A stretch of DNA of 55,048 nt. Origin: Parvibaculum sp. GTDB taxonomy: Bacteria > Pseudomonadota > Alphaproteobacteria > Parvibaculales > Parvibaculaceae. Of this stretch, positions 1 through 55,048 are shown one piece after another (the first letter of the stretch is position 1; every line of letters begins with the position of its first letter). Location of the stretch: positions 1-55,048 of the forward strand of contig JAUSLL010000037.1 in NCBI GenBank assembly GCA_030649335.1, read 5' to 3'. Under the pieces are notes generated by a model. That model worked only from the letters and a program-made list of their open reading frames with translations, did no database searches and had not been told where the DNA came from. The translations under genes were made by a program, and so were the position numbers.

Positions 1-27
1 GGCGCCAGCGGGAGCGGGTGAGCCGCT

Positions 28-534
28 ATGGCGCGTAAGGGATCCGGCCAAATCGTCAACCGTCAAGAGTTGCTGCACATTCTCGGATGCAGCGCGCCGA
101 CGATTGCCGACTATGAATTGCGTGGACTGCCTGTCGAAAAGAAGGGCGGCAAGGGCGTCGCCAATGAATACAACACGGCCCGCGTCATCGAGTGGCTTGT
201 GTCGCACAAGGCGGGCACGTTGCCCGGCGGTGGCAAGGCGCGAAACCATGAAGACGAAAAGGCGCGCAAGACGACGGCGGAGGCCGACCTAAAAGAAATC
301 GAATTGGCGGAAGCGCGGGCCGAAGTCGTGCCGATCGGGCATTCGGTTAAGGAATTTGCCAAGCGCGTCGCCGCGACTCGTTCGAAGATGTTGGCCCTGC
401 CGACGAAGTTGGCGCCGGTCTTGGTCGTGATGACCGACATCGAGGAGTCGCGCGCGGTGATCGAAGACATGATCCGCGAAGCACTTGACGAATTGGCCCG
501 CGATGACGGGGGCGAAGATGGCGCGGGTGAGTAA
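28..534 (+). CDS. Terminase small subunit, Nu1-like
   Basis: This is the DNA-recognition subunit of the packaging motor, which binds phage DNA and hands it to the large subunit. The N-terminus (NRQELLHILGCSAPTIADYE, about residues 11-30) reads as a winged helix-turn-helix followed by the G-L-P-V and GGKG wing seen in lambda gpNu1. Residues about 80-105 form a charged helix. At 168 residues it is close to gpNu1 (181). Its 3' end overlaps the start of the large terminase gene, so the two are translationally coupled. Family assignment is by motif pattern. An upstream reading frame appears to end with TGA at 19-21, so a further phage gene probably precedes it. Confidence 0.8.
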   Translation: MARKGSGQIVNRQELLHILGCSAPTIADYELRGLPVEKKGGKGVANEYNTARVIEWLVSHKAGTLPGGGKARNHEDEKARKTTAEADLKEIELAEARAEVVPIGHSVKEFAKRVAATRSKMLALPTKLAPVLVVMTDIEESRAVIEDMIREALDELARDDGGEDGAGE

Positions 535-3500
535 AGCGGCGCCCGACGAATGGGCCGAGTCCCGCGCGGCGTTTGATGATGTCTTGGCCGCGGCATATGC
601 CGATGCTATCCGCCCGCCGCCGCGTCTGACGGTTTCGCAATGGGCCGATAAAAACCGCGTGCTGTCGAGTGAGGCGTCGGCGGAGCCTGGCCGGTGGCGG
701 ACCGACCGCGCGGAATACCAGCGCGGCATCATGGACTCGGTCTGCGACCCGCTCGTTAAAACCGTGGTTTGGATGAGTTCGGCGCAGGTAGGGAAGGCGC
801 TGGCGCTCGACACTGAAATTCCGACTCCTAATGGCTGGACATCGATGGGTGAATTGCGCCCCGGCGATATGGTGTTTGATGATTCTGGGCAGCCGTGCGC
901 TGTGCTTCGCGCTACGGACGTTATGTGCGGTCGGGTCTGCTACGATGTTATTTTTTCAGATGGTCAAAAGATTGTGGCTGACGCAGATCATCAGTGGTTT
1001 GTGGAATCAAATACTCCGCTAATTCAAGGGACGCCGTGGCGCGGCGCCGGTAGAAAATTGGGCGTCATAACAACAGAGCAGATGGCGGCAACGTATAGAG
1101 ACGGAAAGCGGAATCGATATGCCATTCCAGTAAGTGCCCCACTTTCGTTGCCGGAACGGGAATTCACCTTAAAGCCATATACATTTGGGGTGTGGCTTGG
1201 TGATGGAAATTCGGCTAGTGCGCAAATAACTGTCGGCGCCGAAGACATCGAGAATATGCTGCAAAATCTTTTGGACGATGGCGGCTCACCATCTATTATC
1301 GCCGGTGAAAAAACATTAACGGTCAGATTGGACGCGGCATTTAGTGACCGAAAGGTGTGTCGGCGCGGTCATATTCTAAGCGAGTCCGGAAGGACTAAAT
1401 CGGGATATTGTGCGGAATGTGCCCGTCAGGCTTCACAGCATCATCAACGTGGGCACGCGATTGATAAAATTTGTGTGCGCTCAATTCCTGTATCTGAAAT
1501 TTTAAGAAACCTTGGCGTCATAAACAACAAACATATTCCGCCTGAATATCTCCGCGGGTCAATTGGCCAGCGTACCGCATTGCTGCAAGGGTTAATGGAT
1601 ACGGATGGTTATGTTGACGCGCGTGGCCGATGTGAATTTGTAACAACATCAAATGCGATTGCTTGTGGATTTGCCGACCTTCTCGCTGGGTTGGGGGTAA
1701 AATTCACAAGTTCAATTAAATCAGCGCGGTGCAAATACAAAGGCGCGATAGTGCAGGGAAAACCCGCACATAGATTTTCGTTTCTCGCTTATGCCGATAA
1801 GCCAATGTTCAGGCTGCGCCGAAAACTGGCCCGACAGAAGGCGCGCGCTGGATGCCGGACAACAGAGACGGAGCGACGTCGGATTGTTTCTGTGCGGCGA
1901 GTGGATTCTGTGCCTGTGCGCTGCATCGAGGTGGATTCCCGCTCGCATCTTTATTTGGCGGGGCGCGGCATGATCCCGACGCACAACACGGAAGTCCTTC
2001 TAAACGTCGGCGGGTATTACATCCACCATGACCCAGCGCCGATGCTTTTGGTGCAACCGACGATCGACATGGCGCAGGCGTTTTCGAAAGACCGCCTTGC
2101 GCCGATGGTGCGGGAGTGCCCCGCACTTGCGGAGCGCGTGCAGGATGGCCGCATCACGACGGGCACAGCCTCGACGATTTTGCACAAGGTATTTCCGGGC
2201 GGGCATATCACGATGGCGGGCGCGAATAGTCCGGCATCGCTGGCGTCGCGTCCGGTTCGAAACGCCTTGATGGATGAAGTGGATCGTTACCCCGTGTCGG
2301 CCGGCGCGGAAGGTGACCCCGTGTCGCTGGCGCGGAAGCGCACGACGACGTTCTGGAACCGAAAAATTTTACTTACGTCGACGCCGACGATCAAGGGTAG
2401 CAGCCGCATCGAGCGGGCCTATGAGGAATCGGACCAGCGCCGATATTGGGTGCCGTGCCCGAAGTGCGGCGCGGCTCAAATTTTGATTTGGGGGCAAGTG
2501 AAGTGGCCCGCGAATGATCCCGCGTCGGCGTATTACGAATGCGGGGAACACGATCCGGAAACGGGCGAGGTCTGCGGGCACCATTGGAGCGACGTCGAGC
2601 GATGGGCGGCAATCAAGACAGCGCCGCAACGCGGGGGAGGGTGGCGCGCATCGGCCCCGTTCGCGGGCATCGCCGGGTTTCACACTAACGAAATCATTTC
2701 GTCATGGGTCCGGCTGGGTGACATGGCTGTTAACTTTGTCGAGGCAAAGCGCGGCGGGCCGGAGTCGCTCAAGACTTTCGTGAATACCAGCTTGGGCGAA
2801 ACTTGGGAGGACCAAGGCGAACGCGTCGACGAGGCCGCGCTCGAAAGTCGCAAAGCGAATTGGGGCGATGAACTGCCGGCGGGCGTGGCTGTCGTCACGG
2901 CTGGCGTCGACTTCCAGGATGACCGTTTCGAAGTCGAGGTCACGGGCTGGGGCGCGAATGAGGAATCGTGGTCGCTCGATTACATCATCATTCGCGGCGA
3001 TCCTTCCGCGCCGGAAATGTGGAAGCGGCTCGACGAAGTGCTGCAGTCAAAATATAAGCACTCGTTTTTGAAACGTGAGTTTCCGATCCATGCCGCTTGC
3101 CTCGACACGGGCGGCAGCTATACGCAAAAAGTTTACGGGTTTTGCCGTGAGCGATGGTCGCGGTATATTTGGGCCATCAAGGGAATCGGCGGGCCGAGCA
3201 AGCGGATATGGCCGCCGCGTCATACTAAGACGAAGAACGGCGTGCCGCTTTTCGTCATCGGCGTCGATGCGGCGAAAGAAACGATTTACAATTATTTGCG
3301 GGTCACTGTGTCGGGCGCGGGGTATTGCTCATTTCCGAAATCGCGTGACGATGAATACTTCCGGCAACTCACGGCCGAAGAAACCGTCACGAAATACGTC
3401 AAAAGTTTTCCGCAGCGGGCTTGGCAATTGAAGTTGGGGCACAAGCGCAACGAGGCTTTGGATTGCCGCGTTTATGCTTACGCCGCACTGCAGGGGCTTA

Positions 3501-3718
3501 TCGCGCGCAACTTGAATCTCAATAAACGGTGTGCGTCTCTTGGCCTGCCTGATAGCGGTTCGGAACGTGGCGCGGCGGAAGTCGCACAGGATCCGCGCGC
3601 AAACCCCGATGAAGTCGTCGCGGCGGCAACGCCTGACGCGACGCAGGGCCCGCGCGTTGCTGCGGCTAAGCCAAAATTTCGACGTCGCCGGACGTCGCGT
3701 TCGTCAGTTATGGGTTGA
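518..3718 (+). CDS. Terminase large subunit (GpA family) precursor with intein
   Basis: ATPase-nuclease that cuts phage DNA and pumps it into the prohead. The precursor is 1066 residues; removing residues 94-490 (the intein) leaves 669, normal for lambda gpA-type terminases (641). The spliced protein restores Walker A (SSAQVGK joined to TEVLLN). Walker B is MDEVD in NALMDEVDRYP, and the C-terminal nuclease carries VDFQDDRFEVEV, CLDTGG and HKRNEALDCR. A Cys-rich stretch (CPKCG...CGEHD...CGHHW) is typical of GpA. I chose ATG 518 (purine-rich GGGGGCGAAG just upstream); ATG 503 and TTG 485 are in-frame alternatives. Without splicing the ATP-binding loop is broken, so splicing should be essential for phage production. 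Confidence 0.93.
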   Translation: MARVSKAAPDEWAESRAAFDDVLAAAYADAIRPPPRLTVSQWADKNRVLSSEASAEPGRWRTDRAEYQRGIMDSVCDPLVKTVVWMSSAQVGKALALDTEIPTPNGWTSMGELRPGDMVFDDSGQPCAVLRATDVMCGRVCYDVIFSDGQKIVADADHQWFVESNTPLIQGTPWRGAGRKLGVITTEQMAATYRDGKRNRYAIPVSAPLSLPEREFTLKPYTFGVWLGDGNSASAQITVGAEDIENMLQNLLDDGGSPSIIAGEKTLTVRLDAAFSDRKVCRRGHILSESGRTKSGYCAECARQASQHHQRGHAIDKICVRSIPVSEILRNLGVINNKHIPPEYLRGSIGQRTALLQGLMDTDGYVDARGRCEFVTTSNAIACGFADLLAGLGVKFTSSIKSARCKYKGAIVQGKPAHRFSFLAYADKPMFRLRRKLARQKARAGCRTTETERRRIVSVRRVDSVPVRCIEVDSRSHLYLAGRGMIPTHNTEVLLNVGGYYIHHDPAPMLLVQPTIDMAQAFSKDRLAPMVRECPALAERVQDGRITTGTASTILHKVFPGGHITMAGANSPASLASRPVRNALMDEVDRYPVSAGAEGDPVSLARKRTTTFWNRKILLTSTPTIKGSSRIERAYEESDQRRYWVPCPKCGAAQILIWGQVKWPANDPASAYYECGEHDPETGEVCGHHWSDVERWAAIKTAPQRGGGWRASAPFAGIAGFHTNEIISSWVRLGDMAVNFVEAKRGGPESLKTFVNTSLGETWEDQGERVDEAALESRKANWGDELPAGVAVVTAGVDFQDDRFEVEVTGWGANEESWSLDYIIIRGDPSAPEMWKRLDEVLQSKYKHSFLKREFPIHAACLDTGGSYTQKVYGFCRERWSRYIWAIKGIGGPSKRIWPPRHTKTKNGVPLFVIGVDAAKETIYNYLRVTVSGAGYCSFPKSRDDEYFRQLTAEETVTKYVKSFPQRAWQLKLGHKRNEALDCRVYAYAALQGLIARNLNLNKRCASLGLPDSGSERGAAEVAQDPRANPDEVVAAATPDATQGPRVAAAKPKFRRRRTSRSSVMG
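797..1987 (+). other. Class 3 intein with LAGLIDADG-type endonuclease domain
   Basis: This is an in-frame protein-splicing element of 397 residues inserted between Lys and Thr of the terminase Walker A motif. It begins with Ala (ALALDTEIPTPNGW), not Cys or Ser, and ends T-H-N before a +1 Thr. The noncontiguous W-C-T signature of class 3 inteins is complete: Trp67 in block B (DADHQW), Cys376 in block F (VRCIEVD) and Thr395 in block G (PTHN). Two dodecapeptide motifs, FGVWLGDGN (about 130-138) and LLQGLMDTDGYV (about 262-273), mark a homing endonuclease. A CxxxH...CxxC segment (188-208) lies between them. The element is visibly AT-richer than the flanking exteins, which suggests transfer. Confidence 0.92.
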
Positions 3719-3742
3719 CATATCGTAAAATATCGTCAGAAT
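3715..3742 (+). promoter_or_regulatory. Possible promoter of the tRNA cassette
   Basis: A perfect TTGACA (3715-3720) overlaps the terminase stop codon and is followed after 16 bases by CAGAAT, a weak -10. Direct repeats of ATATCGT lie between. It could drive the tRNA and small gene downstream. Support is sequence pattern only. The rest of 3743-3926 holds no gene I can support, only a 7-bp inverted repeat (CTTACGG/CCGTAAG, 3865-3898). Confidence 0.3.
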
Positions 3743-3926
3743 TTCCGGCAGACGAGGCGCGCTGCGGTGCGCTGGGAAATGCAGAAATCGGGAGGCTGTT
3801 ATGTGACCTTGCGGCTTCATAGTTTTGCCGCCTTATTGGCGGGCTGATTGATGGATCGTCGTGCCTTACGGGTCCGCGGCATCTAAGGGTTCCGTAAGAC
3901 CCTGAAATTGATCAGCCTTCCAATAA

Positions 3927-4001
3927 TGCGGGGTAGCGCAGCGGTAGAGCGTCGGAGTCATAATCCGAAGGGCGATGGTTCGATCCCATCCCCCGCATCC
4001 A
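3927..4001 (+). tRNA. Prophage tRNA, anticodon CAT (Met or Ile2)
   Basis: This folds as a 72-nt cloverleaf plus encoded CCA (3999-4001). The acceptor stem TGCGGGG pairs with CCCCGCA. The anticodon stem is TCGGA/TCCGA with loop GTCATAA (anticodon 3959-3961). The T arm is GATGG-TTCGATC-CCATC. The D stem GCGC/GAGC has one G-A mismatch, and position 32 is G rather than the usual pyrimidine. The anticodon could read AUG, or AUA if the cytidine is lysidine-modified. It sits inside the prophage between terL and gpW. Confidence 0.85.
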
Positions 4002-4239
4002 AGATTTGCCCGAAGGGGCACACGATGTTTGGACGGCGTGCTGTCATTCGCTTGCGGATGATTGATAGGACACTGGGGCGGCGATCTAACGCCTAGTCGC
4101 TCTGCCCGACTCAAGCGGGACAAGGCCAGCGGACGCTTAGGGCCACACTTGAGAGCGTCAAGTCGGAAAACGTGGGTTCATGGCCTGCGTTTTCCGGCGG
4201 CACCAATTCGCGCCACGGCGCAACAATGAGGGAATTGAA
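4002..4239 (+). other. Intergenic stretch with one stem-loop
   Basis: No gene is supported here. A 9-bp inverted repeat, CGGAAAACG (4164-4172) and CGTTTTCCG (4188-4196), with a 15-nt loop lies just before the next gene. It might be a processing site or attenuator. A tRNA-like reading of this segment does not fold. Confidence 0.4.
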
Positions 4240-4500
4240 ATGACGTCGATGCGAGCGAAGTTGAAAGTCGGTTTTGTGCAGGAGCATTTCTACGGTGCCG
4301 AAGGTGCGAAGTCGCAGGAAACACTTTCGATGCACGCTGTTTCCGCGTCGAAGTATCCCGATGACGGCAGCGACGAAAACAACACATATGCGAAGTTTTC
4401 GCCCGGCGCCGATCTGAAAATCAACATCGCCAATCCCGCGCTTTTTGGCGGGTTCACGGTTGGCGATGAATACTATGTCGATTTTACGAAGGCCGACTAA
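4240..4500 (+). CDS. Small conserved phage protein, function unknown
   Basis: This encodes 86 residues starting MTSMRAKLKVGFVQ, with GAGGG about 7 bases before ATG 4240. The pattern resembles a small tailed-phage family with conserved N-T-(F/Y)-A-K-F-(S/T)-P, N-P-A-L-(F/I)-G and (F/Y)YVDFT segments (here NTYAKFSP, NPALFGGF and YYVDFT). It looks like an all-beta soluble protein without signal or membrane segment. I do not know its function. It lies between a tRNA and a strong terminator in a position where lambda has no gene, so it is probably expressed as a separate unit with the tRNA. Confidence 0.7.
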   Translation: MTSMRAKLKVGFVQEHFYGAEGAKSQETLSMHAVSASKYPDDGSDENNTYAKFSPGADLKINIANPALFGGFTVGDEYYVDFTKAD

Positions 4501-4578
4501 CTCGCCCTGGCAGCACCCCGTCGCCGCTCCGGTCCTATTGAGCAGCAGCCCCTCCTTGGGCGTTTCCTCCCTTAAACT

Positions 4579-4607
4579 TGCCTCGGCTTCGGCCGGGGCA
4601 TTTTTTT
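4579..4607 (+). terminator. Rho-independent terminator
   Basis: A 9-bp stem TGCCTCGGC/GCCGGGGCA (one G-T pair) with a TTCG tetraloop is followed by seven T. It is the strongest terminator in the prophage and closes the tRNA/86-residue-protein unit before the gpW gene. Confidence 0.92.
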
Positions 4608-4691
4608 ATTGCGAGTCAATAAACCGTCAGATACCGCATATAGCGTGGAATAACGTAAAGCGCGGCAGATTTGCCATGCGCGCGGGGCACG

Positions 4692-4907
4692 ATGGCCGAA
4701 CTAGCTGAGTTGCAAAGCGACCTTGATGAACTGCAGCGCGCGAAGCGCAGCGGCGTCTTGATCGTGCGGCACGGCGAAAAGATGGTGACGTATCGCTCGA
4801 TGCAAGAGATTCTCCGCGCCATTGCCGACACGAAGCGCGACATTGACGCGCTTGTGCCGACGCGGAAAAAGCGTCAGATGCGGGTCGTTACGGGGCGCGG
4901 GACATGA
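4692..4907 (+). CDS. Head-tail joining protein, gpW family
   Basis: This 71-residue protein matches lambda gpW (68) in size, in its position just before the portal gene and in pattern: an N-terminal helix (AELAELQSDLDELQRAKRSG), a short basic beta hairpin (VLIVRHGEKMVTYRS) and a second helix (MQEILRAIADTKRDIDAL) with a basic tail. gpW plugs the filled head and forms the platform for the connector. I chose ATG 4692 (MAEL) over an in-frame codon at 4671 because it matches family length. It overlaps the portal start by 4 bases (ATGA). Confidence 0.85.
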   Translation: MAELAELQSDLDELQRAKRSGVLIVRHGEKMVTYRSMQEILRAIADTKRDIDALVPTRKKRQMRVVTGRGT

Positions 4908-6448
4908 GCGAAACCGTCGCACCGCCGCCTTTTCCTGAAACCGCTGGCCCGATTCGTCTCCGGATCAAGGGCACGCAGCGATATATCAACACGCGAACCG
5001 GCGAACTTGAGCCGGGCTATGACGGCGCATCGACCGCGCGTCGCGTCCGGAATTGGATGCCGACAGCGGACGGCGTGAATCGCCTCACGTTGAACGGACT
5101 GCAATGGCAGCGCAACCGCAGCCGCGACCTTGTGCGCAAGGTGCCGTGGATCACTTCGGGCGTGGAAAGTCTTGTTTCCAACATCGTCGGCGAAGGCATC
5201 CGGCCCATGTCGCAAAGCTCGGATGAAAAATTCCGCGCCGCGGCGCAAGCAATATTTGCGGATTGGATGCACGAAGCCGACGCTTACGGCATTCTTGATT
5301 TTTTCGGCATGCAATCCCTGGCACAGCGCAGCGAAATCGAGGCCGGGGAAGTCTTCATCCGCTTCCGCCGCCGCTTGCCAGAAGACGGGCTCACTGTGCC
5401 GCTGCAGTTGCAAATCATCGAGGCGGAGCATGTGCCGCTCGCTTTGTTCCGCGCCGCATCGGCTGGCGTGAATAAGATCATTGCAGGCATCGAATTTGAC
5501 GCGCTGGGCCGCCGCGTCGCGTATCACATGCTTCCGGAACATCCCGGCGAAAATCTCGCCAGCGGCGGCGGCTTCAATCTGAAAACGGTTCGTGTCCCAG
5601 CCGATGAGGTCGTGCATTTGTTCCGGCAAGTTCGCCCCGGTCAGGTCCGCGGCGTGCCGTGGCTGTCCCCCGTGATTTTACAAACCCGCGACTTGCTCGA
5701 ATACCAAGACGCGGAGCGGCTGCGCAAAAAGACGGCCGCGATGTTTGCCGGTTTTGTGACGCGTCCCGATCCCGATTCAAATCCGTTCGAATCCGAGGAA
5801 TCGGATCACGATGACGTGCCGATGGTTTCGCTTGAGCCCGGCACGATGCAGCTTTTAGAGCCCGGCGAAGAAGTGACGTTTTCCTCGCCCGCCGATGTCG
5901 GCGCGGGTTATGAAGCCTTCATGGCGACCGAGTTGCGCGCCATTGCGGCGGGCCTTGGCACGACATACGAAAAGATGACCGGCGATTTGCGCGGCGTGAA
6001 TTTTTCCTCGGCGCGCGTCGGGCTAAACGAATTCGAGCGCCGCGCCACGGTGAATCAGCGCCGCCTCGCGTTTCAGCTTTGCGCCCGTGTCTATGCCGCC
6101 GTCATCACTGAGGCCATCATCGACGGGTCGCTGTCGATGCCGACCGGATTTGTAAAGCGTCCGCAGCCACATTTGCGCGCGAAATGGATTGCGCCGGGCT
6201 GGCGTTACATCAATCCGGCGCAAGAAATTTCGGCGGAAAAAGATTCCATCCGTTCCGGTCTGGCGTCGCGCGACGAAGTTGTGTCGGGTCATGGCCGCGA
6301 TGCGGAGACGGTCGACAATGAAAACGCGGCGGCGCAGGAACGCGCGGACCGCCTTAATTTGGCATATGACACGGATGGTCGCCGCATGACGGCGCAGGGG
6401 CAGGCGCAGCAAGCGCCGGCCGATGAACCGACAAAGACGGGGGCTTGA
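4904..6448 (+). CDS. Portal protein, lambda gpB family
   Basis: This 514-residue dodecameric ring protein forms the DNA entry vertex of the head and docks the terminase. Recognisable lambda-family blocks are RNRSRDLVRKVPWITSGVE, LVSNIVGEGIRP, EAGEVFIRFRRR, IIEAEHVP, VRGVPWLSPVI and a long C-terminal RVGLNEFERR region. Length is close to lambda gpB (533). Its start overlaps the gpW stop and its stop overlaps the next start (TTGATGG at 6445), consistent with one late transcript. Confidence 0.93.
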   Translation: MSETVAPPPFPETAGPIRLRIKGTQRYINTRTGELEPGYDGASTARRVRNWMPTADGVNRLTLNGLQWQRNRSRDLVRKVPWITSGVESLVSNIVGEGIRPMSQSSDEKFRAAAQAIFADWMHEADAYGILDFFGMQSLAQRSEIEAGEVFIRFRRRLPEDGLTVPLQLQIIEAEHVPLALFRAASAGVNKIIAGIEFDALGRRVAYHMLPEHPGENLASGGGFNLKTVRVPADEVVHLFRQVRPGQVRGVPWLSPVILQTRDLLEYQDAERLRKKTAAMFAGFVTRPDPDSNPFESEESDHDDVPMVSLEPGTMQLLEPGEEVTFSSPADVGAGYEAFMATELRAIAAGLGTTYEKMTGDLRGVNFSSARVGLNEFERRATVNQRRLAFQLCARVYAAVITEAIIDGSLSMPTGFVKRPQPHLRAKWIAPGWRYINPAQEISAEKDSIRSGLASRDEVVSGHGRDAETVDNENAAAQERADRLNLAYDTDGRRMTAQGQAQQAPADEPTKTGA

Positions 6449-6795
6449 TGGCTGTGGCGATTGATAGCGAAGCGCGCCACATGGCGACTCAGGCACTTTC
6501 AAAGATTGAGTCGCACGAAAATGAGTGCGCGCGGCGCTACGCAGAGTCGGCCGACGCGTCGCGCGAACTTCGGGATGAGGTAAGGGCGGGGCGAAAGGAA
6601 GTCCGCGAAGACGTCATCACGCTGCATCGCAAGGTCGATGCGATTCAAAAGCGCAACTTCCATATGCAACTCGCCGCGCTTATAGCCATCGCGGGACTTC
6701 TTTTGTCGATCGTCGCCTATTTCACGACGTCGGGCCGCCCGTGGCAGCCCCGCGCCGAAATTGATACTTACACGGAGGGCTCTAAAAATGGCTGA
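6448..6795 (+). CDS. Coiled-coil protein with one C-terminal membrane segment
   Basis: This 115-residue protein has a charged, probably coiled-coil N-terminal half (ESADASRELRDEVRAGRKEV to about residue 68) and one hydrophobic segment (MQLAALIAIAGLLLSIVAYF, about 73-92) with a short polar tail. The layout resembles XhlA-type or spanin-like small membrane proteins, but no family motif is certain. It starts at ATG 6448 overlapping the portal stop. It opens a three-gene insert between portal and protease, genes that are adjacent in lambda. Function unknown; superinfection exclusion or lysis support are only guesses. Confidence 0.65.
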   Translation: MAVAIDSEARHMATQALSKIESHENECARRYAESADASRELRDEVRAGRKEVREDVITLHRKVDAIQKRNFHMQLAALIAIAGLLLSIVAYFTTSGRPWQPRAEIDTYTEGSKNG

Positions 6796-7330
6796 CGAAT
6801 TACCGGCGACTCGCGTTCCTGGGCGCAGCATGTTGATCGATGCCGATGGCGAGAAGATTACGGCGGAAAATCCGCTGTCTGTGGCGATTGTTGGTTCTGA
6901 CGTTACATTGAACGTCGATGACCTTGATGGCGTTTTGATCAAGGCCACGGCAAATGCCGCCCCCGCCGCCGCCGTGGAAGGTTCCGACAATTCGCTTTCG
7001 ATGGATTTGGAGCGCCGCACGCGCGTCAACGCGAAGCCGTCATCGGATCAGGATCCCGTGTTTGACCATGCGAACGGCACCAAAACGTCGGTTACAGCGA
7101 ACGCGACCGTTCTAACTCCGCCGACGGGGTGTAAGTATGCGCGAATCTCTGCCGACGTCGACATATTGGTAAGTACCGATGGCGTCAACGCAGCCGATGA
7201 TGGTAAGTCGATCCGAATTTCCGGCGGCATCGCGGAAACGATTCCAGTCATCGCGGGCACAGCCGTCAAGGCGCTGTCGCTTGTCGGGACTGCCGTGGTG
7301 CGCGTCACGCCGATGAAGGTGCGGGGATGA
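6788..7330 (+). CDS. Hypothetical structural protein of the head-fibre insert
   Basis: This encodes 180 residues starting MADELPATRVPG, with a strong GGAGGG 8 bases before ATG 6788. It is rich in Val, Ala, Thr and Asp, with beta-strand patterning, no signal peptide and no membrane segment. A middle sentence (SSDQDPVFDHANGTKTSV) and a C-terminal beta-rich domain (about 100-178) suggest a virion protein such as a fibre base or decoration. It overlaps the previous gene by 8 bases and the next by 4, so all three are cotranslated. I do not recognise a family. Confidence 0.65.
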   Translation: MADELPATRVPGRSMLIDADGEKITAENPLSVAIVGSDVTLNVDDLDGVLIKATANAAPAAAVEGSDNSLSMDLERRTRVNAKPSSDQDPVFDHANGTKTSVTANATVLTPPTGCKYARISADVDILVSTDGVNAADDGKSIRISGGIAETIPVIAGTAVKALSLVGTAVVRVTPMKVRG

Positions 7331-8655
7331 AACTCGCCCCAGTAGGGTTGACCGGAATAGGCCAGCCAAAGGCATTGGCGCGCTTGAACGGCGCAGGCGG
7401 CGGTCGGCCCGGATGGCTGCTGCCCGGCAGCCCGTCCGCTCAAATTGATTGGGCGGGTCGCCGGGCATACATGAACGGCGCCGCTTACTACGACGAAGCC
7501 TCCATCAAGTCGCTGATCAACACGTTTGCCACGCCCGCCAGCGCCGTCATCACGTCGACGGGCTTGATTAAGTCGATGCCTGCTAATTCGCTTCTCGGAT
7601 TCTACGATTCCGACCGTGGCCAGTTGATCGAGGAGGAGCGGGCCAATCTATTCACGTATTCGGAGCAATTCGACAACGCGGCATGGGTGCTCGGCACCAC
7701 AACCATTTCCGCCAACGCTGTTGCTGCACCCGACGGGACCGCGTCGGCGGATCGTCTCGTGGAGCCTGTTGGTGCGGGTGCGCTGGCGCAGATTTATCAA
7801 AACGTCACAGTGGCCAACAGCACGGCCTACTCGTTCGGCGTGGTGGCAAAAGCCGATGCTGTGCGGAAGTGGCTGACGCTAGGCCTCAATAGCGCCATTG
7901 TGGCTAACGGTCGGGCGTGGTTCGACCTTCAAAACGGCGTAGTCGGCACCAAACAGGCTAGCCTTACATCGTCCGGCATGATCGCTTTGGCGGACGGCTG
8001 GTATTTTTGCTACACGACGTTCACGTCGGCGGGGGCTGCTGCCGGATCGCGCCCGTTCTATGTTGCAGGCACGAATGCCGATAACTCGATCAGCTACACA
8101 GGCGACGGTGTTTCGGGCATCTATGTTTGGGGCGCGCGAGTCGAGACAGGCACTTTCCCCTTGTCCTATGTCCCGACTACATCATCCTCTGTCACCCGCA
8201 CCAAATCGACACTATCTCGCACGATTGAGGCTTCGTATAACGCCGCATCAGGATCAGCCTATGTCGAGTTCATCTCGGCAGGCGGCAGCGGCACGCAGCG
8301 CATCTGGCAGATTGATACGGACGCCAACAACCGCATTTCGCTCACGCGCAACGCATCTAATCAGATCATCCTTGATGTTGTCGTCGGCGGCGCATCGCAG
8401 GCCAGCGTCAACCTCGGCACACTCGCCAATGCCACTAAAGGCAAGGTGGCGATAAACTGGACCGCTGGTGCGTGCGCAGGATCTCTGAATGGTGCTGCTG
8501 TTGTGACGGGTACTCCGGCATCAATTCCGACAGTGACGACTGAACGCTTCGGGTCGGACGCTGCTGCGGCTAATCAGCTAAACGGATATTACGCTAGGTC
8601 GGGGCGCTATAGGCAAATTCTCTCAAGTGCGCAGCTTTTGAGTTTAGCCGCCTAG
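7327..8655 (+). CDS. Head spike/fibre protein with lectin-like domains
   Basis: This 442-residue protein carries the signature of head-spike fibre proteins: IEEERANLFTYSEQFDNAAW (about 101-120), then carbohydrate-binding-like strands (YQNVTVANSTAYSFGVVAKA) and GIYVWGARVETG before a C-terminal LamG-like jelly roll (about 300-440). Such proteins decorate heads or tails and are thought to bind glycans. It overlaps the upstream gene by 4 bases (ATGA). The C-terminal YYARSGRYRQILSSAQLLSLAA is typical of the last strand and helix of these domains. The host ligand cannot be inferred. Confidence 0.75.
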   Translation: MKLAPVGLTGIGQPKALARLNGAGGGRPGWLLPGSPSAQIDWAGRRAYMNGAAYYDEASIKSLINTFATPASAVITSTGLIKSMPANSLLGFYDSDRGQLIEEERANLFTYSEQFDNAAWVLGTTTISANAVAAPDGTASADRLVEPVGAGALAQIYQNVTVANSTAYSFGVVAKADAVRKWLTLGLNSAIVANGRAWFDLQNGVVGTKQASLTSSGMIALADGWYFCYTTFTSAGAAAGSRPFYVAGTNADNSISYTGDGVSGIYVWGARVETGTFPLSYVPTTSSSVTRTKSTLSRTIEASYNAASGSAYVEFISAGGSGTQRIWQIDTDANNRISLTRNASNQIILDVVVGGASQASVNLGTLANATKGKVAINWTAGACAGSLNGAAVVTGTPASIPTVTTERFGSDAAAANQLNGYYARSGRYRQILSSAQLLSLAA

Positions 8656-8775
8656 CCATTGCCTGCGCTTCTCAACTCTCCGGCGACTCCCCACTACAAA
8701 AACACAACCCCTTGTTGACTCCCGTCACAATTGCCGCAACTTAACGTAAGAATTGACGTTATTGATTTGGTGCCG

Positions 8776-9723
8776 ATGCCGAACGCTTTGCAAATCCCTG
8801 TCATCCGCCGCGCTGCATCTGTGATGCCCGCGAGCATTGACGTGGCTGCGCGCGAAATCGATGTGACATGGACAACCGGCAGCCGAGTCCAGCGATACGA
8901 TTGGTACGACGGCGACTATCTTGAAGAGTTATCGCTCGATGATGGTGCCGCCGATCTTACGCGCTTGAATAATGGCGCGCCGTTGCTCGATACACACATG
9001 ACCTATTCGCTTGAGCATGTGCTTGGTGTTGTCGTCGAGGGTTCGGCACGGATCGAAAATGGCGAGGGTGTTGCGCGAGTCCGGTTCGCATCGGATGACG
9101 CCGACGTCGAAAAAATCTGGAACAAGGTGCGCCAAGGCGTCGTGCGGAATATTTCGGTCGGCTATCTGATTTCCGAAGTCTCGGAAATTCGCCAGCCCGG
9201 CGCGATGACAATTTTGCGCGCGACGAAATGGGAGCCGCTTGAAATCTCATTTGTTCCTGTCGGTGCCGATGCCGGTGCCGGATCACGCGGGGCCGAAGCC
9301 CGCACATTTCCATGCTTGATGAAACGCGAGGGCGATATGACCACGAAGCCGAAAGTAAATCCGGGCACTGAGCCCGAACCCGTTGTCGATCCTGAAAATC
9401 CCGAAACGCGCGCCGCGCCGGTCAATCCCGCGCCTGTCGCAGTTGATGCCGATGGCATCCGCGCCGAAGTGTTCGAAACAGTTTCCAACATCATCGAGCG
9501 GTGTAGCCTCGCCAACATGACGGCAAGCGACGCGCTCGAAATCATCACGGCGACGCGCGGCAAGTCGCCTGCCGAAATCAGCACGGCGGTTCAGGCAAAG
9601 CGCGCCACGCTGGCGAGCCGCACAAACGTCCGCGAAATTTCGGGGCATACCAATCCCGATGCTGACACGACTGGACTTTCCGCGCGCCGCATGGCCGCGA
9701 AGCACGCCAAGGGGGCGAAGTAA
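8776..9723 (+). CDS. Prohead protease fused to scaffold (HK97-type, U35)
   Basis: This serine protease cleaves scaffold and capsid during head maturation. The catalytic pattern is visible: His in LLDTHM and Ser in RNISVGYLI, with the usual VRFASDDADVEKIWNKVRQG between them. A linker rich in Pro and Glu follows, then a helical C-terminal region (about 235-315) that reads as scaffold, as in lambda C/Nu3. I chose ATG 8776 (MPNALQIPV); TTG 8731 would add 15 residues, and neither has a clear Shine-Dalgarno sequence. It directly precedes decoration and capsid genes, as expected. The 8656-8775 gap holds TTGACT and TTGACG boxes but no convincing promoter. Confidence 0.85.
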   Translation: MPNALQIPVIRRAASVMPASIDVAAREIDVTWTTGSRVQRYDWYDGDYLEELSLDDGAADLTRLNNGAPLLDTHMTYSLEHVLGVVVEGSARIENGEGVARVRFASDDADVEKIWNKVRQGVVRNISVGYLISEVSEIRQPGAMTILRATKWEPLEISFVPVGADAGAGSRGAEARTFPCLMKREGDMTTKPKVNPGTEPEPVVDPENPETRAAPVNPAPVAVDADGIRAEVFETVSNIIERCSLANMTASDALEIITATRGKSPAEISTAVQAKRATLASRTNVREISGHTNPDADTTGLSARRMAAKHAKGAK

Positions 9724-10398
9724 ATGACCACGCTGAATGAACCGAACCGCCTTTCCGACCTTCTGAAAATGGAGCCGGACAGCTATTTCGGCCGCGAAGT
9801 CGTCACCATCAAAAGTAGCGTTGCGCTGCTTATGGGTACGGTTATCGGCAAGGTGTCTGTCGGCGCGCTTACCGCTGTCGGCGCCGCATCCGTTCCGGCC
9901 CCTGCGGCTGCGACGATTACGGCCTCGCCTGTTGCGGTCGGTGCCAAGGTCGGCGTGCATCGTTTCGTCGCTTTGGTTGGCGGCGCGGGCACAGCCTCCA
10001 AATGGCAGCACGAAGACCCCGAAGGCGAATATGCCGGTGTTGCCACGGGTAACACCGAATACACAGGCGGCGGCTTGACGCTGACCATCACTGACGCCGG
10101 CACGGATCCTGTGCCCGGCGAAGCCTTCATCGTCACAGTGACGGCGGCGGCTGGTAGCGGCAAGTATGCGCAGCTTACGCCTGCCGCTGTTGACGGTACC
10201 GCTGACGCAATCGCCGTGTTGTTGCGCGACGCCGATGCCTCGGCAGGTGACGTCACTGACGTCATCGTGCTGACGCGCGGCCCTTCGATCGTCGTTCTCG
10301 AAAAACTGATTTGGCCCGCCGGCATTTCCGCCGGCAACAAGGCCGCCGCGCTTGCCGCTCTTGAGGCTCGCAACATCACCACTCGCTCCGAGGTATAA
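9724..10398 (+). CDS. Head decoration protein, gpD-like, extended
   Basis: This 224-residue protein lies between protease and capsid. Its start (LSDLLKMEPDSYFGREVVTIKSS) and its end (RGPSIVVLEKLIWPAGISAG) match the lambda gpD/HDPD pattern of head-stabilising trimers. Lambda gpD has only 110 residues; here about 90 extra beta-rich residues in the middle (ITASPVAVGAKVGVHRFVAL onward) suggest an inserted surface domain. It is separated from the protease stop by three bases. Family call from context and ends; the role of the insert is unknown. Confidence 0.75.
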   Translation: MTTLNEPNRLSDLLKMEPDSYFGREVVTIKSSVALLMGTVIGKVSVGALTAVGAASVPAPAAATITASPVAVGAKVGVHRFVALVGGAGTASKWQHEDPEGEYAGVATGNTEYTGGGLTLTITDAGTDPVPGEAFIVTVTAAAGSGKYAQLTPAAVDGTADAIAVLLRDADASAGDVTDVIVLTRGPSIVVLEKLIWPAGISAGNKAAALAALEARNITTRSEV

Positions 10399-10403
10399 CC
10401 AAA

Positions 10404-11420
10404 ATGGCAATGCTCGATATTTTCAATGACTCCGCGTTTTCTTCGGTCGAGCTTTCCGAGGGGATTCAGAACACGCCGAATAACTATGGCCGCGTCGGCG
10501 CGCTGGGTCTTTTCGTGCCCAAGCCGGTTCGCACCACTTCGGTCAGCATCGAAATCAATAACGGCGTTCTGTCGCTGATTGAGTCTTCGCCGCGTGGTTC
10601 GGGTGGCCAGCAGAACAAGCGCGCCAAACGCACGCTCAAAAGTTTCAACATTCCGCACTTCTCGCTTGAAGATACGGTCATGGCCGATGACGTGCAGAAC
10701 ATCCGCCCGTTCGGCAACACCTCGGAACTTGAAGCCGCGGTCGACTTTATCAACGAGCGCATGTCGGAAATGTCCGGCAAACACGACATCACGGAAGAAT
10801 GGCTTTTGGCAACGGCGCTTCGCGGCACTGTTCTTGACGCTGACGGCTCTGTGTTGCTCGATTTGTTCGCCGATTTCGGCGTGACCCAAGAAGTCAAATT
10901 CTTCGACTTCACGAATGACGCCGCTGACCCGCGCAAAACCTGCCTCGACGTCAAGCGCCACATTGAGCAGAATCTCAAAGGCGACACGATGACAAGCGTG
11001 CATGCGCTGTGTTCGTCGGACTATTTCGACGGCCTGATTTCGCACCCTGTTGTGAAGGAAGCTTATGCCTATCAGCAGGGCCTTTCCGCGCAGCGCGACG
11101 ATCTGCGCAAGGGCTTCACATACCAGGACATCACGTTCGAAGAATATGTCGGCACGGCGACCGATGCTGACGGCGCGGATCATCCGTTCATTCCCGCCGG
11201 TGACGCGCGGTTCTTCCCCAAGGGCACCAATTCGACGTTCCGCGAATATCTTGCGCCGGCCGACATGATGCCTTTCGTCAACACTCCGGGCCAGTCGCGT
11301 TACGCCAGCCTTGAAATGTTGAAGCACGGCAAGGGTGTCGAAATTCAGACGCAGATGAACATTCTGCCGATCTGCATGCGCCCCGCCGTTCTTGTGCGTG
11401 GCAGCAAGGCCGCCTCGTAA
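10404..11420 (+). CDS. Major capsid protein, gpE family
   Basis: This 338-residue shell subunit of the HK97 fold is close to lambda gpE (341). Typical segments are MAMLDIFNDSAFSSVELSEG, then PNNYGRVGALGLF, SIEINNGVLSLIESSPRG, the FNIPHFSLEDTVMADDVQNI block and the C-terminal PADMMPFVNTPGQ...LEMLKHGKGVEIQTQMN. It follows the decoration gene by 5 bases and is closed by a stem-loop. Codon use is strongly biased to GC-ending codons, as expected of a highly expressed late gene. Confidence 0.93.
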   Translation: MAMLDIFNDSAFSSVELSEGIQNTPNNYGRVGALGLFVPKPVRTTSVSIEINNGVLSLIESSPRGSGGQQNKRAKRTLKSFNIPHFSLEDTVMADDVQNIRPFGNTSELEAAVDFINERMSEMSGKHDITEEWLLATALRGTVLDADGSVLLDLFADFGVTQEVKFFDFTNDAADPRKTCLDVKRHIEQNLKGDTMTSVHALCSSDYFDGLISHPVVKEAYAYQQGLSAQRDDLRKGFTYQDITFEEYVGTATDADGADHPFIPAGDARFFPKGTNSTFREYLAPADMMPFVNTPGQSRYASLEMLKHGKGVEIQTQMNILPICMRPAVLVRGSKAAS

Positions 11421-11426
11421 AAAATC

Positions 11427-11452
11427 AGGGGCGCGCGATTAAGTGCGCCCCT
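11427..11452 (+). terminator. Stem-loop after the capsid gene
   Basis: A 10-bp stem AGGGGCGCGC/GTGCGCCCCT with loop GATTAA follows the capsid stop codon. Only AATTAT follows, not a U-run, so it may be an mRNA stabiliser or leaky attenuator that keeps capsid message abundant. Confidence 0.6.
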
Positions 11453-11475
11453 AATTATCCGGATCGGGCAGGCCG

Positions 11476-11808
11476 ATGAATTGGGCTAAACACGCCAGCA
11501 TTCTGGGCGACAAGTGCCAGCGTACTTTTGCCGAGGTCATTGCGTACACGCCGAAGGGTGGGGCACGCATTCCGAACAAGCGGGGGATTTTCGAACCCGC
11601 GTTCGAAATGATCGACGCCGGTGGCGATGTTGGAGTCAATACGGTTAAGCCGGTGTTTTGGTTCCGCAAGGCTGACTTGACGTCGTGGGGGATTGCCAAG
11701 CCGGTCAAGGGCGACGTCATCGAGGCACGCGGGCTGACTTACGAAGTGGTCCAAGTTGAGCCCGATGGCTACGAAGAATTCCGCTTTGTCTGTTACGAGG
11801 TCGATTGA
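11476..11808 (+). CDS. Head-tail joining protein, FII-like
   Basis: This 110-residue protein sits between capsid and tail terminator, the slot of lambda gpFII (117 residues). The fold pattern, a helix with a Phe-Ala-Glu-Val start, then a long loop and beta strands ending in YEVVQVEPDGYEEFRFVCYE, fits that family, which caps the connector and receives the tail. Start is ATG 11476. The stop is followed directly by the TTG start of the next gene. The assignment rests on order and length more than on motif. Confidence 0.65.
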   Translation: MNWAKHASILGDKCQRTFAEVIAYTPKGGARIPNKRGIFEPAFEMIDAGGDVGVNTVKPVFWFRKADLTSWGIAKPVKGDVIEARGLTYEVVQVEPDGYEEFRFVCYEVD

Positions 11809-12384
11809 TTGTTAGAGCGTCGGAACATTCGGGAAAGGGCTGTCGCGCTGTTGAAGGCGTCGTCACTTTTTGCGGGTGTCACGATCAAAGACACGGCGGC
11901 TGACGATTTCGACGCCGATTCCGAACTGCCTGGCATCAATGTCTATACGGCTTCGGAAAGTTGGGAATCGAAAGGCGTGGTTTTGCACACGCCATTTGTG
12001 ACTGTCTCGCTGACGCTTTCGTTTGAAGTTTGGATCGAAGGCACAGGCGCACAGGCCGACGATTTGGTCGAAAAGATTGAGTCCGTGTTGTTCACCAATG
12101 CGGATTTTGTCAAAGAATTTTCGGGGCTTCGCTCCGCTTCGAGTCAGACGACGGCGAAGCAAGATGGCAACAAGCCAATGCTCCGCGTGCTGCAGTCTTA
12201 CGTTTTGGAATACGGCTTGGAATTTGAGCCCGTTATTCCCGACGCTTTCGTGACGGTCGAAATCGAAGTCGATGCCATCGACCCCGCCGACCCGAATACG
12301 GGGAATGAGGGTTATGCGGGCGGAAGCCCCGGACCGGATGGGCGCATCGAGGGTGTTGTGACCGTTGAACCGGAGCAAGCGTGA
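11809..12384 (+). CDS. Probable tail terminator (gpU-like)
   Basis: This 191-residue protein begins at TTG 11809, eight bases after GAGG. The helix-strand pattern (RNIRERAVALLKASSLFAGV, VTVSLTLSFEVWIEG, DDLVEKIESVLFTN, RVLQSYVLEYGLEF) matches phage tail-terminator proteins, hexameric rings that stop tube growth and join tail to head. The last 40 residues are acidic and Gly/Pro-rich, longer than usual. Neighbours (FII-like before, sheath after) agree. It overlaps the next small gene by one base (TGATG). Confidence 0.65.
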   Translation: MLERRNIRERAVALLKASSLFAGVTIKDTAADDFDADSELPGINVYTASESWESKGVVLHTPFVTVSLTLSFEVWIEGTGAQADDLVEKIESVLFTNADFVKEFSGLRSASSQTTAKQDGNKPMLRVLQSYVLEYGLEFEPVIPDAFVTVEIEVDAIDPADPNTGNEGYAGGSPGPDGRIEGVVTVEPEQA

Positions 12385-12494
12385 TGCTGAGTAATTATTC
12401 GACGCGCGACATGCAAGCGAACCGCCCCGCCGACTTGGCGCGGCTGCGAGAGATTCAGAAGCCGGTGACGGCTGATAAGAAAGAGGCGAAATAA
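12384..12494 (+). CDS. Tiny 36-residue protein before the sheath gene
   Basis: An open frame from ATG 12384 to TAA 12494 overlaps the stop of the tail terminator by one base and abuts the sheath start codon with no gap. The product (MLSNYSTRDMQANRPADLAR...) is basic and probably helical. The tight coupling on both sides argues that it is translated. Mu-like phages also carry a very small gene just before the sheath, but I see no clear match to that family. Function unknown. Confidence 0.5.
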   Translation: MLSNYSTRDMQANRPADLARLREIQKPVTADKKEAK

Positions 12495-13988
12495 ATGGCG
12501 GTTTCCTTTCCGAATATTCCGAGCGGTGGCGCCCTTCGCGTGCCTCTTTTCTATGCCGACGTCAGCAACGCCGCGGCCTTCACATATCAGCCGGGTTACC
12601 GCGCGCTGTTGATCGGCCAGATGCTTGCCGCTGGCACAGCCGATGCGCTGGCGATGGTGTCGTGCAATTCGGCGGATCAAGCCCGCACGCTTTTCGGGCA
12701 GGGCTCGCAACTCGCCCGCATGGTCAAGGCGTTCCGCGACAATGACGCGCTGACGGAAATCATGTGCATCGCGCTCGACGACGACGGCAGCGGTGCCGAC
12801 GCGGAGGGTACTGTTACGGTTTCTGGCACCACGACGGCAGCGGGCACCATCGCGCTTTATATCGGGGGCCAGCTTGTGTCGGTCGGCGTCGCGTCCGGTG
12901 TTGCCGCGGCGGCGGTTGCCACGGCCATCGGTGCCGCGGTCAATGCAAACGCTGAATTGCCGGTGACTGCTACGGTGCTTGCCGGCGAAGTCACGCTCAC
13001 GGCGAAAAATGCTGGCACGCTTGGCAATGGCATCGATGTCCGCACCAACTATCGCGGCAGCATCGGCGGCGAAGCGACCCCCGCGGGCATCGCGCTTGCC
13101 ATCGTCGCAATGGCTTCTGGCGCAACGGATCCCGACATCGCCGACGCCATTACAGCAATGGGCGACTCCAAATTCAATTACATTGTTCAGCCCTACGCGC
13201 TGGCGACGGAACTGACTGCGTTTCAGACGGAAATGAATGACGCGACGGGCCGTTGGTCCTATGCGCGCCAGCTTTACGGCCATGTGTTCACGGCGAAGTC
13301 CGCTGCAGCCGGAACGCTTTTGACATTCGGCGGCACGCGAAATGACCAGCATGGGCTTTGCTTCGGCTATTACGACTCGCCGACGCCGACCTATGAAGCC
13401 GCCGCCATGTTTGGGGGCCGCGCTTCGCGCTCGCTGTCCGACGATCCCGCGCGCCCGCTGCAGACGCTCGAATTGATAGGCTTCCTTCCGCCGCCTGAAA
13501 CGTCTTGGTTCACGCTTGCGGAGCGCAACGCGCTTTTGTTCGCCGGTATCGCTACGTCGTATTACGTTGCGGGCCGTGCGCGCATCGAGCGCGCCGTGAC
13601 GATGTATCGCGTGAATGAATGGGGCCAGGTTGACCCGTCTTATCTCGATGTCGAAACTCTGGCGACGCTGGCCTATATCCTCGACTTCCTCAAATCGCGG
13701 ATCACACAGAAATTTCCGCGTCACAAACTGGCGAATGACGGCACGCGCTTCGGTGCGGGGCAGGCCATCGTCACACCAAGCGTTGTCCGTGGCGAATTGA
13801 TTGCGGCGTATTCCGAACTGGAATCGCTGGCGCTTGTCGAAAACGTCGAGGCGTTCAAGGCGAACTTGATTGTCGAGCGCGACGCGACCGATCCGAGCCG
13901 CGTGAATGTGCTTTATCCGCCGGACCTTGTGAACGGTCTGCGGGTGTTTGCTTTGTTAGCCGAGTTCCGCCTCGAATATGCGGCATAA
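12495..13988 (+). CDS. Contractile tail sheath protein (Mu gpL-like)
   Basis: This 497-residue sheath subunit surrounds the tube and contracts on infection. Mu-type blocks include the N-terminal FPNIPSGGALRVPLFYADVS, PQxALLIGQ-like segment YRALLIGQM, GSQLARMVKAFRDND, the central variable beta domain (about 95-200) and the C-terminal FLKSRITQKFPRHKLANDG, then QAIVTPSVVRGELIAAYSEL and LIVERDATDPSRVNV. The GAGG before ATG lies in the preceding small gene. Next is the tube gene 12 bases away. This gene shows the phage is a myovirus. Confidence 0.93.
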   Translation: MAVSFPNIPSGGALRVPLFYADVSNAAAFTYQPGYRALLIGQMLAAGTADALAMVSCNSADQARTLFGQGSQLARMVKAFRDNDALTEIMCIALDDDGSGADAEGTVTVSGTTTAAGTIALYIGGQLVSVGVASGVAAAAVATAIGAAVNANAELPVTATVLAGEVTLTAKNAGTLGNGIDVRTNYRGSIGGEATPAGIALAIVAMASGATDPDIADAITAMGDSKFNYIVQPYALATELTAFQTEMNDATGRWSYARQLYGHVFTAKSAAAGTLLTFGGTRNDQHGLCFGYYDSPTPTYEAAAMFGGRASRSLSDDPARPLQTLELIGFLPPPETSWFTLAERNALLFAGIATSYYVAGRARIERAVTMYRVNEWGQVDPSYLDVETLATLAYILDFLKSRITQKFPRHKLANDGTRFGAGQAIVTPSVVRGELIAAYSELESLALVENVEAFKANLIVERDATDPSRVNVLYPPDLVNGLRVFALLAEFRLEYAA

Positions 13989-14000
13989 AGGAATCTGAAT

Positions 14001-14360
14001 ATGGGAAAGCGAATTTCTGGCACGGCGTATCTGAAAGTTGACGGCGCACAATACACGCTTGCGGGCTCGCTCGATGTGCAGCCGATGGCTGTGAAGCGCG
14101 AAGGCAAGGTCGGCCTTGGCGGCCCCGCTGGGTACGATGAGCAGCCGATCATTCCATACATTGAGGGCGAGGTGTTCCTTGATGCGGAACTGAGTCTTAC
14201 CGCTCTGGCCGCCATCACGGACGCCACTGTGCATGCCGAAATGGCGAACGGCAAAAACTACATTCTCCGCAACGCTTGGTGGGCCGGTGATGTCGTCGCC
14301 AAGGCCGCCGACGGCACGACTTCTATTCGCTTCGAAGCGATGGCTTGCGAGGAAGCATAA
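14001..14360 (+). CDS. Tail tube protein (Mu gpM-like)
   Basis: This 119-residue protein makes the inner tail tube through which DNA passes. The segment GTAYLKVDGAQYTLAGSLDV and the later REGKVGLGG...YIEGEVF match Mu-type tube proteins, as do size and position just after the sheath. GGAATC precedes ATG 14001. The stop TAATG overlaps the start of the chaperone gene. Confidence 0.88.
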   Translation: MGKRISGTAYLKVDGAQYTLAGSLDVQPMAVKREGKVGLGGPAGYDEQPIIPYIEGEVFLDAELSLTALAAITDATVHAEMANGKNYILRNAWWAGDVVAKAADGTTSIRFEAMACEEA

Positions 14361-14626
14361 TGGCGGATTTTGAAATCACGCTTTCGAAGCCGGTGCAGCA
14401 CGGAACGGAATCTATTTCGGTTCTGGAATGCGATGAGCCGACGCTCGACGATCTTGACGCCTTCATGCAGGGCCAGAAGACAAGCGACATCGCGGCGGTC
14501 AAAAAGTTGATCGAGAAATGCGCAAAACTTTCGCCTGCCGTCGTCGGCAAAATCAAGGCGGCCGACCTTGAGATGATTATGGACGCCTTCGCCCCTTTCT
14601 TACCGGGCAACAAGACGGCGCAGTAG
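14360..14626 (+). CDS. Tail assembly chaperone, short form (Mu gp41-like)
   Basis: This 88-residue protein is encoded between tube and tape measure, where tailed phages place the G/GT chaperone pair that coats the tape measure protein during tube assembly. Its pattern (ITLSKPVQHGTESISVLECD, EPTLDDLDAFMQG, VVGKIKAADLEMIMDAFAPF) fits the Mu gp41 type. Start is ATG 14360, coupled to the tube stop. A slippery heptamer at 14593-14599 allows a fraction of ribosomes to shift into the -1 frame and make a longer form. Confidence 0.85.
   Translation: MADFEITLSKPVQHGTESISVLECDEPTLDDLDAFMQGQKTSDIAAVKKLIEKCAKLSPAVVGKIKAADLEMIMDAFAPFLPGNKTAQ
14593..14599 (+). promoter_or_regulatory. Slippery heptamer CCCTTTC
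   Basis: In the zero frame it reads C CCT TTC, a canonical X XXY YYZ site; after slipping both tRNAs re-pair with CCC and TTT. It is the only such heptamer in the stretch where both frames are open (about 14572-14624). Confidence 0.78.
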
Positions 14627-14772
14627 CCCGGAACGGATGGCGTCAAGTCGTAATCGACCTTGCTGCGTTCTGGGGGTGGCCGCCGTCTGAGCTAATGCGG
14701 CTTTCGATAAGTCGCGCGAATTTTTGGCACGACGCGGCAGAGAAAATAGAAGAGTCGCGCGCGAAGGGTTGA
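14593..14772 (+). CDS. Chaperone extension made by -1 frameshift (GT-like)
   Basis: The -1 frame is open from after a TGA near 14570 to TGA 14770-14772, with no start codon of its own near the beginning. Read after a slip at 14593-14599 it adds 57 residues (LTGQQDGAVARNGWRQVVID...), giving a 137-residue fusion. The added part contains DLAAFWGWPPSELMRLSISR and ANFWHDAAEKIEE, the W-P-P-S-E-L...F-W pattern typical of the T half of tail chaperones, which recruits tube subunits to the tape measure. It ends four bases before the tape measure start. Confidence 0.82.
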   Translation, partial: PFLTGQQDGAVARNGWRQVVIDLAAFWGWPPSELMRLSISRANFWHDAAEKIEESRAKG

Positions 14773-14776
14773 TCCG

Positions 14777-16420
14777 GTGTCGAATTTTTCAATCAAAGTT
14801 GTCATCAAGGCGGTTGATAATTTCACCGCCGAAATGAGCCGGATCACAAAGAGCGCCGAAAACATGGGCCGCTCGATGAAGCGGATCGGCGCGGGCCTGA
14901 CCGTCGGCGTGACGGCTCCGCTTGCCGCTTTGGCTGCGACATCCCTGACTGCTTTTTCCGATTTTCAGGCGGGCATGTCGAACGTCTCGACGCTTGTGAA
15001 CACGGCGACGGAATCCATGTCGGCGATGTCGAAAGAGACGCTGGCGATTTCGACGCGGGTGCCGGTGGCGCTGGGGGACATAACGGGCGCTTTATATGAC
15101 ATTCGTTCCGCTAATATTTCGGCAGCCGATGCGATGGGCGTGCTTGAGGGTTCGGCGCGCCTCGCTGTTGCCGGTATTGGCACAGTGAAAGAGGCAACCG
15201 ACCTTGTGACGTCTTCAATCAACGCATTCAACTTGAAGGGCGCGGATCAAGCCAAACTTTACGACAACATTTTCAAGGCCGTGAAAAACGGCAAGACGAC
15301 GATTGCTGAGCTTGCTCAAGGTTTCGGCGCGGTGGCAAGCACTGTATCTGGAGCGGGAATCAAGATTGACGAATATTTGGCGGCGGTGGCGGCAATCACG
15401 ACTACGGGCATTCCCGCGGCGCAGGCGCACACACAGTTGCGCGCCGCAATCGTGGGCATGACGCGAGAGTCGGATCTTGGAAATAGGGTTCTCAAAAAGT
15501 TGGTGGCCTCTACGTTCAATGACCTTATTTCGAAGTCTGGCGGCGTGGTAAATGCGTTCACCCGTATCAATAAAGTTCTTGGCGGCAACAAGGCTGCGCT
15601 GATTAGCCTTTTGGGGTCTGAGGGTTACAACTCTGTTTTTTCTCTGACCGGAAATCAAAACGAGGCTTTCACGTCAACGCTTTACGACATGCGCGATGGA
15701 GCCAACGCCGTCGACGAGGCATTCACGAAGCAATCCGAGAATTTCAAAAATTCGATGCAGCGCACGCAAAACCAAGTCGGTCGCCTGCAGGTCATTGTCG
15801 GCGAGGCGCTTGCACCCGCGATTATGAAGGTCGCCAATTTGATCGGGCGACTCGCGGACTGGTTTTCGGAGTTGAGCCCGAAGGCTCAAAAGATTGTGCT
15901 TGTCGTGGCCGCGCTCACGGCGGGCCTTGGCCCGCTGTTGATCGCGCTGGGTTTCGTGGTCACCGCCATCGCGGCAATCTCCGCGCCAGTGCTTATCGCC
16001 ATCGGCGCTATCGTTCTTCTGTCCGCAGCCATTGCCACGGCCGTCATCTATTGGGATGACATCAAGGCCGCCGCGGTCGGTGCGTTCGAAACCATTATGA
16101 GTTGGGCGGGTAAGGCTTACGACTTCTTGAAGCCCGTGCTTGATGCCATCGGCTTCATCGCGCGATACAGCCGCGTCGGGCTTGCTGTGCGCGCTGGCAT
16201 GGCTGTCGCGTCCGCTGTGACATCGGACGCGCCCGCCGCAACCGCGGGCAAGCCTAGCCTCGCTACGCGGGCGCGCGGCGGGCCTGCGGCCAAACCGGCG
16301 CAAAGCGAATTGACGGTCAAGTTTGAGAATGCACCGCCTGGCACGCGGGTCGGCGTTGATAAAGCGACGCCCGGAATGTCGGTCGCCACAGATGTCGGCA
16401 TGAACATGGGGGCGAATTGA
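14777..16420 (+). CDS. Tail tape measure protein
   Basis: This 547-residue protein sets tail length and is ejected ahead of the DNA. The first 250 residues are the TP901/Mu tape-measure core (KRIGAGLTVGVTAPLAALAA, FQAGMSNVSTL, LGDITGALYDIRSANISAAD, TTGIPAAQAHTQLRAAIVGM). Hydrophobic segments lie around residues 372-422. Start is GTG 14777 with GAAGGG upstream. At roughly 1.5 angstrom per residue, a known ruler for these proteins, the tail would be about 80 nm. Its stop overlaps the next start (TTGATGG). Confidence 0.92.
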   Translation: MSNFSIKVVIKAVDNFTAEMSRITKSAENMGRSMKRIGAGLTVGVTAPLAALAATSLTAFSDFQAGMSNVSTLVNTATESMSAMSKETLAISTRVPVALGDITGALYDIRSANISAADAMGVLEGSARLAVAGIGTVKEATDLVTSSINAFNLKGADQAKLYDNIFKAVKNGKTTIAELAQGFGAVASTVSGAGIKIDEYLAAVAAITTTGIPAAQAHTQLRAAIVGMTRESDLGNRVLKKLVASTFNDLISKSGGVVNAFTRINKVLGGNKAALISLLGSEGYNSVFSLTGNQNEAFTSTLYDMRDGANAVDEAFTKQSENFKNSMQRTQNQVGRLQVIVGEALAPAIMKVANLIGRLADWFSELSPKAQKIVLVVAALTAGLGPLLIALGFVVTAIAAISAPVLIAIGAIVLLSAAIATAVIYWDDIKAAAVGAFETIMSWAGKAYDFLKPVLDAIGFIARYSRVGLAVRAGMAVASAVTSDAPAATAGKPSLATRARGGPAAKPAQSELTVKFENAPPGTRVGVDKATPGMSVATDVGMNMGAN

Positions 16421-17613
16421 TGGCGGTTCGGCTGGCATCGTTTCGCGGCGTCGAGTTCCACGTCGACACGCATGACCTTGACGCGGGCCGCCGCGGGCAG
16501 ACGCACGTTTATCCGGGCCGTGATACGTCGTACCGCGAAGACCTTGGCCGCGCGCCGCGTGGCTTTTCGGTGCAGGGATTTGTCATTGGCGACGACTTCG
16601 CCGCGAAACGTGACGCTGTTCTGGGTGCGTGCGAGGCTGAGGGGCCGGGGCAGCTTGTCCATCCTGACTATGGTGCCATGCAAGTCAGTTGCTTGTCGGT
16701 TCGGGTGTCGAGTTCGTCGCGGAGCGGTCGCAGTGTCGACCTTTCATTCGTTTTCGAGGAAGGCGGCGAACTTAAATTTCCGTCCGCCGATGCCGATTCC
16801 CGCACCAAAATTGAAAGCCTTTCGCTTGAGTCCGAGTCGAAAAGCCTGTCGGGTCTTCTGGCGCGATACGACGTCAGCGGCTTCCCTGAGTTTGTCGGCG
16901 GGTCGGTTGCCGGCGTGGGGGCGCGGTTTCTTGATGATATTGAGGCCGCCGTTTCGACGTCTGAGTTTCGGGATTATTTCGACGCGTTCAAGGCCGGTTT
17001 ACCGACTTACGTTTTCGACGCGCTTAGCCTTGGGTCTGGCATCATCGACATTATCCGCGGACTTCGAACCGGCATGACCGACACGTCGGATGCGATTTTA
17101 CTTGGCGATGTCCGCCCCGCGCTGGCGCGCACGTCGCTTGTCGGCCTGACGTCGTTTGGTGCCGAAGTGCCTGACGTACCGCGCGAAACGCCGAGTCGCA
17201 TTCAAGAATCCGTGAACATGGAGTCTTTCGCGTCGCTTGTGCGTCGCGTCGCACTTTCCGAAGATGCGCGCGAATTGGTCGTGACGCCGTTCGATTCAAA
17301 CGTCGCCGCCATTTCCGCGATGTCGGAATATAGCGAGCGGATCGATGCCGAATTGTTTGCAGCCGATCTAGGCGACGACGAATATATTGCGATGTCGAAT
17401 ATGCACGCCGCTGTCGTACAGGATTTGACGACGCGCGCCGGTGGCTTGCCGGTCATTCGTTCTGTGCGCGTTGCGGAGCCGACTCCGGCGCTTGTGCTGG
17501 CATACGATCTTTATGAGGATTCAAACCGCGCGGATGACATCGTGGCGCGAAACGCCGTGGCGCATCCCGGCTTTATCGCCCCGGCCCGCGACATCGAGGT
17601 TTTATCAACATGA
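16420..17613 (+). CDS. DNA circularisation / baseplate protein (Mu gpN-like)
   Basis: This 397-residue protein follows the tape measure as in Mu. The N-terminal domain (ASFRGVEFHVDTHDLDAGRR, then TYREDLGRAPRGFSVQGFV-like block, EGPGQLVHPDYGAMQV, SFVFEEGG) matches the DNA_circ_N family. In contractile phages it is a baseplate component at the tube tip. Start is ATG 16420, coupled to the preceding stop; the stop overlaps the next ATG by four bases. Confidence 0.88.
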   Translation: MAVRLASFRGVEFHVDTHDLDAGRRGQTHVYPGRDTSYREDLGRAPRGFSVQGFVIGDDFAAKRDAVLGACEAEGPGQLVHPDYGAMQVSCLSVRVSSSSRSGRSVDLSFVFEEGGELKFPSADADSRTKIESLSLESESKSLSGLLARYDVSGFPEFVGGSVAGVGARFLDDIEAAVSTSEFRDYFDAFKAGLPTYVFDALSLGSGIIDIIRGLRTGMTDTSDAILLGDVRPALARTSLVGLTSFGAEVPDVPRETPSRIQESVNMESFASLVRRVALSEDARELVVTPFDSNVAAISAMSEYSERIDAELFAADLGDDEYIAMSNMHAAVVQDLTTRAGGLPVIRSVRVAEPTPALVLAYDLYEDSNRADDIVARNAVAHPGFIAPARDIEVLST

Positions 17614-18689
17614 CCGCGCGCCTTGTTGTTGATGGGAAGTCACACGAAGGATGGGAGTCCATCCGGATTACGCGCGGCATCGAGCGCGGCGCCGGTGATT
17701 TTTCGATGACCGTTTCGGAACGCTGGCCCGGTCAATATGACGCCGTGACAATCAAAGAGGGGCAATCGTGCGAAGTTTACGACGACGCCGACATTCTAAT
17801 CACGGGCTATGTTGACAACGTAAGCGGCGATGCCGATGCCAATTCGAAAACGCTTGGCTTTTCCGGCCGCAGCAAGGCGGCGGACACCGTTGATTGCTCC
17901 ATCGTTCACAAATCGGGGCAATGGATCGGGCGCACGGTCACGCAAATCGCCTCGGAAATTGTTGCACCGTTTGGCATCAAGGTCCGCGCGCTTGCCGATG
18001 TCGGCGCGCCGTTCCCAGATTTCCAGATTCAGCAAGGGGAAACCGTCTTTGCCACAATCGAAAAACTGTGCCGAATGCGCGGCCTTTTGGCGAGCGATGA
18101 TGAACGGGGAAACATCACGCTTATCCGGTCTGGGGCGGACCGCGCTTCAACATCGCTTTATGCGCGGGTCGGTGACGACAAAACGAACATTCTCCGCCGA
18201 TCCTATGAATTCAACGGGCGCGACCGTTTCTCGGATTACATCGTCAAAGGCCAGGCCGTAGGCACCGACGATTTTAGCGGCGCGAATGTTGCTGCGCCGA
18301 CGGCGACGACGAAAGACCCAGCCGTCAAGCGATACCGGCCGACCATCATCATCGCGGAGCAAGCCGCGGTCACGGGCTCGATGTCCGACCGTGGCGAATG
18401 GGAGCGCGCGACCCGTGCGGGCCGATCAATCCGCGCCAATTTTCAGGTGCAGGGGTGGCGTCAAGGCGACGGCGCTTTGTGGAAGCCAAATCAACGAGTC
18501 CCGGTAGATGATGAAATTTCAGGCATCACGGGCGAAATGCTTATTTCGGAAGTGACTTTCAGCCTGTCGGAGTCCGGCACGTTGACCGACCTTGTGTGTT
18601 ACCCGCCCGAAGCCTTTTTGATCGACGAAACGCCGCCGAAGAAAAAGGGCGGAAGCACGAAAAGCAAGTTTATTTTGCAGGATGAATAA
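17610..18689 (+). CDS. Baseplate hub protein (Mu gpP/gp44-like)
   Basis: This 359-residue protein has the Mu gpP hub order: an N-terminal beta domain (LVVDGKSHEGWESIRITRGI, DFSMTVSERWPG), the SGRSKAADTVDCSIV block, a middle ring domain and a C-terminal strand-rich part with VQGWRQGDGALWKPNQRVPV and EMLISEVTFSLSESGT. The hub connects tube, spike and wedges. The C-terminal tail is Lys-rich (PPKKKGGSTKSK). Overlaps of 4 bases upstream and 1 base downstream (TAATG) show tight coupling. Confidence 0.88.
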   Translation: MTARLVVDGKSHEGWESIRITRGIERGAGDFSMTVSERWPGQYDAVTIKEGQSCEVYDDADILITGYVDNVSGDADANSKTLGFSGRSKAADTVDCSIVHKSGQWIGRTVTQIASEIVAPFGIKVRALADVGAPFPDFQIQQGETVFATIEKLCRMRGLLASDDERGNITLIRSGADRASTSLYARVGDDKTNILRRSYEFNGRDRFSDYIVKGQAVGTDDFSGANVAAPTATTKDPAVKRYRPTIIIAEQAAVTGSMSDRGEWERATRAGRSIRANFQVQGWRQGDGALWKPNQRVPVDDEISGITGEMLISEVTFSLSESGTLTDLVCYPPEAFLIDETPPKKKGGSTKSKFILQDE

Positions 18690-19255
18690 TGTCTGAAATG
18701 CGGCGCATGTTGGATCCTTTGAAGCGGTCGATTTCGAACCGCGTGCAACGTGCTGTTGTGAATCTGGTAAACGACGCGCTCAAAATGCAGCGCGTGCAAG
18801 TTGGAATACTTGCCGGCGAAGTCAAAGACTCCGTCGAGCGGTTCCAAAATTTCGGCTTTACGGGGCATCCCGTGCCGGGCGCGGAGGCTGTCATTTTGCG
18901 CCTTGGCGGCGGGTCCGATCATGCCGTCATCATTGCCGTTGATGACCGGCGGTTTCGCAAAACGGATTTAGTCGAGGGCGAGTCTGCGGTGTATGACGCT
19001 TTCGGAAAATTCATTCATCTGACGAAGGATGGCGGCATCATCATCGACGCGGCTGGCGCTGACGTGACGGTCAACAATGCGGCGACGGTTGCGATAAATG
19101 CGAGCGCGGGAGTGGTCATCACGACGCCGACGCTGACGGTTCACGGCGCCACGGTATTCGACGGCACGGTCACGGCAAACGGCAAGCGCATCGACGAAAC
19201 GCACACACATAGCGGCGTGCAGCCCGGCGCGGGTAATTCGGGGGCTGTGGTATGA
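18689..19255 (+). CDS. Baseplate spike protein (Mu gp45-like)
   Basis: This 188-residue protein forms the membrane-piercing spike. An OB-fold part (VQVGILAGEVKDSVERFQNF, then HPVPGAEAVILRLGGGSDHA) is followed by a repetitive beta-helix (DVTVNNAATVAINASAGVVI...) and an apex segment ETHTHSGVQPGAGNSGAVV. The His-x-His near the end is the known iron-binding tip of these spikes. Located between hub and gp46, as in Mu. Confidence 0.9.
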   Translation: MSEMRRMLDPLKRSISNRVQRAVVNLVNDALKMQRVQVGILAGEVKDSVERFQNFGFTGHPVPGAEAVILRLGGGSDHAVIIAVDDRRFRKTDLVEGESAVYDAFGKFIHLTKDGGIIIDAAGADVTVNNAATVAINASAGVVITTPTLTVHGATVFDGTVTANGKRIDETHTHSGVQPGAGNSGAVV

Positions 19256-19713
19256 CCGACATTTCGCTCGCATGGGATCCTGTTTTCTTTTCCGCCGACG
19301 CCACGATTTCGAATGGCGATTTGAGCGGGGCCGACCCTCTTGGCACGGCCGTCATCGTGAGTCTTTTTACATGGGGCCGTGCGCGACCCGACGACGTTTT
19401 GCCGGATGACAGCGAGGGCCGCCGCGGATGGTGGGGTGATAATTTCGCGGAAGTCGAGGGCGATAAAATCGGGTCGCGGCTTTGGATTTATGCCCGCTCG
19501 AAACTGACGCCGGAAACCATTTCGGGGATCAAGTCGGCAGTTTCGGACGCGCTGAAATGGATGATTGACGACAAGATCGTCGAAAAAATCGAAGTCGTCG
19601 CGGCGCGCAACGGGCTCGACCGGCTTGACCTTTCCGTCACCATTTTTCAGGGCAACGGGAACAAGCGGGAAGTGCGCTTCGATTCACTTTGGGAGACGTT
19701 AAAAAATGGCTGA
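19252..19713 (+). CDS. Baseplate wedge protein, gp46 family
   Basis: This 153-residue protein has the gp46 signature: SLFTWGRARPDDVLPD, GRRGWWGDNF and KIGSRLWIYARSKLTPETIS, then a helix and beta strands ending VRFDSLWETL. It is a small baseplate component homologous to gp25/gpW of other contractile phages. It overlaps the spike stop (ATGA) and the next gene by 8 bases. Confidence 0.92.
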   Translation: MTDISLAWDPVFFSADATISNGDLSGADPLGTAVIVSLFTWGRARPDDVLPDDSEGRRGWWGDNFAEVEGDKIGSRLWIYARSKLTPETISGIKSAVSDALKWMIDDKIVEKIEVVAARNGLDRLDLSVTIFQGNGNKREVRFDSLWETLKNG

Positions 19714-20803
19714 TACAGGATTCACGCGTCCGACGCTTGCCGAAATTGTTGACCGGGTGCAGTCCGACATTAACAGCAAATTGACGGGTGCCGATGCGCG
19801 CCTGCGCCGATCCGTGCTGACGGCGATCGGCCGCGCGCAAGCCGGCCTTGCACATGGTCTTTATGGGTATCAGAAAAACATCGCCCGGCAGGCGATCATT
19901 GACGCATGCGACGGCGACAGTTTGGCCGCATGGGGGCGCGTTTTCGAAGTCTCTAAACGCCTGGCGACAAAGGCCACGGGCAACGCGACATTGACGGGCA
20001 CAAACGGGGCCGTCATCGAGGTCGGCGAAACGCTGTCGCGCACCGATGGCGTTTTGTATGAGACAACGGCGGAGGCCACAATCTCCGCAGGCGTGGCGAC
20101 CGTTGCCGTGCGTGCCGCTGTGTCTGGCGCTGCGGGGAATGCTCACGCGGGCGTCTCGCTGTCGTTTGTTTCGCCGGTCGCGGGTGTTGCCGCGGCGTCG
20201 GTCGTGGCCGCGGGCGGGTTTACGGGCGGGGCGGATGATGAAGCCGACGGCGACGCCGGCACGGATGATGTTTCGACGTATCGAGGTCGAATTTTGCAGC
20301 GGTTGCGCCAGCCCCCGCTTGGCGGGTCGGTGCGCGATTATGAGCGATGGGCGCTTGAAGTTGCCGGCGTGACTCGTGTCTGGGTTTATCCGCTCGAATT
20401 GGGTGCGGGCACGGTCACGGTTCGCTTTATGATGGATGCGACCTATGCCGACGGCGTTCCGGAATCCGGCAACGTCTCGACGGTTCAAGATTATATCGAC
20501 GATCCGGAGCGCCGGCCCGTGACGGCGGAAGTCTTTGTCGTCGCACCGATCGCGGAACCGCTCGACATCACGGTGACGGGTCTTTCGCCGAATACTGCGG
20601 CGGTTCGCGCCGCCGTCGAGGCGGAGCTTGCCGACATGATTACGCGGACGGCCGCGCCGGGCGGCACTATTCCGATTTCCAAAATCTGGGAATATGTCGC
20701 GCTGGCGTCGGGTGAAGAAAGCCACTTAATCACGATCCCGTCCGGCAACGTGACGCACTCGACGGGCTACATCGCAACCCTTGGCACGGTGACTTTTGCA
20801 TGA
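19706..20803 (+). CDS. Baseplate J-like protein (Mu gp47)
   Basis: This 365-residue wedge protein shows FTRPTLAEIVDRVQSDINSK at the N-terminus, DGVLYETTAEATISAGVATV and AGNAHAGVSLSFVSPVAGVA repeats, then TYRGRILQRLRQPPLGGSVRDYERWALEVAGVTRVWVYP split around residues 195-233, all typical of the baseplate J family. It links wedges around the hub. It lies in Mu order and overlaps gp48 by four bases. Confidence 0.93.
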   Translation: MADTGFTRPTLAEIVDRVQSDINSKLTGADARLRRSVLTAIGRAQAGLAHGLYGYQKNIARQAIIDACDGDSLAAWGRVFEVSKRLATKATGNATLTGTNGAVIEVGETLSRTDGVLYETTAEATISAGVATVAVRAAVSGAAGNAHAGVSLSFVSPVAGVAAASVVAAGGFTGGADDEADGDAGTDDVSTYRGRILQRLRQPPLGGSVRDYERWALEVAGVTRVWVYPLELGAGTVTVRFMMDATYADGVPESGNVSTVQDYIDDPERRPVTAEVFVVAPIAEPLDITVTGLSPNTAAVRAAVEAELADMITRTAAPGGTIPISKIWEYVALASGEESHLITIPSGNVTHSTGYIATLGTVTFA

Positions 20804-21411
20804 CCTGTGGCGCGACATCTGACGACTATCTGCAACAGTTTCGGGCTTTGCTTCCGCAGGGGCCAGCGTGGACCCGCGACCCCGATGCCGTGATGTCGCT
20901 TTTGCTTGGCGGGCTATCCGTCGAGTGGGCAAGGGTGCATGCCCGCGATTGCGTTTTGCTTTCGGAAATGAATCCTATTTCCGCGCAGGAAATGCTTGCG
21001 GATTGGGAGCGCGTGCTTGGCTTGCCCGATGGCTGCGGGCTCGACATCCCGACTGTCGCCGGACGCCGCTCCGCCGTGCTGACGAAGTTGCGGAGCATTG
21101 GCGGGCAGTCGCCGGGGTATTTTATAAACCTTGGCGCCAATTATGGATTCGACGTTTCCATCACGGAATTTCGCCCGTTTCGCGCCGGTGTTTCGAGCAT
21201 CGGCGACTCGCTTACAAATGGCGACTGGGTTTTTACGTTTCTAGTCACGTCGCCGACTGAGACGATTCAGACGTTCCGCGCCGGTCGCGGCGCCGCGGGT
21301 GAGCCCCTGCGGCTTTGGGGCAACGAGGCTTTGGAGTGTCTTATCAGCCGGGACAAGCCGTCGCACACTATCGTCATCTTTACATACTCAGGGGACCCGG
21401 TTGAGGTTTGA
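20800..21411 (+). CDS. Tail protein gp48 family (DUF2313)
   Basis: This 203-residue protein has the usual start DDYLQQFRALLPQGPAWTRD, followed by LADWERVLGLPDGCG, RRSAVLTKLRSIGGQSPGYF and a C-terminal LECLISRDKPSHTIVIFTY segment, all characteristic of Mu gp48/YmfQ. It sits at the outer wedge and anchors fibres. The following gap 21412-21491 holds only a GAGGG ribosome site for the fibre gene. Confidence 0.92.
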   Translation: MTCGATSDDYLQQFRALLPQGPAWTRDPDAVMSLLLGGLSVEWARVHARDCVLLSEMNPISAQEMLADWERVLGLPDGCGLDIPTVAGRRSAVLTKLRSIGGQSPGYFINLGANYGFDVSITEFRPFRAGVSSIGDSLTNGDWVFTFLVTSPTETIQTFRAGRGAAGEPLRLWGNEALECLISRDKPSHTIVIFTYSGDPVEV

Positions 21412-21491
21412 CCTTTTAACGTCAAATCACACGTTATTGTTGCCGAATCCTTACGGAACACGGCATAGTCAAGCGAAATAGAGGGCTAAAA

Positions 21492-22508
21492 ATGCAGCGC
21501 ATTGATGATCCGACGGCGGACGACTCCGACCCGACCAAACTAAAATACACGGAAGGCAACCCCGGCACGGGTGTCCCGGCGACTGTTGTGCGCGCCACGG
21601 CGTTGAATGCAATTCAAGAGGAATTGGCGCTGTTTCTTGAGGGGCTCGGCGTCACTCTTAACGGTGCGGTCCCAAACCAGATATACACTGCGTTTATTGC
21701 CAAATTGGCGACCTACCTGCCCCTTATCGGCGGCACGTTGACGGGCGCTTTGACTTCACCGAATCTGGTCGTCAAAGCCGCAGCGGCGGCGAATGGTGCC
21801 GTCACTTTCCGCGATGAAAACAACATTGCTCAAGCTGTCGTGTTTTGGGCGCGTGGCGCCGACGCGCTGACGCTTTCAATGTATGCCGATGATGGCACAA
21901 CCGTCATGGGGACTCTGATTTTGAAGGAGTCCGGCGCGATTGAAGTGAGCGCCGACCCAACGACAGTTTTGGGTATCGCAACAAAACAATATGTTGACGC
22001 CACGGCCATCACGCCAGACGCCACGACGACGACGAAGGGCAAGTCGGAACTTGCTACCGACGCTGAAACTCAGGCGCTCACGGATACTGTGCGGACCGTC
22101 ACGCCGTCAAATCTTGGCGCGCTGCTGGCGACCATCACGCAAAAGGGTATCGTCGAACTTGCCGACTCCACGGAATTCGGAACAGGCACGGACTCGTCGC
22201 GCGCATTGACTGCATCCCTGTTTACAAAATCGCTTGGCGCGAATGGGTACATAAAATTTCCGGGCGGACTCATTTTGCAATGGGGCACGGTCAGCGCCGT
22301 GCCCGATGATTCAAATTCCGTGGTCACGCTGCCGGTTACTTACGCTTCGACGCACTACGCCGCCGGCGCGACGATTTATTCGACGGCAAACCTGACGTCG
22401 GTTGACCAAGTGGCGGTCAACACAACAAGCCTTTCATCCGTAACGATTTATCAGCGCACGCCGGGCGCGAATGCGCTGAATGCGTTTTGGTGGTCCATAG
22501 GAAAATGA
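21492..22508 (+). CDS. Tail fibre protein
   Basis: This 338-residue protein contains the bracket motif LPLIGGTLTGALTSPNLV (about 76-93), two phage-fibre repeats (TTTTKGKSELATDAETQALT and ITQKGIVELADSTEFGTG, each ending in TPSNL or ALTASLF) and a C-terminal receptor-type tip GYIKFPGGLILQWGT...NAFWWSIGK. Such tips are exchanged between phages and trimerise with help of a chaperone, encoded next. It recognises the host surface. ATG 21492 follows GAGGG. Confidence 0.88.
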   Translation: MQRIDDPTADDSDPTKLKYTEGNPGTGVPATVVRATALNAIQEELALFLEGLGVTLNGAVPNQIYTAFIAKLATYLPLIGGTLTGALTSPNLVVKAAAAANGAVTFRDENNIAQAVVFWARGADALTLSMYADDGTTVMGTLILKESGAIEVSADPTTVLGIATKQYVDATAITPDATTTTKGKSELATDAETQALTDTVRTVTPSNLGALLATITQKGIVELADSTEFGTGTDSSRALTASLFTKSLGANGYIKFPGGLILQWGTVSAVPDDSNSVVTLPVTYASTHYAAGATIYSTANLTSVDQVAVNTTSLSSVTIYQRTPGANALNAFWWSIGK

Positions 22509-23185
22509 CAATGAAGCATTACTATAGCGCCACGACTGGCGGCTTTTATAACGATGACATTCATGGTGCGCGCACTTTACTTGTCGCGGATCCTGATTGG
22601 GTGCGTTCGGACCCGTTGCTGTCGGTATTCGTTGCTGACCCCGATTGGGTGCGTCCGCGCAAGTTGGTCGCGGATCCCGATTGGGTGTGCCCCCGTATTT
22701 CGGTCCCCGATCCGGATGACGCGGAAAAACTAATCGAGGTCGATGACCCTGACGCATTCCGGGCGATGATCGAAGTCGATGACGTCGATGCGGTCGCTCC
22801 TGAAATTGAAGTCGAGTCCGATGATCCGGGCGAGTCTGCGCCGATGATCGAAATTTCAAACCCTGAATGCAAAATCCCAGGCGATGCCGTCGAGGTCTCC
22901 GACTCTGAGTATCAAAATCTTTTTGATGCGCAGTCCGCCGGTAAAATTATTGTCGCGGGTAAGAAGGGGCGGCCCTGTGCTGTCAATCGGCCCGCGCCGA
23001 CCGAAGCGGAAGCCGCCGCGCGTCTCGCAAAGATGGCGCGGAAAGAGTTGTCCGACTCCGATTGGCGCGTGCTGCGTGCCGCGGAAGTCGGCGTCCCTGT
23101 GTCCCCTGAATGGCTTGAATACCGCGCCGCGCTTCGCCTTGTGGCGAGCGGTGAAGCGATGGAAATGCCTGTGGTGCCGAAATGA
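22505..23185 (+). CDS. Tail fibre assembly chaperone with acidic repeats
   Basis: This 226-residue protein starts MTMKHYYSATTGGFYNDDIH, the family start of tail fibre assembly proteins, and resumes it at IPGDAVEVSDSEYQNLFDAQ and SAGKIIV. Between residues about 25 and 122 lie about eight imperfect repeats of 11-14 residues built on (I/L)xVxDPDxxxP, for example VADPDWVR twice, VADPDWVC and IEVDDPDA. This acidic block is an addition to the core. The C-terminal part (EAAARLAKMARKELSDSDWR) is helical. It starts inside the fibre stop (ATGA), as expected for a dedicated chaperone. Confidence 0.8.
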   Translation: MTMKHYYSATTGGFYNDDIHGARTLLVADPDWVRSDPLLSVFVADPDWVRPRKLVADPDWVCPRISVPDPDDAEKLIEVDDPDAFRAMIEVDDVDAVAPEIEVESDDPGESAPMIEISNPECKIPGDAVEVSDSEYQNLFDAQSAGKIIVAGKKGRPCAVNRPAPTEAEAAARLAKMARKELSDSDWRVLRAAEVGVPVSPEWLEYRAALRLVASGEAMEMPVVPK

Positions 23186-23658
23186 ATGCGCTTGAATTTC
23201 TGAATCTCACAATCCGCCCCGCGCTCGCAATGATGGGGCCGAAGTATCAGGGCCGCCCCGTCGAGATTTTGTTGCTGGCGATTGCGCTGCAAGAAAGCGC
23301 GCTGCGTCACCGCAAGCAAGTCGGCGGTCCGGCGCGCGGCTTTTGGCAATTTGAGCGCGGTGGCGTGGCGGGGGTATCTCGGCACGGCGCATCGAGCGCA
23401 AAGTTTAAAGACGCGTGCACGGCGTTTCTATATCCGCCGACCGTCGACGATGTTTATGGCGTCATCGCGGATAATGATGCGCTGGCCTGCGTCGTCGCGC
23501 GTCTGTTGCTTTACACGCACGCCAAGGCGATTCCGGAAACGGGGCCGGAAGGGTGGGCTTATTACGAATGGCTTTGGCGTCCGGGCAAGCCGCACCCTGA
23601 GACGTGGGCAAAGAATTGGGCAGCTGCGGTTGATGCCGTCTCGACTGTGGGGGCTTGA
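23182..23658 (+). CDS. Probable endolysin, lysozyme/transglycosylase-like
   Basis: This 158-residue protein has QESALRHRKQVGGPARGFWQ (about 37-56), a Glu followed by a Gly-Pro-A-R-G-F-W-Q-F-E block resembling the active region of lytic transglycosylases and lysozymes. Glu38 is the candidate acid. It has no signal peptide, so export would need the holin encoded next. It overlaps the chaperone stop by four bases. The enzyme class is inferred from this motif and from its place beside a holin, so moderate confidence only. Confidence 0.6.
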   Translation: MNALEFLNLTIRPALAMMGPKYQGRPVEILLLAIALQESALRHRKQVGGPARGFWQFERGGVAGVSRHGASSAKFKDACTAFLYPPTVDDVYGVIADNDALACVVARLLLYTHAKAIPETGPEGWAYYEWLWRPGKPHPETWAKNWAAAVDAVSTVGA

Positions 23659-23660
23659 AA

Positions 23661-24185
23661 ATGGACATCGGTAAACTTGTCGGCACTGTCGCGCCGTGGA
23701 TCGGAACGGCCTTGGGCGGTCCGCTGGGCGGCATGGCGGTCGGTGCTTTGGCTGACGCATTGGGGCTTTCCGACAAGACCGAAGCGGCCATCAAAAATGC
23801 AATCTCTGGCGCGACGCCGGAACAAATGCTTGCGCTGAAAAAGGCGGACCAAGACTTCGCACTTCAAATGCAGGAACTTGGCTTTAAGAATGTCGCCGAC
23901 CTTGAAAAGATCGCAGCCGAAGATCGCAACAGTGCCCGCAATCGTGAGATTCAGACCGGCGACCATTTCACGCCGCGCCTGTTGGCCATTGTCGTCACGT
24001 TCGGGTTTTTCTTGGTGCTTGGGTATTTGATACGCTACGGCATGCCCGCTGGCGAAGGGCGCGACGCGCTTCTGATTATGCTCGGCTCACTCGGAACGGC
24101 TTGGACTGGAATCGTCGCGTATTACTTCGGGTCTTCGGCCGGCAGCGCACAAAAGAGTGCGCAGATCGCCGCGCAAAAATCTTGA
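23661..24185 (+). CDS. Three-TM holin (GTA holin type)
   Basis: This 174-residue protein has an amphipathic Gly-rich N-terminal segment (VGTVAPWIGTALGGPLGGMA), a helical middle with TPEQMLALKKADQDFALQMQ and EKIAAEDRNSARNREI, and two clear membrane spans (about 106-126 and 137-157). This layout and the D-R-x-S-A-R block match the 3TM holins shared by phages and gene transfer agents of alphaproteobacteria. It would time release of the endolysin. ATG 23661 follows GGGGG; the end is convergent with the integrase gene, 9 bases away. Confidence 0.82.
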   Translation: MDIGKLVGTVAPWIGTALGGPLGGMAVGALADALGLSDKTEAAIKNAISGATPEQMLALKKADQDFALQMQELGFKNVADLEKIAAEDRNSARNREIQTGDHFTPRLLAIVVTFGFFLVLGYLIRYGMPAGEGRDALLIMLGSLGTAWTGIVAYYFGSSAGSAQKSAQIAAQKS

Positions 24186-24194
24186 CGTGACGCG

Positions 24195-25466
24195 CTATTC
24201 CGCGGCATCGGCATCGATCGGTCCAAGCCATCCGATAAGTGCGTCGGCGGTGTGATTTTGAGCCGCGCGCACGGTGTCGTCGAAAAGGTCTGCATAAATT
24301 GCGGTCACGGCTTCGTCGCTGTGGTGGAGCAGATCGGCGACTGTCTCGACGCCGAAGCCTTGCGCCTGGCCCGTCACCTTGGCCGCCGATGCAAAACTGT
24401 GGCGCAGGTCGTGGATCCTGACCTTGCCAAGCCCGGCGACCTTGAGAAGCGCAGCCCACTGGCGGCTTTCGTCTCTTAACGGCTTGCCCTTGACCAAGCC
24501 GGGGAAAATAAACGGGTTCGACTTGTTGCGGCGGTCGTACAGTTTCCGCAGCACAGCGACGGCATGGGGTGATAAAAGAACGTTTTTCGCGCCGGTCTTT
24601 GAATCGGGCAGGCGGTATAACCCTGCATCGATGTCAACCCATGCCCATCGGCCGTGCATCCATTCCCGCTTGCGACATCCGGTGACAAGCAAAAGCATGA
24701 TGAGCCCGGCGAAGCGCATGCGCGCCGCGCCTCGATCGACATAGGCGTCGGTGCCCGGCAACAGGTTCCGCTCGCCTTCAATATATGTGGGTTCGTCGCC
24801 GCCGGCGGCTTCGAATATCCGGAGCGCCATACCCAATTTAGCGAGCGCGACTGGCGGCAAGTAGCGATGCACGCCGCGCGATTCTTTCGACTTGCCACTT
24901 TCCTTCACGGGGTTTGTGTTGCGGGCCCGCATCGGCGGCTTGAAGCCTTCCGCCAATTCGAACGCTTTGTGCAGGCATGCCCGGACGCGGTTGCGGGTCG
25001 CGGGCTTGTCTTTCAGCGCGGAAAGCACTTTTTCGATGTCGGCCGGCGTCACGGCCCGCACGGGCAAGTTACCGATTTTTGGCAGTATGTGGACCCGCCA
25101 ATAGATTTCGTCGAGGGCGCGGCTCGTTTCCTTTTTGGTGAGCGCGTGGCCTTTCATATAGCGGTCTTGCAGGTCGCGCATGGTGCCGTCGCCGCCGCCC
25201 GCTGTGCTTCCAGGCGTGCCGCCCGCCGCGACATCGACGATCCATGCCCGTGCTATGTCGCGGGCTTGCTCCGCTGAAATCTGGCCATGCACGCCGATCT
25301 TGGGACGATGCTGGCGCCCGTTCCGGTCGCGGTATTGCAGGCCATAGGTTTTGCGGCCCGTGGCGAGGGTGCGGACGTGGAAGCCGGTGAGGTCGGAGTC
25401 CCAGACGAAGCCGGGGGCGGTGATGGCGTCCACGGCGCGTTTTGTGAGGCGGGCGCGGGTGGTCAT
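24195..25466 (-). CDS. int: Prophage tyrosine integrase
   Basis: This 423-residue site-specific recombinase has an N-terminal arm-binding domain (DLTGFHVRTLATGRKTYGLQ), a core-binding helical domain (about 95-200) and a catalytic domain with Arg in LVTGCRKREW, His-x-x-Arg in IHDLRHSFAS, His in LLHHSDEAVTAIY and the nucleophile Tyr in TAIYADL. It reads toward the lysis genes, and lies next to the right attachment site in a tRNA-Pro end, the usual arrangement. Its ATG overlaps the stop of the upstream gene (ATGA), so both are on one transcript. It appears intact. Confidence 0.93.
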   Translation of the reverse strand: MTTRARLTKRAVDAITAPGFVWDSDLTGFHVRTLATGRKTYGLQYRDRNGRQHRPKIGVHGQISAEQARDIARAWIVDVAAGGTPGSTAGGGDGTMRDLQDRYMKGHALTKKETSRALDEIYWRVHILPKIGNLPVRAVTPADIEKVLSALKDKPATRNRVRACLHKAFELAEGFKPPMRARNTNPVKESGKSKESRGVHRYLPPVALAKLGMALRIFEAAGGDEPTYIEGERNLLPGTDAYVDRGAARMRFAGLIMLLLVTGCRKREWMHGRWAWVDIDAGLYRLPDSKTGAKNVLLSPHAVAVLRKLYDRRNKSNPFIFPGLVKGKPLRDESRQWAALLKVAGLGKVRIHDLRHSFASAAKVTGQAQGFGVETVADLLHHSDEAVTAIYADLFDDTVRAAQNHTADALIGWLGPIDADAAE

Positions 25467-26014
25467 GGGGTTCGCGGCGTCATCACGGCATCAAGCGCCG
25501 CTGTGATATACGGCCGTTCCGTCGCCACTGAAACGGTCATCGAGGCTGGCCCAAAGCCCTTTTTGCGGGCCGCGACATAGGCGAGGGTGAGGCGTTCGGC
25601 GAAGTCGTCTTGCGGGTCGTTTTCGGGCTTCACAATGGCGGCATAAACCTTGTCCGGCACGCCAGCGATGGTGTCGGCTTTAGCGACGCCATCAAGGTCC
25701 AAATCGTCGGGCTCGACTTCCTCGACGGGCCCGGCCTCGACGCGGGCGCGGAGTTCGTCGGCGGTGATGCCGAAGTGTTCCGCGCATTCCTCGACGAGTC
25801 GCCCATAGGCGTCAATGTGGCTGGGGGTGCTTCCGTCAGACGCGCCCGACATGTCGTCGCCGGTCATGGCGCTCAGCGCAGCGGATACCAATGCGCCAAG
25901 GTCGGCCCCTTCCGCCTGAATCGTTACTGGCGCCGCGCTTTCGCCTGCGGCATTTTCGACCTTGGCCGCCGCGTTCGGGAGCGACAAGCGGCCTTTTTGG
26001 GATTTCTTCGACAT
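25463..26014 (-). CDS. Unknown acidic protein cotranscribed with integrase
   Basis: This 183-residue protein begins with a basic stretch (MSKKSQKGRLSLPNAAAK) and continues acidic, with EECAEHFGITADELRARVEA and EEVEPDDLDLDGVAKADTIA, then a C-terminal part DDFAERLTLAYVAARKKGFG. I recognise no family. It has no membrane segment. It is the first gene inside the right prophage end and overlaps the integrase start by four bases. A role as directionality factor or integrase partner is only a guess from position. Confidence 0.6.
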   Translation of the reverse strand: MSKKSQKGRLSLPNAAAKVENAAGESAAPVTIQAEGADLGALVSAALSAMTGDDMSGASDGSTPSHIDAYGRLVEECAEHFGITADELRARVEAGPVEEVEPDDLDLDGVAKADTIAGVPDKVYAAIVKPENDPQDDFAERLTLAYVAARKKGFGPASMTVSVATERPYITAALDAVMTPRTP

Positions 26015-26037
26015 GGTTTTCGTTCCTTTGGGTTTTG

Positions 26038-26175
26038 ATATTGGAAGCGTATTGGAAGCAAGTCAACGGGATTAAGCGGTATTTGTCGGGAAGGTGCGGG
26101 ATAGCCGTTCCGGCCCAAGCGATTGAAACCGCTTAGACTTTTCGTTTTTGGGATATGACGGTATTTCTCGGTATT
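26038..26175. repeat. Short repeats between integrase operon and attachment site
   Basis: CGGTATT occurs three times (26077, 26159, 26169), TATTGGAAGC twice near 26039-26059, and an 8-bp inverted repeat TAAGCGGT/ACCGCTTA spans 26073-26080 and 26128-26135. Such clusters beside a core site are typical of integrase arm-type or accessory sites; promoters of the integrase operon must also lie here. Confidence 0.5.
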
Positions 26176-26187
26176 AACCGAAAATCA

Positions 26188-26234
26188 GTCTGGGGGACAA
26201 GGGGTCGTCGGTTCGAATCCGGCCGCTCCGACCA
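26188..26234 (+). other. attR: 3' part of tRNA-Pro(GGG)
   Basis: The sequence runs from the anticodon loop (CTGGGGG) and stem ACAAG through variable loop, T arm GTCGG-TTCGAAT-CCGGC, acceptor strand CGCTCCG and ACCA. The 5' half does not continue to the left, where phage DNA begins, so this is a truncated tRNA left at the right prophage junction. The complete tRNA-Pro should lie at the left junction outside the window. Confidence 0.85.
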
Positions 26235-26243
26235 TCTAAAACG

Positions 26244-26289
26244 GGGCCAGCGTGTCATCACCTTTGCGGTGGGCACGTTGGCCCTTTCT
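26244..26289 (+). terminator. Terminator of the former tRNA-Pro transcript
   Basis: An 11-bp stem GGGCCAGCGTG/CACGTTGGCCC (one G-T pair) with an inner CACC/GGTG pairing is followed by TTTCTT. It lies 10 bases after the tRNA-Pro CCA and is most simply the original host terminator of that tRNA. Confidence 0.75.
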
Positions 26290-26348
26290 TCAACGGGGAG
26301 CTTGGGGCAAACTCGGGCTTCAGGCGTCTTATTCGGAGTTCAGGACCA

Positions 26349-26426
26349 ATGGCCACTATCCCGATCATCATTCTGCTCGTCGCGATCCTCGTCCTGAACA
26401 AGACGCAGACCGGCTCTTTCTTCTGA
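26349..26426 (+). CDS. Possible 25-residue membrane peptide
   Basis: An open frame from ATG 26349 encodes MATIPIIILLVAILVLNKTQ plus GSFF: one hydrophobic span with a short polar tail. GGAG and AGGA lie just upstream. Small single-span peptides like this are common but hard to prove. It occupies the gap between attR and the DUF2842 gene. Confidence 0.4.
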   Translation: MATIPIIILLVAILVLNKTQTGSFF

Positions 26427-26454
26427 GCAGATTGGCTTCTGAGCAGATTGGCTT
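26423..26454. repeat. Two perfect 16-bp tandem copies
   Basis: CTGAGCAGATTGGCTT occurs twice head to tail; the first copy includes the stop codon of the 25-residue frame. Confidence 0.9.
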
Positions 26455-26482
26455 TTGACCCGTCCTGTCGTGCTCGCCCGCG

Positions 26483-26716
26483 TCACTCGGCGTCGGGCTT
26501 GAGCATCCAGTTGAATACATAGCGAAACGGCAGCGCCCAGATCGTGCCAGCGATCAGGTAGTAGGCGAATTGCACCGCGCCATGCTCCGGCAGATGGCCG
26601 CTGACGGCGATCGTCATGATCAGCAATGCGTAGAAAAACAGAAAAACCAGCAGGAATATTGTGCCGAGGAGTTTGCGGACGCTGAGGCTCAGTTTGGGCA
26701 TGGCGATCTCTGTCAT
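26483..26716 (-). CDS. DUF2842 small membrane protein
   Basis: This 77-residue protein carries two membrane spans (about 17-38 and 48-66) and the pattern SVRKLLGTIFLLVFLFFYAL ... YYLIAGTIWALPF of DUF2842, a family almost restricted to alphaproteobacteria. Function is unknown. Met6 (MPKLSL) is an alternative start. It starts 9 bases after the last of six tandem paralogous genes on the same strand and is probably the end of that operon. Confidence 0.8.
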   Translation of the reverse strand: MTEIAMPKLSLSVRKLLGTIFLLVFLFFYALLIMTIAVSGHLPEHGAVQFAYYLIAGTIWALPFRYVFNWMLKPDAE

Positions 26717-26725
26717 TATCTGGAT

Positions 26726-27217
26726 TTACTGTTGTGCCATCACGGGCGGGACCTTGAAGTGGTCGAACCAGGCGATGCGCACCTGATAGCCTTCATCGGT
26801 ATAGCCGACCAGCACTGTGCCGCCACCTATGCCGATGGGGTTCTTGCCAAGGCCGGGAGCCTGAAAGACCGCTCCCATGCCGGCCAGTTTTTCTTCCTGA
26901 TGTGCCAGTGCATAGGCTTCGATCACCTTGCGGCTTTCGCGCATTAAATCTGTGCTCAGGCTTTGAAGGCGATGGCCGGGGGCGACCAGAACGCGGACGA
27001 AGGCAAAATCTTGCCTCACCTGTTGGAGTCGCTGCACGATCATCGTTGTCAGGGCGATTACCTTGCCGTCCTCATAGGCGACAACAGAGAGTTCCTTGGC
27101 GCGTTCGTCGGGTGACTGACCCTTCGGCAGGGCGCTAAGTTCAGTCCAGAGCGCAATGGCGTCCTGCTCAAGCTTGGGGTCGTTTTGTCGCCATGCGTTG
27201 GCGTATGTAATCGTCAT
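26726..27217 (-). CDS. GNAT-like tandem paralogue, copy 1
   Basis: This 163-residue copy is the most diverged with copy 2. It keeps the array signature: AWRQNDPKLEQDA at the start, AYEDGKVIALTTMIV, DFAFVRVLVAPGHR, RKVIEAYALAHQEEKLAG, GLGKNPIG and the C-terminal WFDHFKVP. The order of predicted strands and helices fits an acetyltransferase (GNAT) fold, but the acetyl-CoA loop normally R-x-x-G-x-G/A reads RLQSLS here, without glycine. ATG 27217 with AGGG upstream was chosen over a longer start at 27256, which would overlap copy 2. Catalytic activity is doubtful. Confidence 0.8.
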   Translation of the reverse strand: MTITYANAWRQNDPKLEQDAIALWTELSALPKGQSPDERAKELSVVAYEDGKVIALTTMIVQRLQQVRQDFAFVRVLVAPGHRLQSLSTDLMRESRKVIEAYALAHQEEKLAGMGAVFQAPGLGKNPIGIGGGTVLVGYTDEGYQVRIAWFDHFKVPPVMAQQ

Positions 27218-27245
27218 TAGCCCTGATTTCTGTTTCGCAGCTCGC

Positions 27246-27740
27246 TCAGCTTGCATCCGGCAGGCGCGACTTCACGCGGAAATGGTCGAACCAGCAAGCC
27301 CGGACCTGTTCATTCCTATCTGTATAACCCATCAGAACCAGACCGCCACCGCGCGAAATGGCACGCTTGCCGATGCCGGGTGCCTGAAGCACGGCGGCGA
27401 TGCCCGCGATGCTTTCGTTCAGATGCGCCAGTGCATAGGCCTCAACGACTTCGCGCGTCCTTTGCGTGAGGGCGATGCTGATGTGTTCGAGCCGCCGGTC
27501 GCTTGCAACGACCTCGCGGATGAAACCGAAATTTTCCTGCAACAGATCGAAGAATTTCACTTCAATGGTCGAGATGCCGATGAGCACGTTTTCGTCATAG
27601 GCAAGCACGGCCAGCTGCTTCACGCGTTTATCGACATCGGCGTCACCGGGTAAAACTTTATGGGAGGTCCAGAAGGCCCGCGCTTCTGCTTCGAGTTGCG
27701 GATCATCCTTCCGCCATGCGTCAACAAATGTAATCGCCAT
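27246..27740 (-). CDS. GNAT-like tandem paralogue, copy 2
   Basis: This 164-residue copy has ITFVDAWRKDDPQLEAEARA at the start, QLAVLAYDENVLIGISTIEV, FGFIREVVASDRR, REVVEAYALAHLNESIAGIA, GIGKRAI and WFDHFRV. The loop that would hold acetyl-CoA pyrophosphate is RLEHIS, again without glycine. AAGG precedes the ATG, which overlaps the stop of copy 3 by one base (TGATG), so copies 3 and 2 are coupled. Function unknown. Confidence 0.8.
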   Translation of the reverse strand: MAITFVDAWRKDDPQLEAEARAFWTSHKVLPGDADVDKRVKQLAVLAYDENVLIGISTIEVKFFDLLQENFGFIREVVASDRRLEHISIALTQRTREVVEAYALAHLNESIAGIAAVLQAPGIGKRAISRGGGLVLMGYTDRNEQVRACWFDHFRVKSRLPDAS

Positions 27741-28267
27741 CAGCCTTGCATCCTGATTTGCGCCTGTTCAAATGTTTCGCTGAGATTGGCGGGCACGCGG
27801 AAATGATCGAACCAGCTCACGCGCACCTGTTCTCCGTAGGGCGTGTAGCCGATCAGCACCAAGCCCGCGCCGTTGGGATATGGGTTGGGTCGCGCGCCTA
27901 GCAGAGGTGACGACACGACCGCCGCCAGTCCTGCAATATTTTCCTCCGGATGCGCGATGGCGTGTTTTTCGATCAGGTCATGCACAGGCTTGCCCATGAT
28001 GATGGCCAGATGCTGTTCGCGATGATCTTTAGCGACCATGCCGCGCAAGAAGGCAAACTTCTGCCGCAGCCGCGTAAACTCCCTCACATGAATGGTTGTG
28101 ATGGCGACCAGTTCGCCGCCCTCATAGGCCATCACCGCCAGTTGCTTAATCCGTTCAGCGACGTTTTCATCGGGCATAGCATCTTCCCGTATCCAGAATG
28201 CGCGCGCATCGGCTTCGAGCTTCGGGTCATTTTTACGCCAGGCTTCTACAAATGCGATGTCGCTCAT
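27740..28267 (-). CDS. GNAT-like tandem paralogue, copy 3
   Basis: This 175-residue copy starts MSDIAFVEAWRKNDPKLEAD at ATG 28267. It keeps AYEGGELVAITTIHVREFTR, KFAFLRGMVAKDHR, AIAHPEENIAGLAAVV, a longer loop LLGARPNPYPNGAG before GLVLIGYTPYGEQVRVSWFD and HFRVP, and has an extra 14-residue tail. The putative cofactor loop is REQHLA. A gap of 106 bases separates it from copy 4; I see no promoter or gene in that gap. Confidence 0.8.
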   Translation of the reverse strand: MSDIAFVEAWRKNDPKLEADARAFWIREDAMPDENVAERIKQLAVMAYEGGELVAITTIHVREFTRLRQKFAFLRGMVAKDHREQHLAIIMGKPVHDLIEKHAIAHPEENIAGLAAVVSSPLLGARPNPYPNGAGLVLIGYTPYGEQVRVSWFDHFRVPANLSETFEQAQIRMQG

Positions 28268-28373
28268 CAAACACCTGTTGTTGTGGAATCACGCAATCAG
28301 AATAACGGTCTGTGAAATTGGTGAAACAAGGCAAAAGCCTGTCTGTTCAATTTGGCGCAGGTTCGCTTGCGTA

Positions 28374-28862
28374 TCAGCCCTCCAAGTTTCCGGGAACGCG
28401 GAAATGTTCAAACCAGGCGGCACGCACCTGTTCGTTGTCCGGTGTGTAGCCGACGAGAACCATGCCGGTGCTTCGGCCAACCGGACGTTTGCCAACGCCG
28501 GGCACCTGCATAACGGCGGCCATGCCTGCGAGATTTTCATCTGGATTATTGAGCGCCCAGTTCTCGATCATCTTGTGCGTCTCCACCATGATCTCGCGTC
28601 CGACGGCATTCATGCGAAATGCCGGTGTCACAAACCCGCGAATGAACGCAAACTTTTGACGCACATGCTCAAACGGACGCACATTGAGTGTTGTCAGAGC
28701 CGCAAGCTGACCATCGCTATAGGCGACGACTGCAAGTTGCTTCACGCGTATCTCTATTTCTGCGAGGTCAGGCAATATGCCCGGTTCAGACCAAATGACA
28801 CGCGCATCAGCCTCAAGCCGCGGATCGTCTTTGCGCCATGCGTTAACATACTCAATGCTCAT
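28374..28862 (-). CDS. GNAT-like tandem paralogue, copy 4
   Basis: This 162-residue copy starts MSIEYVNAWRKDDPRLEADA at ATG 28862, overlapping the stop of copy 5 by four bases. It has VKQLAVVAYSDGQLAALTTL, QKFAFIRGFVTPAFR, KMIENWALNNPDENLAGMAA, GVGKRPVG, MVLVGYTPDNEQVRAAWFEH and FRVPG. The cofactor loop reads RMNAVG: the only glycine near this loop in the array. It is clearly homologous over its full length to the other five copies. Confidence 0.8.
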   Translation of the reverse strand: MSIEYVNAWRKDDPRLEADARVIWSEPGILPDLAEIEIRVKQLAVVAYSDGQLAALTTLNVRPFEHVRQKFAFIRGFVTPAFRMNAVGREIMVETHKMIENWALNNPDENLAGMAAVMQVPGVGKRPVGRSTGMVLVGYTPDNEQVRAAWFEHFRVPGNLEG

Positions 28863-29383
28863 GCGCCGGTATTCCATTTTGCAAATTCTGAAATCGGAGC
28901 GAGATTCCCCGGTATCCTGAAATGTTCAAACCAGCTGGCGCGCACCTGTTCATTGAATTCTGTGTAGCCGATTAGCGCCATGCGACTGACGCTGCCGATG
29001 GGTTTCTTGCCGATGCCTTTGGCCTGATAGACGGAGGCCATGCCTGCAATCATTTCGTCGGGATGGGCGATGGCGTGGGCTTCGATCACCTTGCGGGTTT
29101 CGCCGCTCAATGCGCGGGCGATTGAATGAAGCCGGTAATCGGGTGCGATAGCTTCGCGCAAAAAGGCAAACTTTTGCCGCAGCAGTTCGAAGGGGCGCAC
29201 ATTCAGCGTCGAGAGCCCGACGAGCTTGTCACCGTCATAGGCGAGCACGGCAATCTGTTTGGCGCGTTCTTCCACCGGTGTATCGGCTTTGAGCAAGCCG
29301 TGCTCGGTCCAGAAGGCAATGGCATCAGCCGTGTGCTTGGGCTCATTTTTACGCCATGCTTCAACAAAAGTGATGTTCGTCAT
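28859..29383 (-). CDS. GNAT-like tandem paralogue, copy 5
   Basis: This 174-residue copy is closest to copy 6: both share ADAIAFWTEH, LAYDGDKL, LRQKFAFLREA and PDYRLH. It runs ITFVEAWRKNEPKHTADAIA, VLAYDGDKLVGLSTLNVRPF, FAFLREAIAPDYR, RKVIEAHAIAHPDEMIAGMA, GIGKKPIG, MALIGYTEFNEQVRASWFEH and FRIPG, then an extra tail. The loop RLHSIA lacks glycine. AGG lies seven bases before ATG. It is separated from copy 6 by 80 bases without a visible gene. Confidence 0.8.
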   Translation of the reverse strand: MTNITFVEAWRKNEPKHTADAIAFWTEHGLLKADTPVEERAKQIAVLAYDGDKLVGLSTLNVRPFELLRQKFAFLREAIAPDYRLHSIARALSGETRKVIEAHAIAHPDEMIAGMASVYQAKGIGKKPIGSVSRMALIGYTEFNEQVRASWFEHFRIPGNLAPISEFAKWNTGA

Positions 29384-29463
29384 CAGTCGGCCTATTGGTC
29401 AAAGAAATGAATAAACATGCCAAGGCGCTGCGGGTTCGCTTTGGCTTGTAATTTGTGGGGAGG

Positions 29464-29952
29464 TTAATCCTCCATGGTCCCGGGGATGCGGAAATGTTCA
29501 AACCAGCCGACGCGCACCTGCTCATTTTGTGGCGTGAAGCCGATCAGTGCCATGCGGCTGAGTTTGCCGATCGGGTTCCGGCCCAGACCCTTGTGTTGAT
29601 AAACTGCGGCCATGCCGGCGATCTTTTCTTCGGGATGGGCAATGGCATAGGCCTCGATCACTTTTCGTGCTTCGCCGCTTAGTTCGCGCGCCAGCGTGTG
29701 GAGCCGGTAGTCGGGCGAAACGGCCTCACGCAGAAAGGCGAATTTTTGCCGCAACAGGTCGAAGTGGCGCACATTCAGCGTTGCGAGCGCAATGAGCTTG
29801 TCGCCGTCATAGGCCAGAACCGCGAGCTGTTGGGCGCGTTCCTCCGGCGATGTTTCGGCATTGAGTATTTTATGCTCAGTCCAGAAGGCAATAGCATCGG
29901 CTGCGTGCTTAGGGTCATTTTTGCGCCAGGCGTCAACAAATGTGATCGTCAT
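29464..29952 (-). CDS. GNAT-like tandem paralogue, copy 6
   Basis: This 162-residue protein is the first gene of the six-copy array and nearest the divergent promoter region shared with ctaA. The predicted order beta1 (ITFVDAW), two helices, beta2-beta3 (LAVLAYDGDKLIALATLNVR), beta4 (FAFLREAVSPDYR), helix (ARELSGEARKVIEAYAIAHP), beta5 (GMAAVYQ) and a final MALIGFTPQNEQVRVGWFEH is that of GNAT enzymes. The cofactor loop is RLHTLA rather than a glycine-rich turn. No Shine-Dalgarno is visible before ATG. Family name and function unknown to me. Confidence 0.82.
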   Translation of the reverse strand: MTITFVDAWRKNDPKHAADAIAFWTEHKILNAETSPEERAQQLAVLAYDGDKLIALATLNVRHFDLLRQKFAFLREAVSPDYRLHTLARELSGEARKVIEAYAIAHPEEKIAGMAAVYQHKGLGRNPIGKLSRMALIGFTPQNEQVRVGWFEHFRIPGTMED

Positions 29953-30052
29953 CGGAGGAGGTGCTTTCTACTTTTTGCCGTTACGCCGGCAGGCGCGGCT
30001 GTGGCAAATTACCCCGCTGTGAAGATGGAGTTGTTCGGGTATCACATTGAGC

Positions 30053-31081
30053 ATGAATATAGCAAACTCTCACGCCGCGCGCCGACAGATTGCTCTCTGG
30101 CTGTTTGCGGTTTCAGCACTGGTCTTCTTGATGGTTGTTGTCGGCGGGCTGACGCGCCTGACCGAAAGCGGCTTGTCGATCACCGAATGGAAACCCGTCA
30201 CCGGCACCTTGCCGCCAATGGGTGATGCCGCCTGGGCCGATGCTTTCGCGCGCTATCAGCAGATTCCGCAATATGAGCTCGTCAACAAAGGTATGACGCT
30301 CGATGAGTTCAAAAACATCTTCTGGTGGGAGTGGAGCCATCGTTTTCTCGGTCGCTTCATCGGCTTTGCGTTTCTCGTGCCGTTCCTCTGGTTTCTCGCC
30401 ACACGCCGCATCGAGCGTGCGCTGGCGCCGCGTCTTGTTGTCATGTTCCTGCTCGGTGGGGCGCAAGGGGTGCTCGGCTGGTGGATGGTGAAGAGCGGCC
30501 TCACGCATCGCGTTGACGTGAGCCAATATCGCCTCGCCGCCCATCTCGGCCTCGCCACGCTCATCTATGCCTATATGACATGGATCGCCCTCGCACTCTG
30601 GCGCCCCGCGCCGGTCATCCATGTTGATGTGGGTCTACGTCGCGCTGCCATGGCGCTGGCGGTGTTTGTGTTTATCCAGATGATGCTCGGGGCCTTTGTT
30701 GCAGGCATCAAGGCGGGTCACATCTACAACACATGGCCGCTCATCGACGGGGCCTTCATTCCCGACGGGCTGATGGCGCATCAGGTGTGGTGGCGTAATC
30801 TTTTCGAGAACATGCTGACCACACAGTTCAATCACCGCATGGCGGCCTATCTCATCACCGGACTTGTGGTGTGGCACTGGTTTGCCGCGCGTGCCTCCGG
30901 CAGCCCCATGGCGCGTCAGAGCGCAGGCTGGCTTGTCGTGGCGGTTGCCGCGCAAGTGGTGCTCGGCATCTGGGCTTTGCTCATGGTCGTGCCGATCCCG
31001 CTCGGTGCGGCGCATCAGGCCGGTGCGCTCGTGGTGTTCACGGTCGCGCTCGTTCACGCACGGCGGCTCAATCCGGCTTAG
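30053..31081 (+). CDS. ctaA: Haem A synthase
   Basis: This inner-membrane enzyme converts haem O to haem A for cytochrome c oxidase. It has 342 residues and eight spans, with the paired four-helix halves of COX15: VVVGGLTRLTESGLSITEWK after the first span, WWEWSHRFLGRFIGFAF with a haem-ligand His, LAAHLGLA, then the second half with TTQFNHRMAAYLI and GAAHQAGALVVF. I chose ATG 30053 (MNIANSH); TTG 30047 is in frame. It is divergent from the six-copy array, the 100-base gap holding both promoters. Confidence 0.93.
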   Translation: MNIANSHAARRQIALWLFAVSALVFLMVVVGGLTRLTESGLSITEWKPVTGTLPPMGDAAWADAFARYQQIPQYELVNKGMTLDEFKNIFWWEWSHRFLGRFIGFAFLVPFLWFLATRRIERALAPRLVVMFLLGGAQGVLGWWMVKSGLTHRVDVSQYRLAAHLGLATLIYAYMTWIALALWRPAPVIHVDVGLRRAAMALAVFVFIQMMLGAFVAGIKAGHIYNTWPLIDGAFIPDGLMAHQVWWRNLFENMLTTQFNHRMAAYLITGLVVWHWFAARASGSPMARQSAGWLVVAVAAQVVLGIWALLMVVPIPLGAAHQAGALVVFTVALVHARRLNPA

Positions 31082-31092
31082 TGTCTTCGTCT

Positions 31093-31167
31093 TTGCGAGG
31101 AGCGAAGCGACGAAGCAATCCAGTGCCGCAAAGGAAGACTGGATTGCTTCGCTACGCTCGCAATGAC
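31093..31167. repeat. Large palindromic repeat between convergent genes
   Basis: Arms 31093-31124 and 31138-31167 are near-perfect inverted copies around GCGAAGCAATCCAGT-type sequence, a mobile palindrome frequent in alphaproteobacterial intergenic regions. It lies between the ends of ctaA and metY and could act as a bidirectional terminator. Confidence 0.8.
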
Positions 31168-31169
31168 GA

Positions 31170-32441
31170 TTACCCCAGCGCCTTGTCCAGCGCCTTGGTA
31201 ATATCCGCCACATCCTCAATCCCGATCGACAGGCGCACCACATCGGGTCCAGCGCCCGCTGCAATCTTTTGCTCGTCGGTCAGCTGCCGGTGTGTTGTTG
31301 ACGCGGGATGAATGACTAGGCTGCGTGTATCGCCGAGATTGGCGAGATGGCTCAGCAGCTCAATCGTATTGACAAGTTTCTTGCCTGCCTCATAGCCGCC
31401 TTTGACGCCGAAGGTCAGCAGCGCGCCCGCACCCTTGGGTGCGTATTTCTGTTGCAGTTTGTGGGACGGATCATCGGCAAGGCCTGAGTAAGACACCCAG
31501 CTCACTTTCGGGTGGTTCTTCAGGAAGGTCGCCACCGTCAGTGCATTGTCGCAATGGCGCTGCATGCGCAGCGGCAAAGTCTCGATGCCGGTGATGATCA
31601 TGAAGGCGTTGAAGGGTGAGATGGCGGGGCCGAGGTCGCGCAGGCCCAGCACACGGCAGGCGATGGCGAAGGAGATTGCGCCGAATGTCTCGAAAATCTT
31701 CAGGCCGTTGTAGGAGCCCGTCGGCTCTGTCAGCGTCGGAAACTTGCCGCCTTTTGACCAATCGAATTTGCCTGCGTCCACAATCACGCCGCCCATCGAA
31801 TTGCCGTGGCCGCCGAGAAACTTCGTCGCCGAATGGATGACAATATCCGCGCCATGTTCAATCGGACGGATCAGGTAGGGCGAGGCAAGTGTGTTGTCCA
31901 CGATCAGCGGCACGCCCGCTTCGTGCGCAATAGCGGCAATGGCGGCAATGTCCATGACGCGGCCGCTGGGGTTCGCCATGCTTTCAATGAAGACCGCTTT
32001 GGTCTTCGGTCCGATGGCTTTCTTGATGGTCGCCGGATCCGTCGCATCGGCCCAATCGACATGCCAGTCGAATTTTTTGAACGAATGCGAAAACTGCGTG
32101 ATCGAACCGCCGTAAAGCTGCGTCGCTGCAACAAAATGATCGCCGGGGCTCATCAGTGTGTGAAAGGCAATCATCTGTGCCGCATGGCCGGAGGCAACAG
32201 CAAGAGCGGCCACGCCACCTTCGAGTGCTGCCACGCGTTCTTCTAGCACAGCGGTCGTCGGGTTGGTGATGCGCGTATAGATATTGCCGAAGGCTTCGAG
32301 GCCGAAGAGCGAGGCTGCATGGTCCGCATCATCGAATACAAATGATGTGGTCTGATAGATCGGCGTCGTGCGCGCGCCTGTTGTCGGGTCGGGTTTGGCA
32401 CCGGCATGAACGGCGAGCGTATTAAAATTATAGTCAGACAT
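31170..32441 (-). CDS. metY: O-acetylhomoserine sulfhydrylase
   Basis: This 423-residue PLP enzyme makes homocysteine from O-acetylhomoserine and sulfide. The family signature is clear: FNTLAVHAGAKPDPTTGART at the start, TTPIYQTTSFVF, YTRITNPT, ALEGG..ALAVASG, the DNTLASPYL block and the PLP lysine in IHSATKFLGGHG, then VNTIELLSHLANLGDTRSLV and HPASTTH. Length about 425 favours MetY over MetZ/MetB types. It follows the CoA-binding gene by 7 bases in the same operon. No SAM riboswitch is visible upstream. Confidence 0.92.
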   Translation of the reverse strand: MSDYNFNTLAVHAGAKPDPTTGARTTPIYQTTSFVFDDADHAASLFGLEAFGNIYTRITNPTTAVLEERVAALEGGVAALAVASGHAAQMIAFHTLMSPGDHFVAATQLYGGSITQFSHSFKKFDWHVDWADATDPATIKKAIGPKTKAVFIESMANPSGRVMDIAAIAAIAHEAGVPLIVDNTLASPYLIRPIEHGADIVIHSATKFLGGHGNSMGGVIVDAGKFDWSKGGKFPTLTEPTGSYNGLKIFETFGAISFAIACRVLGLRDLGPAISPFNAFMIITGIETLPLRMQRHCDNALTVATFLKNHPKVSWVSYSGLADDPSHKLQQKYAPKGAGALLTFGVKGGYEAGKKLVNTIELLSHLANLGDTRSLVIHPASTTHRQLTDEQKIAAGAGPDVVRLSIGIEDVADITKALDKALG

Positions 32442-32448
32442 ATTGGCC

Positions 32449-32880
32449 TCAGCGAAAGAGTTGCGGAATTTCGATTTTCGGACAGCGGTTCATTACCACT
32501 TTCAGCCCGGCTTTTTCGGCGCGCGCGGCGCCGTCTTCATTGGTGACGCCCAGTTGCATCCAGATATATTTCGCGCCGATGGCAATGGCTTCGTCACACA
32601 CAGGGCCGGCGGCGGCTGAATTGCGAAACACGTCGACCAGATCAATCTTGTCGGGAATGTCCTTCAGTGTCGCGTAAACCGTTTCGCCCAGCAGTTGCTG
32701 TCCCGCAAGACCGGGATTGACCGGAATGACGCGATAGCCGCGCTTCTGCATATATTGCATCACTTCATTGCTGTCGCGGGCCGTGTTGGCGCTCGCGCCG
32801 ACAAGCGCGATGGTTTTTGTGACAGTCAGAATTTCTTTGAGAAATTCCGGGCTGTAGCGCAGATGTTCCAGTGGTTTCAT
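32449..32880 (-). CDS. CoA-binding domain protein (YccU-like)
   Basis: This 143-residue single Rossmann domain shows KTIALVGASANTARDSNEVM, then GYRVIPVNPGLAGQQLLGET, IDLVDVFRNS and KYIWMQLGV, the CoA_binding_2 pattern. The cellular role of these proteins is not established. It stands between enoyl-CoA hydratase (upstream, 19-base gap) and metY, an arrangement seen in related alphaproteobacteria. Confidence 0.88.
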   Translation of the reverse strand: MKPLEHLRYSPEFLKEILTVTKTIALVGASANTARDSNEVMQYMQKRGYRVIPVNPGLAGQQLLGETVYATLKDIPDKIDLVDVFRNSAAAGPVCDEAIAIGAKYIWMQLGVTNEDGAARAEKAGLKVVMNRCPKIEIPQLFR

Positions 32881-32899
32881 CTGTCGTTTCCCCTACTTT

Positions 32900-33721
32900 T
32901 TATTTATCTTCCCAAACTGGGTGACGTTTTTCGATGAAGGCCCCGATGCCTTCTTCCGCGTCGCGCGCCAGCATGTTTTTCACCATCACGTCGCTGGCAA
33001 AATCATAGGCCTCATCGAGCGGCTTTTCGAGTTGCTCATAGAAAGCCTGTTTGCCGATGGCGAGCGTCAGCGATGATTTGCCTGCGATCTTTTCGGCAAG
33101 CTCAGTTGTGGCGCGGGCAAGATCGTCATGCGGCACCACATGATTGATGAGGCCCATATCAGCGGCGCGGGCCGCGTCGATCATGTCGCCGGTCAACAGC
33201 ATTTCCATCGCGTGTTTGCGCGAGACATTGCGCGACAGTGCGACCATGGGTGTTGAGCAGAAGAGACCGATATTGACACCGGGTGTCGCAAAGCGTGTGC
33301 CTTCGGCAGCGATGGCGAGATCGCAGCTCGCCACAAGCTGGCAACCGGCGGCGGTGGCAATGCCATGCACTTGCGCGATGACAGGTTTCGGCAACATCAC
33401 GATCTGCTGCATCATGGCGCTGCACTGGCGCATGATTTTTTGATAATAGGCGCGGCCGCAGTCCGCGTCGCTGCGTCGGGCGGTGAGTTCTTTGAGGTCA
33501 TGGCCGGACGAGAAGGCCGGACCATTGGCGGCGATGATGACCGCGCGCACGGATTTGTTGGTGGCTACGTCGCTCAGGGCGGCTGAGAGCGCGCTCATCA
33601 GCCCTTCCGACAGGCAGTTGCGCTGCGCCGGACGGTTGAGCGTCAGGGTCGAGACGCCATTCTGGTCATTGCGTAAGACCAGTAGTTCGGCGGTATCCGG
33701 CTGTTCGGCGGCTTTGCTCAT
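32900..33721 (-). CDS. Enoyl-CoA hydratase/isomerase family protein
   Basis: This 273-residue crotonase-fold enzyme has the CoA-binding AFSSGHDLKEL segment, the oxyanion-hole block PVIAQVHGIATAAGCQLVASCDLAIA (split around 113-138) and FATPGVNIGLFCSTPM. The usual second Glu of hydratases is replaced in this region (GLFCSTPM), so it may not be a classical hydratase; many paralogues act as isomerases or hydrolases. A strong GGAGGAG precedes the ATG. It starts the operon with the CoA-binding gene and metY. Confidence 0.85.
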   Translation of the reverse strand: MSKAAEQPDTAELLVLRNDQNGVSTLTLNRPAQRNCLSEGLMSALSAALSDVATNKSVRAVIIAANGPAFSSGHDLKELTARRSDADCGRAYYQKIMRQCSAMMQQIVMLPKPVIAQVHGIATAAGCQLVASCDLAIAAEGTRFATPGVNIGLFCSTPMVALSRNVSRKHAMEMLLTGDMIDAARAADMGLINHVVPHDDLARATTELAEKIAGKSSLTLAIGKQAFYEQLEKPLDEAYDFASDVMVKNMLARDAEEGIGAFIEKRHPVWEDK

Positions 33722-33806
33722 TCGTGTCTCCTCCCGTCGCGTCCTTTGGCCTTACCGGCTCTCTTCTTGGGCGTTTCGAGCATCATAAACACAGAAACCG
33801 GTAAAG

Positions 33807-34361
33807 TCAGGGCCGAATGGTCTTGCGGGCTTTACGATAAAGAACATGGGATTTCAGCGCGTCGCCGTCTGCAAGGCGTGGATGCTCGAAATCATCGGCC
33901 TTGTCGCGTGTCATGCCGATACGCTGCATCACGGCTTGCGAGCGCTTGTTGGCGGGCACGGTCAGCGAGACGATCTCATCAAGATCGAGCGTGTCGAAGC
34001 CGAAGGCGAGGGCGGCCCGTGCCGCTTCGCTTGCATAGCCCTTGCCCCAATGGGCGCGCGTCAGTCGCCAACCGACTTCCACTGCGGGCGCAAAAGGCAT
34101 GTCGGAGCCGACGCGGATAAGGCCGGTGAAACCAATGAACGGGTCGATGCCCGGAATTTCCAGCGCCCAAAAGCCGAACCCGTTGACCTCGATATAGGCT
34201 TTGAGTTTGGCAGCCTCCGCGTCGCTCTTTTCGCGCGCCGTGTTGGGCAGCAGATATTGCATGACTTTCGGGTCAGCGCTCATCGCCGCAAAGCCGTCAA
34301 AGTCGTCATTGCGCCAGGGGCGCAGGATCAGCCGGTCGGTCTTCAGCGTAACGGGTTTCAT
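33807..34361 (-). CDS. GNAT acetyltransferase, RimJ/RimL type
   Basis: This 184-residue protein starts MKPVTLKTDRLILRPWRNDD with GGAGGAT upstream, so the longer frame to 34439 is not used. TERLILR-type start, VEVGWRLTRAHWGKGYASEA (cofactor loop with G-K-G-Y-A) and NKRSQAVMQRIGM are classical. It acetylates an unknown amine or protein N-terminus. Its intact cofactor loop contrasts with the degenerate loops of the six-copy array nearby. Confidence 0.9.
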   Translation of the reverse strand: MKPVTLKTDRLILRPWRNDDFDGFAAMSADPKVMQYLLPNTAREKSDAEAAKLKAYIEVNGFGFWALEIPGIDPFIGFTGLIRVGSDMPFAPAVEVGWRLTRAHWGKGYASEAARAALAFGFDTLDLDEIVSLTVPANKRSQAVMQRIGMTRDKADDFEHPRLADGDALKSHVLYRKARKTIRP

Positions 34362-34448
34362 GGCGCGGTGATCCTCCGGTCGGGGGTGACAAACGAAAAC
34401 GGCATGGACTGAATTGCCATGCCGCTCCGCTAGTCGCAACGATAAAAC

Positions 34449-35498
34449 TCAGAACGTCGGTTTAATCACCACCGACCAGTCGCGCGTTGTGCCGGGAAAG
34501 CGTTCGGTGTTCTGGCCGTTCATCCAATTGGGATAATGCGGCGTCGGCTGGCTCACGGCGTCGATGGCGGCGAGGTCTTCCGGTGTCAGTTTCACGTCCA
34601 CTGCGCCCAGATTGTCTTTGAGCTGTGCCTCATTTTTGACGCCGATGATGACAGTCGTCACATAAGACTTGTGCAACTGCCAGCCGAGCGCGACCTGCGC
34701 GACCGTCACGCCATGCTTCTGCGCGATACCCTGCAGCACGTCGATCACGTCGTAGGCCAGATCGACATCAACAGGCGGAAAGTTGAACTGTGTGCGGCGT
34801 CCTTCATTGGCGCGGCTGTTGCGTGAGAATTTGCCTGAGAGCACACCGCCTGCGAGCGGGCTCCATGTCATCAGGCCCACATTTTGGTCTTCCAGCAGGG
34901 GCACGATTTCATGCTCAAGATCGCGGCCCACGAGCGAATAGTAAGCCTGCAACGTGGCAAATTTCTCAAAACCTTCTTTGGCCGAAACGCCGAGGCCTTT
35001 CATGATTTGCCATGCGGCCCAATTAGACGTGCCGATATAACGCACTTTGCCGGAGCGAACGAGATCGTCCATGGCGCGCAGGGATTCTTCCATCGGCGTC
35101 ACAGAGTCGAAGCCGTGGAACTGGTAGAGATCGATGTAATCCGTCCCGAGACGTTTCAGACTGTCTTCAACTTGCTGGTTGATGGCGGTGCGCGAAATGC
35201 CGACCTGATTGGCGCCCTTGCCCATACGACCGTGCACTTTGGTGGCGAGGATCACGTCCTTGCGTTTTGCGCCCAGTGCCTTGCCGGTGATGATTTCGCT
35301 TTCACCGACGGCATAGACATTCGCCGTATCGACAAAGTTGATACCTGCGTCCAGTGCTTGTCCGACAAGTGTGTCGGCGCCTTTCTGGTCAATCCCGCCC
35401 AGCACGCCATAAAGGCCGCCGGAGCCGCCGAAGGTCATGGTGCCGAGGCAGAGACGTGAAACGAATGTGCCGGTGTGGCCGAGCTGTTGATATTGCAT
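34449..35498 (-). CDS. Aldo/keto reductase
   Basis: This 349-residue NADPH-dependent oxidoreductase begins MQYQQLGHTGTFVSRLCLGT at ATG 35498 with AGGAAA upstream. The Asp-Tyr pair is in DTANVYAVGESE, the Lys in ATKVHGRMG, the His in LYQFHGFDSVTPMEE, and the cofactor part in IIGVKNEAQLKDNL. It lies 34 bases downstream of a TetR gene on the same strand, so it is probably regulated by it. Substrate unknown. Confidence 0.92.
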   Translation of the reverse strand: MQYQQLGHTGTFVSRLCLGTMTFGGSGGLYGVLGGIDQKGADTLVGQALDAGINFVDTANVYAVGESEIITGKALGAKRKDVILATKVHGRMGKGANQVGISRTAINQQVEDSLKRLGTDYIDLYQFHGFDSVTPMEESLRAMDDLVRSGKVRYIGTSNWAAWQIMKGLGVSAKEGFEKFATLQAYYSLVGRDLEHEIVPLLEDQNVGLMTWSPLAGGVLSGKFSRNSRANEGRRTQFNFPPVDVDLAYDVIDVLQGIAQKHGVTVAQVALGWQLHKSYVTTVIIGVKNEAQLKDNLGAVDVKLTPEDLAAIDAVSQPTPHYPNWMNGQNTERFPGTTRDWSVVIKPTF

Positions 35499-35532
35499 GA
35501 CGCGTTTCCTGTTTGCTTTGAAGGTTTGAGGA

Positions 35533-36123
35533 CTAAAGGGCGATGGCGTCCCAACAGGCGCTGCGCACGCTGTCGAGATCATGTTTTGTGAGTGTGGTGA
35601 GGCCTGCGGTCACGCGGCGCACCAAAGCGTTGAGCGGGCCGGAGGTGAGGGCGAAAAGGATGCTCGGTGACAGAGGCTTGAACAGGCCTTCGCTGTAGCC
35701 ATCCTCAAAAAATTTGGCGAGTTCGGGCGGGGCGACGGCGTGAATGGCCGCAGCGGCGTCTTTCAGGAAGGGCGAGAAGGCATATTGTTCGGTGAAGACG
35801 AACTGGCGCGGATGGCTCAGGCAATAGTCATAGGTGTTGATCCAGATGAGATCGAAGCGCTCGCGAACAGAGAGCCCGTCGCTGTAGCCCTTCAGCATGG
35901 CGTCATAGCGTTCCGTCTTCATATCCAGATAGAGCGCATGGATCAGCTCTTCCTTGCCCGCGAAATGCCGGTAGATCGTGCCGACAGGCAGGTCCGCCTG
36001 TTTCGCGAGTTTGGCCATCGAGGTGCCGTGGAACCCGTGATCGCTGAACAGCGTCAGCGCCGCCACCAATATCTGGCGGCGTTTGGTGGCATCTGTGGTT
36101 TTGTCTTCTGAATGAACGTTCAT
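35533..36123 (-). CDS. TetR-family regulator
   Basis: This 196-residue repressor has an N-terminal DNA-binding domain (RRQILVAALTLFSDHGFHGT, SMAKLAKQADLPVGTIYRHF, AGKEELIHALY) and a C-terminal ligand domain of the TetR_C type. The first six codons lie within a 24-bp perfect palindrome, and no Shine-Dalgarno is visible, so translation may be leaderless or start is coupled to operator occupancy. Likely controls itself and the downstream aldo/keto reductase, and possibly the divergent thioesterase-MFS pair. Confidence 0.9.
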   Translation of the reverse strand: MNVHSEDKTTDATKRRQILVAALTLFSDHGFHGTSMAKLAKQADLPVGTIYRHFAGKEELIHALYLDMKTERYDAMLKGYSDGLSVRERFDLIWINTYDYCLSHPRQFVFTEQYAFSPFLKDAAAAIHAVAPPELAKFFEDGYSEGLFKPLSPSILFALTSGPLNALVRRVTAGLTTLTKHDLDSVRSACWDAIAL

Positions 36124-36129
36124 TCAGAA
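36106..36129. promoter_or_regulatory. 24-bp palindrome, likely TetR operator
   Basis: TTCTGAATGAAC/GTTCATTCAGAA is perfectly self-complementary and covers the TetR start codon. GAATGAAC-type half sites are common for TetR regulators; autoregulation is the simplest reading. Confidence 0.82.
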
Positions 36130-36135
36130 TAGATG

Positions 36136-36163
36136 GGTGCGCTTGTCTGGGGGACAAGGGGTC
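36136..36163 (+). pseudogene. tRNA-Pro(GGG) fragment
   Basis: GGTGCGCTTGTCTGGGGGAC and the following bases resemble a tRNA-Pro from the D stem through anticodon arm (CTTGT-CTGGGGG-ACAAG) and variable loop, then break off. Bases 36145-36163 are identical to 26188-26206 at the prophage attR. It lies in the 185-base gap between TetR and thioesterase, which otherwise holds only divergent promoter space. Confidence 0.6.
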
Positions 36164-36308
36164 ATGGGGAGGAAAAGTTGGATTTTGTGAATGGCCCCTC
36201 AAATACCCGCCATGCGCGGGCTGACTCATCCTCCCCAACACTTTCATATTGGCTCAGCGCCTGCCGCCTGCCATGTAGAGGGCCCAACATAATCTGCAGA
36301 GTCCCTCC

Positions 36309-36734
36309 ATGCCTGAACCCATCATGACCGCTGCCGAAGTCGGGGCTTATCTCGACGACGTGTTCCCTCAGGTGCGCGAAGGATCAACCATCATCGAGGC
36401 CGTCGGCCCCATGACGGCCACCTTGCGGCTGCCGTTCATGGAGCGGAACCTGCGCCCCGGCGGCACATTGTCCGGTCCGTCCATGATGGCGCTCGCTGAC
36501 TATGCGATGTACGCCGTCATCCTTGCCCACATCGGCAAGGTGGCGCTTGCCGTCACGACCAATCTCAATATCAATTTTTTGCGCAAGCCTGAGCCCGCCG
36601 ACATTGTGGCCGAGGCACGCCTGTTGAAACTCGGGCGGCGGCTTGCGGTCGGTGAGGTCACGATCACGCAAGCCGGTCTCGATGGTCCCGTCGCGCATGT
36701 CACCTCCACCTATTCAATCCCACCCAGAAATTGA
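36309..36734 (+). CDS. PaaI-like hotdog thioesterase
   Basis: This 141-residue hotdog-fold protein shows the PaaI pattern: LRPGGTLSGPSMMALADYAM (active segment), VALAVTTNLNINFLRKPEPA and VAEARLLKLGRRLAVGEVTI. It hydrolyses acyl- or aryl-CoA esters. It overlaps the MFS gene start (TTGATG), so the two form an operon. Related genomes keep this gene upstream of rplM. Confidence 0.9.
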   Translation: MPEPIMTAAEVGAYLDDVFPQVREGSTIIEAVGPMTATLRLPFMERNLRPGGTLSGPSMMALADYAMYAVILAHIGKVALAVTTNLNINFLRKPEPADIVAEARLLKLGRRLAVGEVTITQAGLDGPVAHVTSTYSIPPRN

Positions 36735-38128
36735 TGCTGCCTCAAAGAGACAAAACCATTCATCCGGACGGGGTGCCGCCCGCGCGCCGTTTCATGGCCA
36801 TGCTCACCATCGGCCTCGGCATCACCATGGCTGTGCTCGACGGGTCGGTCGCCAATATCGCGCTGCCCACCATTGCGCGGGAGCTGGGTTCCACGCCCGC
36901 GCAATCCATCTGGGTGGTCAACGCCTATCAGCTCGTCATCGTTGTTTCACTACTGGCGCTGTCATCGCTGGGTGAAATCATCGGCTATGCGCGCATCTAT
37001 TATGTCGGGCTGGTGATCTTCGGCGTTGCGTCCTTCGCTTGCGCCGTGTCGGATTCCCTGACCGCACTTGTGATCGCACGTGTCCTGCAAGGGGTAGGGG
37101 CCTCCTGTATCATGAGCGTCAATGCAGCGCTGGTGCGCTTCATCTATCCGCGCGCAATGCTCGGGCGAGGCATCGGTTTCATCGCGCTTGTTGTGGCCAT
37201 GGCGGCAGCATCAGGGCCGACCATTGCGGCGGGCATTCTGTCTGTCGCCTCATGGCACTGGATTTTTGCCATCAACGTGCCGATCAGCATCGTCGCGGTA
37301 GCGGTCGCAGGCGCCTTGCCGCTCACCGCGCGTTCGTCGCACAAGTTTGACTGGCAGAGCGCGCTGCTCAGCGTGCTGGCCTTCGGCAGTTTCGTCATTG
37401 GTGTCGAGCAGCTTGGCCACGGGTTTCAGAACATCGTCTGGGTGGTCGCATGTTTCGCGCTCGCGCTCGTCAGCGGCACTCTGTTGGTGCGTCGCCAGCT
37501 CAATCGCTCCGCGCCCTTGTTGCCGGTCGATCTCCTGCGCATTCCCGTCTTTGCGCTCTCGATCCTCACCTCGGTCAGTTCCTTCTGCGCCCAGACGCTT
37601 GCCTTCGTCAGCTTGCCGTTCTTCTTTCAGGGGGTGTTGCAGCGGGGCGAGGTGGAGACCGGCCTGCTGATGACGCCTTGGCCTTTGGCTTTGGTTTTTG
37701 TTGCGCCGCTCGCGGGGCGGCTTGCCGATCGCTATCCGGCGGGGCTTTTGGGCGGCATCGGGCTAGCGGTCTTTGCCGGGGGCCTTGCGTCCCTTGCCAT
37801 GCTGCCGGCTGACCCGACTTCGCTCGATATTGCCTGGCGGATGCTGATGGCCGGCGCGGGCTTTGGCCTCTTCCAGTCGCCCAACAATCGCACGATGCTT
37901 GCCGCCGCGCCGCCGGAGCGGACAGGCGGGGCCAGCGGCATGTTGGGAACCGCGCGCCTCACCGGCCAGACGCTGGGGGCGGCTCTTGTGGCCATGATTT
38001 TCAATTTGGCAGGGGGGGCGGAAGGCTCTCAGATGACACTCACTCTGGCGGCGGGTCTTGCCCTTCTCGGCATGGTCCTGAGCCTCATCCGCCTCACGCC
38101 TCGCGGCAAAGGGCCGGTATCGGCCTGA
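36734..38128 (+). CDS. MFS exporter, DHA2 type
   Basis: This 464-residue membrane protein has about 14 spans and the DHA2 motif MAVLDGSVANIALPTIAREL in the first span. The segment VLQGVGASCIMSVNAALVRF with the following Pro-Arg and the motif C-like GPTIAAGILSVASWHWIFAI are typical of drug and small-molecule exporters. Start is ATG 36734, coupled to the thioesterase stop. Substrate unknown; the nearby TetR may control it. Confidence 0.9.
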   Translation: MLPQRDKTIHPDGVPPARRFMAMLTIGLGITMAVLDGSVANIALPTIARELGSTPAQSIWVVNAYQLVIVVSLLALSSLGEIIGYARIYYVGLVIFGVASFACAVSDSLTALVIARVLQGVGASCIMSVNAALVRFIYPRAMLGRGIGFIALVVAMAAASGPTIAAGILSVASWHWIFAINVPISIVAVAVAGALPLTARSSHKFDWQSALLSVLAFGSFVIGVEQLGHGFQNIVWVVACFALALVSGTLLVRRQLNRSAPLLPVDLLRIPVFALSILTSVSSFCAQTLAFVSLPFFFQGVLQRGEVETGLLMTPWPLALVFVAPLAGRLADRYPAGLLGGIGLAVFAGGLASLAMLPADPTSLDIAWRMLMAGAGFGLFQSPNNRTMLAAAPPERTGGASGMLGTARLTGQTLGAALVAMIFNLAGGAEGSQMTLTLAAGLALLGMVLSLIRLTPRGKGPVSA

Positions 38129-38195
38129 ATTTTGCGGTAACATAATACCGCGTCCCTAAAGTACCGTTATAACAGGCTTTTTCTTGCCTTTAGCG

Positions 38196-38224
38196 TTGAC
38201 AGAATGCGCGCCCTGCCTTAGACA
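38196..38224 (+). promoter_or_regulatory. Sigma-70-type promoter of rplM-rpsI
   Basis: TTGACA (38196-38201), a 17-base spacer and TAGACA (38219-38224) lie 44 bases before the rplM start. Confidence 0.75.
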
Positions 38225-38267
38225 CGCGCCAACTCTGGACCTCTGACTTTTTATTGGGACGTTTCGC

Positions 38268-38732
38268 ATGACCACCTATACCGCGAAAGCCGCCGAGATC
38301 GAAAAGAAGTGGATTGTGATCGACGCCGAAGGCGTCGTGGTTGGCCGCCTTGCGTCGTTCATCGCGAACCGACTGCGTGGCAAGCATAAGCCGACGTTCA
38401 CACCGCATATGGACGACGGCGACCACGTGATTGTTGTCAACGCAGGCAAAGTTGCCTTCACTGGCAAGAAATACGACGACAAGCGCTACTACCGCCACAC
38501 CGGTTATCCGGGCGGCATCAAAGAAACATCGCCCAAGCGTCTGCTTGAAGGCCGTTTCCCCGAGCGCGTCATCGAACTGGCCGTCAAGCGCATGATCTCG
38601 CGCGGCCCGCTCGCCCGCAAGCAGATGAGCAACCTGCACATTTACGCAGGCGCCGCTCACCCGCATGAAGCGCAGCAGCCCCAGCAAATCGACTTCGCGT
38701 CGAAGAACCGCAAGAATGTGAGGGCCGCATAA
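38268..38732 (+). CDS. rplM: Ribosomal protein L13
   Basis: This 154-residue large-subunit protein has the L13 pattern: [74 protein letters not shown] and [14 protein letters not shown]. It is cotranscribed with rpsI, whose start overlaps its stop (TAATG). Confidence 0.98.
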
Positions 38733-39205
38733 TGTCCGAAATTCACACGCTCGAAGATCTCAAGGGCAGCGTCGTCGATGTTGCAGCGCCTGAACCCCGC
38801 GTTCAGAAGCTCGACAAATTCGGTCGCGCCTATGCCACAGGCAAGCGTAAGAACGCGGTCGCCCGCGTCTGGCTCAAGCCCGGTTCCGGCAAGATCCTCA
38901 TCAACGGTCGCGAGCTTGGCGTCTATTTCGCCCGCCCCGTGCTCCGCATGATCCTCAACCAGCCGCTCGTTCTCGTGGCTCGTGAGAAGCAGTTCGACAT
39001 CACCATCACCGTCGTCGGTGGCGGTCTGTCCGGCCAAGCCGGTGCCATCCGTCACGGTATCTCGCGCGCGCTGACCTATTACGAGCCCGATCTTCGTGGC
39101 GCGCTCAAAAAAGAAGGCTTCCTCACACGCGATAGCCGTGTGGTTGAACGTAAGAAATACGGCAAGGCCAAAGCCCGCCGTAGCTTCCAGTTCTCCAAGC
39201 GCTGA
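38732..39205 (+). CDS. rpsI: Ribosomal protein S9
   Basis: This 157-residue small-subunit protein has a short acidic N-terminal extension usual in alphaproteobacteria, then [39 protein letters not shown] and the basic C-terminus [11 protein letters not shown] that reaches the P-site tRNA. It ends 21 bases before a terminator. Confidence 0.98.
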
Positions 39206-39226
39206 TCGTTTTTTACGGTTACGATC

Positions 39227-39259
39227 AAGGGCGCTTCGGGAAATCGAAGCGCCCTTTTT
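39227..39259 (+). terminator. Rho-independent terminator of rplM-rpsI
   Basis: A 12-bp perfect stem AAGGGCGCTTCG/CGAAGCGCCCTT with loop GGAAAT runs into TTTC. Confidence 0.92.
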
Positions 39260-39300
39260 CTATTCTGTCTTTTCTGTCTGTCTAAAGTTCGGAGCGCAAA

Positions 39301-40254
39301 ATGGTCACGAGAGTTTTCATCGACGGCGAAGTCGGCACCACGGGTCTGCAAATCCGGGCGCGTCTTGATGGCCGCAGCGATCTCGAATTCATCCGGCTGG
39401 ACGAAGCAAGCCGCAAGGAGGCCGCCGCGCGTAAAGAGGCGCTCAACGCCGCCGACATCGTGATCCTTTGCCTGCCCGATGATGCGGCCAGAGAAGCCGT
39501 GGCGCTCATCACCAATCCCGCGACGCGGGTCATCGATGCGTCCACTGCGCACCGGATCGCGCCCGGCTGGGTTTACGGCTTTCCTGAAATGGCAGCCGTC
39601 CAGCGTGAGATCATCGGCAAAGCCAAGCGGGTGACCAATCCGGGTTGCTATCCGACAGGTGCCATTGCGCTCATCCGGCCGCTCGCGCGCGCCGCGATGA
39701 TCCCGGACAACTGGCCGATCTCCATCAATGCTGTGTCGGGATATTCCGGCGGCGGCAAGGCGATGATTGCCGAGTTTGAAGACGTCGCCTCGCCGAATTA
39801 CACGAAGGATAATTTCCGTCTCTATGGTCTGGGGCTGGAGCACAAGCACGTTACCGAGATCGAGCAATATAGCCTACTCGCGCAGCGGCCTCTGTTTGCA
39901 CCCGCCATCGGCCGCTATGCGCAGGGCATGCTGGTTGAAGTGCCGCTGCACCTCAATCTGTTGCCCGGCGCGCCGTCGCTCAAAATGGTGCATGAAACCA
40001 TTGCCGCCGCTTATGAAGGCGAGCGTTTCGTCACGGTTGCCTCGCTCGAAGAATCCGCTGGCCTCAAGGGGCTTGATCCTGAAGGTCTCAACGGCACAAA
40101 CAACCTCAAGCTGTTTGTCTTCGGCAGCGGGACGCACGGTCAGGCGCGTCTTGTGGCGCTGCTCGACAATCTCGGCAAGGGCGCGTCGGGACAGGTGGTT
40201 CAGTGCATGAATATCATGATCGGCGCGGATGAAGGTTTGGGTGTGGAGCTTTAA
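39301..40254 (+). CDS. argC: N-acetyl-gamma-glutamyl-phosphate reductase
   Basis: This 317-residue NADPH enzyme carries out the third step of arginine synthesis. It has the nucleotide-binding VFIDGEVGTTGLQIRARLDG, DIVILCLPDDAAREAV, STAHRIAPGWVYGFPEM and the catalytic Cys in NPGCYPTGAIAL, then SGYSGGGKAMI and the conserved EHKHVTEIEQY. Size and sequence fit the shorter type-2 group common in alphaproteobacteria. Confidence 0.95.
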   Translation: MVTRVFIDGEVGTTGLQIRARLDGRSDLEFIRLDEASRKEAAARKEALNAADIVILCLPDDAAREAVALITNPATRVIDASTAHRIAPGWVYGFPEMAAVQREIIGKAKRVTNPGCYPTGAIALIRPLARAAMIPDNWPISINAVSGYSGGGKAMIAEFEDVASPNYTKDNFRLYGLGLEHKHVTEIEQYSLLAQRPLFAPAIGRYAQGMLVEVPLHLNLLPGAPSLKMVHETIAAAYEGERFVTVASLEESAGLKGLDPEGLNGTNNLKLFVFGSGTHGQARLVALLDNLGKGASGQVVQCMNIMIGADEGLGVEL

Positions 40255-40265
40255 TAAACGGTGTC

Positions 40266-40288
40266 GTCCCGGGACCTGGTCCCGGGAC
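40266..40288. repeat. Double GTCCCGGGAC palindrome
   Basis: Two copies of the palindrome GTCCCGGGAC lie 3 bases apart, forming an 11-bp inverted repeat between the ends of convergent argC and acr3. Probably an intergenic mobile palindrome acting as terminator. Confidence 0.75.
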
Positions 40289-40310
40289 CCATCTCACCAT
40301 GCATTTTGTT

Positions 40311-41336
40311 CTATGCGATGCCCCGCTCATACCAGCCGCGCGTTCCCTTTACGATGCGCACAACGCTGAGCATCACCGGCACCTCGACAAGCACGCCCAC
40401 GACGGTTGCCAGCGCGGCACCTGAATTGAGTCCGAAGAGGCTGATGGCTGCCGCGACCGCCAATTCAAAAAAGTTGCTCGCACCAATGAGGGCCGCCGGT
40501 GCCGCCACGCACCAGGCCACGCCAAAGCGGCGGCTCAGCCAGTATGCAAGTCCGGCGTTCAGATAGACCTGTATGAGGATCGGCACAGCAATCAGCGCAA
40601 TGACGAGCGGCTGTTTTAAAATTTGCTCGCCCTGAAAACCAAATAGCATCACCAGCGTCGCCAATAAGGCCAGTAACGACAGTGGCTGAAGAACCTGCTG
40701 CGTGCGCTGCAATGCATCTTGCCCGCGCATCAGGAGTGCGCGACGCCAGACCTGTGCCACGAGGACAGGCACGACGATGTAGAGAACAACCGAGAGGAGC
40801 AGTGTCGCCCATGGAACCGTAATCGACGCCACGCCCAGCAGAAGCCCGACCAGTGGCGCGAAGAGAAACACCATCAGAACGTCATTGAGAGCAACCTGGC
40901 TGAGCGTAAAGTTCGGGTCGCCGTCGCACAGGTTCGACCATACAAACACCATGGCCGTGCAGGGCGCGGCTGCAAGCAGGATGAGGCCTGCGATATAACT
41001 GGAAGATTGTCCTTCAGGCAGTAGCGATACAAACAGATAACCGAGGAACAGGGTTCCCAGCAGCGCCATCGAAAACGGTTTGACGGCCCAGTTGATAAAC
41101 AGCGTGACGCCGACGCCGCGCCAGTGCTCGCGTACTTTGTACAAACTGCCAAAATCGATTTTGAGCAGCATCGGCACGATCATCAGCCAGATTAGTGCAG
41201 CCACCGGCAGATTGACGTTGGCGACCTCCGCTGAAGCGATCACGGAGAATACGCCCGGCAGCATGTGGCCGAGTGCAATGCCAACGAAAATGCACAAGCC
41301 GACCCATACAGACAAATATCGCTCGAAATTGCTCAT
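40311..41336 (-). CDS. acr3: Arsenite efflux transporter ACR3
   Basis: This 341-residue membrane protein with about ten spans exports As(III). The ACR3 pattern is seen in YLSVWVGLCIFVGIALGHML, the essential Cys in LLAAAPCTAMVFVWSNLCDG and in ALNDVLMVFLFAPLVGLLLG. Its start overlaps the arsC stop by four bases, so it is the last gene of the arsR-arsI-arsC-acr3 operon. Confidence 0.95.
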   Translation of the reverse strand: MSNFERYLSVWVGLCIFVGIALGHMLPGVFSVIASAEVANVNLPVAALIWLMIVPMLLKIDFGSLYKVREHWRGVGVTLFINWAVKPFSMALLGTLFLGYLFVSLLPEGQSSSYIAGLILLAAAPCTAMVFVWSNLCDGDPNFTLSQVALNDVLMVFLFAPLVGLLLGVASITVPWATLLLSVVLYIVVPVLVAQVWRRALLMRGQDALQRTQQVLQPLSLLALLATLVMLFGFQGEQILKQPLVIALIAVPILIQVYLNAGLAYWLSRRFGVAWCVAAPAALIGASNFFELAVAAAISLFGLNSGAALATVVGVLVEVPVMLSVVRIVKGTRGWYERGIA

Positions 41337-41845
41337 GCGTGTCTCTCGGAATGAGCGAGCGCGTCGATCGACTTTTTGATCGCCATATTGTCGAGGCTGC
41401 GCAGAGGCAGAGAGGCGAAGAGATCAATGCGGCGGCGGATTTGCACGAACACGTCGGCGAATTTTTTGCGTGTCGCGTCCGGCGATCCGACAAAACTTGC
41501 CGGATCTTCAAACGGCCAATGGGCACTCATCGGATGTCCGGGCCAGACGGGGCAGACTTCGCCTGCCGCGTCGTCGCAAACGGTGAAGAGAAAATCCATA
41601 TGCGGTGCGTCGGGCAGGGCGAATTCATCCCAGGATTTTGAACGCAGATAGTGTGTGGGAATATCCACCGAACTCAAAAGTTCGAGCGCATATGGATTGA
41701 CCCGCCCCGCAGGGTGACTGCCTGCGCTGAAGGCGCGAAAGCGGTCACCCATTTTGGCATTCATATAGGCTTCAGCGAGGGCGCTGCGTGCCGAGTTGCC
41801 GGTGCAGAGAAACAGCACGTTAAAGATTTTGCCCTGATCGCTCAT
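41333..41845 (-). CDS. arsC: Arsenate reductase, LMW-phosphatase type
   Basis: This 170-residue enzyme reduces As(V) to As(III), feeding ACR3. The P-loop is VLFLCTGNSARSALAEA, a C-x5-R-type site (C-T-G-N-S-A-R), followed by FSAGSHPAGRVNPYALELL and the later VCDDAAGEVCPVWPG with further cysteines of the relay. I chose ATG 41845 (AGG six bases upstream); ATG 41848 is adjacent. It abuts the arsI stop at 41848. Confidence 0.92.
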   Translation of the reverse strand: MSDQGKIFNVLFLCTGNSARSALAEAYMNAKMGDRFRAFSAGSHPAGRVNPYALELLSSVDIPTHYLRSKSWDEFALPDAPHMDFLFTVCDDAAGEVCPVWPGHPMSAHWPFEDPASFVGSPDATRKKFADVFVQIRRRIDLFASLPLRSLDNMAIKKSIDALAHSERHA

Positions 41846-41847
41846 CA

Positions 41848-42339
41848 TCAACCTACGCAGCAAGCCGATGAGGTAACGACCGTTTCAGATTTCTTGGCAA
41901 CGGGTGTGGAGCACCCGCAGGCCGAGGCCTCGCCATTGGCATCGAGCTTCTCAAATTCCGGTCCGGTGCCGAATTCGTCCATCTGGTGAAACGTGTAGAA
42001 AGCTTCCCAGCGCACGCCATCGGGATCAGCCGTCCAGCTTTTTTCCGATTTGGCATAGCAGCAGGTCGTCACGCCTTCGGGCAGATAGGGCGCTTCGGCC
42101 TGTTTCATCCGGTCGAAAATCTCGCCGAGTTCGTCCTGATTTTCAGTTTGAATACCCGCGTGTGAAAAACCGATCTCGCCGGACTGATCCTCGACCACGA
42201 AATTGACGCGCGGATCATCGAGCATCCATTTCGCATAGCCGGGGCGGCGCACGGTGGGTTCCGCGCCGAACAGGGTTGAATAGAAGGCCATCGACTTTTC
42301 AAGGTCGGCCGTACCGAAACTCACATGCAATCTTTTCAT
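41848..42339 (-). CDS. arsI: ArsI-like C-As lyase (glyoxalase fold)
   Basis: This 163-residue vicinal-oxygen-chelate protein starts MKRLHVSFGTADLEKSMAFY, followed by STLFGAEPTVRRPGYAKWML and the paired cysteines in EGVTTCCYAKSEKSWTADPD that bind trivalent organoarsenicals in ArsI. ArsI cleaves the C-As bond of methylarsenite. A Cys-rich tail (ACGCSTP ... SSACCVG) is present. CadI, a cadmium-induced relative, is the alternative name. It starts inside the arsR stop (TGATG) and precedes arsC. Confidence 0.85.
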   Translation of the reverse strand: MKRLHVSFGTADLEKSMAFYSTLFGAEPTVRRPGYAKWMLDDPRVNFVVEDQSGEIGFSHAGIQTENQDELGEIFDRMKQAEAPYLPEGVTTCCYAKSEKSWTADPDGVRWEAFYTFHQMDEFGTGPEFEKLDANGEASACGCSTPVAKKSETVVTSSACCVG

Positions 42340-42680
42340 CACGCACATTCCTTCTTTTTGCGTGTGCCCACGCTGCCGCAGGCACCTTTGCAGCAATCGT
42401 CCAACAGAAAATCTGTCAGCATGCTCATGGTGGAGAGGTTGGCTTTGTAAATGATCGAGCGCCCGTCGCGCCGCGCGATCACGAGATCGGCGTTGGCGAG
42501 TTCCTTCAGATGAAAGGAGAGCGTGGCAGGCGCGACACCCAGCTCCTCGCCGATTTCACCGGCGGCAAGACCGCCCGTGTCTTCCTTGACGGAATGGGCG
42601 CGTACCAGCGCGCGAAAGATCGACAGGCGGGTGTCTTGGGCGAGGGCGGCGAGCGCCCCTATGACGTTTTTGGTTTCCAT
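42339..42680 (-). CDS. arsR: ArsR-family repressor
   Basis: This 113-residue winged-helix repressor has LAALAQDTRLSIFRALVRAH, GEIGEELGVAPATLSFHLKE and LVIARRDGRSIIYKANLSTM. A C-terminal CCKGAC triad can bind As(III), a position known from C-terminal-site ArsR proteins. It starts the ars operon and faces an inverted repeat directly before its ATG. Confidence 0.92.
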   Translation of the reverse strand: METKNVIGALAALAQDTRLSIFRALVRAHSVKEDTGGLAAGEIGEELGVAPATLSFHLKELANADLVIARRDGRSIIYKANLSTMSMLTDFLLDDCCKGACGSVGTRKKKECA

Positions 42681-42682
42681 AT

Positions 42683-42706
42683 TTCTATAATTGTCGAAAT
42701 ATAGAA
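42683..42706 (-). promoter_or_regulatory. Likely ArsR operator
   Basis: TTCTATA (42683-42689) and TATAGAA (42700-42706) form an inverted repeat with a 10-base centre, three bases upstream of the arsR start. Position and AT-rich dyad fit an ArsR box overlapping the promoter. Confidence 0.75.
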
Positions 42707-42725
42707 TCGAGTCAAGAGGGGTGGT

Positions 42726-43538
42726 TTACATTTTTAGCAAAATGACGCCGCCCGCGACGACGCAGGCCGCCACGATGGCGCGGACCCCTAGGCCTTCTTT
42801 CAGCACATAGCCCGAAATCAACGCGCCGAAGATGACGCTTGTTTCGCGCAAGGCCGCGACAGGGCCGAGCGGCGTGATGCTCATGGCCCAGATCACCAGC
42901 CAATAGGCGATGAGTGAAATGAAACCGCCGCCTGCGCCATAGGCCCATGCTTTTTGCGGTTTCAACAATGCGGGTCCGCGCCGCCACAGCGCGATGGCGA
43001 CAATGGAAATACCGTCGAGCGCGAAGAGCCAGACGACATAGGCCATCGGGCTTTCTGCTATGCGTCCGCCCAAGCCGTCGTTGAGCGTGTAAGCAGCGAT
43101 GAAGCAGGATGTGCCGATGGCATAGAGCACCGCGCGGTGATCCTTGGCGACGCCCGCTTCGCCCTTGCGCCAGGCAAGGCTGATGATGCCGAGAATGATG
43201 ACGGCGATGCCGAGTGTTGCGGTGAGTGGCAATTGTTCGCCGAGAAACAGAAAGCCGACAACCGTGACCATCGCGGGTGCCAGCCCGCGCGCCAGCGGAT
43301 AGACCTGTCCCATGTCGCCATGCATATAGGCTTTGACGAGAAACACTTTGTAGCCCGTGTGCAGCACCAGCGAGAGCAGGATGATCTTCCATACCTCCCA
43401 GCTCGGCACAGGCACAAAGGGAAGCAGCGGCAACATCATCAGACTGCCGCTGCCCGCCACAAAGGCCATCATCGACAGCCGGTCGGCATTGGATTTCAGC
43501 AGCGCGTTCCACACGGCATGCAGCAACGCGGCGAGCAA
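42726..43538 (-). CDS. EamA/DMT-family transporter
   Basis: This protein of at least 270 residues has about ten spans in two EamA repeats, with LLHAVWNALLKSNADRLSMM at the start and ALRETSVIFGALISGYVLKE near the end. It probably exports a metabolite. The TTG at 43538 lacks a ribosome site; the frame stays open upstream, and a CTG at 43565 lies six bases after GGAG and would give the usual LSLSITLLILLAALLHAVWN start. The true start is therefore uncertain. It reads toward the ars operon promoter region. Confidence 0.85.
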   Translation of the reverse strand: MLAALLHAVWNALLKSNADRLSMMAFVAGSGSLMMLPLLPFVPVPSWEVWKIILLSLVLHTGYKVFLVKAYMHGDMGQVYPLARGLAPAMVTVVGFLFLGEQLPLTATLGIAVIILGIISLAWRKGEAGVAKDHRAVLYAIGTSCFIAAYTLNDGLGGRIAESPMAYVVWLFALDGISIVAIALWRRGPALLKPQKAWAYGAGGGFISLIAYWLVIWAMSITPLGPVAALRETSVIFGALISGYVLKEGLGVRAIVAACVVAGGVILLKM

Positions 43539-43667
43539 AATGAGAAGCGTGATGGAGAGGGACAGGATGAACTCCGGGGCAGGGCACTCGTAAGCGTCAG
43601 ACGCTACGCGCTCTGGCCGCGGATGCTAGCGGGCATTTTCGAGAGGCGCTTTGCGCGGTCTCTACGA

Positions 43668-45698
43668 CTAGGCGCCCTTTACCAGCACATAAGACCCCGG
43701 TGCCTTCTCAAGCACCTTCAGCTTCCCGTCGCCGGGTTTGCGTGCCTTCACCATCTCGCCCGATTTCGGCGAGAGCCAGTTTTCCCAATGGTGCCACCAG
43801 GAGCCGGGGGTTTCGACTGCGCCTTCGAGCCATTCCTTGGCGGTTTCGGGGTGCGCGTCCGAGGTCCAGTACTGGTATTTGTGTGCGGCAGGCGGATTGA
43901 TCACGCCTGCGATATGGCCGGAACCGGCAACAATGAATTTCACGTCGCCGCCGAACAGCCGTGTTGCTTTGTACACGGAGTTATAGGGTGCGATATGGTC
44001 TTCGCGGCTCGATTGCAGAAAGATCGGAATTTTGACTTTGCCGAGGTCGAGCTTTTCGCCACCAAGTTCCATCACGCCTTGTGAGAGATGATTGCGCAGA
44101 TAACATTCGCGCAAATAGAACAGATGCATCTTGGCGGGCATGCGTGTCGCGTCGGCGTTCCAGTAGAGGAGGTCGAATGGCACAGGCTCGCGGCCTAGCA
44201 GGTAGTTGTTGACGACGTATGACCAGATCAGGTCGTTGGAGCGCAGCATGTTGAAGGTCGAGGCCATGCTCGATCCTTCGAGCAAGCCGCCGTGGGCTTC
44301 CATCTGGGCTTCGAGCTTGTTGATCTGTTCTTCATCGATGAAGACTTTCAGATCGCCCGCTTCGGTGAAGTCCACCTGTGTTGCAAAGAAGGTTGCCGAT
44401 TTGATGCGGTCGTCGCCCTTGGCCGCCATATGGGCCAGGGTGGACGATAGCATCGTGCCGCCGATGCAATAGCCGATGCAGTTGACTTCGCGCTCGCCGG
44501 TGGCTTTTTCCACCGCGTCCAGCGCCGCGTAAGCGCCTTCAAACATATAGCTTTCGAAGGACTTCATCGACTGGCGTGCGTCGGGGTTGACCCAGCTCAC
44601 GACAAAGACGGTGTAGCCTTGCGCGACCGCCCATTTGACGAAGGATTTTTCCGCCGTCAGGTCGAGGATATAATATTTGTTGATCCACGGCGGGAAGATC
44701 AGCAGCGGGCGCCGGTACACTTTGTCCGTGGACGGTTCATATTGCAGCAGCTGGATGAGGTCGTTCTGGAAGATGACCTTGCCGGGTGTCAGTGCAATGT
44801 TGCGGCCCACTTCAAAGGCCGTCATGTCGGTCTGCTGGATCTGGATTTTGCCGTGGCCGCGTTCCACGTCTTCCAGCAGATGCTGCATGCCCATGACGAG
44901 GTTTGCGCCGTTGCTTTGCAATGTGGTGCGCAACACTTCGGGGTTGGTCAGCAGAAAATTGGACGGCGAGAAAGCATCTGTGAACTGGCGTATGTAGAAC
45001 TCGCCTTTTTTGCGTGTGTGTTCGTCCACGCCTTGGGTGTTCTGCACTTGCTGGTCGAGCCATTGGCTGGCGAGTAGATAGGTTTGCTTCAGCACGTCGA
45101 AGACGACGCGGTTTTGCCAGTCCGGGTCGCGGAAGCGTTTGTCGCCGCGCTTGGGTTGCGCGACCGGCTCTGTCGGTTTGCCCATCAGCCGGCGCGTCGT
45201 TGCCTGCAGCAGATCGATGTAGCCGTTCCAGAGTTGGCCCTGTGCTTCGATGAGGCGCCGCGGATCTTTGATATAGTGTGAGGCCACATCGAGAATGGTT
45301 TTGCCGATGCGTTTGGCGTCGCTCGCCACGCCGCCGAGGCCTTCGGAATCTTCGTTCTTTAGGAGAAGGCTCGCGGCTTTCTGGCCCAGCGATGCAGCCT
45401 GAATGAGATTGATCGCGAATGCGCCGAGTTCCGGCACGGGATAATTTTTGCCTTCGGACGCAACCGGTACAGCGGCGGCTGCGGCGGGCTTTGCTTCGGG
45501 CTTTACGGCTTTTTCTTTTTTCGCGGCCGGTTTTGCTTTTTTGGCTTTTGGCTTCGCTTTGGCCTTCGTCACCGTGGCCTTTTTGGCCTTGGGTTTTGGT
45601 ACGGGAGCGGGGACTGACGGCGCGCCCACGTCGTTGGAGGGCGTGGTCATCTCCGGCATGTCATCGGGCACAAGCGAGATTTTCTGTGGCTTCGGCAC
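43668..45698 (-). CDS. phaC: Class I PHA synthase with basic N-terminal tail
   Basis: This enzyme polymerises hydroxyacyl-CoA into PHA granules. The lipase-like box is GYCIGGTMLSSTLAHMA with catalytic Cys; SREDHIAPYNSVYK and GSGHIAGVINPPAAHKYQYW supply the Asp and His, and DKVYRRPLLIFPPWINKYYI precedes the core. GTG 45698 follows AGGGA; ATG 45797 and ATG 45650 are alternatives. Residues about 30-75 are a Lys/Ala/Pro run like histone H1 (KPKAKKATVTKAKAKPKAKK), absent from typical PhaC and perhaps a DNA- or granule-tethering tail. Confidence 0.94.
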   Translation of the reverse strand: MPKPQKISLVPDDMPEMTTPSNDVGAPSVPAPVPKPKAKKATVTKAKAKPKAKKAKPAAKKEKAVKPEAKPAAAAAVPVASEGKNYPVPELGAFAINLIQAASLGQKAASLLLKNEDSEGLGGVASDAKRIGKTILDVASHYIKDPRRLIEAQGQLWNGYIDLLQATTRRLMGKPTEPVAQPKRGDKRFRDPDWQNRVVFDVLKQTYLLASQWLDQQVQNTQGVDEHTRKKGEFYIRQFTDAFSPSNFLLTNPEVLRTTLQSNGANLVMGMQHLLEDVERGHGKIQIQQTDMTAFEVGRNIALTPGKVIFQNDLIQLLQYEPSTDKVYRRPLLIFPPWINKYYILDLTAEKSFVKWAVAQGYTVFVVSWVNPDARQSMKSFESYMFEGAYAALDAVEKATGEREVNCIGYCIGGTMLSSTLAHMAAKGDDRIKSATFFATQVDFTEAGDLKVFIDEEQINKLEAQMEAHGGLLEGSSMASTFNMLRSNDLIWSYVVNNYLLGREPVPFDLLYWNADATRMPAKMHLFYLRECYLRNHLSQGVMELGGEKLDLGKVKIPIFLQSSREDHIAPYNSVYKATRLFGGDVKFIVAGSGHIAGVINPPAAHKYQYWTSDAHPETAKEWLEGAVETPGSWWHHWENWLSPKSGEMVKARKPGDGKLKVLEKAPGSYVLVKGA

Positions 45699-45914
45699 GG
45701 CGTTTCCCTGGGTCCTGAGGCCGCTTGCACCGGCGAGGGGCGCGGCTTTCGATTTGTCTCTTAAGTCTATACTATACGCTCTGGCCCATAGGCCCATGAA
45801 AATGCAATAATATCGCCACGATCTTGGGATTGATTTGCGTGAGTGAAATGGCCGGAATCATCCTCCGGCTATCGGGACTGAACATCAGGACCGGACAATA
45901 GGAAATTGACTGTA

Positions 45915-46829
45915 ATGTCTGAGCTGCCATCGAACGTCGCGTTATCTGCCCCGAAATCCGTCCGTCGCGCCTCTGCGGCTCTGGCGGCGGCGGTTCTTGT
46001 GGCAGGATTGAGCGCCTGTTCGGCGACGCCTGACGCGGTCAAACCCGGCATGATTTATGGTGAGACGGCGGCTGCCGAAACGCCGGAAGGCACCAAAGGT
46101 TTTCCGCAGCTCGCCGACACACCGGACAAGCGGCCCGATGCCACCAGCGTCAAGGACCAGAAAGCTATCGCCGACAGTCTGGCCGCTGACCGCAACACGG
46201 CGCGCGACAATGACGCGGCGCTGAAGAGCGGCACGGAGCCTCAGGCTGCCAAGCCGTCCGCCGCCGAGCAGAAGGCCGCGGCCTATGCTGCCGAAAATGA
46301 ACCTGCGCCCAATCCGGTGGCTGTTGCCGCCGCTGCCGCCGTTCCTGCTGCGGCACCTGCGCCGTCTTATGTGGCTGCAGCCCCTCAGGCCGCGCCTGTC
46401 TCCAAGCCAGCGCCCGCACCTGTGGCTGCCGCTGCTCGCGCACCTGAGCCTGTTCCAGCTCGTGTCGCAGCCGCGCCTGCGCGTGCGCCGGAACCCGTTT
46501 TTGCGCCTGAACCCATCGCCGAAGCGGCAAAGCCCGCTCAGGCCCCGCGTGACATGATCGCCATGGCCGACACATCCGCTCCGTCGGAAAGTGCCGCGCC
46601 GGTGCTCGAAACCCGTGCACTCATCGTCAATGGCGTCATCCCCTTGCCGCCGCGCGGGGGCCACAAGACCTATGCGGAAGTGAAAGCGCAGCAGATCGGC
46701 GGCATTGATGAGGTGGATGAGCCAGCCGCCGCCGAAGAACCCGCCGCTAAAGCCGATGTCGAGGCGCCGGTCACAGCCGCACCGACTAAAAAGGTCATTG
46801 TGAAGCCGGTGGTGGGCACCGAGCCCTGA
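45915..46829 (+). CDS. Pro/Ala-rich lipoprotein, function unknown
   Basis: This 304-residue protein has a basic N-terminus, a hydrophobic stretch and a lipobox LSAC (about residues 32-35), so it should be lipid-anchored outside the inner membrane. Residues about 95-220 are Ala/Pro-rich with AAP and PAPEP repeats, an extended spacer. A more conserved-looking part follows: TRALIVNGVIPLPPRGGHKT and YAEVKAQQIGGIDEV. I recognise no family. It is divergent from phaC; the 216-base gap holds both promoters. Confidence 0.7.
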   Translation: MSELPSNVALSAPKSVRRASAALAAAVLVAGLSACSATPDAVKPGMIYGETAAAETPEGTKGFPQLADTPDKRPDATSVKDQKAIADSLAADRNTARDNDAALKSGTEPQAAKPSAAEQKAAAYAAENEPAPNPVAVAAAAAVPAAAPAPSYVAAAPQAAPVSKPAPAPVAAAARAPEPVPARVAAAPARAPEPVFAPEPIAEAAKPAQAPRDMIAMADTSAPSESAAPVLETRALIVNGVIPLPPRGGHKTYAEVKAQQIGGIDEVDEPAAAEEPAAKADVEAPVTAAPTKKVIVKPVVGTEP

Positions 46830-46963
46830 TCGACTTCTCCGGCAACTCCGTAATCTCCTGCCCTGAACCCACGTTTTCAGCCCTTTTGACGTGGCCCGTT
46901 CTTTGGTTTGGCGTTATAAGGGCGCGTTCAGGGGGGCTTTTGCCTCCGTTTCAGGATTAGGCC

Positions 46964-48232
46964 ATGAGCGAAGAATTTCATCGCATTAAGCGTTTGCCCC
47001 CGTATGTTTTCGAGAGCGTCAACAAGCTCAAGGCGAAAGCACGCGCCGAGGGCCGTGACATCATCGATTTCGGCATGGGCAATCCGGATATGCCGACGCC
47101 GCCGCACATCGTCGAAAAGATGATCGAGGCCGTGCGCGATCCCAAAACCCATCGCTATTCCTCCTCGCGCGGCATCCCCGGTCTGCGTAAGGCGCAGGCT
47201 GCCTATTACAAGCGCCGCTTCGGTGTGACGCTCAATCCCGAGACGGAAGTCATCGCCACGCTTGGTTCCAAGGAAGGTCTCGCCAATCTTGCGCAAGCCA
47301 TCACCGCGCCGGGTGATGTCATTTTGTGTCCGAACCCGAGCTACCCGATCCACGCCTTCGGCTTCATCATTTCCGGTGCGGTCATCCGCTCTGTGCCGTT
47401 TGAGAGCCATGAAGGCTTCATGGACATGCTGGAACGCGGCGTGCGTCATTCGGTGCCAAAGCCCGTGGCTCTCGTTGTCAGCTATCCGTCAAACCCGACC
47501 GCACAGGTTGCGACGCTGGATTTCTACCGCGAGATCATCGCCTTCGCCGCCAAGCACGACATCTGGGTCATCTCCGATCTCGCCTATTCGGAAATCTATT
47601 TCGACGGCAACCCGCCGCCCTCCATCCTGCAGGTGCCGGGTGCCAAAGAGCGCGCGGTTGAATTCACGTCGCTGTCTAAGACCTACAACATGCCCGGTTG
47701 GCGCATGGGTTTTGCCGTGGGCAATGAGCGTCTCATCAATGCGCTTGGCCGTGTGAAATCCTATCTCGACTATGGTGCCTTCACGCCCATTCAGGTCGCA
47801 GCAACAGCCGCGCTCAACGGCCCGCAGGATTGCGTCGAAGAAATCCGCCAGACCTACAAGAGCCGCCGCGACGTGCTTGTGGACAGCATGGCGCGTTCGG
47901 GTTGGGACATTCCGAGCCCGCCAGCTTCCATGTTTGCTTGGTCGCCGATCCCGGAAAAATTCCGCCACCTCGGCTCGCTCGGCTTCTCGACATTGCTCAT
48001 GGAGCAGGCCGACGTCGCCGTCGCGCCGGGCATCGGCTTTGGTGAATATGGCGACGGCCATGTCCGCATCGGCCTTGTCGAAAACGAACACCGCATCCGT
48101 CAGGCCGCGCGTGGCGTCAAACGAATGATGTCGAACGCCGACCAGATCCTTGCCGAATACGAAGAACGTGTCGGTATCAAAGGCAACAATGTTGTCGCGC
48201 ATCCCACTACGACGAGAGCAGGCCGGACGTGA
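46964..48232 (+). CDS. Class I aminotransferase, AlaC/DapL-like
   Basis: This 422-residue PLP enzyme has DIIDFGMGNPDMPTPPHIVE, HRYSSSRGIPGLRKAQAAYY, YPSNPTAQVA, the PLP lysine in SLSKTYNMPGWRMGF, and the substrate Arg in DGHVRIGLVENEHRIR. The set points to the AlaC/YfdZ branch (glutamate-pyruvate transaminase), often annotated LL-diaminopimelate aminotransferase. It overlaps hom by four bases, as in many alphaproteobacteria, linking it to aspartate-family amino acids. The 46830-46963 gap holds no gene. Confidence 0.9.
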   Translation: MSEEFHRIKRLPPYVFESVNKLKAKARAEGRDIIDFGMGNPDMPTPPHIVEKMIEAVRDPKTHRYSSSRGIPGLRKAQAAYYKRRFGVTLNPETEVIATLGSKEGLANLAQAITAPGDVILCPNPSYPIHAFGFIISGAVIRSVPFESHEGFMDMLERGVRHSVPKPVALVVSYPSNPTAQVATLDFYREIIAFAAKHDIWVISDLAYSEIYFDGNPPPSILQVPGAKERAVEFTSLSKTYNMPGWRMGFAVGNERLINALGRVKSYLDYGAFTPIQVAATAALNGPQDCVEEIRQTYKSRRDVLVDSMARSGWDIPSPPASMFAWSPIPEKFRHLGSLGFSTLLMEQADVAVAPGIGFGEYGDGHVRIGLVENEHRIRQAARGVKRMMSNADQILAEYEERVGIKGNNVVAHPTTTRAGRT

Positions 48233-49539
48233 GCAAACCTTTATCGATTGGCGTCGCGGGCCTTGGCACCGTGGGCGTCGGCGTGGTCAAGATACTGGCC
48301 GAGCGGAAAGATTTTCTGACCGCCGCTTCAGGCCGCGCCATGAAACTCGTGGCCGTCAGCGCACGCAACAAAACCAAAGACCGTGGCATCGACATCTCCG
48401 GTGTGCGTTGGGAAGATGACGCGCGCGCTATGAGCAGTGCCGACGACATCGACGTTGTCGTCGAACTCATCGGCGGCTCGGACGGTATTGCGCGTGAGCT
48501 TGTCGAAACGGCGCTTTCCAATGGTAAGCATGTCGTCACCGCCAACAAGGCGCTCATTGCGCGTCATGGTGTGGCGCTTGCCCGTGTTGCTGAGCAGCGC
48601 GGCGTCGCTTTGAACTATGAAGCTGCCGTCGCCGGTGGCATCCCGATCATCAAGGCCTTGCGTGAAGGTCTTGCCGCCAACGAGATCACCTCGGTTGCAG
48701 GCATCCTCAACGGCACCTGCAATTACATTCTCACCGAGATGGAAGCGACAGGTCGCAGCTTTGAAGCTGTGCTGGCCGATGCACAGGCGCTGGGCTACGC
48801 CGAAGCTGATCCGAGCTTCGACGTCGGCGGCATCGACGCGGCGCACAAGCTTGCCATCCTCGCGAGCCTCGCTTTCGGTCAGGAAGTGTCCTTCGACAAT
48901 GTTGAAGTCGAAGGCATCGAACGCATCACGGCGTCGGACATCGAATTTGCCAAGGACTTTGGCTACAAGATCAAATTGCTCGGCGTCGCCATGCGTGGTC
49001 CGGGTGGTGTCGAACAGCGCGTGCATCCGACCCTCGTGCCCGAAGGCACGCCGCTTGCCGCCGTGTCGGGCGTCTTTAACGCCGTTTCCATCGAAGGCGA
49101 CCGCGTTGGTCAGCTCGTGCTCGAAGGGCGCGGGGCAGGTGAGGGGCCGACGGCCTCTGCTGTCTTGTCCGATCTTGTGGATATTGCGCGCGGCCTTGTC
49201 GTGCCGCCGTTCATTGTCCCGACCAGCCATTTGAAGCCTTCGGTCAAAGCCAAGTCTGACGCCAACAAGTCGGCCTATTATATTCGTTTCAATGCGGCAG
49301 ACCGCGCCGGCAGCATCGCCGAAATCACGCGTGCGCTGGCCGATGCTCAGGTCTCGATCGAGCGCATCGTTCAGAGCAGCGAGCCGCGTGATGCGTCCAC
49401 GGGTCGTTTGCCTGTGGTCTTCCTCACGCATGAGACTGAAGAAGGTTCGATGCGCAAGGCGCTCATACATTTATCAAAACACGAAGACGTGGCGGGCAAA
49501 CCGCTCGTGGTACGGCTCGCAACGAGCGGTTCACGTTAA
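48229..49539 (+). CDS. hom: Homoserine dehydrogenase with ACT domain
   Basis: This 436-residue enzyme reduces aspartate semialdehyde to homoserine on the way to threonine and methionine. NAD(P) binding is GVAGLGTVGVGVVKI; VTANKALIARHG, then YEAAVAGGIPIIKALREGLA and AGILNGTCNYILTEM, and DPSFDVGGIDAAHKLAILAS are catalytic-domain blocks. Residues about 345-432 form a C-terminal ACT domain (YYIRFNAADRAGSIAEITRA) for feedback by threonine. Its product feeds metY elsewhere in the window. Confidence 0.96.
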   Translation: MSKPLSIGVAGLGTVGVGVVKILAERKDFLTAASGRAMKLVAVSARNKTKDRGIDISGVRWEDDARAMSSADDIDVVVELIGGSDGIARELVETALSNGKHVVTANKALIARHGVALARVAEQRGVALNYEAAVAGGIPIIKALREGLAANEITSVAGILNGTCNYILTEMEATGRSFEAVLADAQALGYAEADPSFDVGGIDAAHKLAILASLAFGQEVSFDNVEVEGIERITASDIEFAKDFGYKIKLLGVAMRGPGGVEQRVHPTLVPEGTPLAAVSGVFNAVSIEGDRVGQLVLEGRGAGEGPTASAVLSDLVDIARGLVVPPFIVPTSHLKPSVKAKSDANKSAYYIRFNAADRAGSIAEITRALADAQVSIERIVQSSEPRDASTGRLPVVFLTHETEEGSMRKALIHLSKHEDVAGKPLVVRLATSGSR

Positions 49540-49578
49540 ACTCCATAGAACTCCAAGCGTCCGACGAAGGAAATATCG

Positions 49579-50556
49579 ATGGCTGAAAAACAAGGTTTGA
49601 GCAGAATGTTGACCCTGGAGGTGACACGTGTCACCGAGCGGGCGGCCATCCTTTCCTCCATGCTCGCAGGGCGTGGCGACGAGAAAGCTGCTGACCAAGC
49701 CGCAGTGGACGCCATGCGCACCGAGCTGAACAAGCTCGACATCGACGGCACCATCGTCATCGGCGAAGGCGAACGCGACGAAGCACCGATGCTCTACATT
49801 GGCGAAAAAGTTGGCACGGGCAAAGGCCCGAAAGTTGACATCGCGCTCGACCCGCTCGAAGGCACTACGCTCTGCGCCAAAGCCATGGCGAATTCGCTCG
49901 CCGTGCTCGCAATGGCAGAAGGCGGCACGCTGCTTCATGCGCCGGACACCTATATGGACAAGATCGCCATCGGCGGCGGCTATCCTGAAGGCACTATCGA
50001 CCTTGATTGGACGCCGGAAGAAAACGTGCGCAGCTTGGCCAAAGCTAAAGGCGTTGAGCCGTCGCAGATCTGCGTCTGCATCCTCGACCGTCCCCGCCAC
50101 GAAAAAATGATCGCCTCCGTCCGTGCCACCGGCGCGCGTGTCACGCTCATCACCGATGGCGACATCGCAGGCGTCATCTACACGACCGACCCGACAACAG
50201 GCATCGACATGTATATGGGCATCGGTGGCGCACCTGAAGGCGTGCTGGCAGCCGCCGCGCTCCGCTGCATCGGCGGCCAGATGCAGGGCCGTCTCGTGAC
50301 AGACAGCGAAGACCAGAAAGCCCGCGCCGCCAAAATGGGCGTGAAGGATTTCAACAAAAAATACACGATGGAAGAAATGGCCTCCGGCGACGTCATCTTC
50401 GCCGCCACCGGCGTCACCGACGGCAACATCCTCGAAGGCATCCGCTATGTGCGCGGCGGCTTCACAACACACTCGGTCGTGATGCGCTCCAAGACGGGCA
50501 CTGTGCGCTATGTGAAGGCAATGCACCCGGATATGGGTAAGTTCACGAAGGAATAA
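49579..50556 (+). CDS. glpX: Fructose-1,6-bisphosphatase class II
   Basis: This 325-residue gluconeogenic phosphatase has IVIGEGERDEAPMLYIGEKV, the metal-binding ALDPLEGTTLCA, MAEGGTLLHAPDTYMDKIAI and FAATGVTDGNILEGIRYV. It follows hom by 39 bases on the same strand. A large palindromic element follows the stop codon and probably terminates transcription. Confidence 0.95.
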   Translation: MAEKQGLSRMLTLEVTRVTERAAILSSMLAGRGDEKAADQAAVDAMRTELNKLDIDGTIVIGEGERDEAPMLYIGEKVGTGKGPKVDIALDPLEGTTLCAKAMANSLAVLAMAEGGTLLHAPDTYMDKIAIGGGYPEGTIDLDWTPEENVRSLAKAKGVEPSQICVCILDRPRHEKMIASVRATGARVTLITDGDIAGVIYTTDPTTGIDMYMGIGGAPEGVLAAAALRCIGGQMQGRLVTDSEDQKARAAKMGVKDFNKKYTMEEMASGDVIFAATGVTDGNILEGIRYVRGGFTTHSVVMRSKTGTVRYVKAMHPDMGKFTKE

Positions 50557-50562
50557 GCGAAG

Positions 50563-50652
50563 ACCCTCGCCCAGCCCTCTCCCAGAGGGAGAGGGCTTAG
50601 AGTTTAGCACAACCTTCTCCCTCTCCTGTTGGGAGAGGGTCGGGGTGAGGGG
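50563..50652. repeat. Composite palindromic repeat after glpX
   Basis: Two hairpins, GCCCTCTCCC/GGGAGAGGGC (50574-50596) and CCCTCTCC/GGAGAGGG (50619-50639), are nested in an outer inverted repeat of CCCTCgCCC/GGGgTGAGGG type. This is a widespread proteobacterial intergenic repeat. Downstream 50653-50819 I see no gene. Confidence 0.85.
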
Positions 50653-50819
50653 CTTACCAAAGTTCCACTCCCGCGCCACCAAACACTCACACACTCTCCG
50701 CACACGCCGCCACTTTCGCCGTGGTTGCCTCATCACGCTTAGGTTCCGACGCCGTCAGAATTGGTGTTAGGATCACCAACGACCCTTTTCCTAAAAAAGA
50801 CTGCCAAAGGCAAGAAACG

Positions 50820-52622
50820 TTGAACCACAAGCATTTCCTCGGTGTTGACCGCTCGCTCACGGGCCGCTCATGGGTGAGCCGCCTGTCAGATGATCGTGCG
50901 GCGCTGGCCATTGCGCAGCGCGAAGGTCTGCCGGAAATCATCGGTCGTGTGCTGGCCGGTCGCGGCATCGCGCCGGATGATGTCGCCGCCTATCTCGCGC
51001 CTTCGCTCAAGACCCTCTTGCCGGACCCGTCCGTGCTCAAGGATATGGACCGCGCTGCCAAACGCATCGGCGCGGCCATCATGGCGGGTGAGAAGGTTGC
51101 GGTTTTTGGAGATTATGACGTAGACGGAGCAACGTCGAGTGCCGTTTTGCAGCGGTTCTTCCGTAGCGTTGGCAGCGATCTGCGCATATATATCCCCGAC
51201 CGTATCCGCGAAGGCTATGGCCCCAATGCGCCCGCGTTCATGACTTTGCGCGATGAAGGCATCCGCCTCATCATCACGGTGGATTGCGGCACCATGGCCC
51301 ATCGCGTTTTGGGTGTCGCCGCGGATGCCGGGCTTGAGATTGTCGTCATCGACCATCATCAGGCCGAACCCTCGCTGCCGCCTGCCTTCGCGCTTGTTAA
51401 TCCCAACCGGCTTGATGATGAGAGTGGCCTAGGGTCGCTCGCCGCTGTCGGCGTTGCGTTCCTGTTTGTGGTGGCGATCAATCGCGTGCTGCGCGAGGCG
51501 GGTTTTTACAGCGACCGCAAGGAGCCGGATCTGTTGTCGCTGCTTGATCTTGTGGCGCTCGGCACGGTTTGCGATGTGGTGCCGCTTGTCGGTCTCAACC
51601 GCGCGTTTGTTTCGCAAGGTCTTCGCGTCATGTTCAAGCGGGGAAATGTCGGGCTGGCGGCCCTCGGCGATGTGGCGCGGCTCGATGGCAAACCTGCTGC
51701 ATATCATTTGGGATTTCTTTTGGGGCCACGCGTCAATGCCGGTGGTCGCGTCGGGCGATCCGATTTGGGTGCGCGGCTACTCACCACTGAGGATAAGGAC
51801 GAAGCCGAGGCCATCGCGATGGAGCTTGATGTGCTGAATAAGGAACGTCAGGCCATCGAAGCAGACGTGTTGACCCTCGCCATGGAACAGCTCGAAAACC
51901 GACAGGAAACCACTCGAAAAAACGAGTTACCTAGTGTGGTCGTAGCGAGTGGCAAGGGGTGGCATCCGGGTGTCATCGGCATCGTCGCCGCCCGCCTCAA
52001 AGAGAAATACGAACGTCCCGCCGTCGTCATCGCCTTCGATGCCAAGGGGGAGGGTAAGGGCTCCGGCCGCTCGATTCAGGGTGTGGATTTGGGCCGCGCC
52101 GTCACCGCCGCGCTCGAAGCAGGCCATCTCGTCAATGGTGGTGGCCATGCAATGGCCGCCGGCATGACGCTTTCGGAAGACAAACTCGACGGTTTCGTCG
52201 CGTTTTTGAGCGAGCGTATCGCCGATGATGTGTCGGCGGCATCCGAATCACGTGCCCTGCGTCTCGACGGTGCCTTGTCGGGCCGAGGTGCCAGCCGCGA
52301 GCTTTACGAGATGCTGGAGCAGGCAGGACCTTACGGCGCAGGCAATCCCGAGCCGCGCTTCGCCGTGCCCTCCATGACCGTTGTGCACGCGGGCATCGTC
52401 GGCAAGAACCATGTCCGCTGCACCCTCATGGGCGAGGACGGAACACGGCTCAAAGCCATGGCTTTCCGCGCTTCTGACACGCCGCTGGGCAAAGCTTTGC
52501 TCGATCGCGGCACCGGTCCGGTACATGTCGCGGGGCGTCTCAAAGCCGATGATTGGCAGGGTCGGCGCGGCGTTCAGCTCAACATCGAGGACGCCGTTGC
52601 CACACGGGACGCCGTTCGCTGA
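50820..52622 (+). CDS. recJ: Single-stranded-DNA exonuclease RecJ
   Basis: This 600-residue 5'-3' exonuclease acts in recombination and mismatch repair. TTG 50820 with AAGG upstream gives the usual LGVDRSLTGRSWVSR start; GTG 50721 would add 33 unlikely residues. DHH motifs are VFGDYDVDGATSSAVL, TVDCGT and VVIDHHQAEPS; LGPRVNAGGRVGRSDLGARL and the DHHA1 block HLVNGGGHAMAAGMTL follow, then an OB-fold end. Length is normal. Confidence 0.95.
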   Translation: MNHKHFLGVDRSLTGRSWVSRLSDDRAALAIAQREGLPEIIGRVLAGRGIAPDDVAAYLAPSLKTLLPDPSVLKDMDRAAKRIGAAIMAGEKVAVFGDYDVDGATSSAVLQRFFRSVGSDLRIYIPDRIREGYGPNAPAFMTLRDEGIRLIITVDCGTMAHRVLGVAADAGLEIVVIDHHQAEPSLPPAFALVNPNRLDDESGLGSLAAVGVAFLFVVAINRVLREAGFYSDRKEPDLLSLLDLVALGTVCDVVPLVGLNRAFVSQGLRVMFKRGNVGLAALGDVARLDGKPAAYHLGFLLGPRVNAGGRVGRSDLGARLLTTEDKDEAEAIAMELDVLNKERQAIEADVLTLAMEQLENRQETTRKNELPSVVVASGKGWHPGVIGIVAARLKEKYERPAVVIAFDAKGEGKGSGRSIQGVDLGRAVTAALEAGHLVNGGGHAMAAGMTLSEDKLDGFVAFLSERIADDVSAASESRALRLDGALSGRGASRELYEMLEQAGPYGAGNPEPRFAVPSMTVVHAGIVGKNHVRCTLMGEDGTRLKAMAFRASDTPLGKALLDRGTGPVHVAGRLKADDWQGRRGVQLNIEDAVATRDAVR

Positions 52623-52662
52623 AAACCTGTGCAGAAAAGGCGGTTTATCGCGCTGAACGGCC

Positions 52663-52691
52663 TTGTCAGACGGCTTTGCGCCCCTTATAAG
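52663..52691 (+). promoter_or_regulatory. Promoter of tRNA-Glu
   Basis: TTGTCA (52663-52668), 17-base spacer, TATAAG (52686-52691), ending 33 bases before the tRNA. Confidence 0.75.
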
Positions 52692-52724
52692 CCCCGTCAG
52701 CGGTCTTCGGACCCAGCGCATTGT

Positions 52725-52799
52725 GCGCCCTTCGTCTATCGGTTAGGACGCCAGATTTTCATTCTGGAAAGAGGGGTTCGACTCCCCTAGGGCGTACCA
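52725..52799 (+). tRNA. tRNA-Glu (TTC)
   Basis: This is a complete 75-nt cloverleaf with CCA: acceptor GCGCCCT/AGGGCGT (first pair G-T), anticodon stem CCAGA/TCTGG with loop TTTTCAT (anticodon 52758-52760), T arm GGGG-TTCGACT-CCCC. The tRNA end marks the change to AT-rich DNA. The 265 bases that follow (52800-53064) are AT-rich with no supported gene. Confidence 0.96.
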
Positions 52800-53064
52800 G
52801 TGTTTTTCCTTTAAATTCAAAGCTTTAGGTCAAACTTCAATTTGATCTTTATGCTGAACGGTTAGCCACTTTTTGACTAACTTTGGAAATAGATGCTGGC
52901 TAACCTATTGCGCGCTACCGTTTCTCCCCAAAATATCAATCTGGATAGGCATTTCGCCTTGGTTTTGAAATAATTTCAAAATTGTTGTGTTGATCATCTG
53001 ATCTCTTGAACAGGTCATTATCGACGAGGGCTATTGCCCTTCATTTCAGTGGGGCCTTGAGCCG

Positions 53065-53775
53065 GTGTCTGACATCCTCGACGTTTACTCTCGAAATGCC
53101 CGGCTGTATCCGGCTCTGCTTGTGTTGTTACCATTGGCTTTGGCGATTGCTGTTTTGTACCCATCTTTCTATACGGTGCTCGCTGGTTTTGTGGGGATTG
53201 CTGTTGCATGCGGGGTGACATTTTTTCTAGCGCAAGTCGCACGACAACGCGGCCGCAGGTTAGAAAAAGAATTGTTCGAGAAGTGGGGCGGCAAACCAAC
53301 GGCGCTTTTGCTTTCTCATAAGCATACCACTATTGATCAGCATACGTTGCTTCGTTACCATACTTTTTTGGAAAGGCGAGTTCCCAACTGGGCTGCGCCA
53401 ACAATTGAGTTTGAAGATTTGAATCCTATTGAGTCTGCATTGGTCTACGACAGCGCTGTGCGGTGGTTGTTGGGATTTACCCGAGACATAGAAAAGTATC
53501 CCTTGGTCTTTAAGGAAAATATTTCTTACGGGTTCCGGAGAAATCTATTGGGACTTAAATCTGTGGGTCTTTTTCTGTCTTTCTCTATTTTCTTGTCTGA
53601 CGTGTCATTTTCTTTTTTTGCCATAGATCAGTCATTGGTAAGGGAATTCGTTGTTGCGCTTTCGTCTGGTCTTGCAGTTTTAATTTGGGTTTTTGTCATT
53701 GATGAAGATTGGGTTTTAGAATCTGCAAATGCTTATGGCAATGCGTTGTTGGAGGCTTGTGACAGAGCCGATTAA
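53065..53775 (+). CDS. Four-span membrane protein, unknown
   Basis: This 236-residue protein starts at GTG 53065 and has a membrane hairpin at each end: spans about 15-33, 38-58, then 168-187 and 195-216. Between them lies a soluble domain of about 100 residues (RGRRLEKELFEKWGGKPTAL, LLSHKHTTIDQHTLLRYHTF, PIESALVYDSAVRWLLGFTR). I know no firm family name; the layout recalls 4TM effectors linked to nucleotide-signal defence systems, but that is a resemblance only. Codon use is AT-rich, unlike the host genes. It is followed 22 bases later by a metallo-beta-lactamase-fold gene on the same strand. Confidence 0.75.
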   Translation: MSDILDVYSRNARLYPALLVLLPLALAIAVLYPSFYTVLAGFVGIAVACGVTFFLAQVARQRGRRLEKELFEKWGGKPTALLLSHKHTTIDQHTLLRYHTFLERRVPNWAAPTIEFEDLNPIESALVYDSAVRWLLGFTRDIEKYPLVFKENISYGFRRNLLGLKSVGLFLSFSIFLSDVSFSFFAIDQSLVREFVVALSSGLAVLIWVFVIDEDWVLESANAYGNALLEACDRAD

Positions 53776-53797
53776 ATGACTTTTGATTGGTTGCAAT

Positions 53798-54604
53798 ATG
53801 GACTTAAAGATTTTTAATGTTGAACACGGAGCGTGCGCGCTGCTCGAGGCAGATAATCGTGCGCGCATGATGATCGACTGTGGACACAATGCGAGTTTTG
53901 GTTGGCGACCCGGATCGTATTTGGTATCTCAAAATATTTTTAGATTAGAGATGTTGGCGATCACAAACTATGATGAAGATCATGTCAGTGGTATCGAAAA
54001 TCTTTTTGACTCAGTTGATGTCACTTGGCTGAAACGAAACGTGTCGGTGAACGGAAAAACTCTAAAAAGCCTGAAATCGGAAGACGGAATGGGTGCCGGT
54101 ATTGATCGTTTAGTTAGGGCGATTGATTATGAATTTACCGGATCAGTTGGGGGGGCACCGTATCCGACCTTCTCTGGGTTGGTAGAGTCGTCGTTTTCGA
54201 ATAGTTATCCGACGTTTGATGACGAAAATAATTTAAGTTTAGTCCTACATCTGAATTGTCATGGAGTAGGTGTTTTGTTCACTGGCGATTTGGAGCGTGC
54301 GGGTTGGTTAGCTCTACTAGAGCGAGAGGATTTTCGTCGTGTTTTGAGGAATACAAACATTTTTGTGGCGTCGCATCATGGTCGGGCGAATGGTTGCTGT
54401 GAAGAAGTGTTCGAATATTGCGACCCAACATTTATCGTCATTTCTGATAAGGGCTATATGCACGAAACTCAGCAGACTTTGCCGTTTTATCGTCGGTTCG
54501 CGCGAGGCGGCTATTTTCGCGGGGAAAATCGCTTTGTTTTGACTACGAGAAATGATGGAGGAATTGGGTTCAATTTCTCGCCTACCAATTGGTATGCGTA
54601 TTGA
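53798..54604 (+). CDS. Metallo-beta-lactamase-fold protein, ComEC-type
   Basis: This 268-residue protein has the short MBL layout of the ComEC/Rec2 hydrolase domain: FNVEHGACALLEADNRARMM then IDCGH, the metal motif TNYDEDHVSGIENL (first His of HxHxDH replaced, D-x-D-H kept), LFTGDLERAGWL and ASHHGRANGCCEEV. Substrates of such lone proteins are unknown; nucleic acids or nucleotides are likely by family. ATG 53798 was chosen; TTG 53783 is in frame. It appears to form an operon with the four-span protein. AT-rich composition suggests transfer. Confidence 0.85.
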   Translation: MDLKIFNVEHGACALLEADNRARMMIDCGHNASFGWRPGSYLVSQNIFRLEMLAITNYDEDHVSGIENLFDSVDVTWLKRNVSVNGKTLKSLKSEDGMGAGIDRLVRAIDYEFTGSVGGAPYPTFSGLVESSFSNSYPTFDDENNLSLVLHLNCHGVGVLFTGDLERAGWLALLEREDFRRVLRNTNIFVASHHGRANGCCEEVFEYCDPTFIVISDKGYMHETQQTLPFYRRFARGGYFRGENRFVLTTRNDGGIGFNFSPTNWYAY

Positions 54605-54754
54605 TCGCAGTTGTGGGCTTCCTGACGGAGTTTTGTTTGTCGGCCTGACTTGTGTGTCGAATCTCTAGAAAAACCAATTTGGTTCTGTGACCATTGTCTG
54701 AATAGGCATTTGATTCTCAATGCTCGTTCTCTGTTCCAATGTGCAGGGCTAATT

Positions 54755-55048
54755 TTGCAAAACCGTATCAAGGAGTTGCGCAAAAGGCGCAATATGACAG
54801 TTGCTGAATTAGCCGACTTTGTTGGAACAACATCGGTGCATATGACTCGCCTTGAAAATGGTCAGCGCAGCTTGTCTCTCAATTGGATGAAGCGGATTTC
54901 TTCAGCGCTAATGTGCATTCCTGCAGAGTTGCTTCCTCCGGAAATGTACCAACCCGCGTTAACTGGCGCAGAGCAAAGTCTCTTAGCGTTCTATCGATCG
55001 CTTGATGATGAATGCCAAATACGTCTGCTAAAGGCGTTTCAAGCCTAT
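54755..55048 (+). CDS. XRE-family regulator, truncated by window end
   Basis: An open frame from TTG 54755 (AGGG six bases upstream) runs off the window after 98 codons. It encodes a helix-turn-helix: NRIKELRKRRNMTVAELADF, then VGTTSVHMTRLENGQRSLSL, then NWMKRISSALM, followed by a linker and the start of a helical domain (LLAFYRSLDDECQIRLLKAF). This is a Cro/C1-type DNA-binding protein, common as the control gene of phage, restriction or defence islands. The 150 bases upstream (54605-54754) hold no other gene I can support. Confidence 0.85.
   Translation, partial: MQNRIKELRKRRNMTVAELADFVGTTSVHMTRLENGQRSLSLNWMKRISSALMCIPAELLPPEMYQPALTGAEQSLLAFYRSLDDECQIRLLKAFQAY

Follow-up and report, generated by a model that had tools for sequence, protein, structure and literature searches.

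The split terminase gene and its prophage

The window, the whole stretch of 55,048 nucleotides of Parvibaculum DNA analysed here, begins at the first base of its contig, so that the left end of the prophage it carries is missing. Phage genes extend to about 22.5 kb and encode terminase subunits, portal, head protease, capsid E, tail sheath, tape measure, baseplate and fibre. An integrase gene follows on the reverse strand (24195-25466), and beyond it lie bacterial metabolic genes, including one for homoserine dehydrogenase (48229-49539; best match listed, 96%). Among the relatives listed for this enzyme, those bearing an organism name are mostly Parvibaculum, which on the strength of one gene makes the host Parvibaculum-like. 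A first-pass annotation had described the element as a Mu/lambda mosaic. For the lambda half of that description, the Nu1-like small subunit, gpA, the lambda-family portal and capsid E fit head genes of lambda type; for the Mu half, what was found is that the tail genes include sheath and baseplate proteins. Where attachment repeats were sought near the integrase (23600-31200), the larger repeat families were those of six tandem, diverged paralogous reading frames on the reverse strand (26726-29952; 162-176 residues each, 45-52% identical to the first). The four of these tested have no Pfam match, and two of the six have weak NCBIfam matches far below the cut-offs. A tRNA-Met gene (CAT; 3927-4001, forward strand) lies inside the prophage just 3' of the terminase gene, and positions 3928-4001 are 86% identical in the viral contig L006.

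The small terminase subunit (28..534, forward strand; Nu1-like by Pfam) is followed by the large-subunit gene on the same strand, whose reading frame, uninterrupted by stops, encodes a precursor of 1066 residues from the ATG at position 518. Within it, positions 797 to 1987 form an insert of 1191 nt, in frame and stop-free, which encodes 397 residues (precursor residues 94-490) and parts the Walker A Lys93 from Thr491. The N-extein (518..796, 93 residues) ends in SSAQVGK, and the C-extein (1988..3718, 576 residues) opens with Thr491, the +1 residue, which completes the Walker A GKT; the two sum to 669 residues, as the first-pass annotation had it. Pfam places GpA_ATPase (PF05876, 8.5e-77) in two stretches, one on each side of the insert, and GpA_nuclease (PF20454, 1.8e-89) 3' of it, both domains of the lambda gpA-type large terminase.

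The insert begins ALALDT and ends MIPTHN. Its N-terminal splicing (HINT) part covers roughly residues 1-110 (797..1126, domain edge approximate) and holds Ala1, Cys48 (938-940), His65 (989-991) and Trp67 (995-997), while the C-terminal splicing part (1859..1987, edge likewise approximate) holds the predicted nucleophile Cys376 (1922-1924), Tyr386 (1952-1954) and Thr395-His396-Asn397 (1979-1987). Two LAGLIDADG motifs retain their acidic residues, YTFGVWLGDGN at residues 128-138 (Asp136; 1178..1210) and ALLQGLMDTDG at 261-271 (Asp268 and Asp270; 1577..1609), and LAGLIDADG_3 scores above its Pfam cut-off inside the insert. The initial reading had been of an intein placed exactly in Walker A, running from Ala to THN before Thr, with Trp67, Cys376, Thr395 and endonuclease motifs, and each of these features is where it was said to be.

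Class 3 features and the predicted splicing route

What identifies the insert as a class 3 intein? Position 1 offers no nucleophile (Ala1), the Trp-Cys-Thr triplet falls in blocks B, F and G when the insert is aligned with solved and phage class 3 inteins, the C-terminal Asn397 is followed by one of Ser, Thr or Cys at +1 (Thr491), and the predicted model has the HINT fold of solved class 3 inteins. By sequence, the closest solved proteins are mycobacterial class 3 DnaB inteins, which match both ends of the insert; since its splice blocks match theirs (6rix, E 1.5e-33; 6bs8, E 4.5e-33), the residues are not a chance pattern. In the AlphaFold2 model (pLDDT 94.5), the splicing domain superposes on the M. 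smegmatis class 3 DnaB intein over 125 residues at 1.1 Å, with 56% identity, and the closest whole-length fold is that of PI-SceI. The intein is thus real and intact; both the completeness originally claimed for it and the alignment with known inteins proposed as a check are borne out.

His65, Cys376 and Thr395 are kept in 133 of 133 aligned inteins. In the pattern-cut alignments, conservation of Thr-His-Asn follows from the method itself: the pattern by which inteins were extracted from the best 120 relatives demanded those letters, dropping nine of the 120 (P0019, P0034, P0050, P0059, P0060, P0070, P0073, P0081 and P0100) as well as L092. A profile cut that does not require the splice letters yielded 145 of 151 loci (L192, L205, L237, L239, L248 and L257 were dropped). 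Among 78 rows cut in this way, comprising 76 distinct loci from the scan with a Vibrio intein plus L193 and L194, Trp67, Cys376, Thr395 and Asn397 are present in all 78 and His396 in 76.

Excerpts of the M. chimaera DnaB1 study (PMC7664689) describe a Cys-His-Thr triad in which His65 joins the Cys of block F and the Thr of block G. The window intein has the equivalent His65, Cys376 and Thr395, and the class 3 splicing route is predicted for it on that ground. From known class 3 chemistry, Cys376 would attack the Lys93-Ala1 bond and the acyl chain would then move to Thr491; Asn397 would cyclise and the exteins would ligate, giving a terminase of 669 residues whose GKT loop is intact. With the Lys and the Thr of Walker A separated by the insert, the ATPase of the unspliced terminase would be expected to be inactive until the intein is removed, so that packaging would depend on splicing, as the first-pass annotation had proposed. 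That 797-1987 is a class 3 intein that splices, by the predicted Cys376-His65-Thr395 chemistry, is very probable.

The mycobacterial DnaB P-loop inteins (DnaBi1, 6bs8/6own; M. chimaera, 6rix) share with it Ala1, His65/Trp67, the block F Cys, the Thr-His-Asn end and Cys48, besides the superposable splicing parts. DnaBi1 is likewise inserted in a P-loop before a hydroxyl residue, according to the excerpted description of its site (PMC6195587). It is, however, a mini-intein with no endonuclease and resides in a helicase, whereas the window intein carries a LAGLIDADG endonuclease with a Cys/His/Cys/Cys module and resides in a terminase.

For terminases, the excerpted survey by Kelley 2016 (PMC5050341) lists the mycobacteriophage inteins TerL1-a to TerL1-e, TerL6-f and Pham3880-g, in hosts named as terminase_1, terminase_6 and one terminase-like protein. 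It places TerL1-a after the Walker A Lys and before the Thr, and discusses TerL1-c, -d and -e as class 3; splicing was found in all five terminase inteins tested, and cutting of intein-free alleles in TerL1-b and -c. Inteins in large terminases were therefore already known, as the first-pass annotation held, both from these examples and from phage records at the Lys/Thr junction. The window intein shares with them a large-terminase host, which is of the gpA type rather than terminase_1 or terminase_6; membership of the TerL1-a group was considered and rejected on this difference, the TerL1-a host being terminase_1. What is new here is the gpA-type host family and, above all, an added, predicted zinc module, class 3 inteins and terminase inteins being known as such. 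Within the portions of the open-access literature on terminase inteins that were covered, no intein was found described in a gpA-type terminase.

Distribution and probable transfer of inteins at the gpA site

When 7998 candidates were scored against precursor residues 80-500, 6078 proteins reached E <= 0.001, and the best 120 of these were examined. A gpA-type junction, judged by sequence pattern, is present in 96 of the 112 rows cut (111 of the best 120 relatives plus L006). With these and the named Acidovorax phage ACF1, the rarity that had been hinted at is not supported. Matches to the intein occur in 693 of 50,697 phage records, all below 60% identity, and in 391 of them the match covers at least 80% of the intein. 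Eight of the 693 were examined and six of the eight were run against Pfam, which assigns the ACF1 host to the gpA type, as in the window, and the hosts of Easy2Say (a Mycobacterium phage) and Vibrio phage 489E54-1 to the TerL_ATPase type (PF03354); RcTiptonus, CN1A and Nebkiss gave endonuclease models only. The inteins of Easy2Say, Vibrio phage 489E54-1 and ACF1 have the same Walker A Lys/Thr junction, triplet and LAGLIDADG endonuclease as the window's, to which they are 33-35% identical, and all lack the zinc module. The ACF1 intein (L108:460-1512) has Cys at position 1, where the window's has Ala, together with the full Trp/Cys/Thr triplet, and so bears marks of both class 1 and class 3. Pro replaces Ala at position 1 in eight of 45 gpA rows, including that of the same-genus genome G008 (L092).

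Most of the viral gpA loci examined have no insert. Of the 80 loci kept, out of 287 relatives found by the C-extein alone, 77 read as empty by sequence pattern, one is occupied and two are unreadable. The extein is matched in 21 of 98 related genomes and the intein in three: the window's own, one in the gpA terminase of G008 and a weak one in a 348-residue frame elsewhere (G058). The intein lies inside the extein match in two of the 21. In a sample of the class (289 genomes), 41 match the combined intein and extein alignment, and among the matches listed both sets of columns are spanned at the window's locus only. Two genomes of the sample, G134 (contig C5) and G324 (contig C1), match in the intein columns alone, in frames of 902 and 817 residues, which indicates related inteins in other proteins there. 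A scan of genome contigs with the C-extein returned one relative, Azospirillum sp. TSH64, whose frame has no intein match.

How often has the gpA site been invaded? In a tree of 133 inteins, built with the module columns excluded and including 45 gpA-site rows, one group holds 44 of the 45 (SH-aLRT 98), and only L193, whose gpA label is a phmmer match at E <= 1e-3, falls outside. When ACF1 and Clavibacter phage CN1A are added, 44 of 46 gpA-site rows remain grouped (SH-aLRT 97); the long branches of ACF1 and L193 attach elsewhere, their place being unsure. This suggests one invasion by the window's lineage and perhaps further ones by others. Two stronger statements lack support: a sole invasion, given the position of ACF1 and L193, and frequent jumps between terminase families, the host label requiring two changes (133-intein tree) or three (with ACF1 and CN1A).

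Evidence on transfer comes from two comparisons. Within the genus, G008 has the intein and G005 does not, in gpA genes that are closely similar (352 of 375 and 1326 of 1500 flanking nucleotides identical), and the 366-residue G008 intein sits exactly between the Ala and Thr codons. The second is with the viral contig L006/L191, whose intein is 93% identical to the window's in protein. Against L006, its closest relative, the intein has a synonymous divergence of 0.31, compared with 0.81 for the N-extein and 1.21 for the C-extein, the last near saturation, which puts intein dS at about 0.26 to 0.38 of extein dS. Fourfold sites agree in 153 of 194 intein codons and 110 of 198 extein codons (p 1.1e-6), and the difference between intein and left extein alone is weak (p 0.03). 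The simplest reading of the lower dS is that the intein entered after the exteins had split, in one or both lineages, and the sequences suggest that it was likely transferred between phages recently. The low dS and the occupied/empty pair both point to homing, and homing of the intein into intein-free gpA genes at the present time is accordingly favoured as the probable state of affairs.

Phage genomes recombine widely, and the low dS might instead reflect ordinary phage recombination or local synonymous constraint, with no part played by the endonuclease. A co-conversion tract, looked for at the right junction against L006, was not seen, as this explanation would have it. Against it, third-position identity drops at the right junction itself, from 28 of 30 in intein codons 361-390 to six of 15 in the first 15 extein codons, and the G008/G005 pair is exact. 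Elsewhere in the same comparison, the intein bins range from 18/30 to 28/30 and the left-flank bins, nearest first, read 11/15, 7/15, 12/15 and 12/15. Ordinary recombination or constraint is a possibility to be reckoned with, though an unlikely one. Less probable still is an intein that splices, has a dead endonuclease and is inherited passively with the terminase gene. Intein and C-extein distances do correlate over 81 gpA proteins (Mantel rho 0.65, with 0 of 999 permutations as high), indicating much shared descent, and only two of the 21 extein matches in the related genomes enclose an intein. Yet the acids of both LAGLIDADG motifs are kept, the endonuclease dN/dS against L006 is 0.083, as for a gene under selection, and the intein dS is far below that of the exteins. 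Finally, a normal domain of this terminase family or a dead, non-splicing insertion is very improbable, as G005 (beside G008) and the 77 empty viral gpA loci read through at the codon, the splice residues are intact and conserved, and Walker A is interrupted between its Lys and its Thr.

A predicted zinc module and possible conditional splicing

Between the two LAGLIDADG motifs lies a module of about residues 185-218 (1349..1450), with the arrangement Cys188-x2-Gly-His192-x12-Cys205-x2-Cys208 and, in the model, a helix at 206-218. This inserted module may be a treble-clef-like zinc finger. It has no Pfam match; judged by its residues and the model, the Cys/His/Cys/Cys set is predicted to bind zinc, and the module may stabilise the endonuclease or give it further DNA contacts. 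In alignments it is absent from seven of seven named-phage inteins and from the same-genus G008 intein.

Could the module be a mark of the gpA group? Its exact motif is found in 82 of 96 gpA-junction rows and one of 16 others among the top relatives of the window, a specificity biased by the selection of these top hits for their similarity to the window. A viral scan ranked on the Vibrio intein, which is module-free, gives four of nine gpA loci against five of 71 others among the best 80 of 558 relatives (Fisher p 0.008, uncorrected for kinship). On the trees, the module changes at least 15 times (133 inteins) or at least 14 times (with ACF1 and CN1A), many forks being poorly supported, and only one of the close sisters P0027 and P0092 has it. 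The Vibrio-ranked scan and the frequent changes lead us to reject the module as a mark of the group.

A parallel is found in yeast. The excerpted account of the HO/WHO proteins and VDE/PI-SceI (PMC7282813) shows them to be intein-like LAGLIDADG proteins, as the window intein is, and HO/WHO have a zinc finger, as is predicted for the window intein. HO/WHO, however, carry the finger at the C-terminus, lack exteins and motif G and do not splice, whereas in the window intein the module lies inside the endonuclease and all splice residues are kept.

The first-pass annotation had raised conditional splicing, for which DnaBi1 is the model. Excerpts of work on the M. smegmatis protein report that H2O2 produces a Cys48-Cys118 disulfide, that splicing is lost with every Cys48 change tested and that the authors term Cys48 non-conserved (PMC6195587); part of a further study describes zinc bound by Cys118, Val119 backbone atoms and Tyr128, with splicing blocked (PMC7360933). 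In the window intein, the aligned counterparts of these switch residues, Cys48, Cys376 and Tyr386, are all present. All 45 gpA-site rows counted have Cys48, as do 75 of 88 others. At position 386, which in DnaBi1 is the Tyr of the inhibiting zinc site, 31 of the gpA-site rows have Tyr and 14 have Phe (42 and 46, respectively, of the other 88); the Phe rows count against a zinc response throughout the group. With all three residues matched and Cys48 invariant at the gpA site, a redox response is a reasonable prediction for the intein family, and by analogy a zinc response is predicted for the window intein. Oxidation, through a Cys48-Cys376 disulfide, or excess zinc would then pause splicing and hence packaging. 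Alternatively, conservation of Cys48 may reflect a requirement for splicing itself.

The most far-reaching reading joins two claims: that the class 3 inteins at the gpA site constitute a distinct allele family, with a zinc finger built into the LAGLIDADG endonuclease of an intein that splices (until now, such a fusion has been described only in yeast HO/WHO proteins, which do not splice), and that Cys48-Cys376 makes the terminase a redox- and zinc-gated motor. As a whole it is doubtful. If true, a temperate phage would hold its DNA packaging until the host cytoplasm was reducing again, and Cys48 would be a regulatory residue of ancient origin that class 3 inteins have in common.

The intein extends class 3 to a terminase family for which none is described in the portions of the open-access literature covered, and G008/G005, an exact pair of occupied and empty alleles within a single genus, provides material for a homing test. 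Many class 3 inteins may share Cys48, one half of the redox switch of DnaBi1, so that conditional splicing can be tested beyond the mycobacteria.
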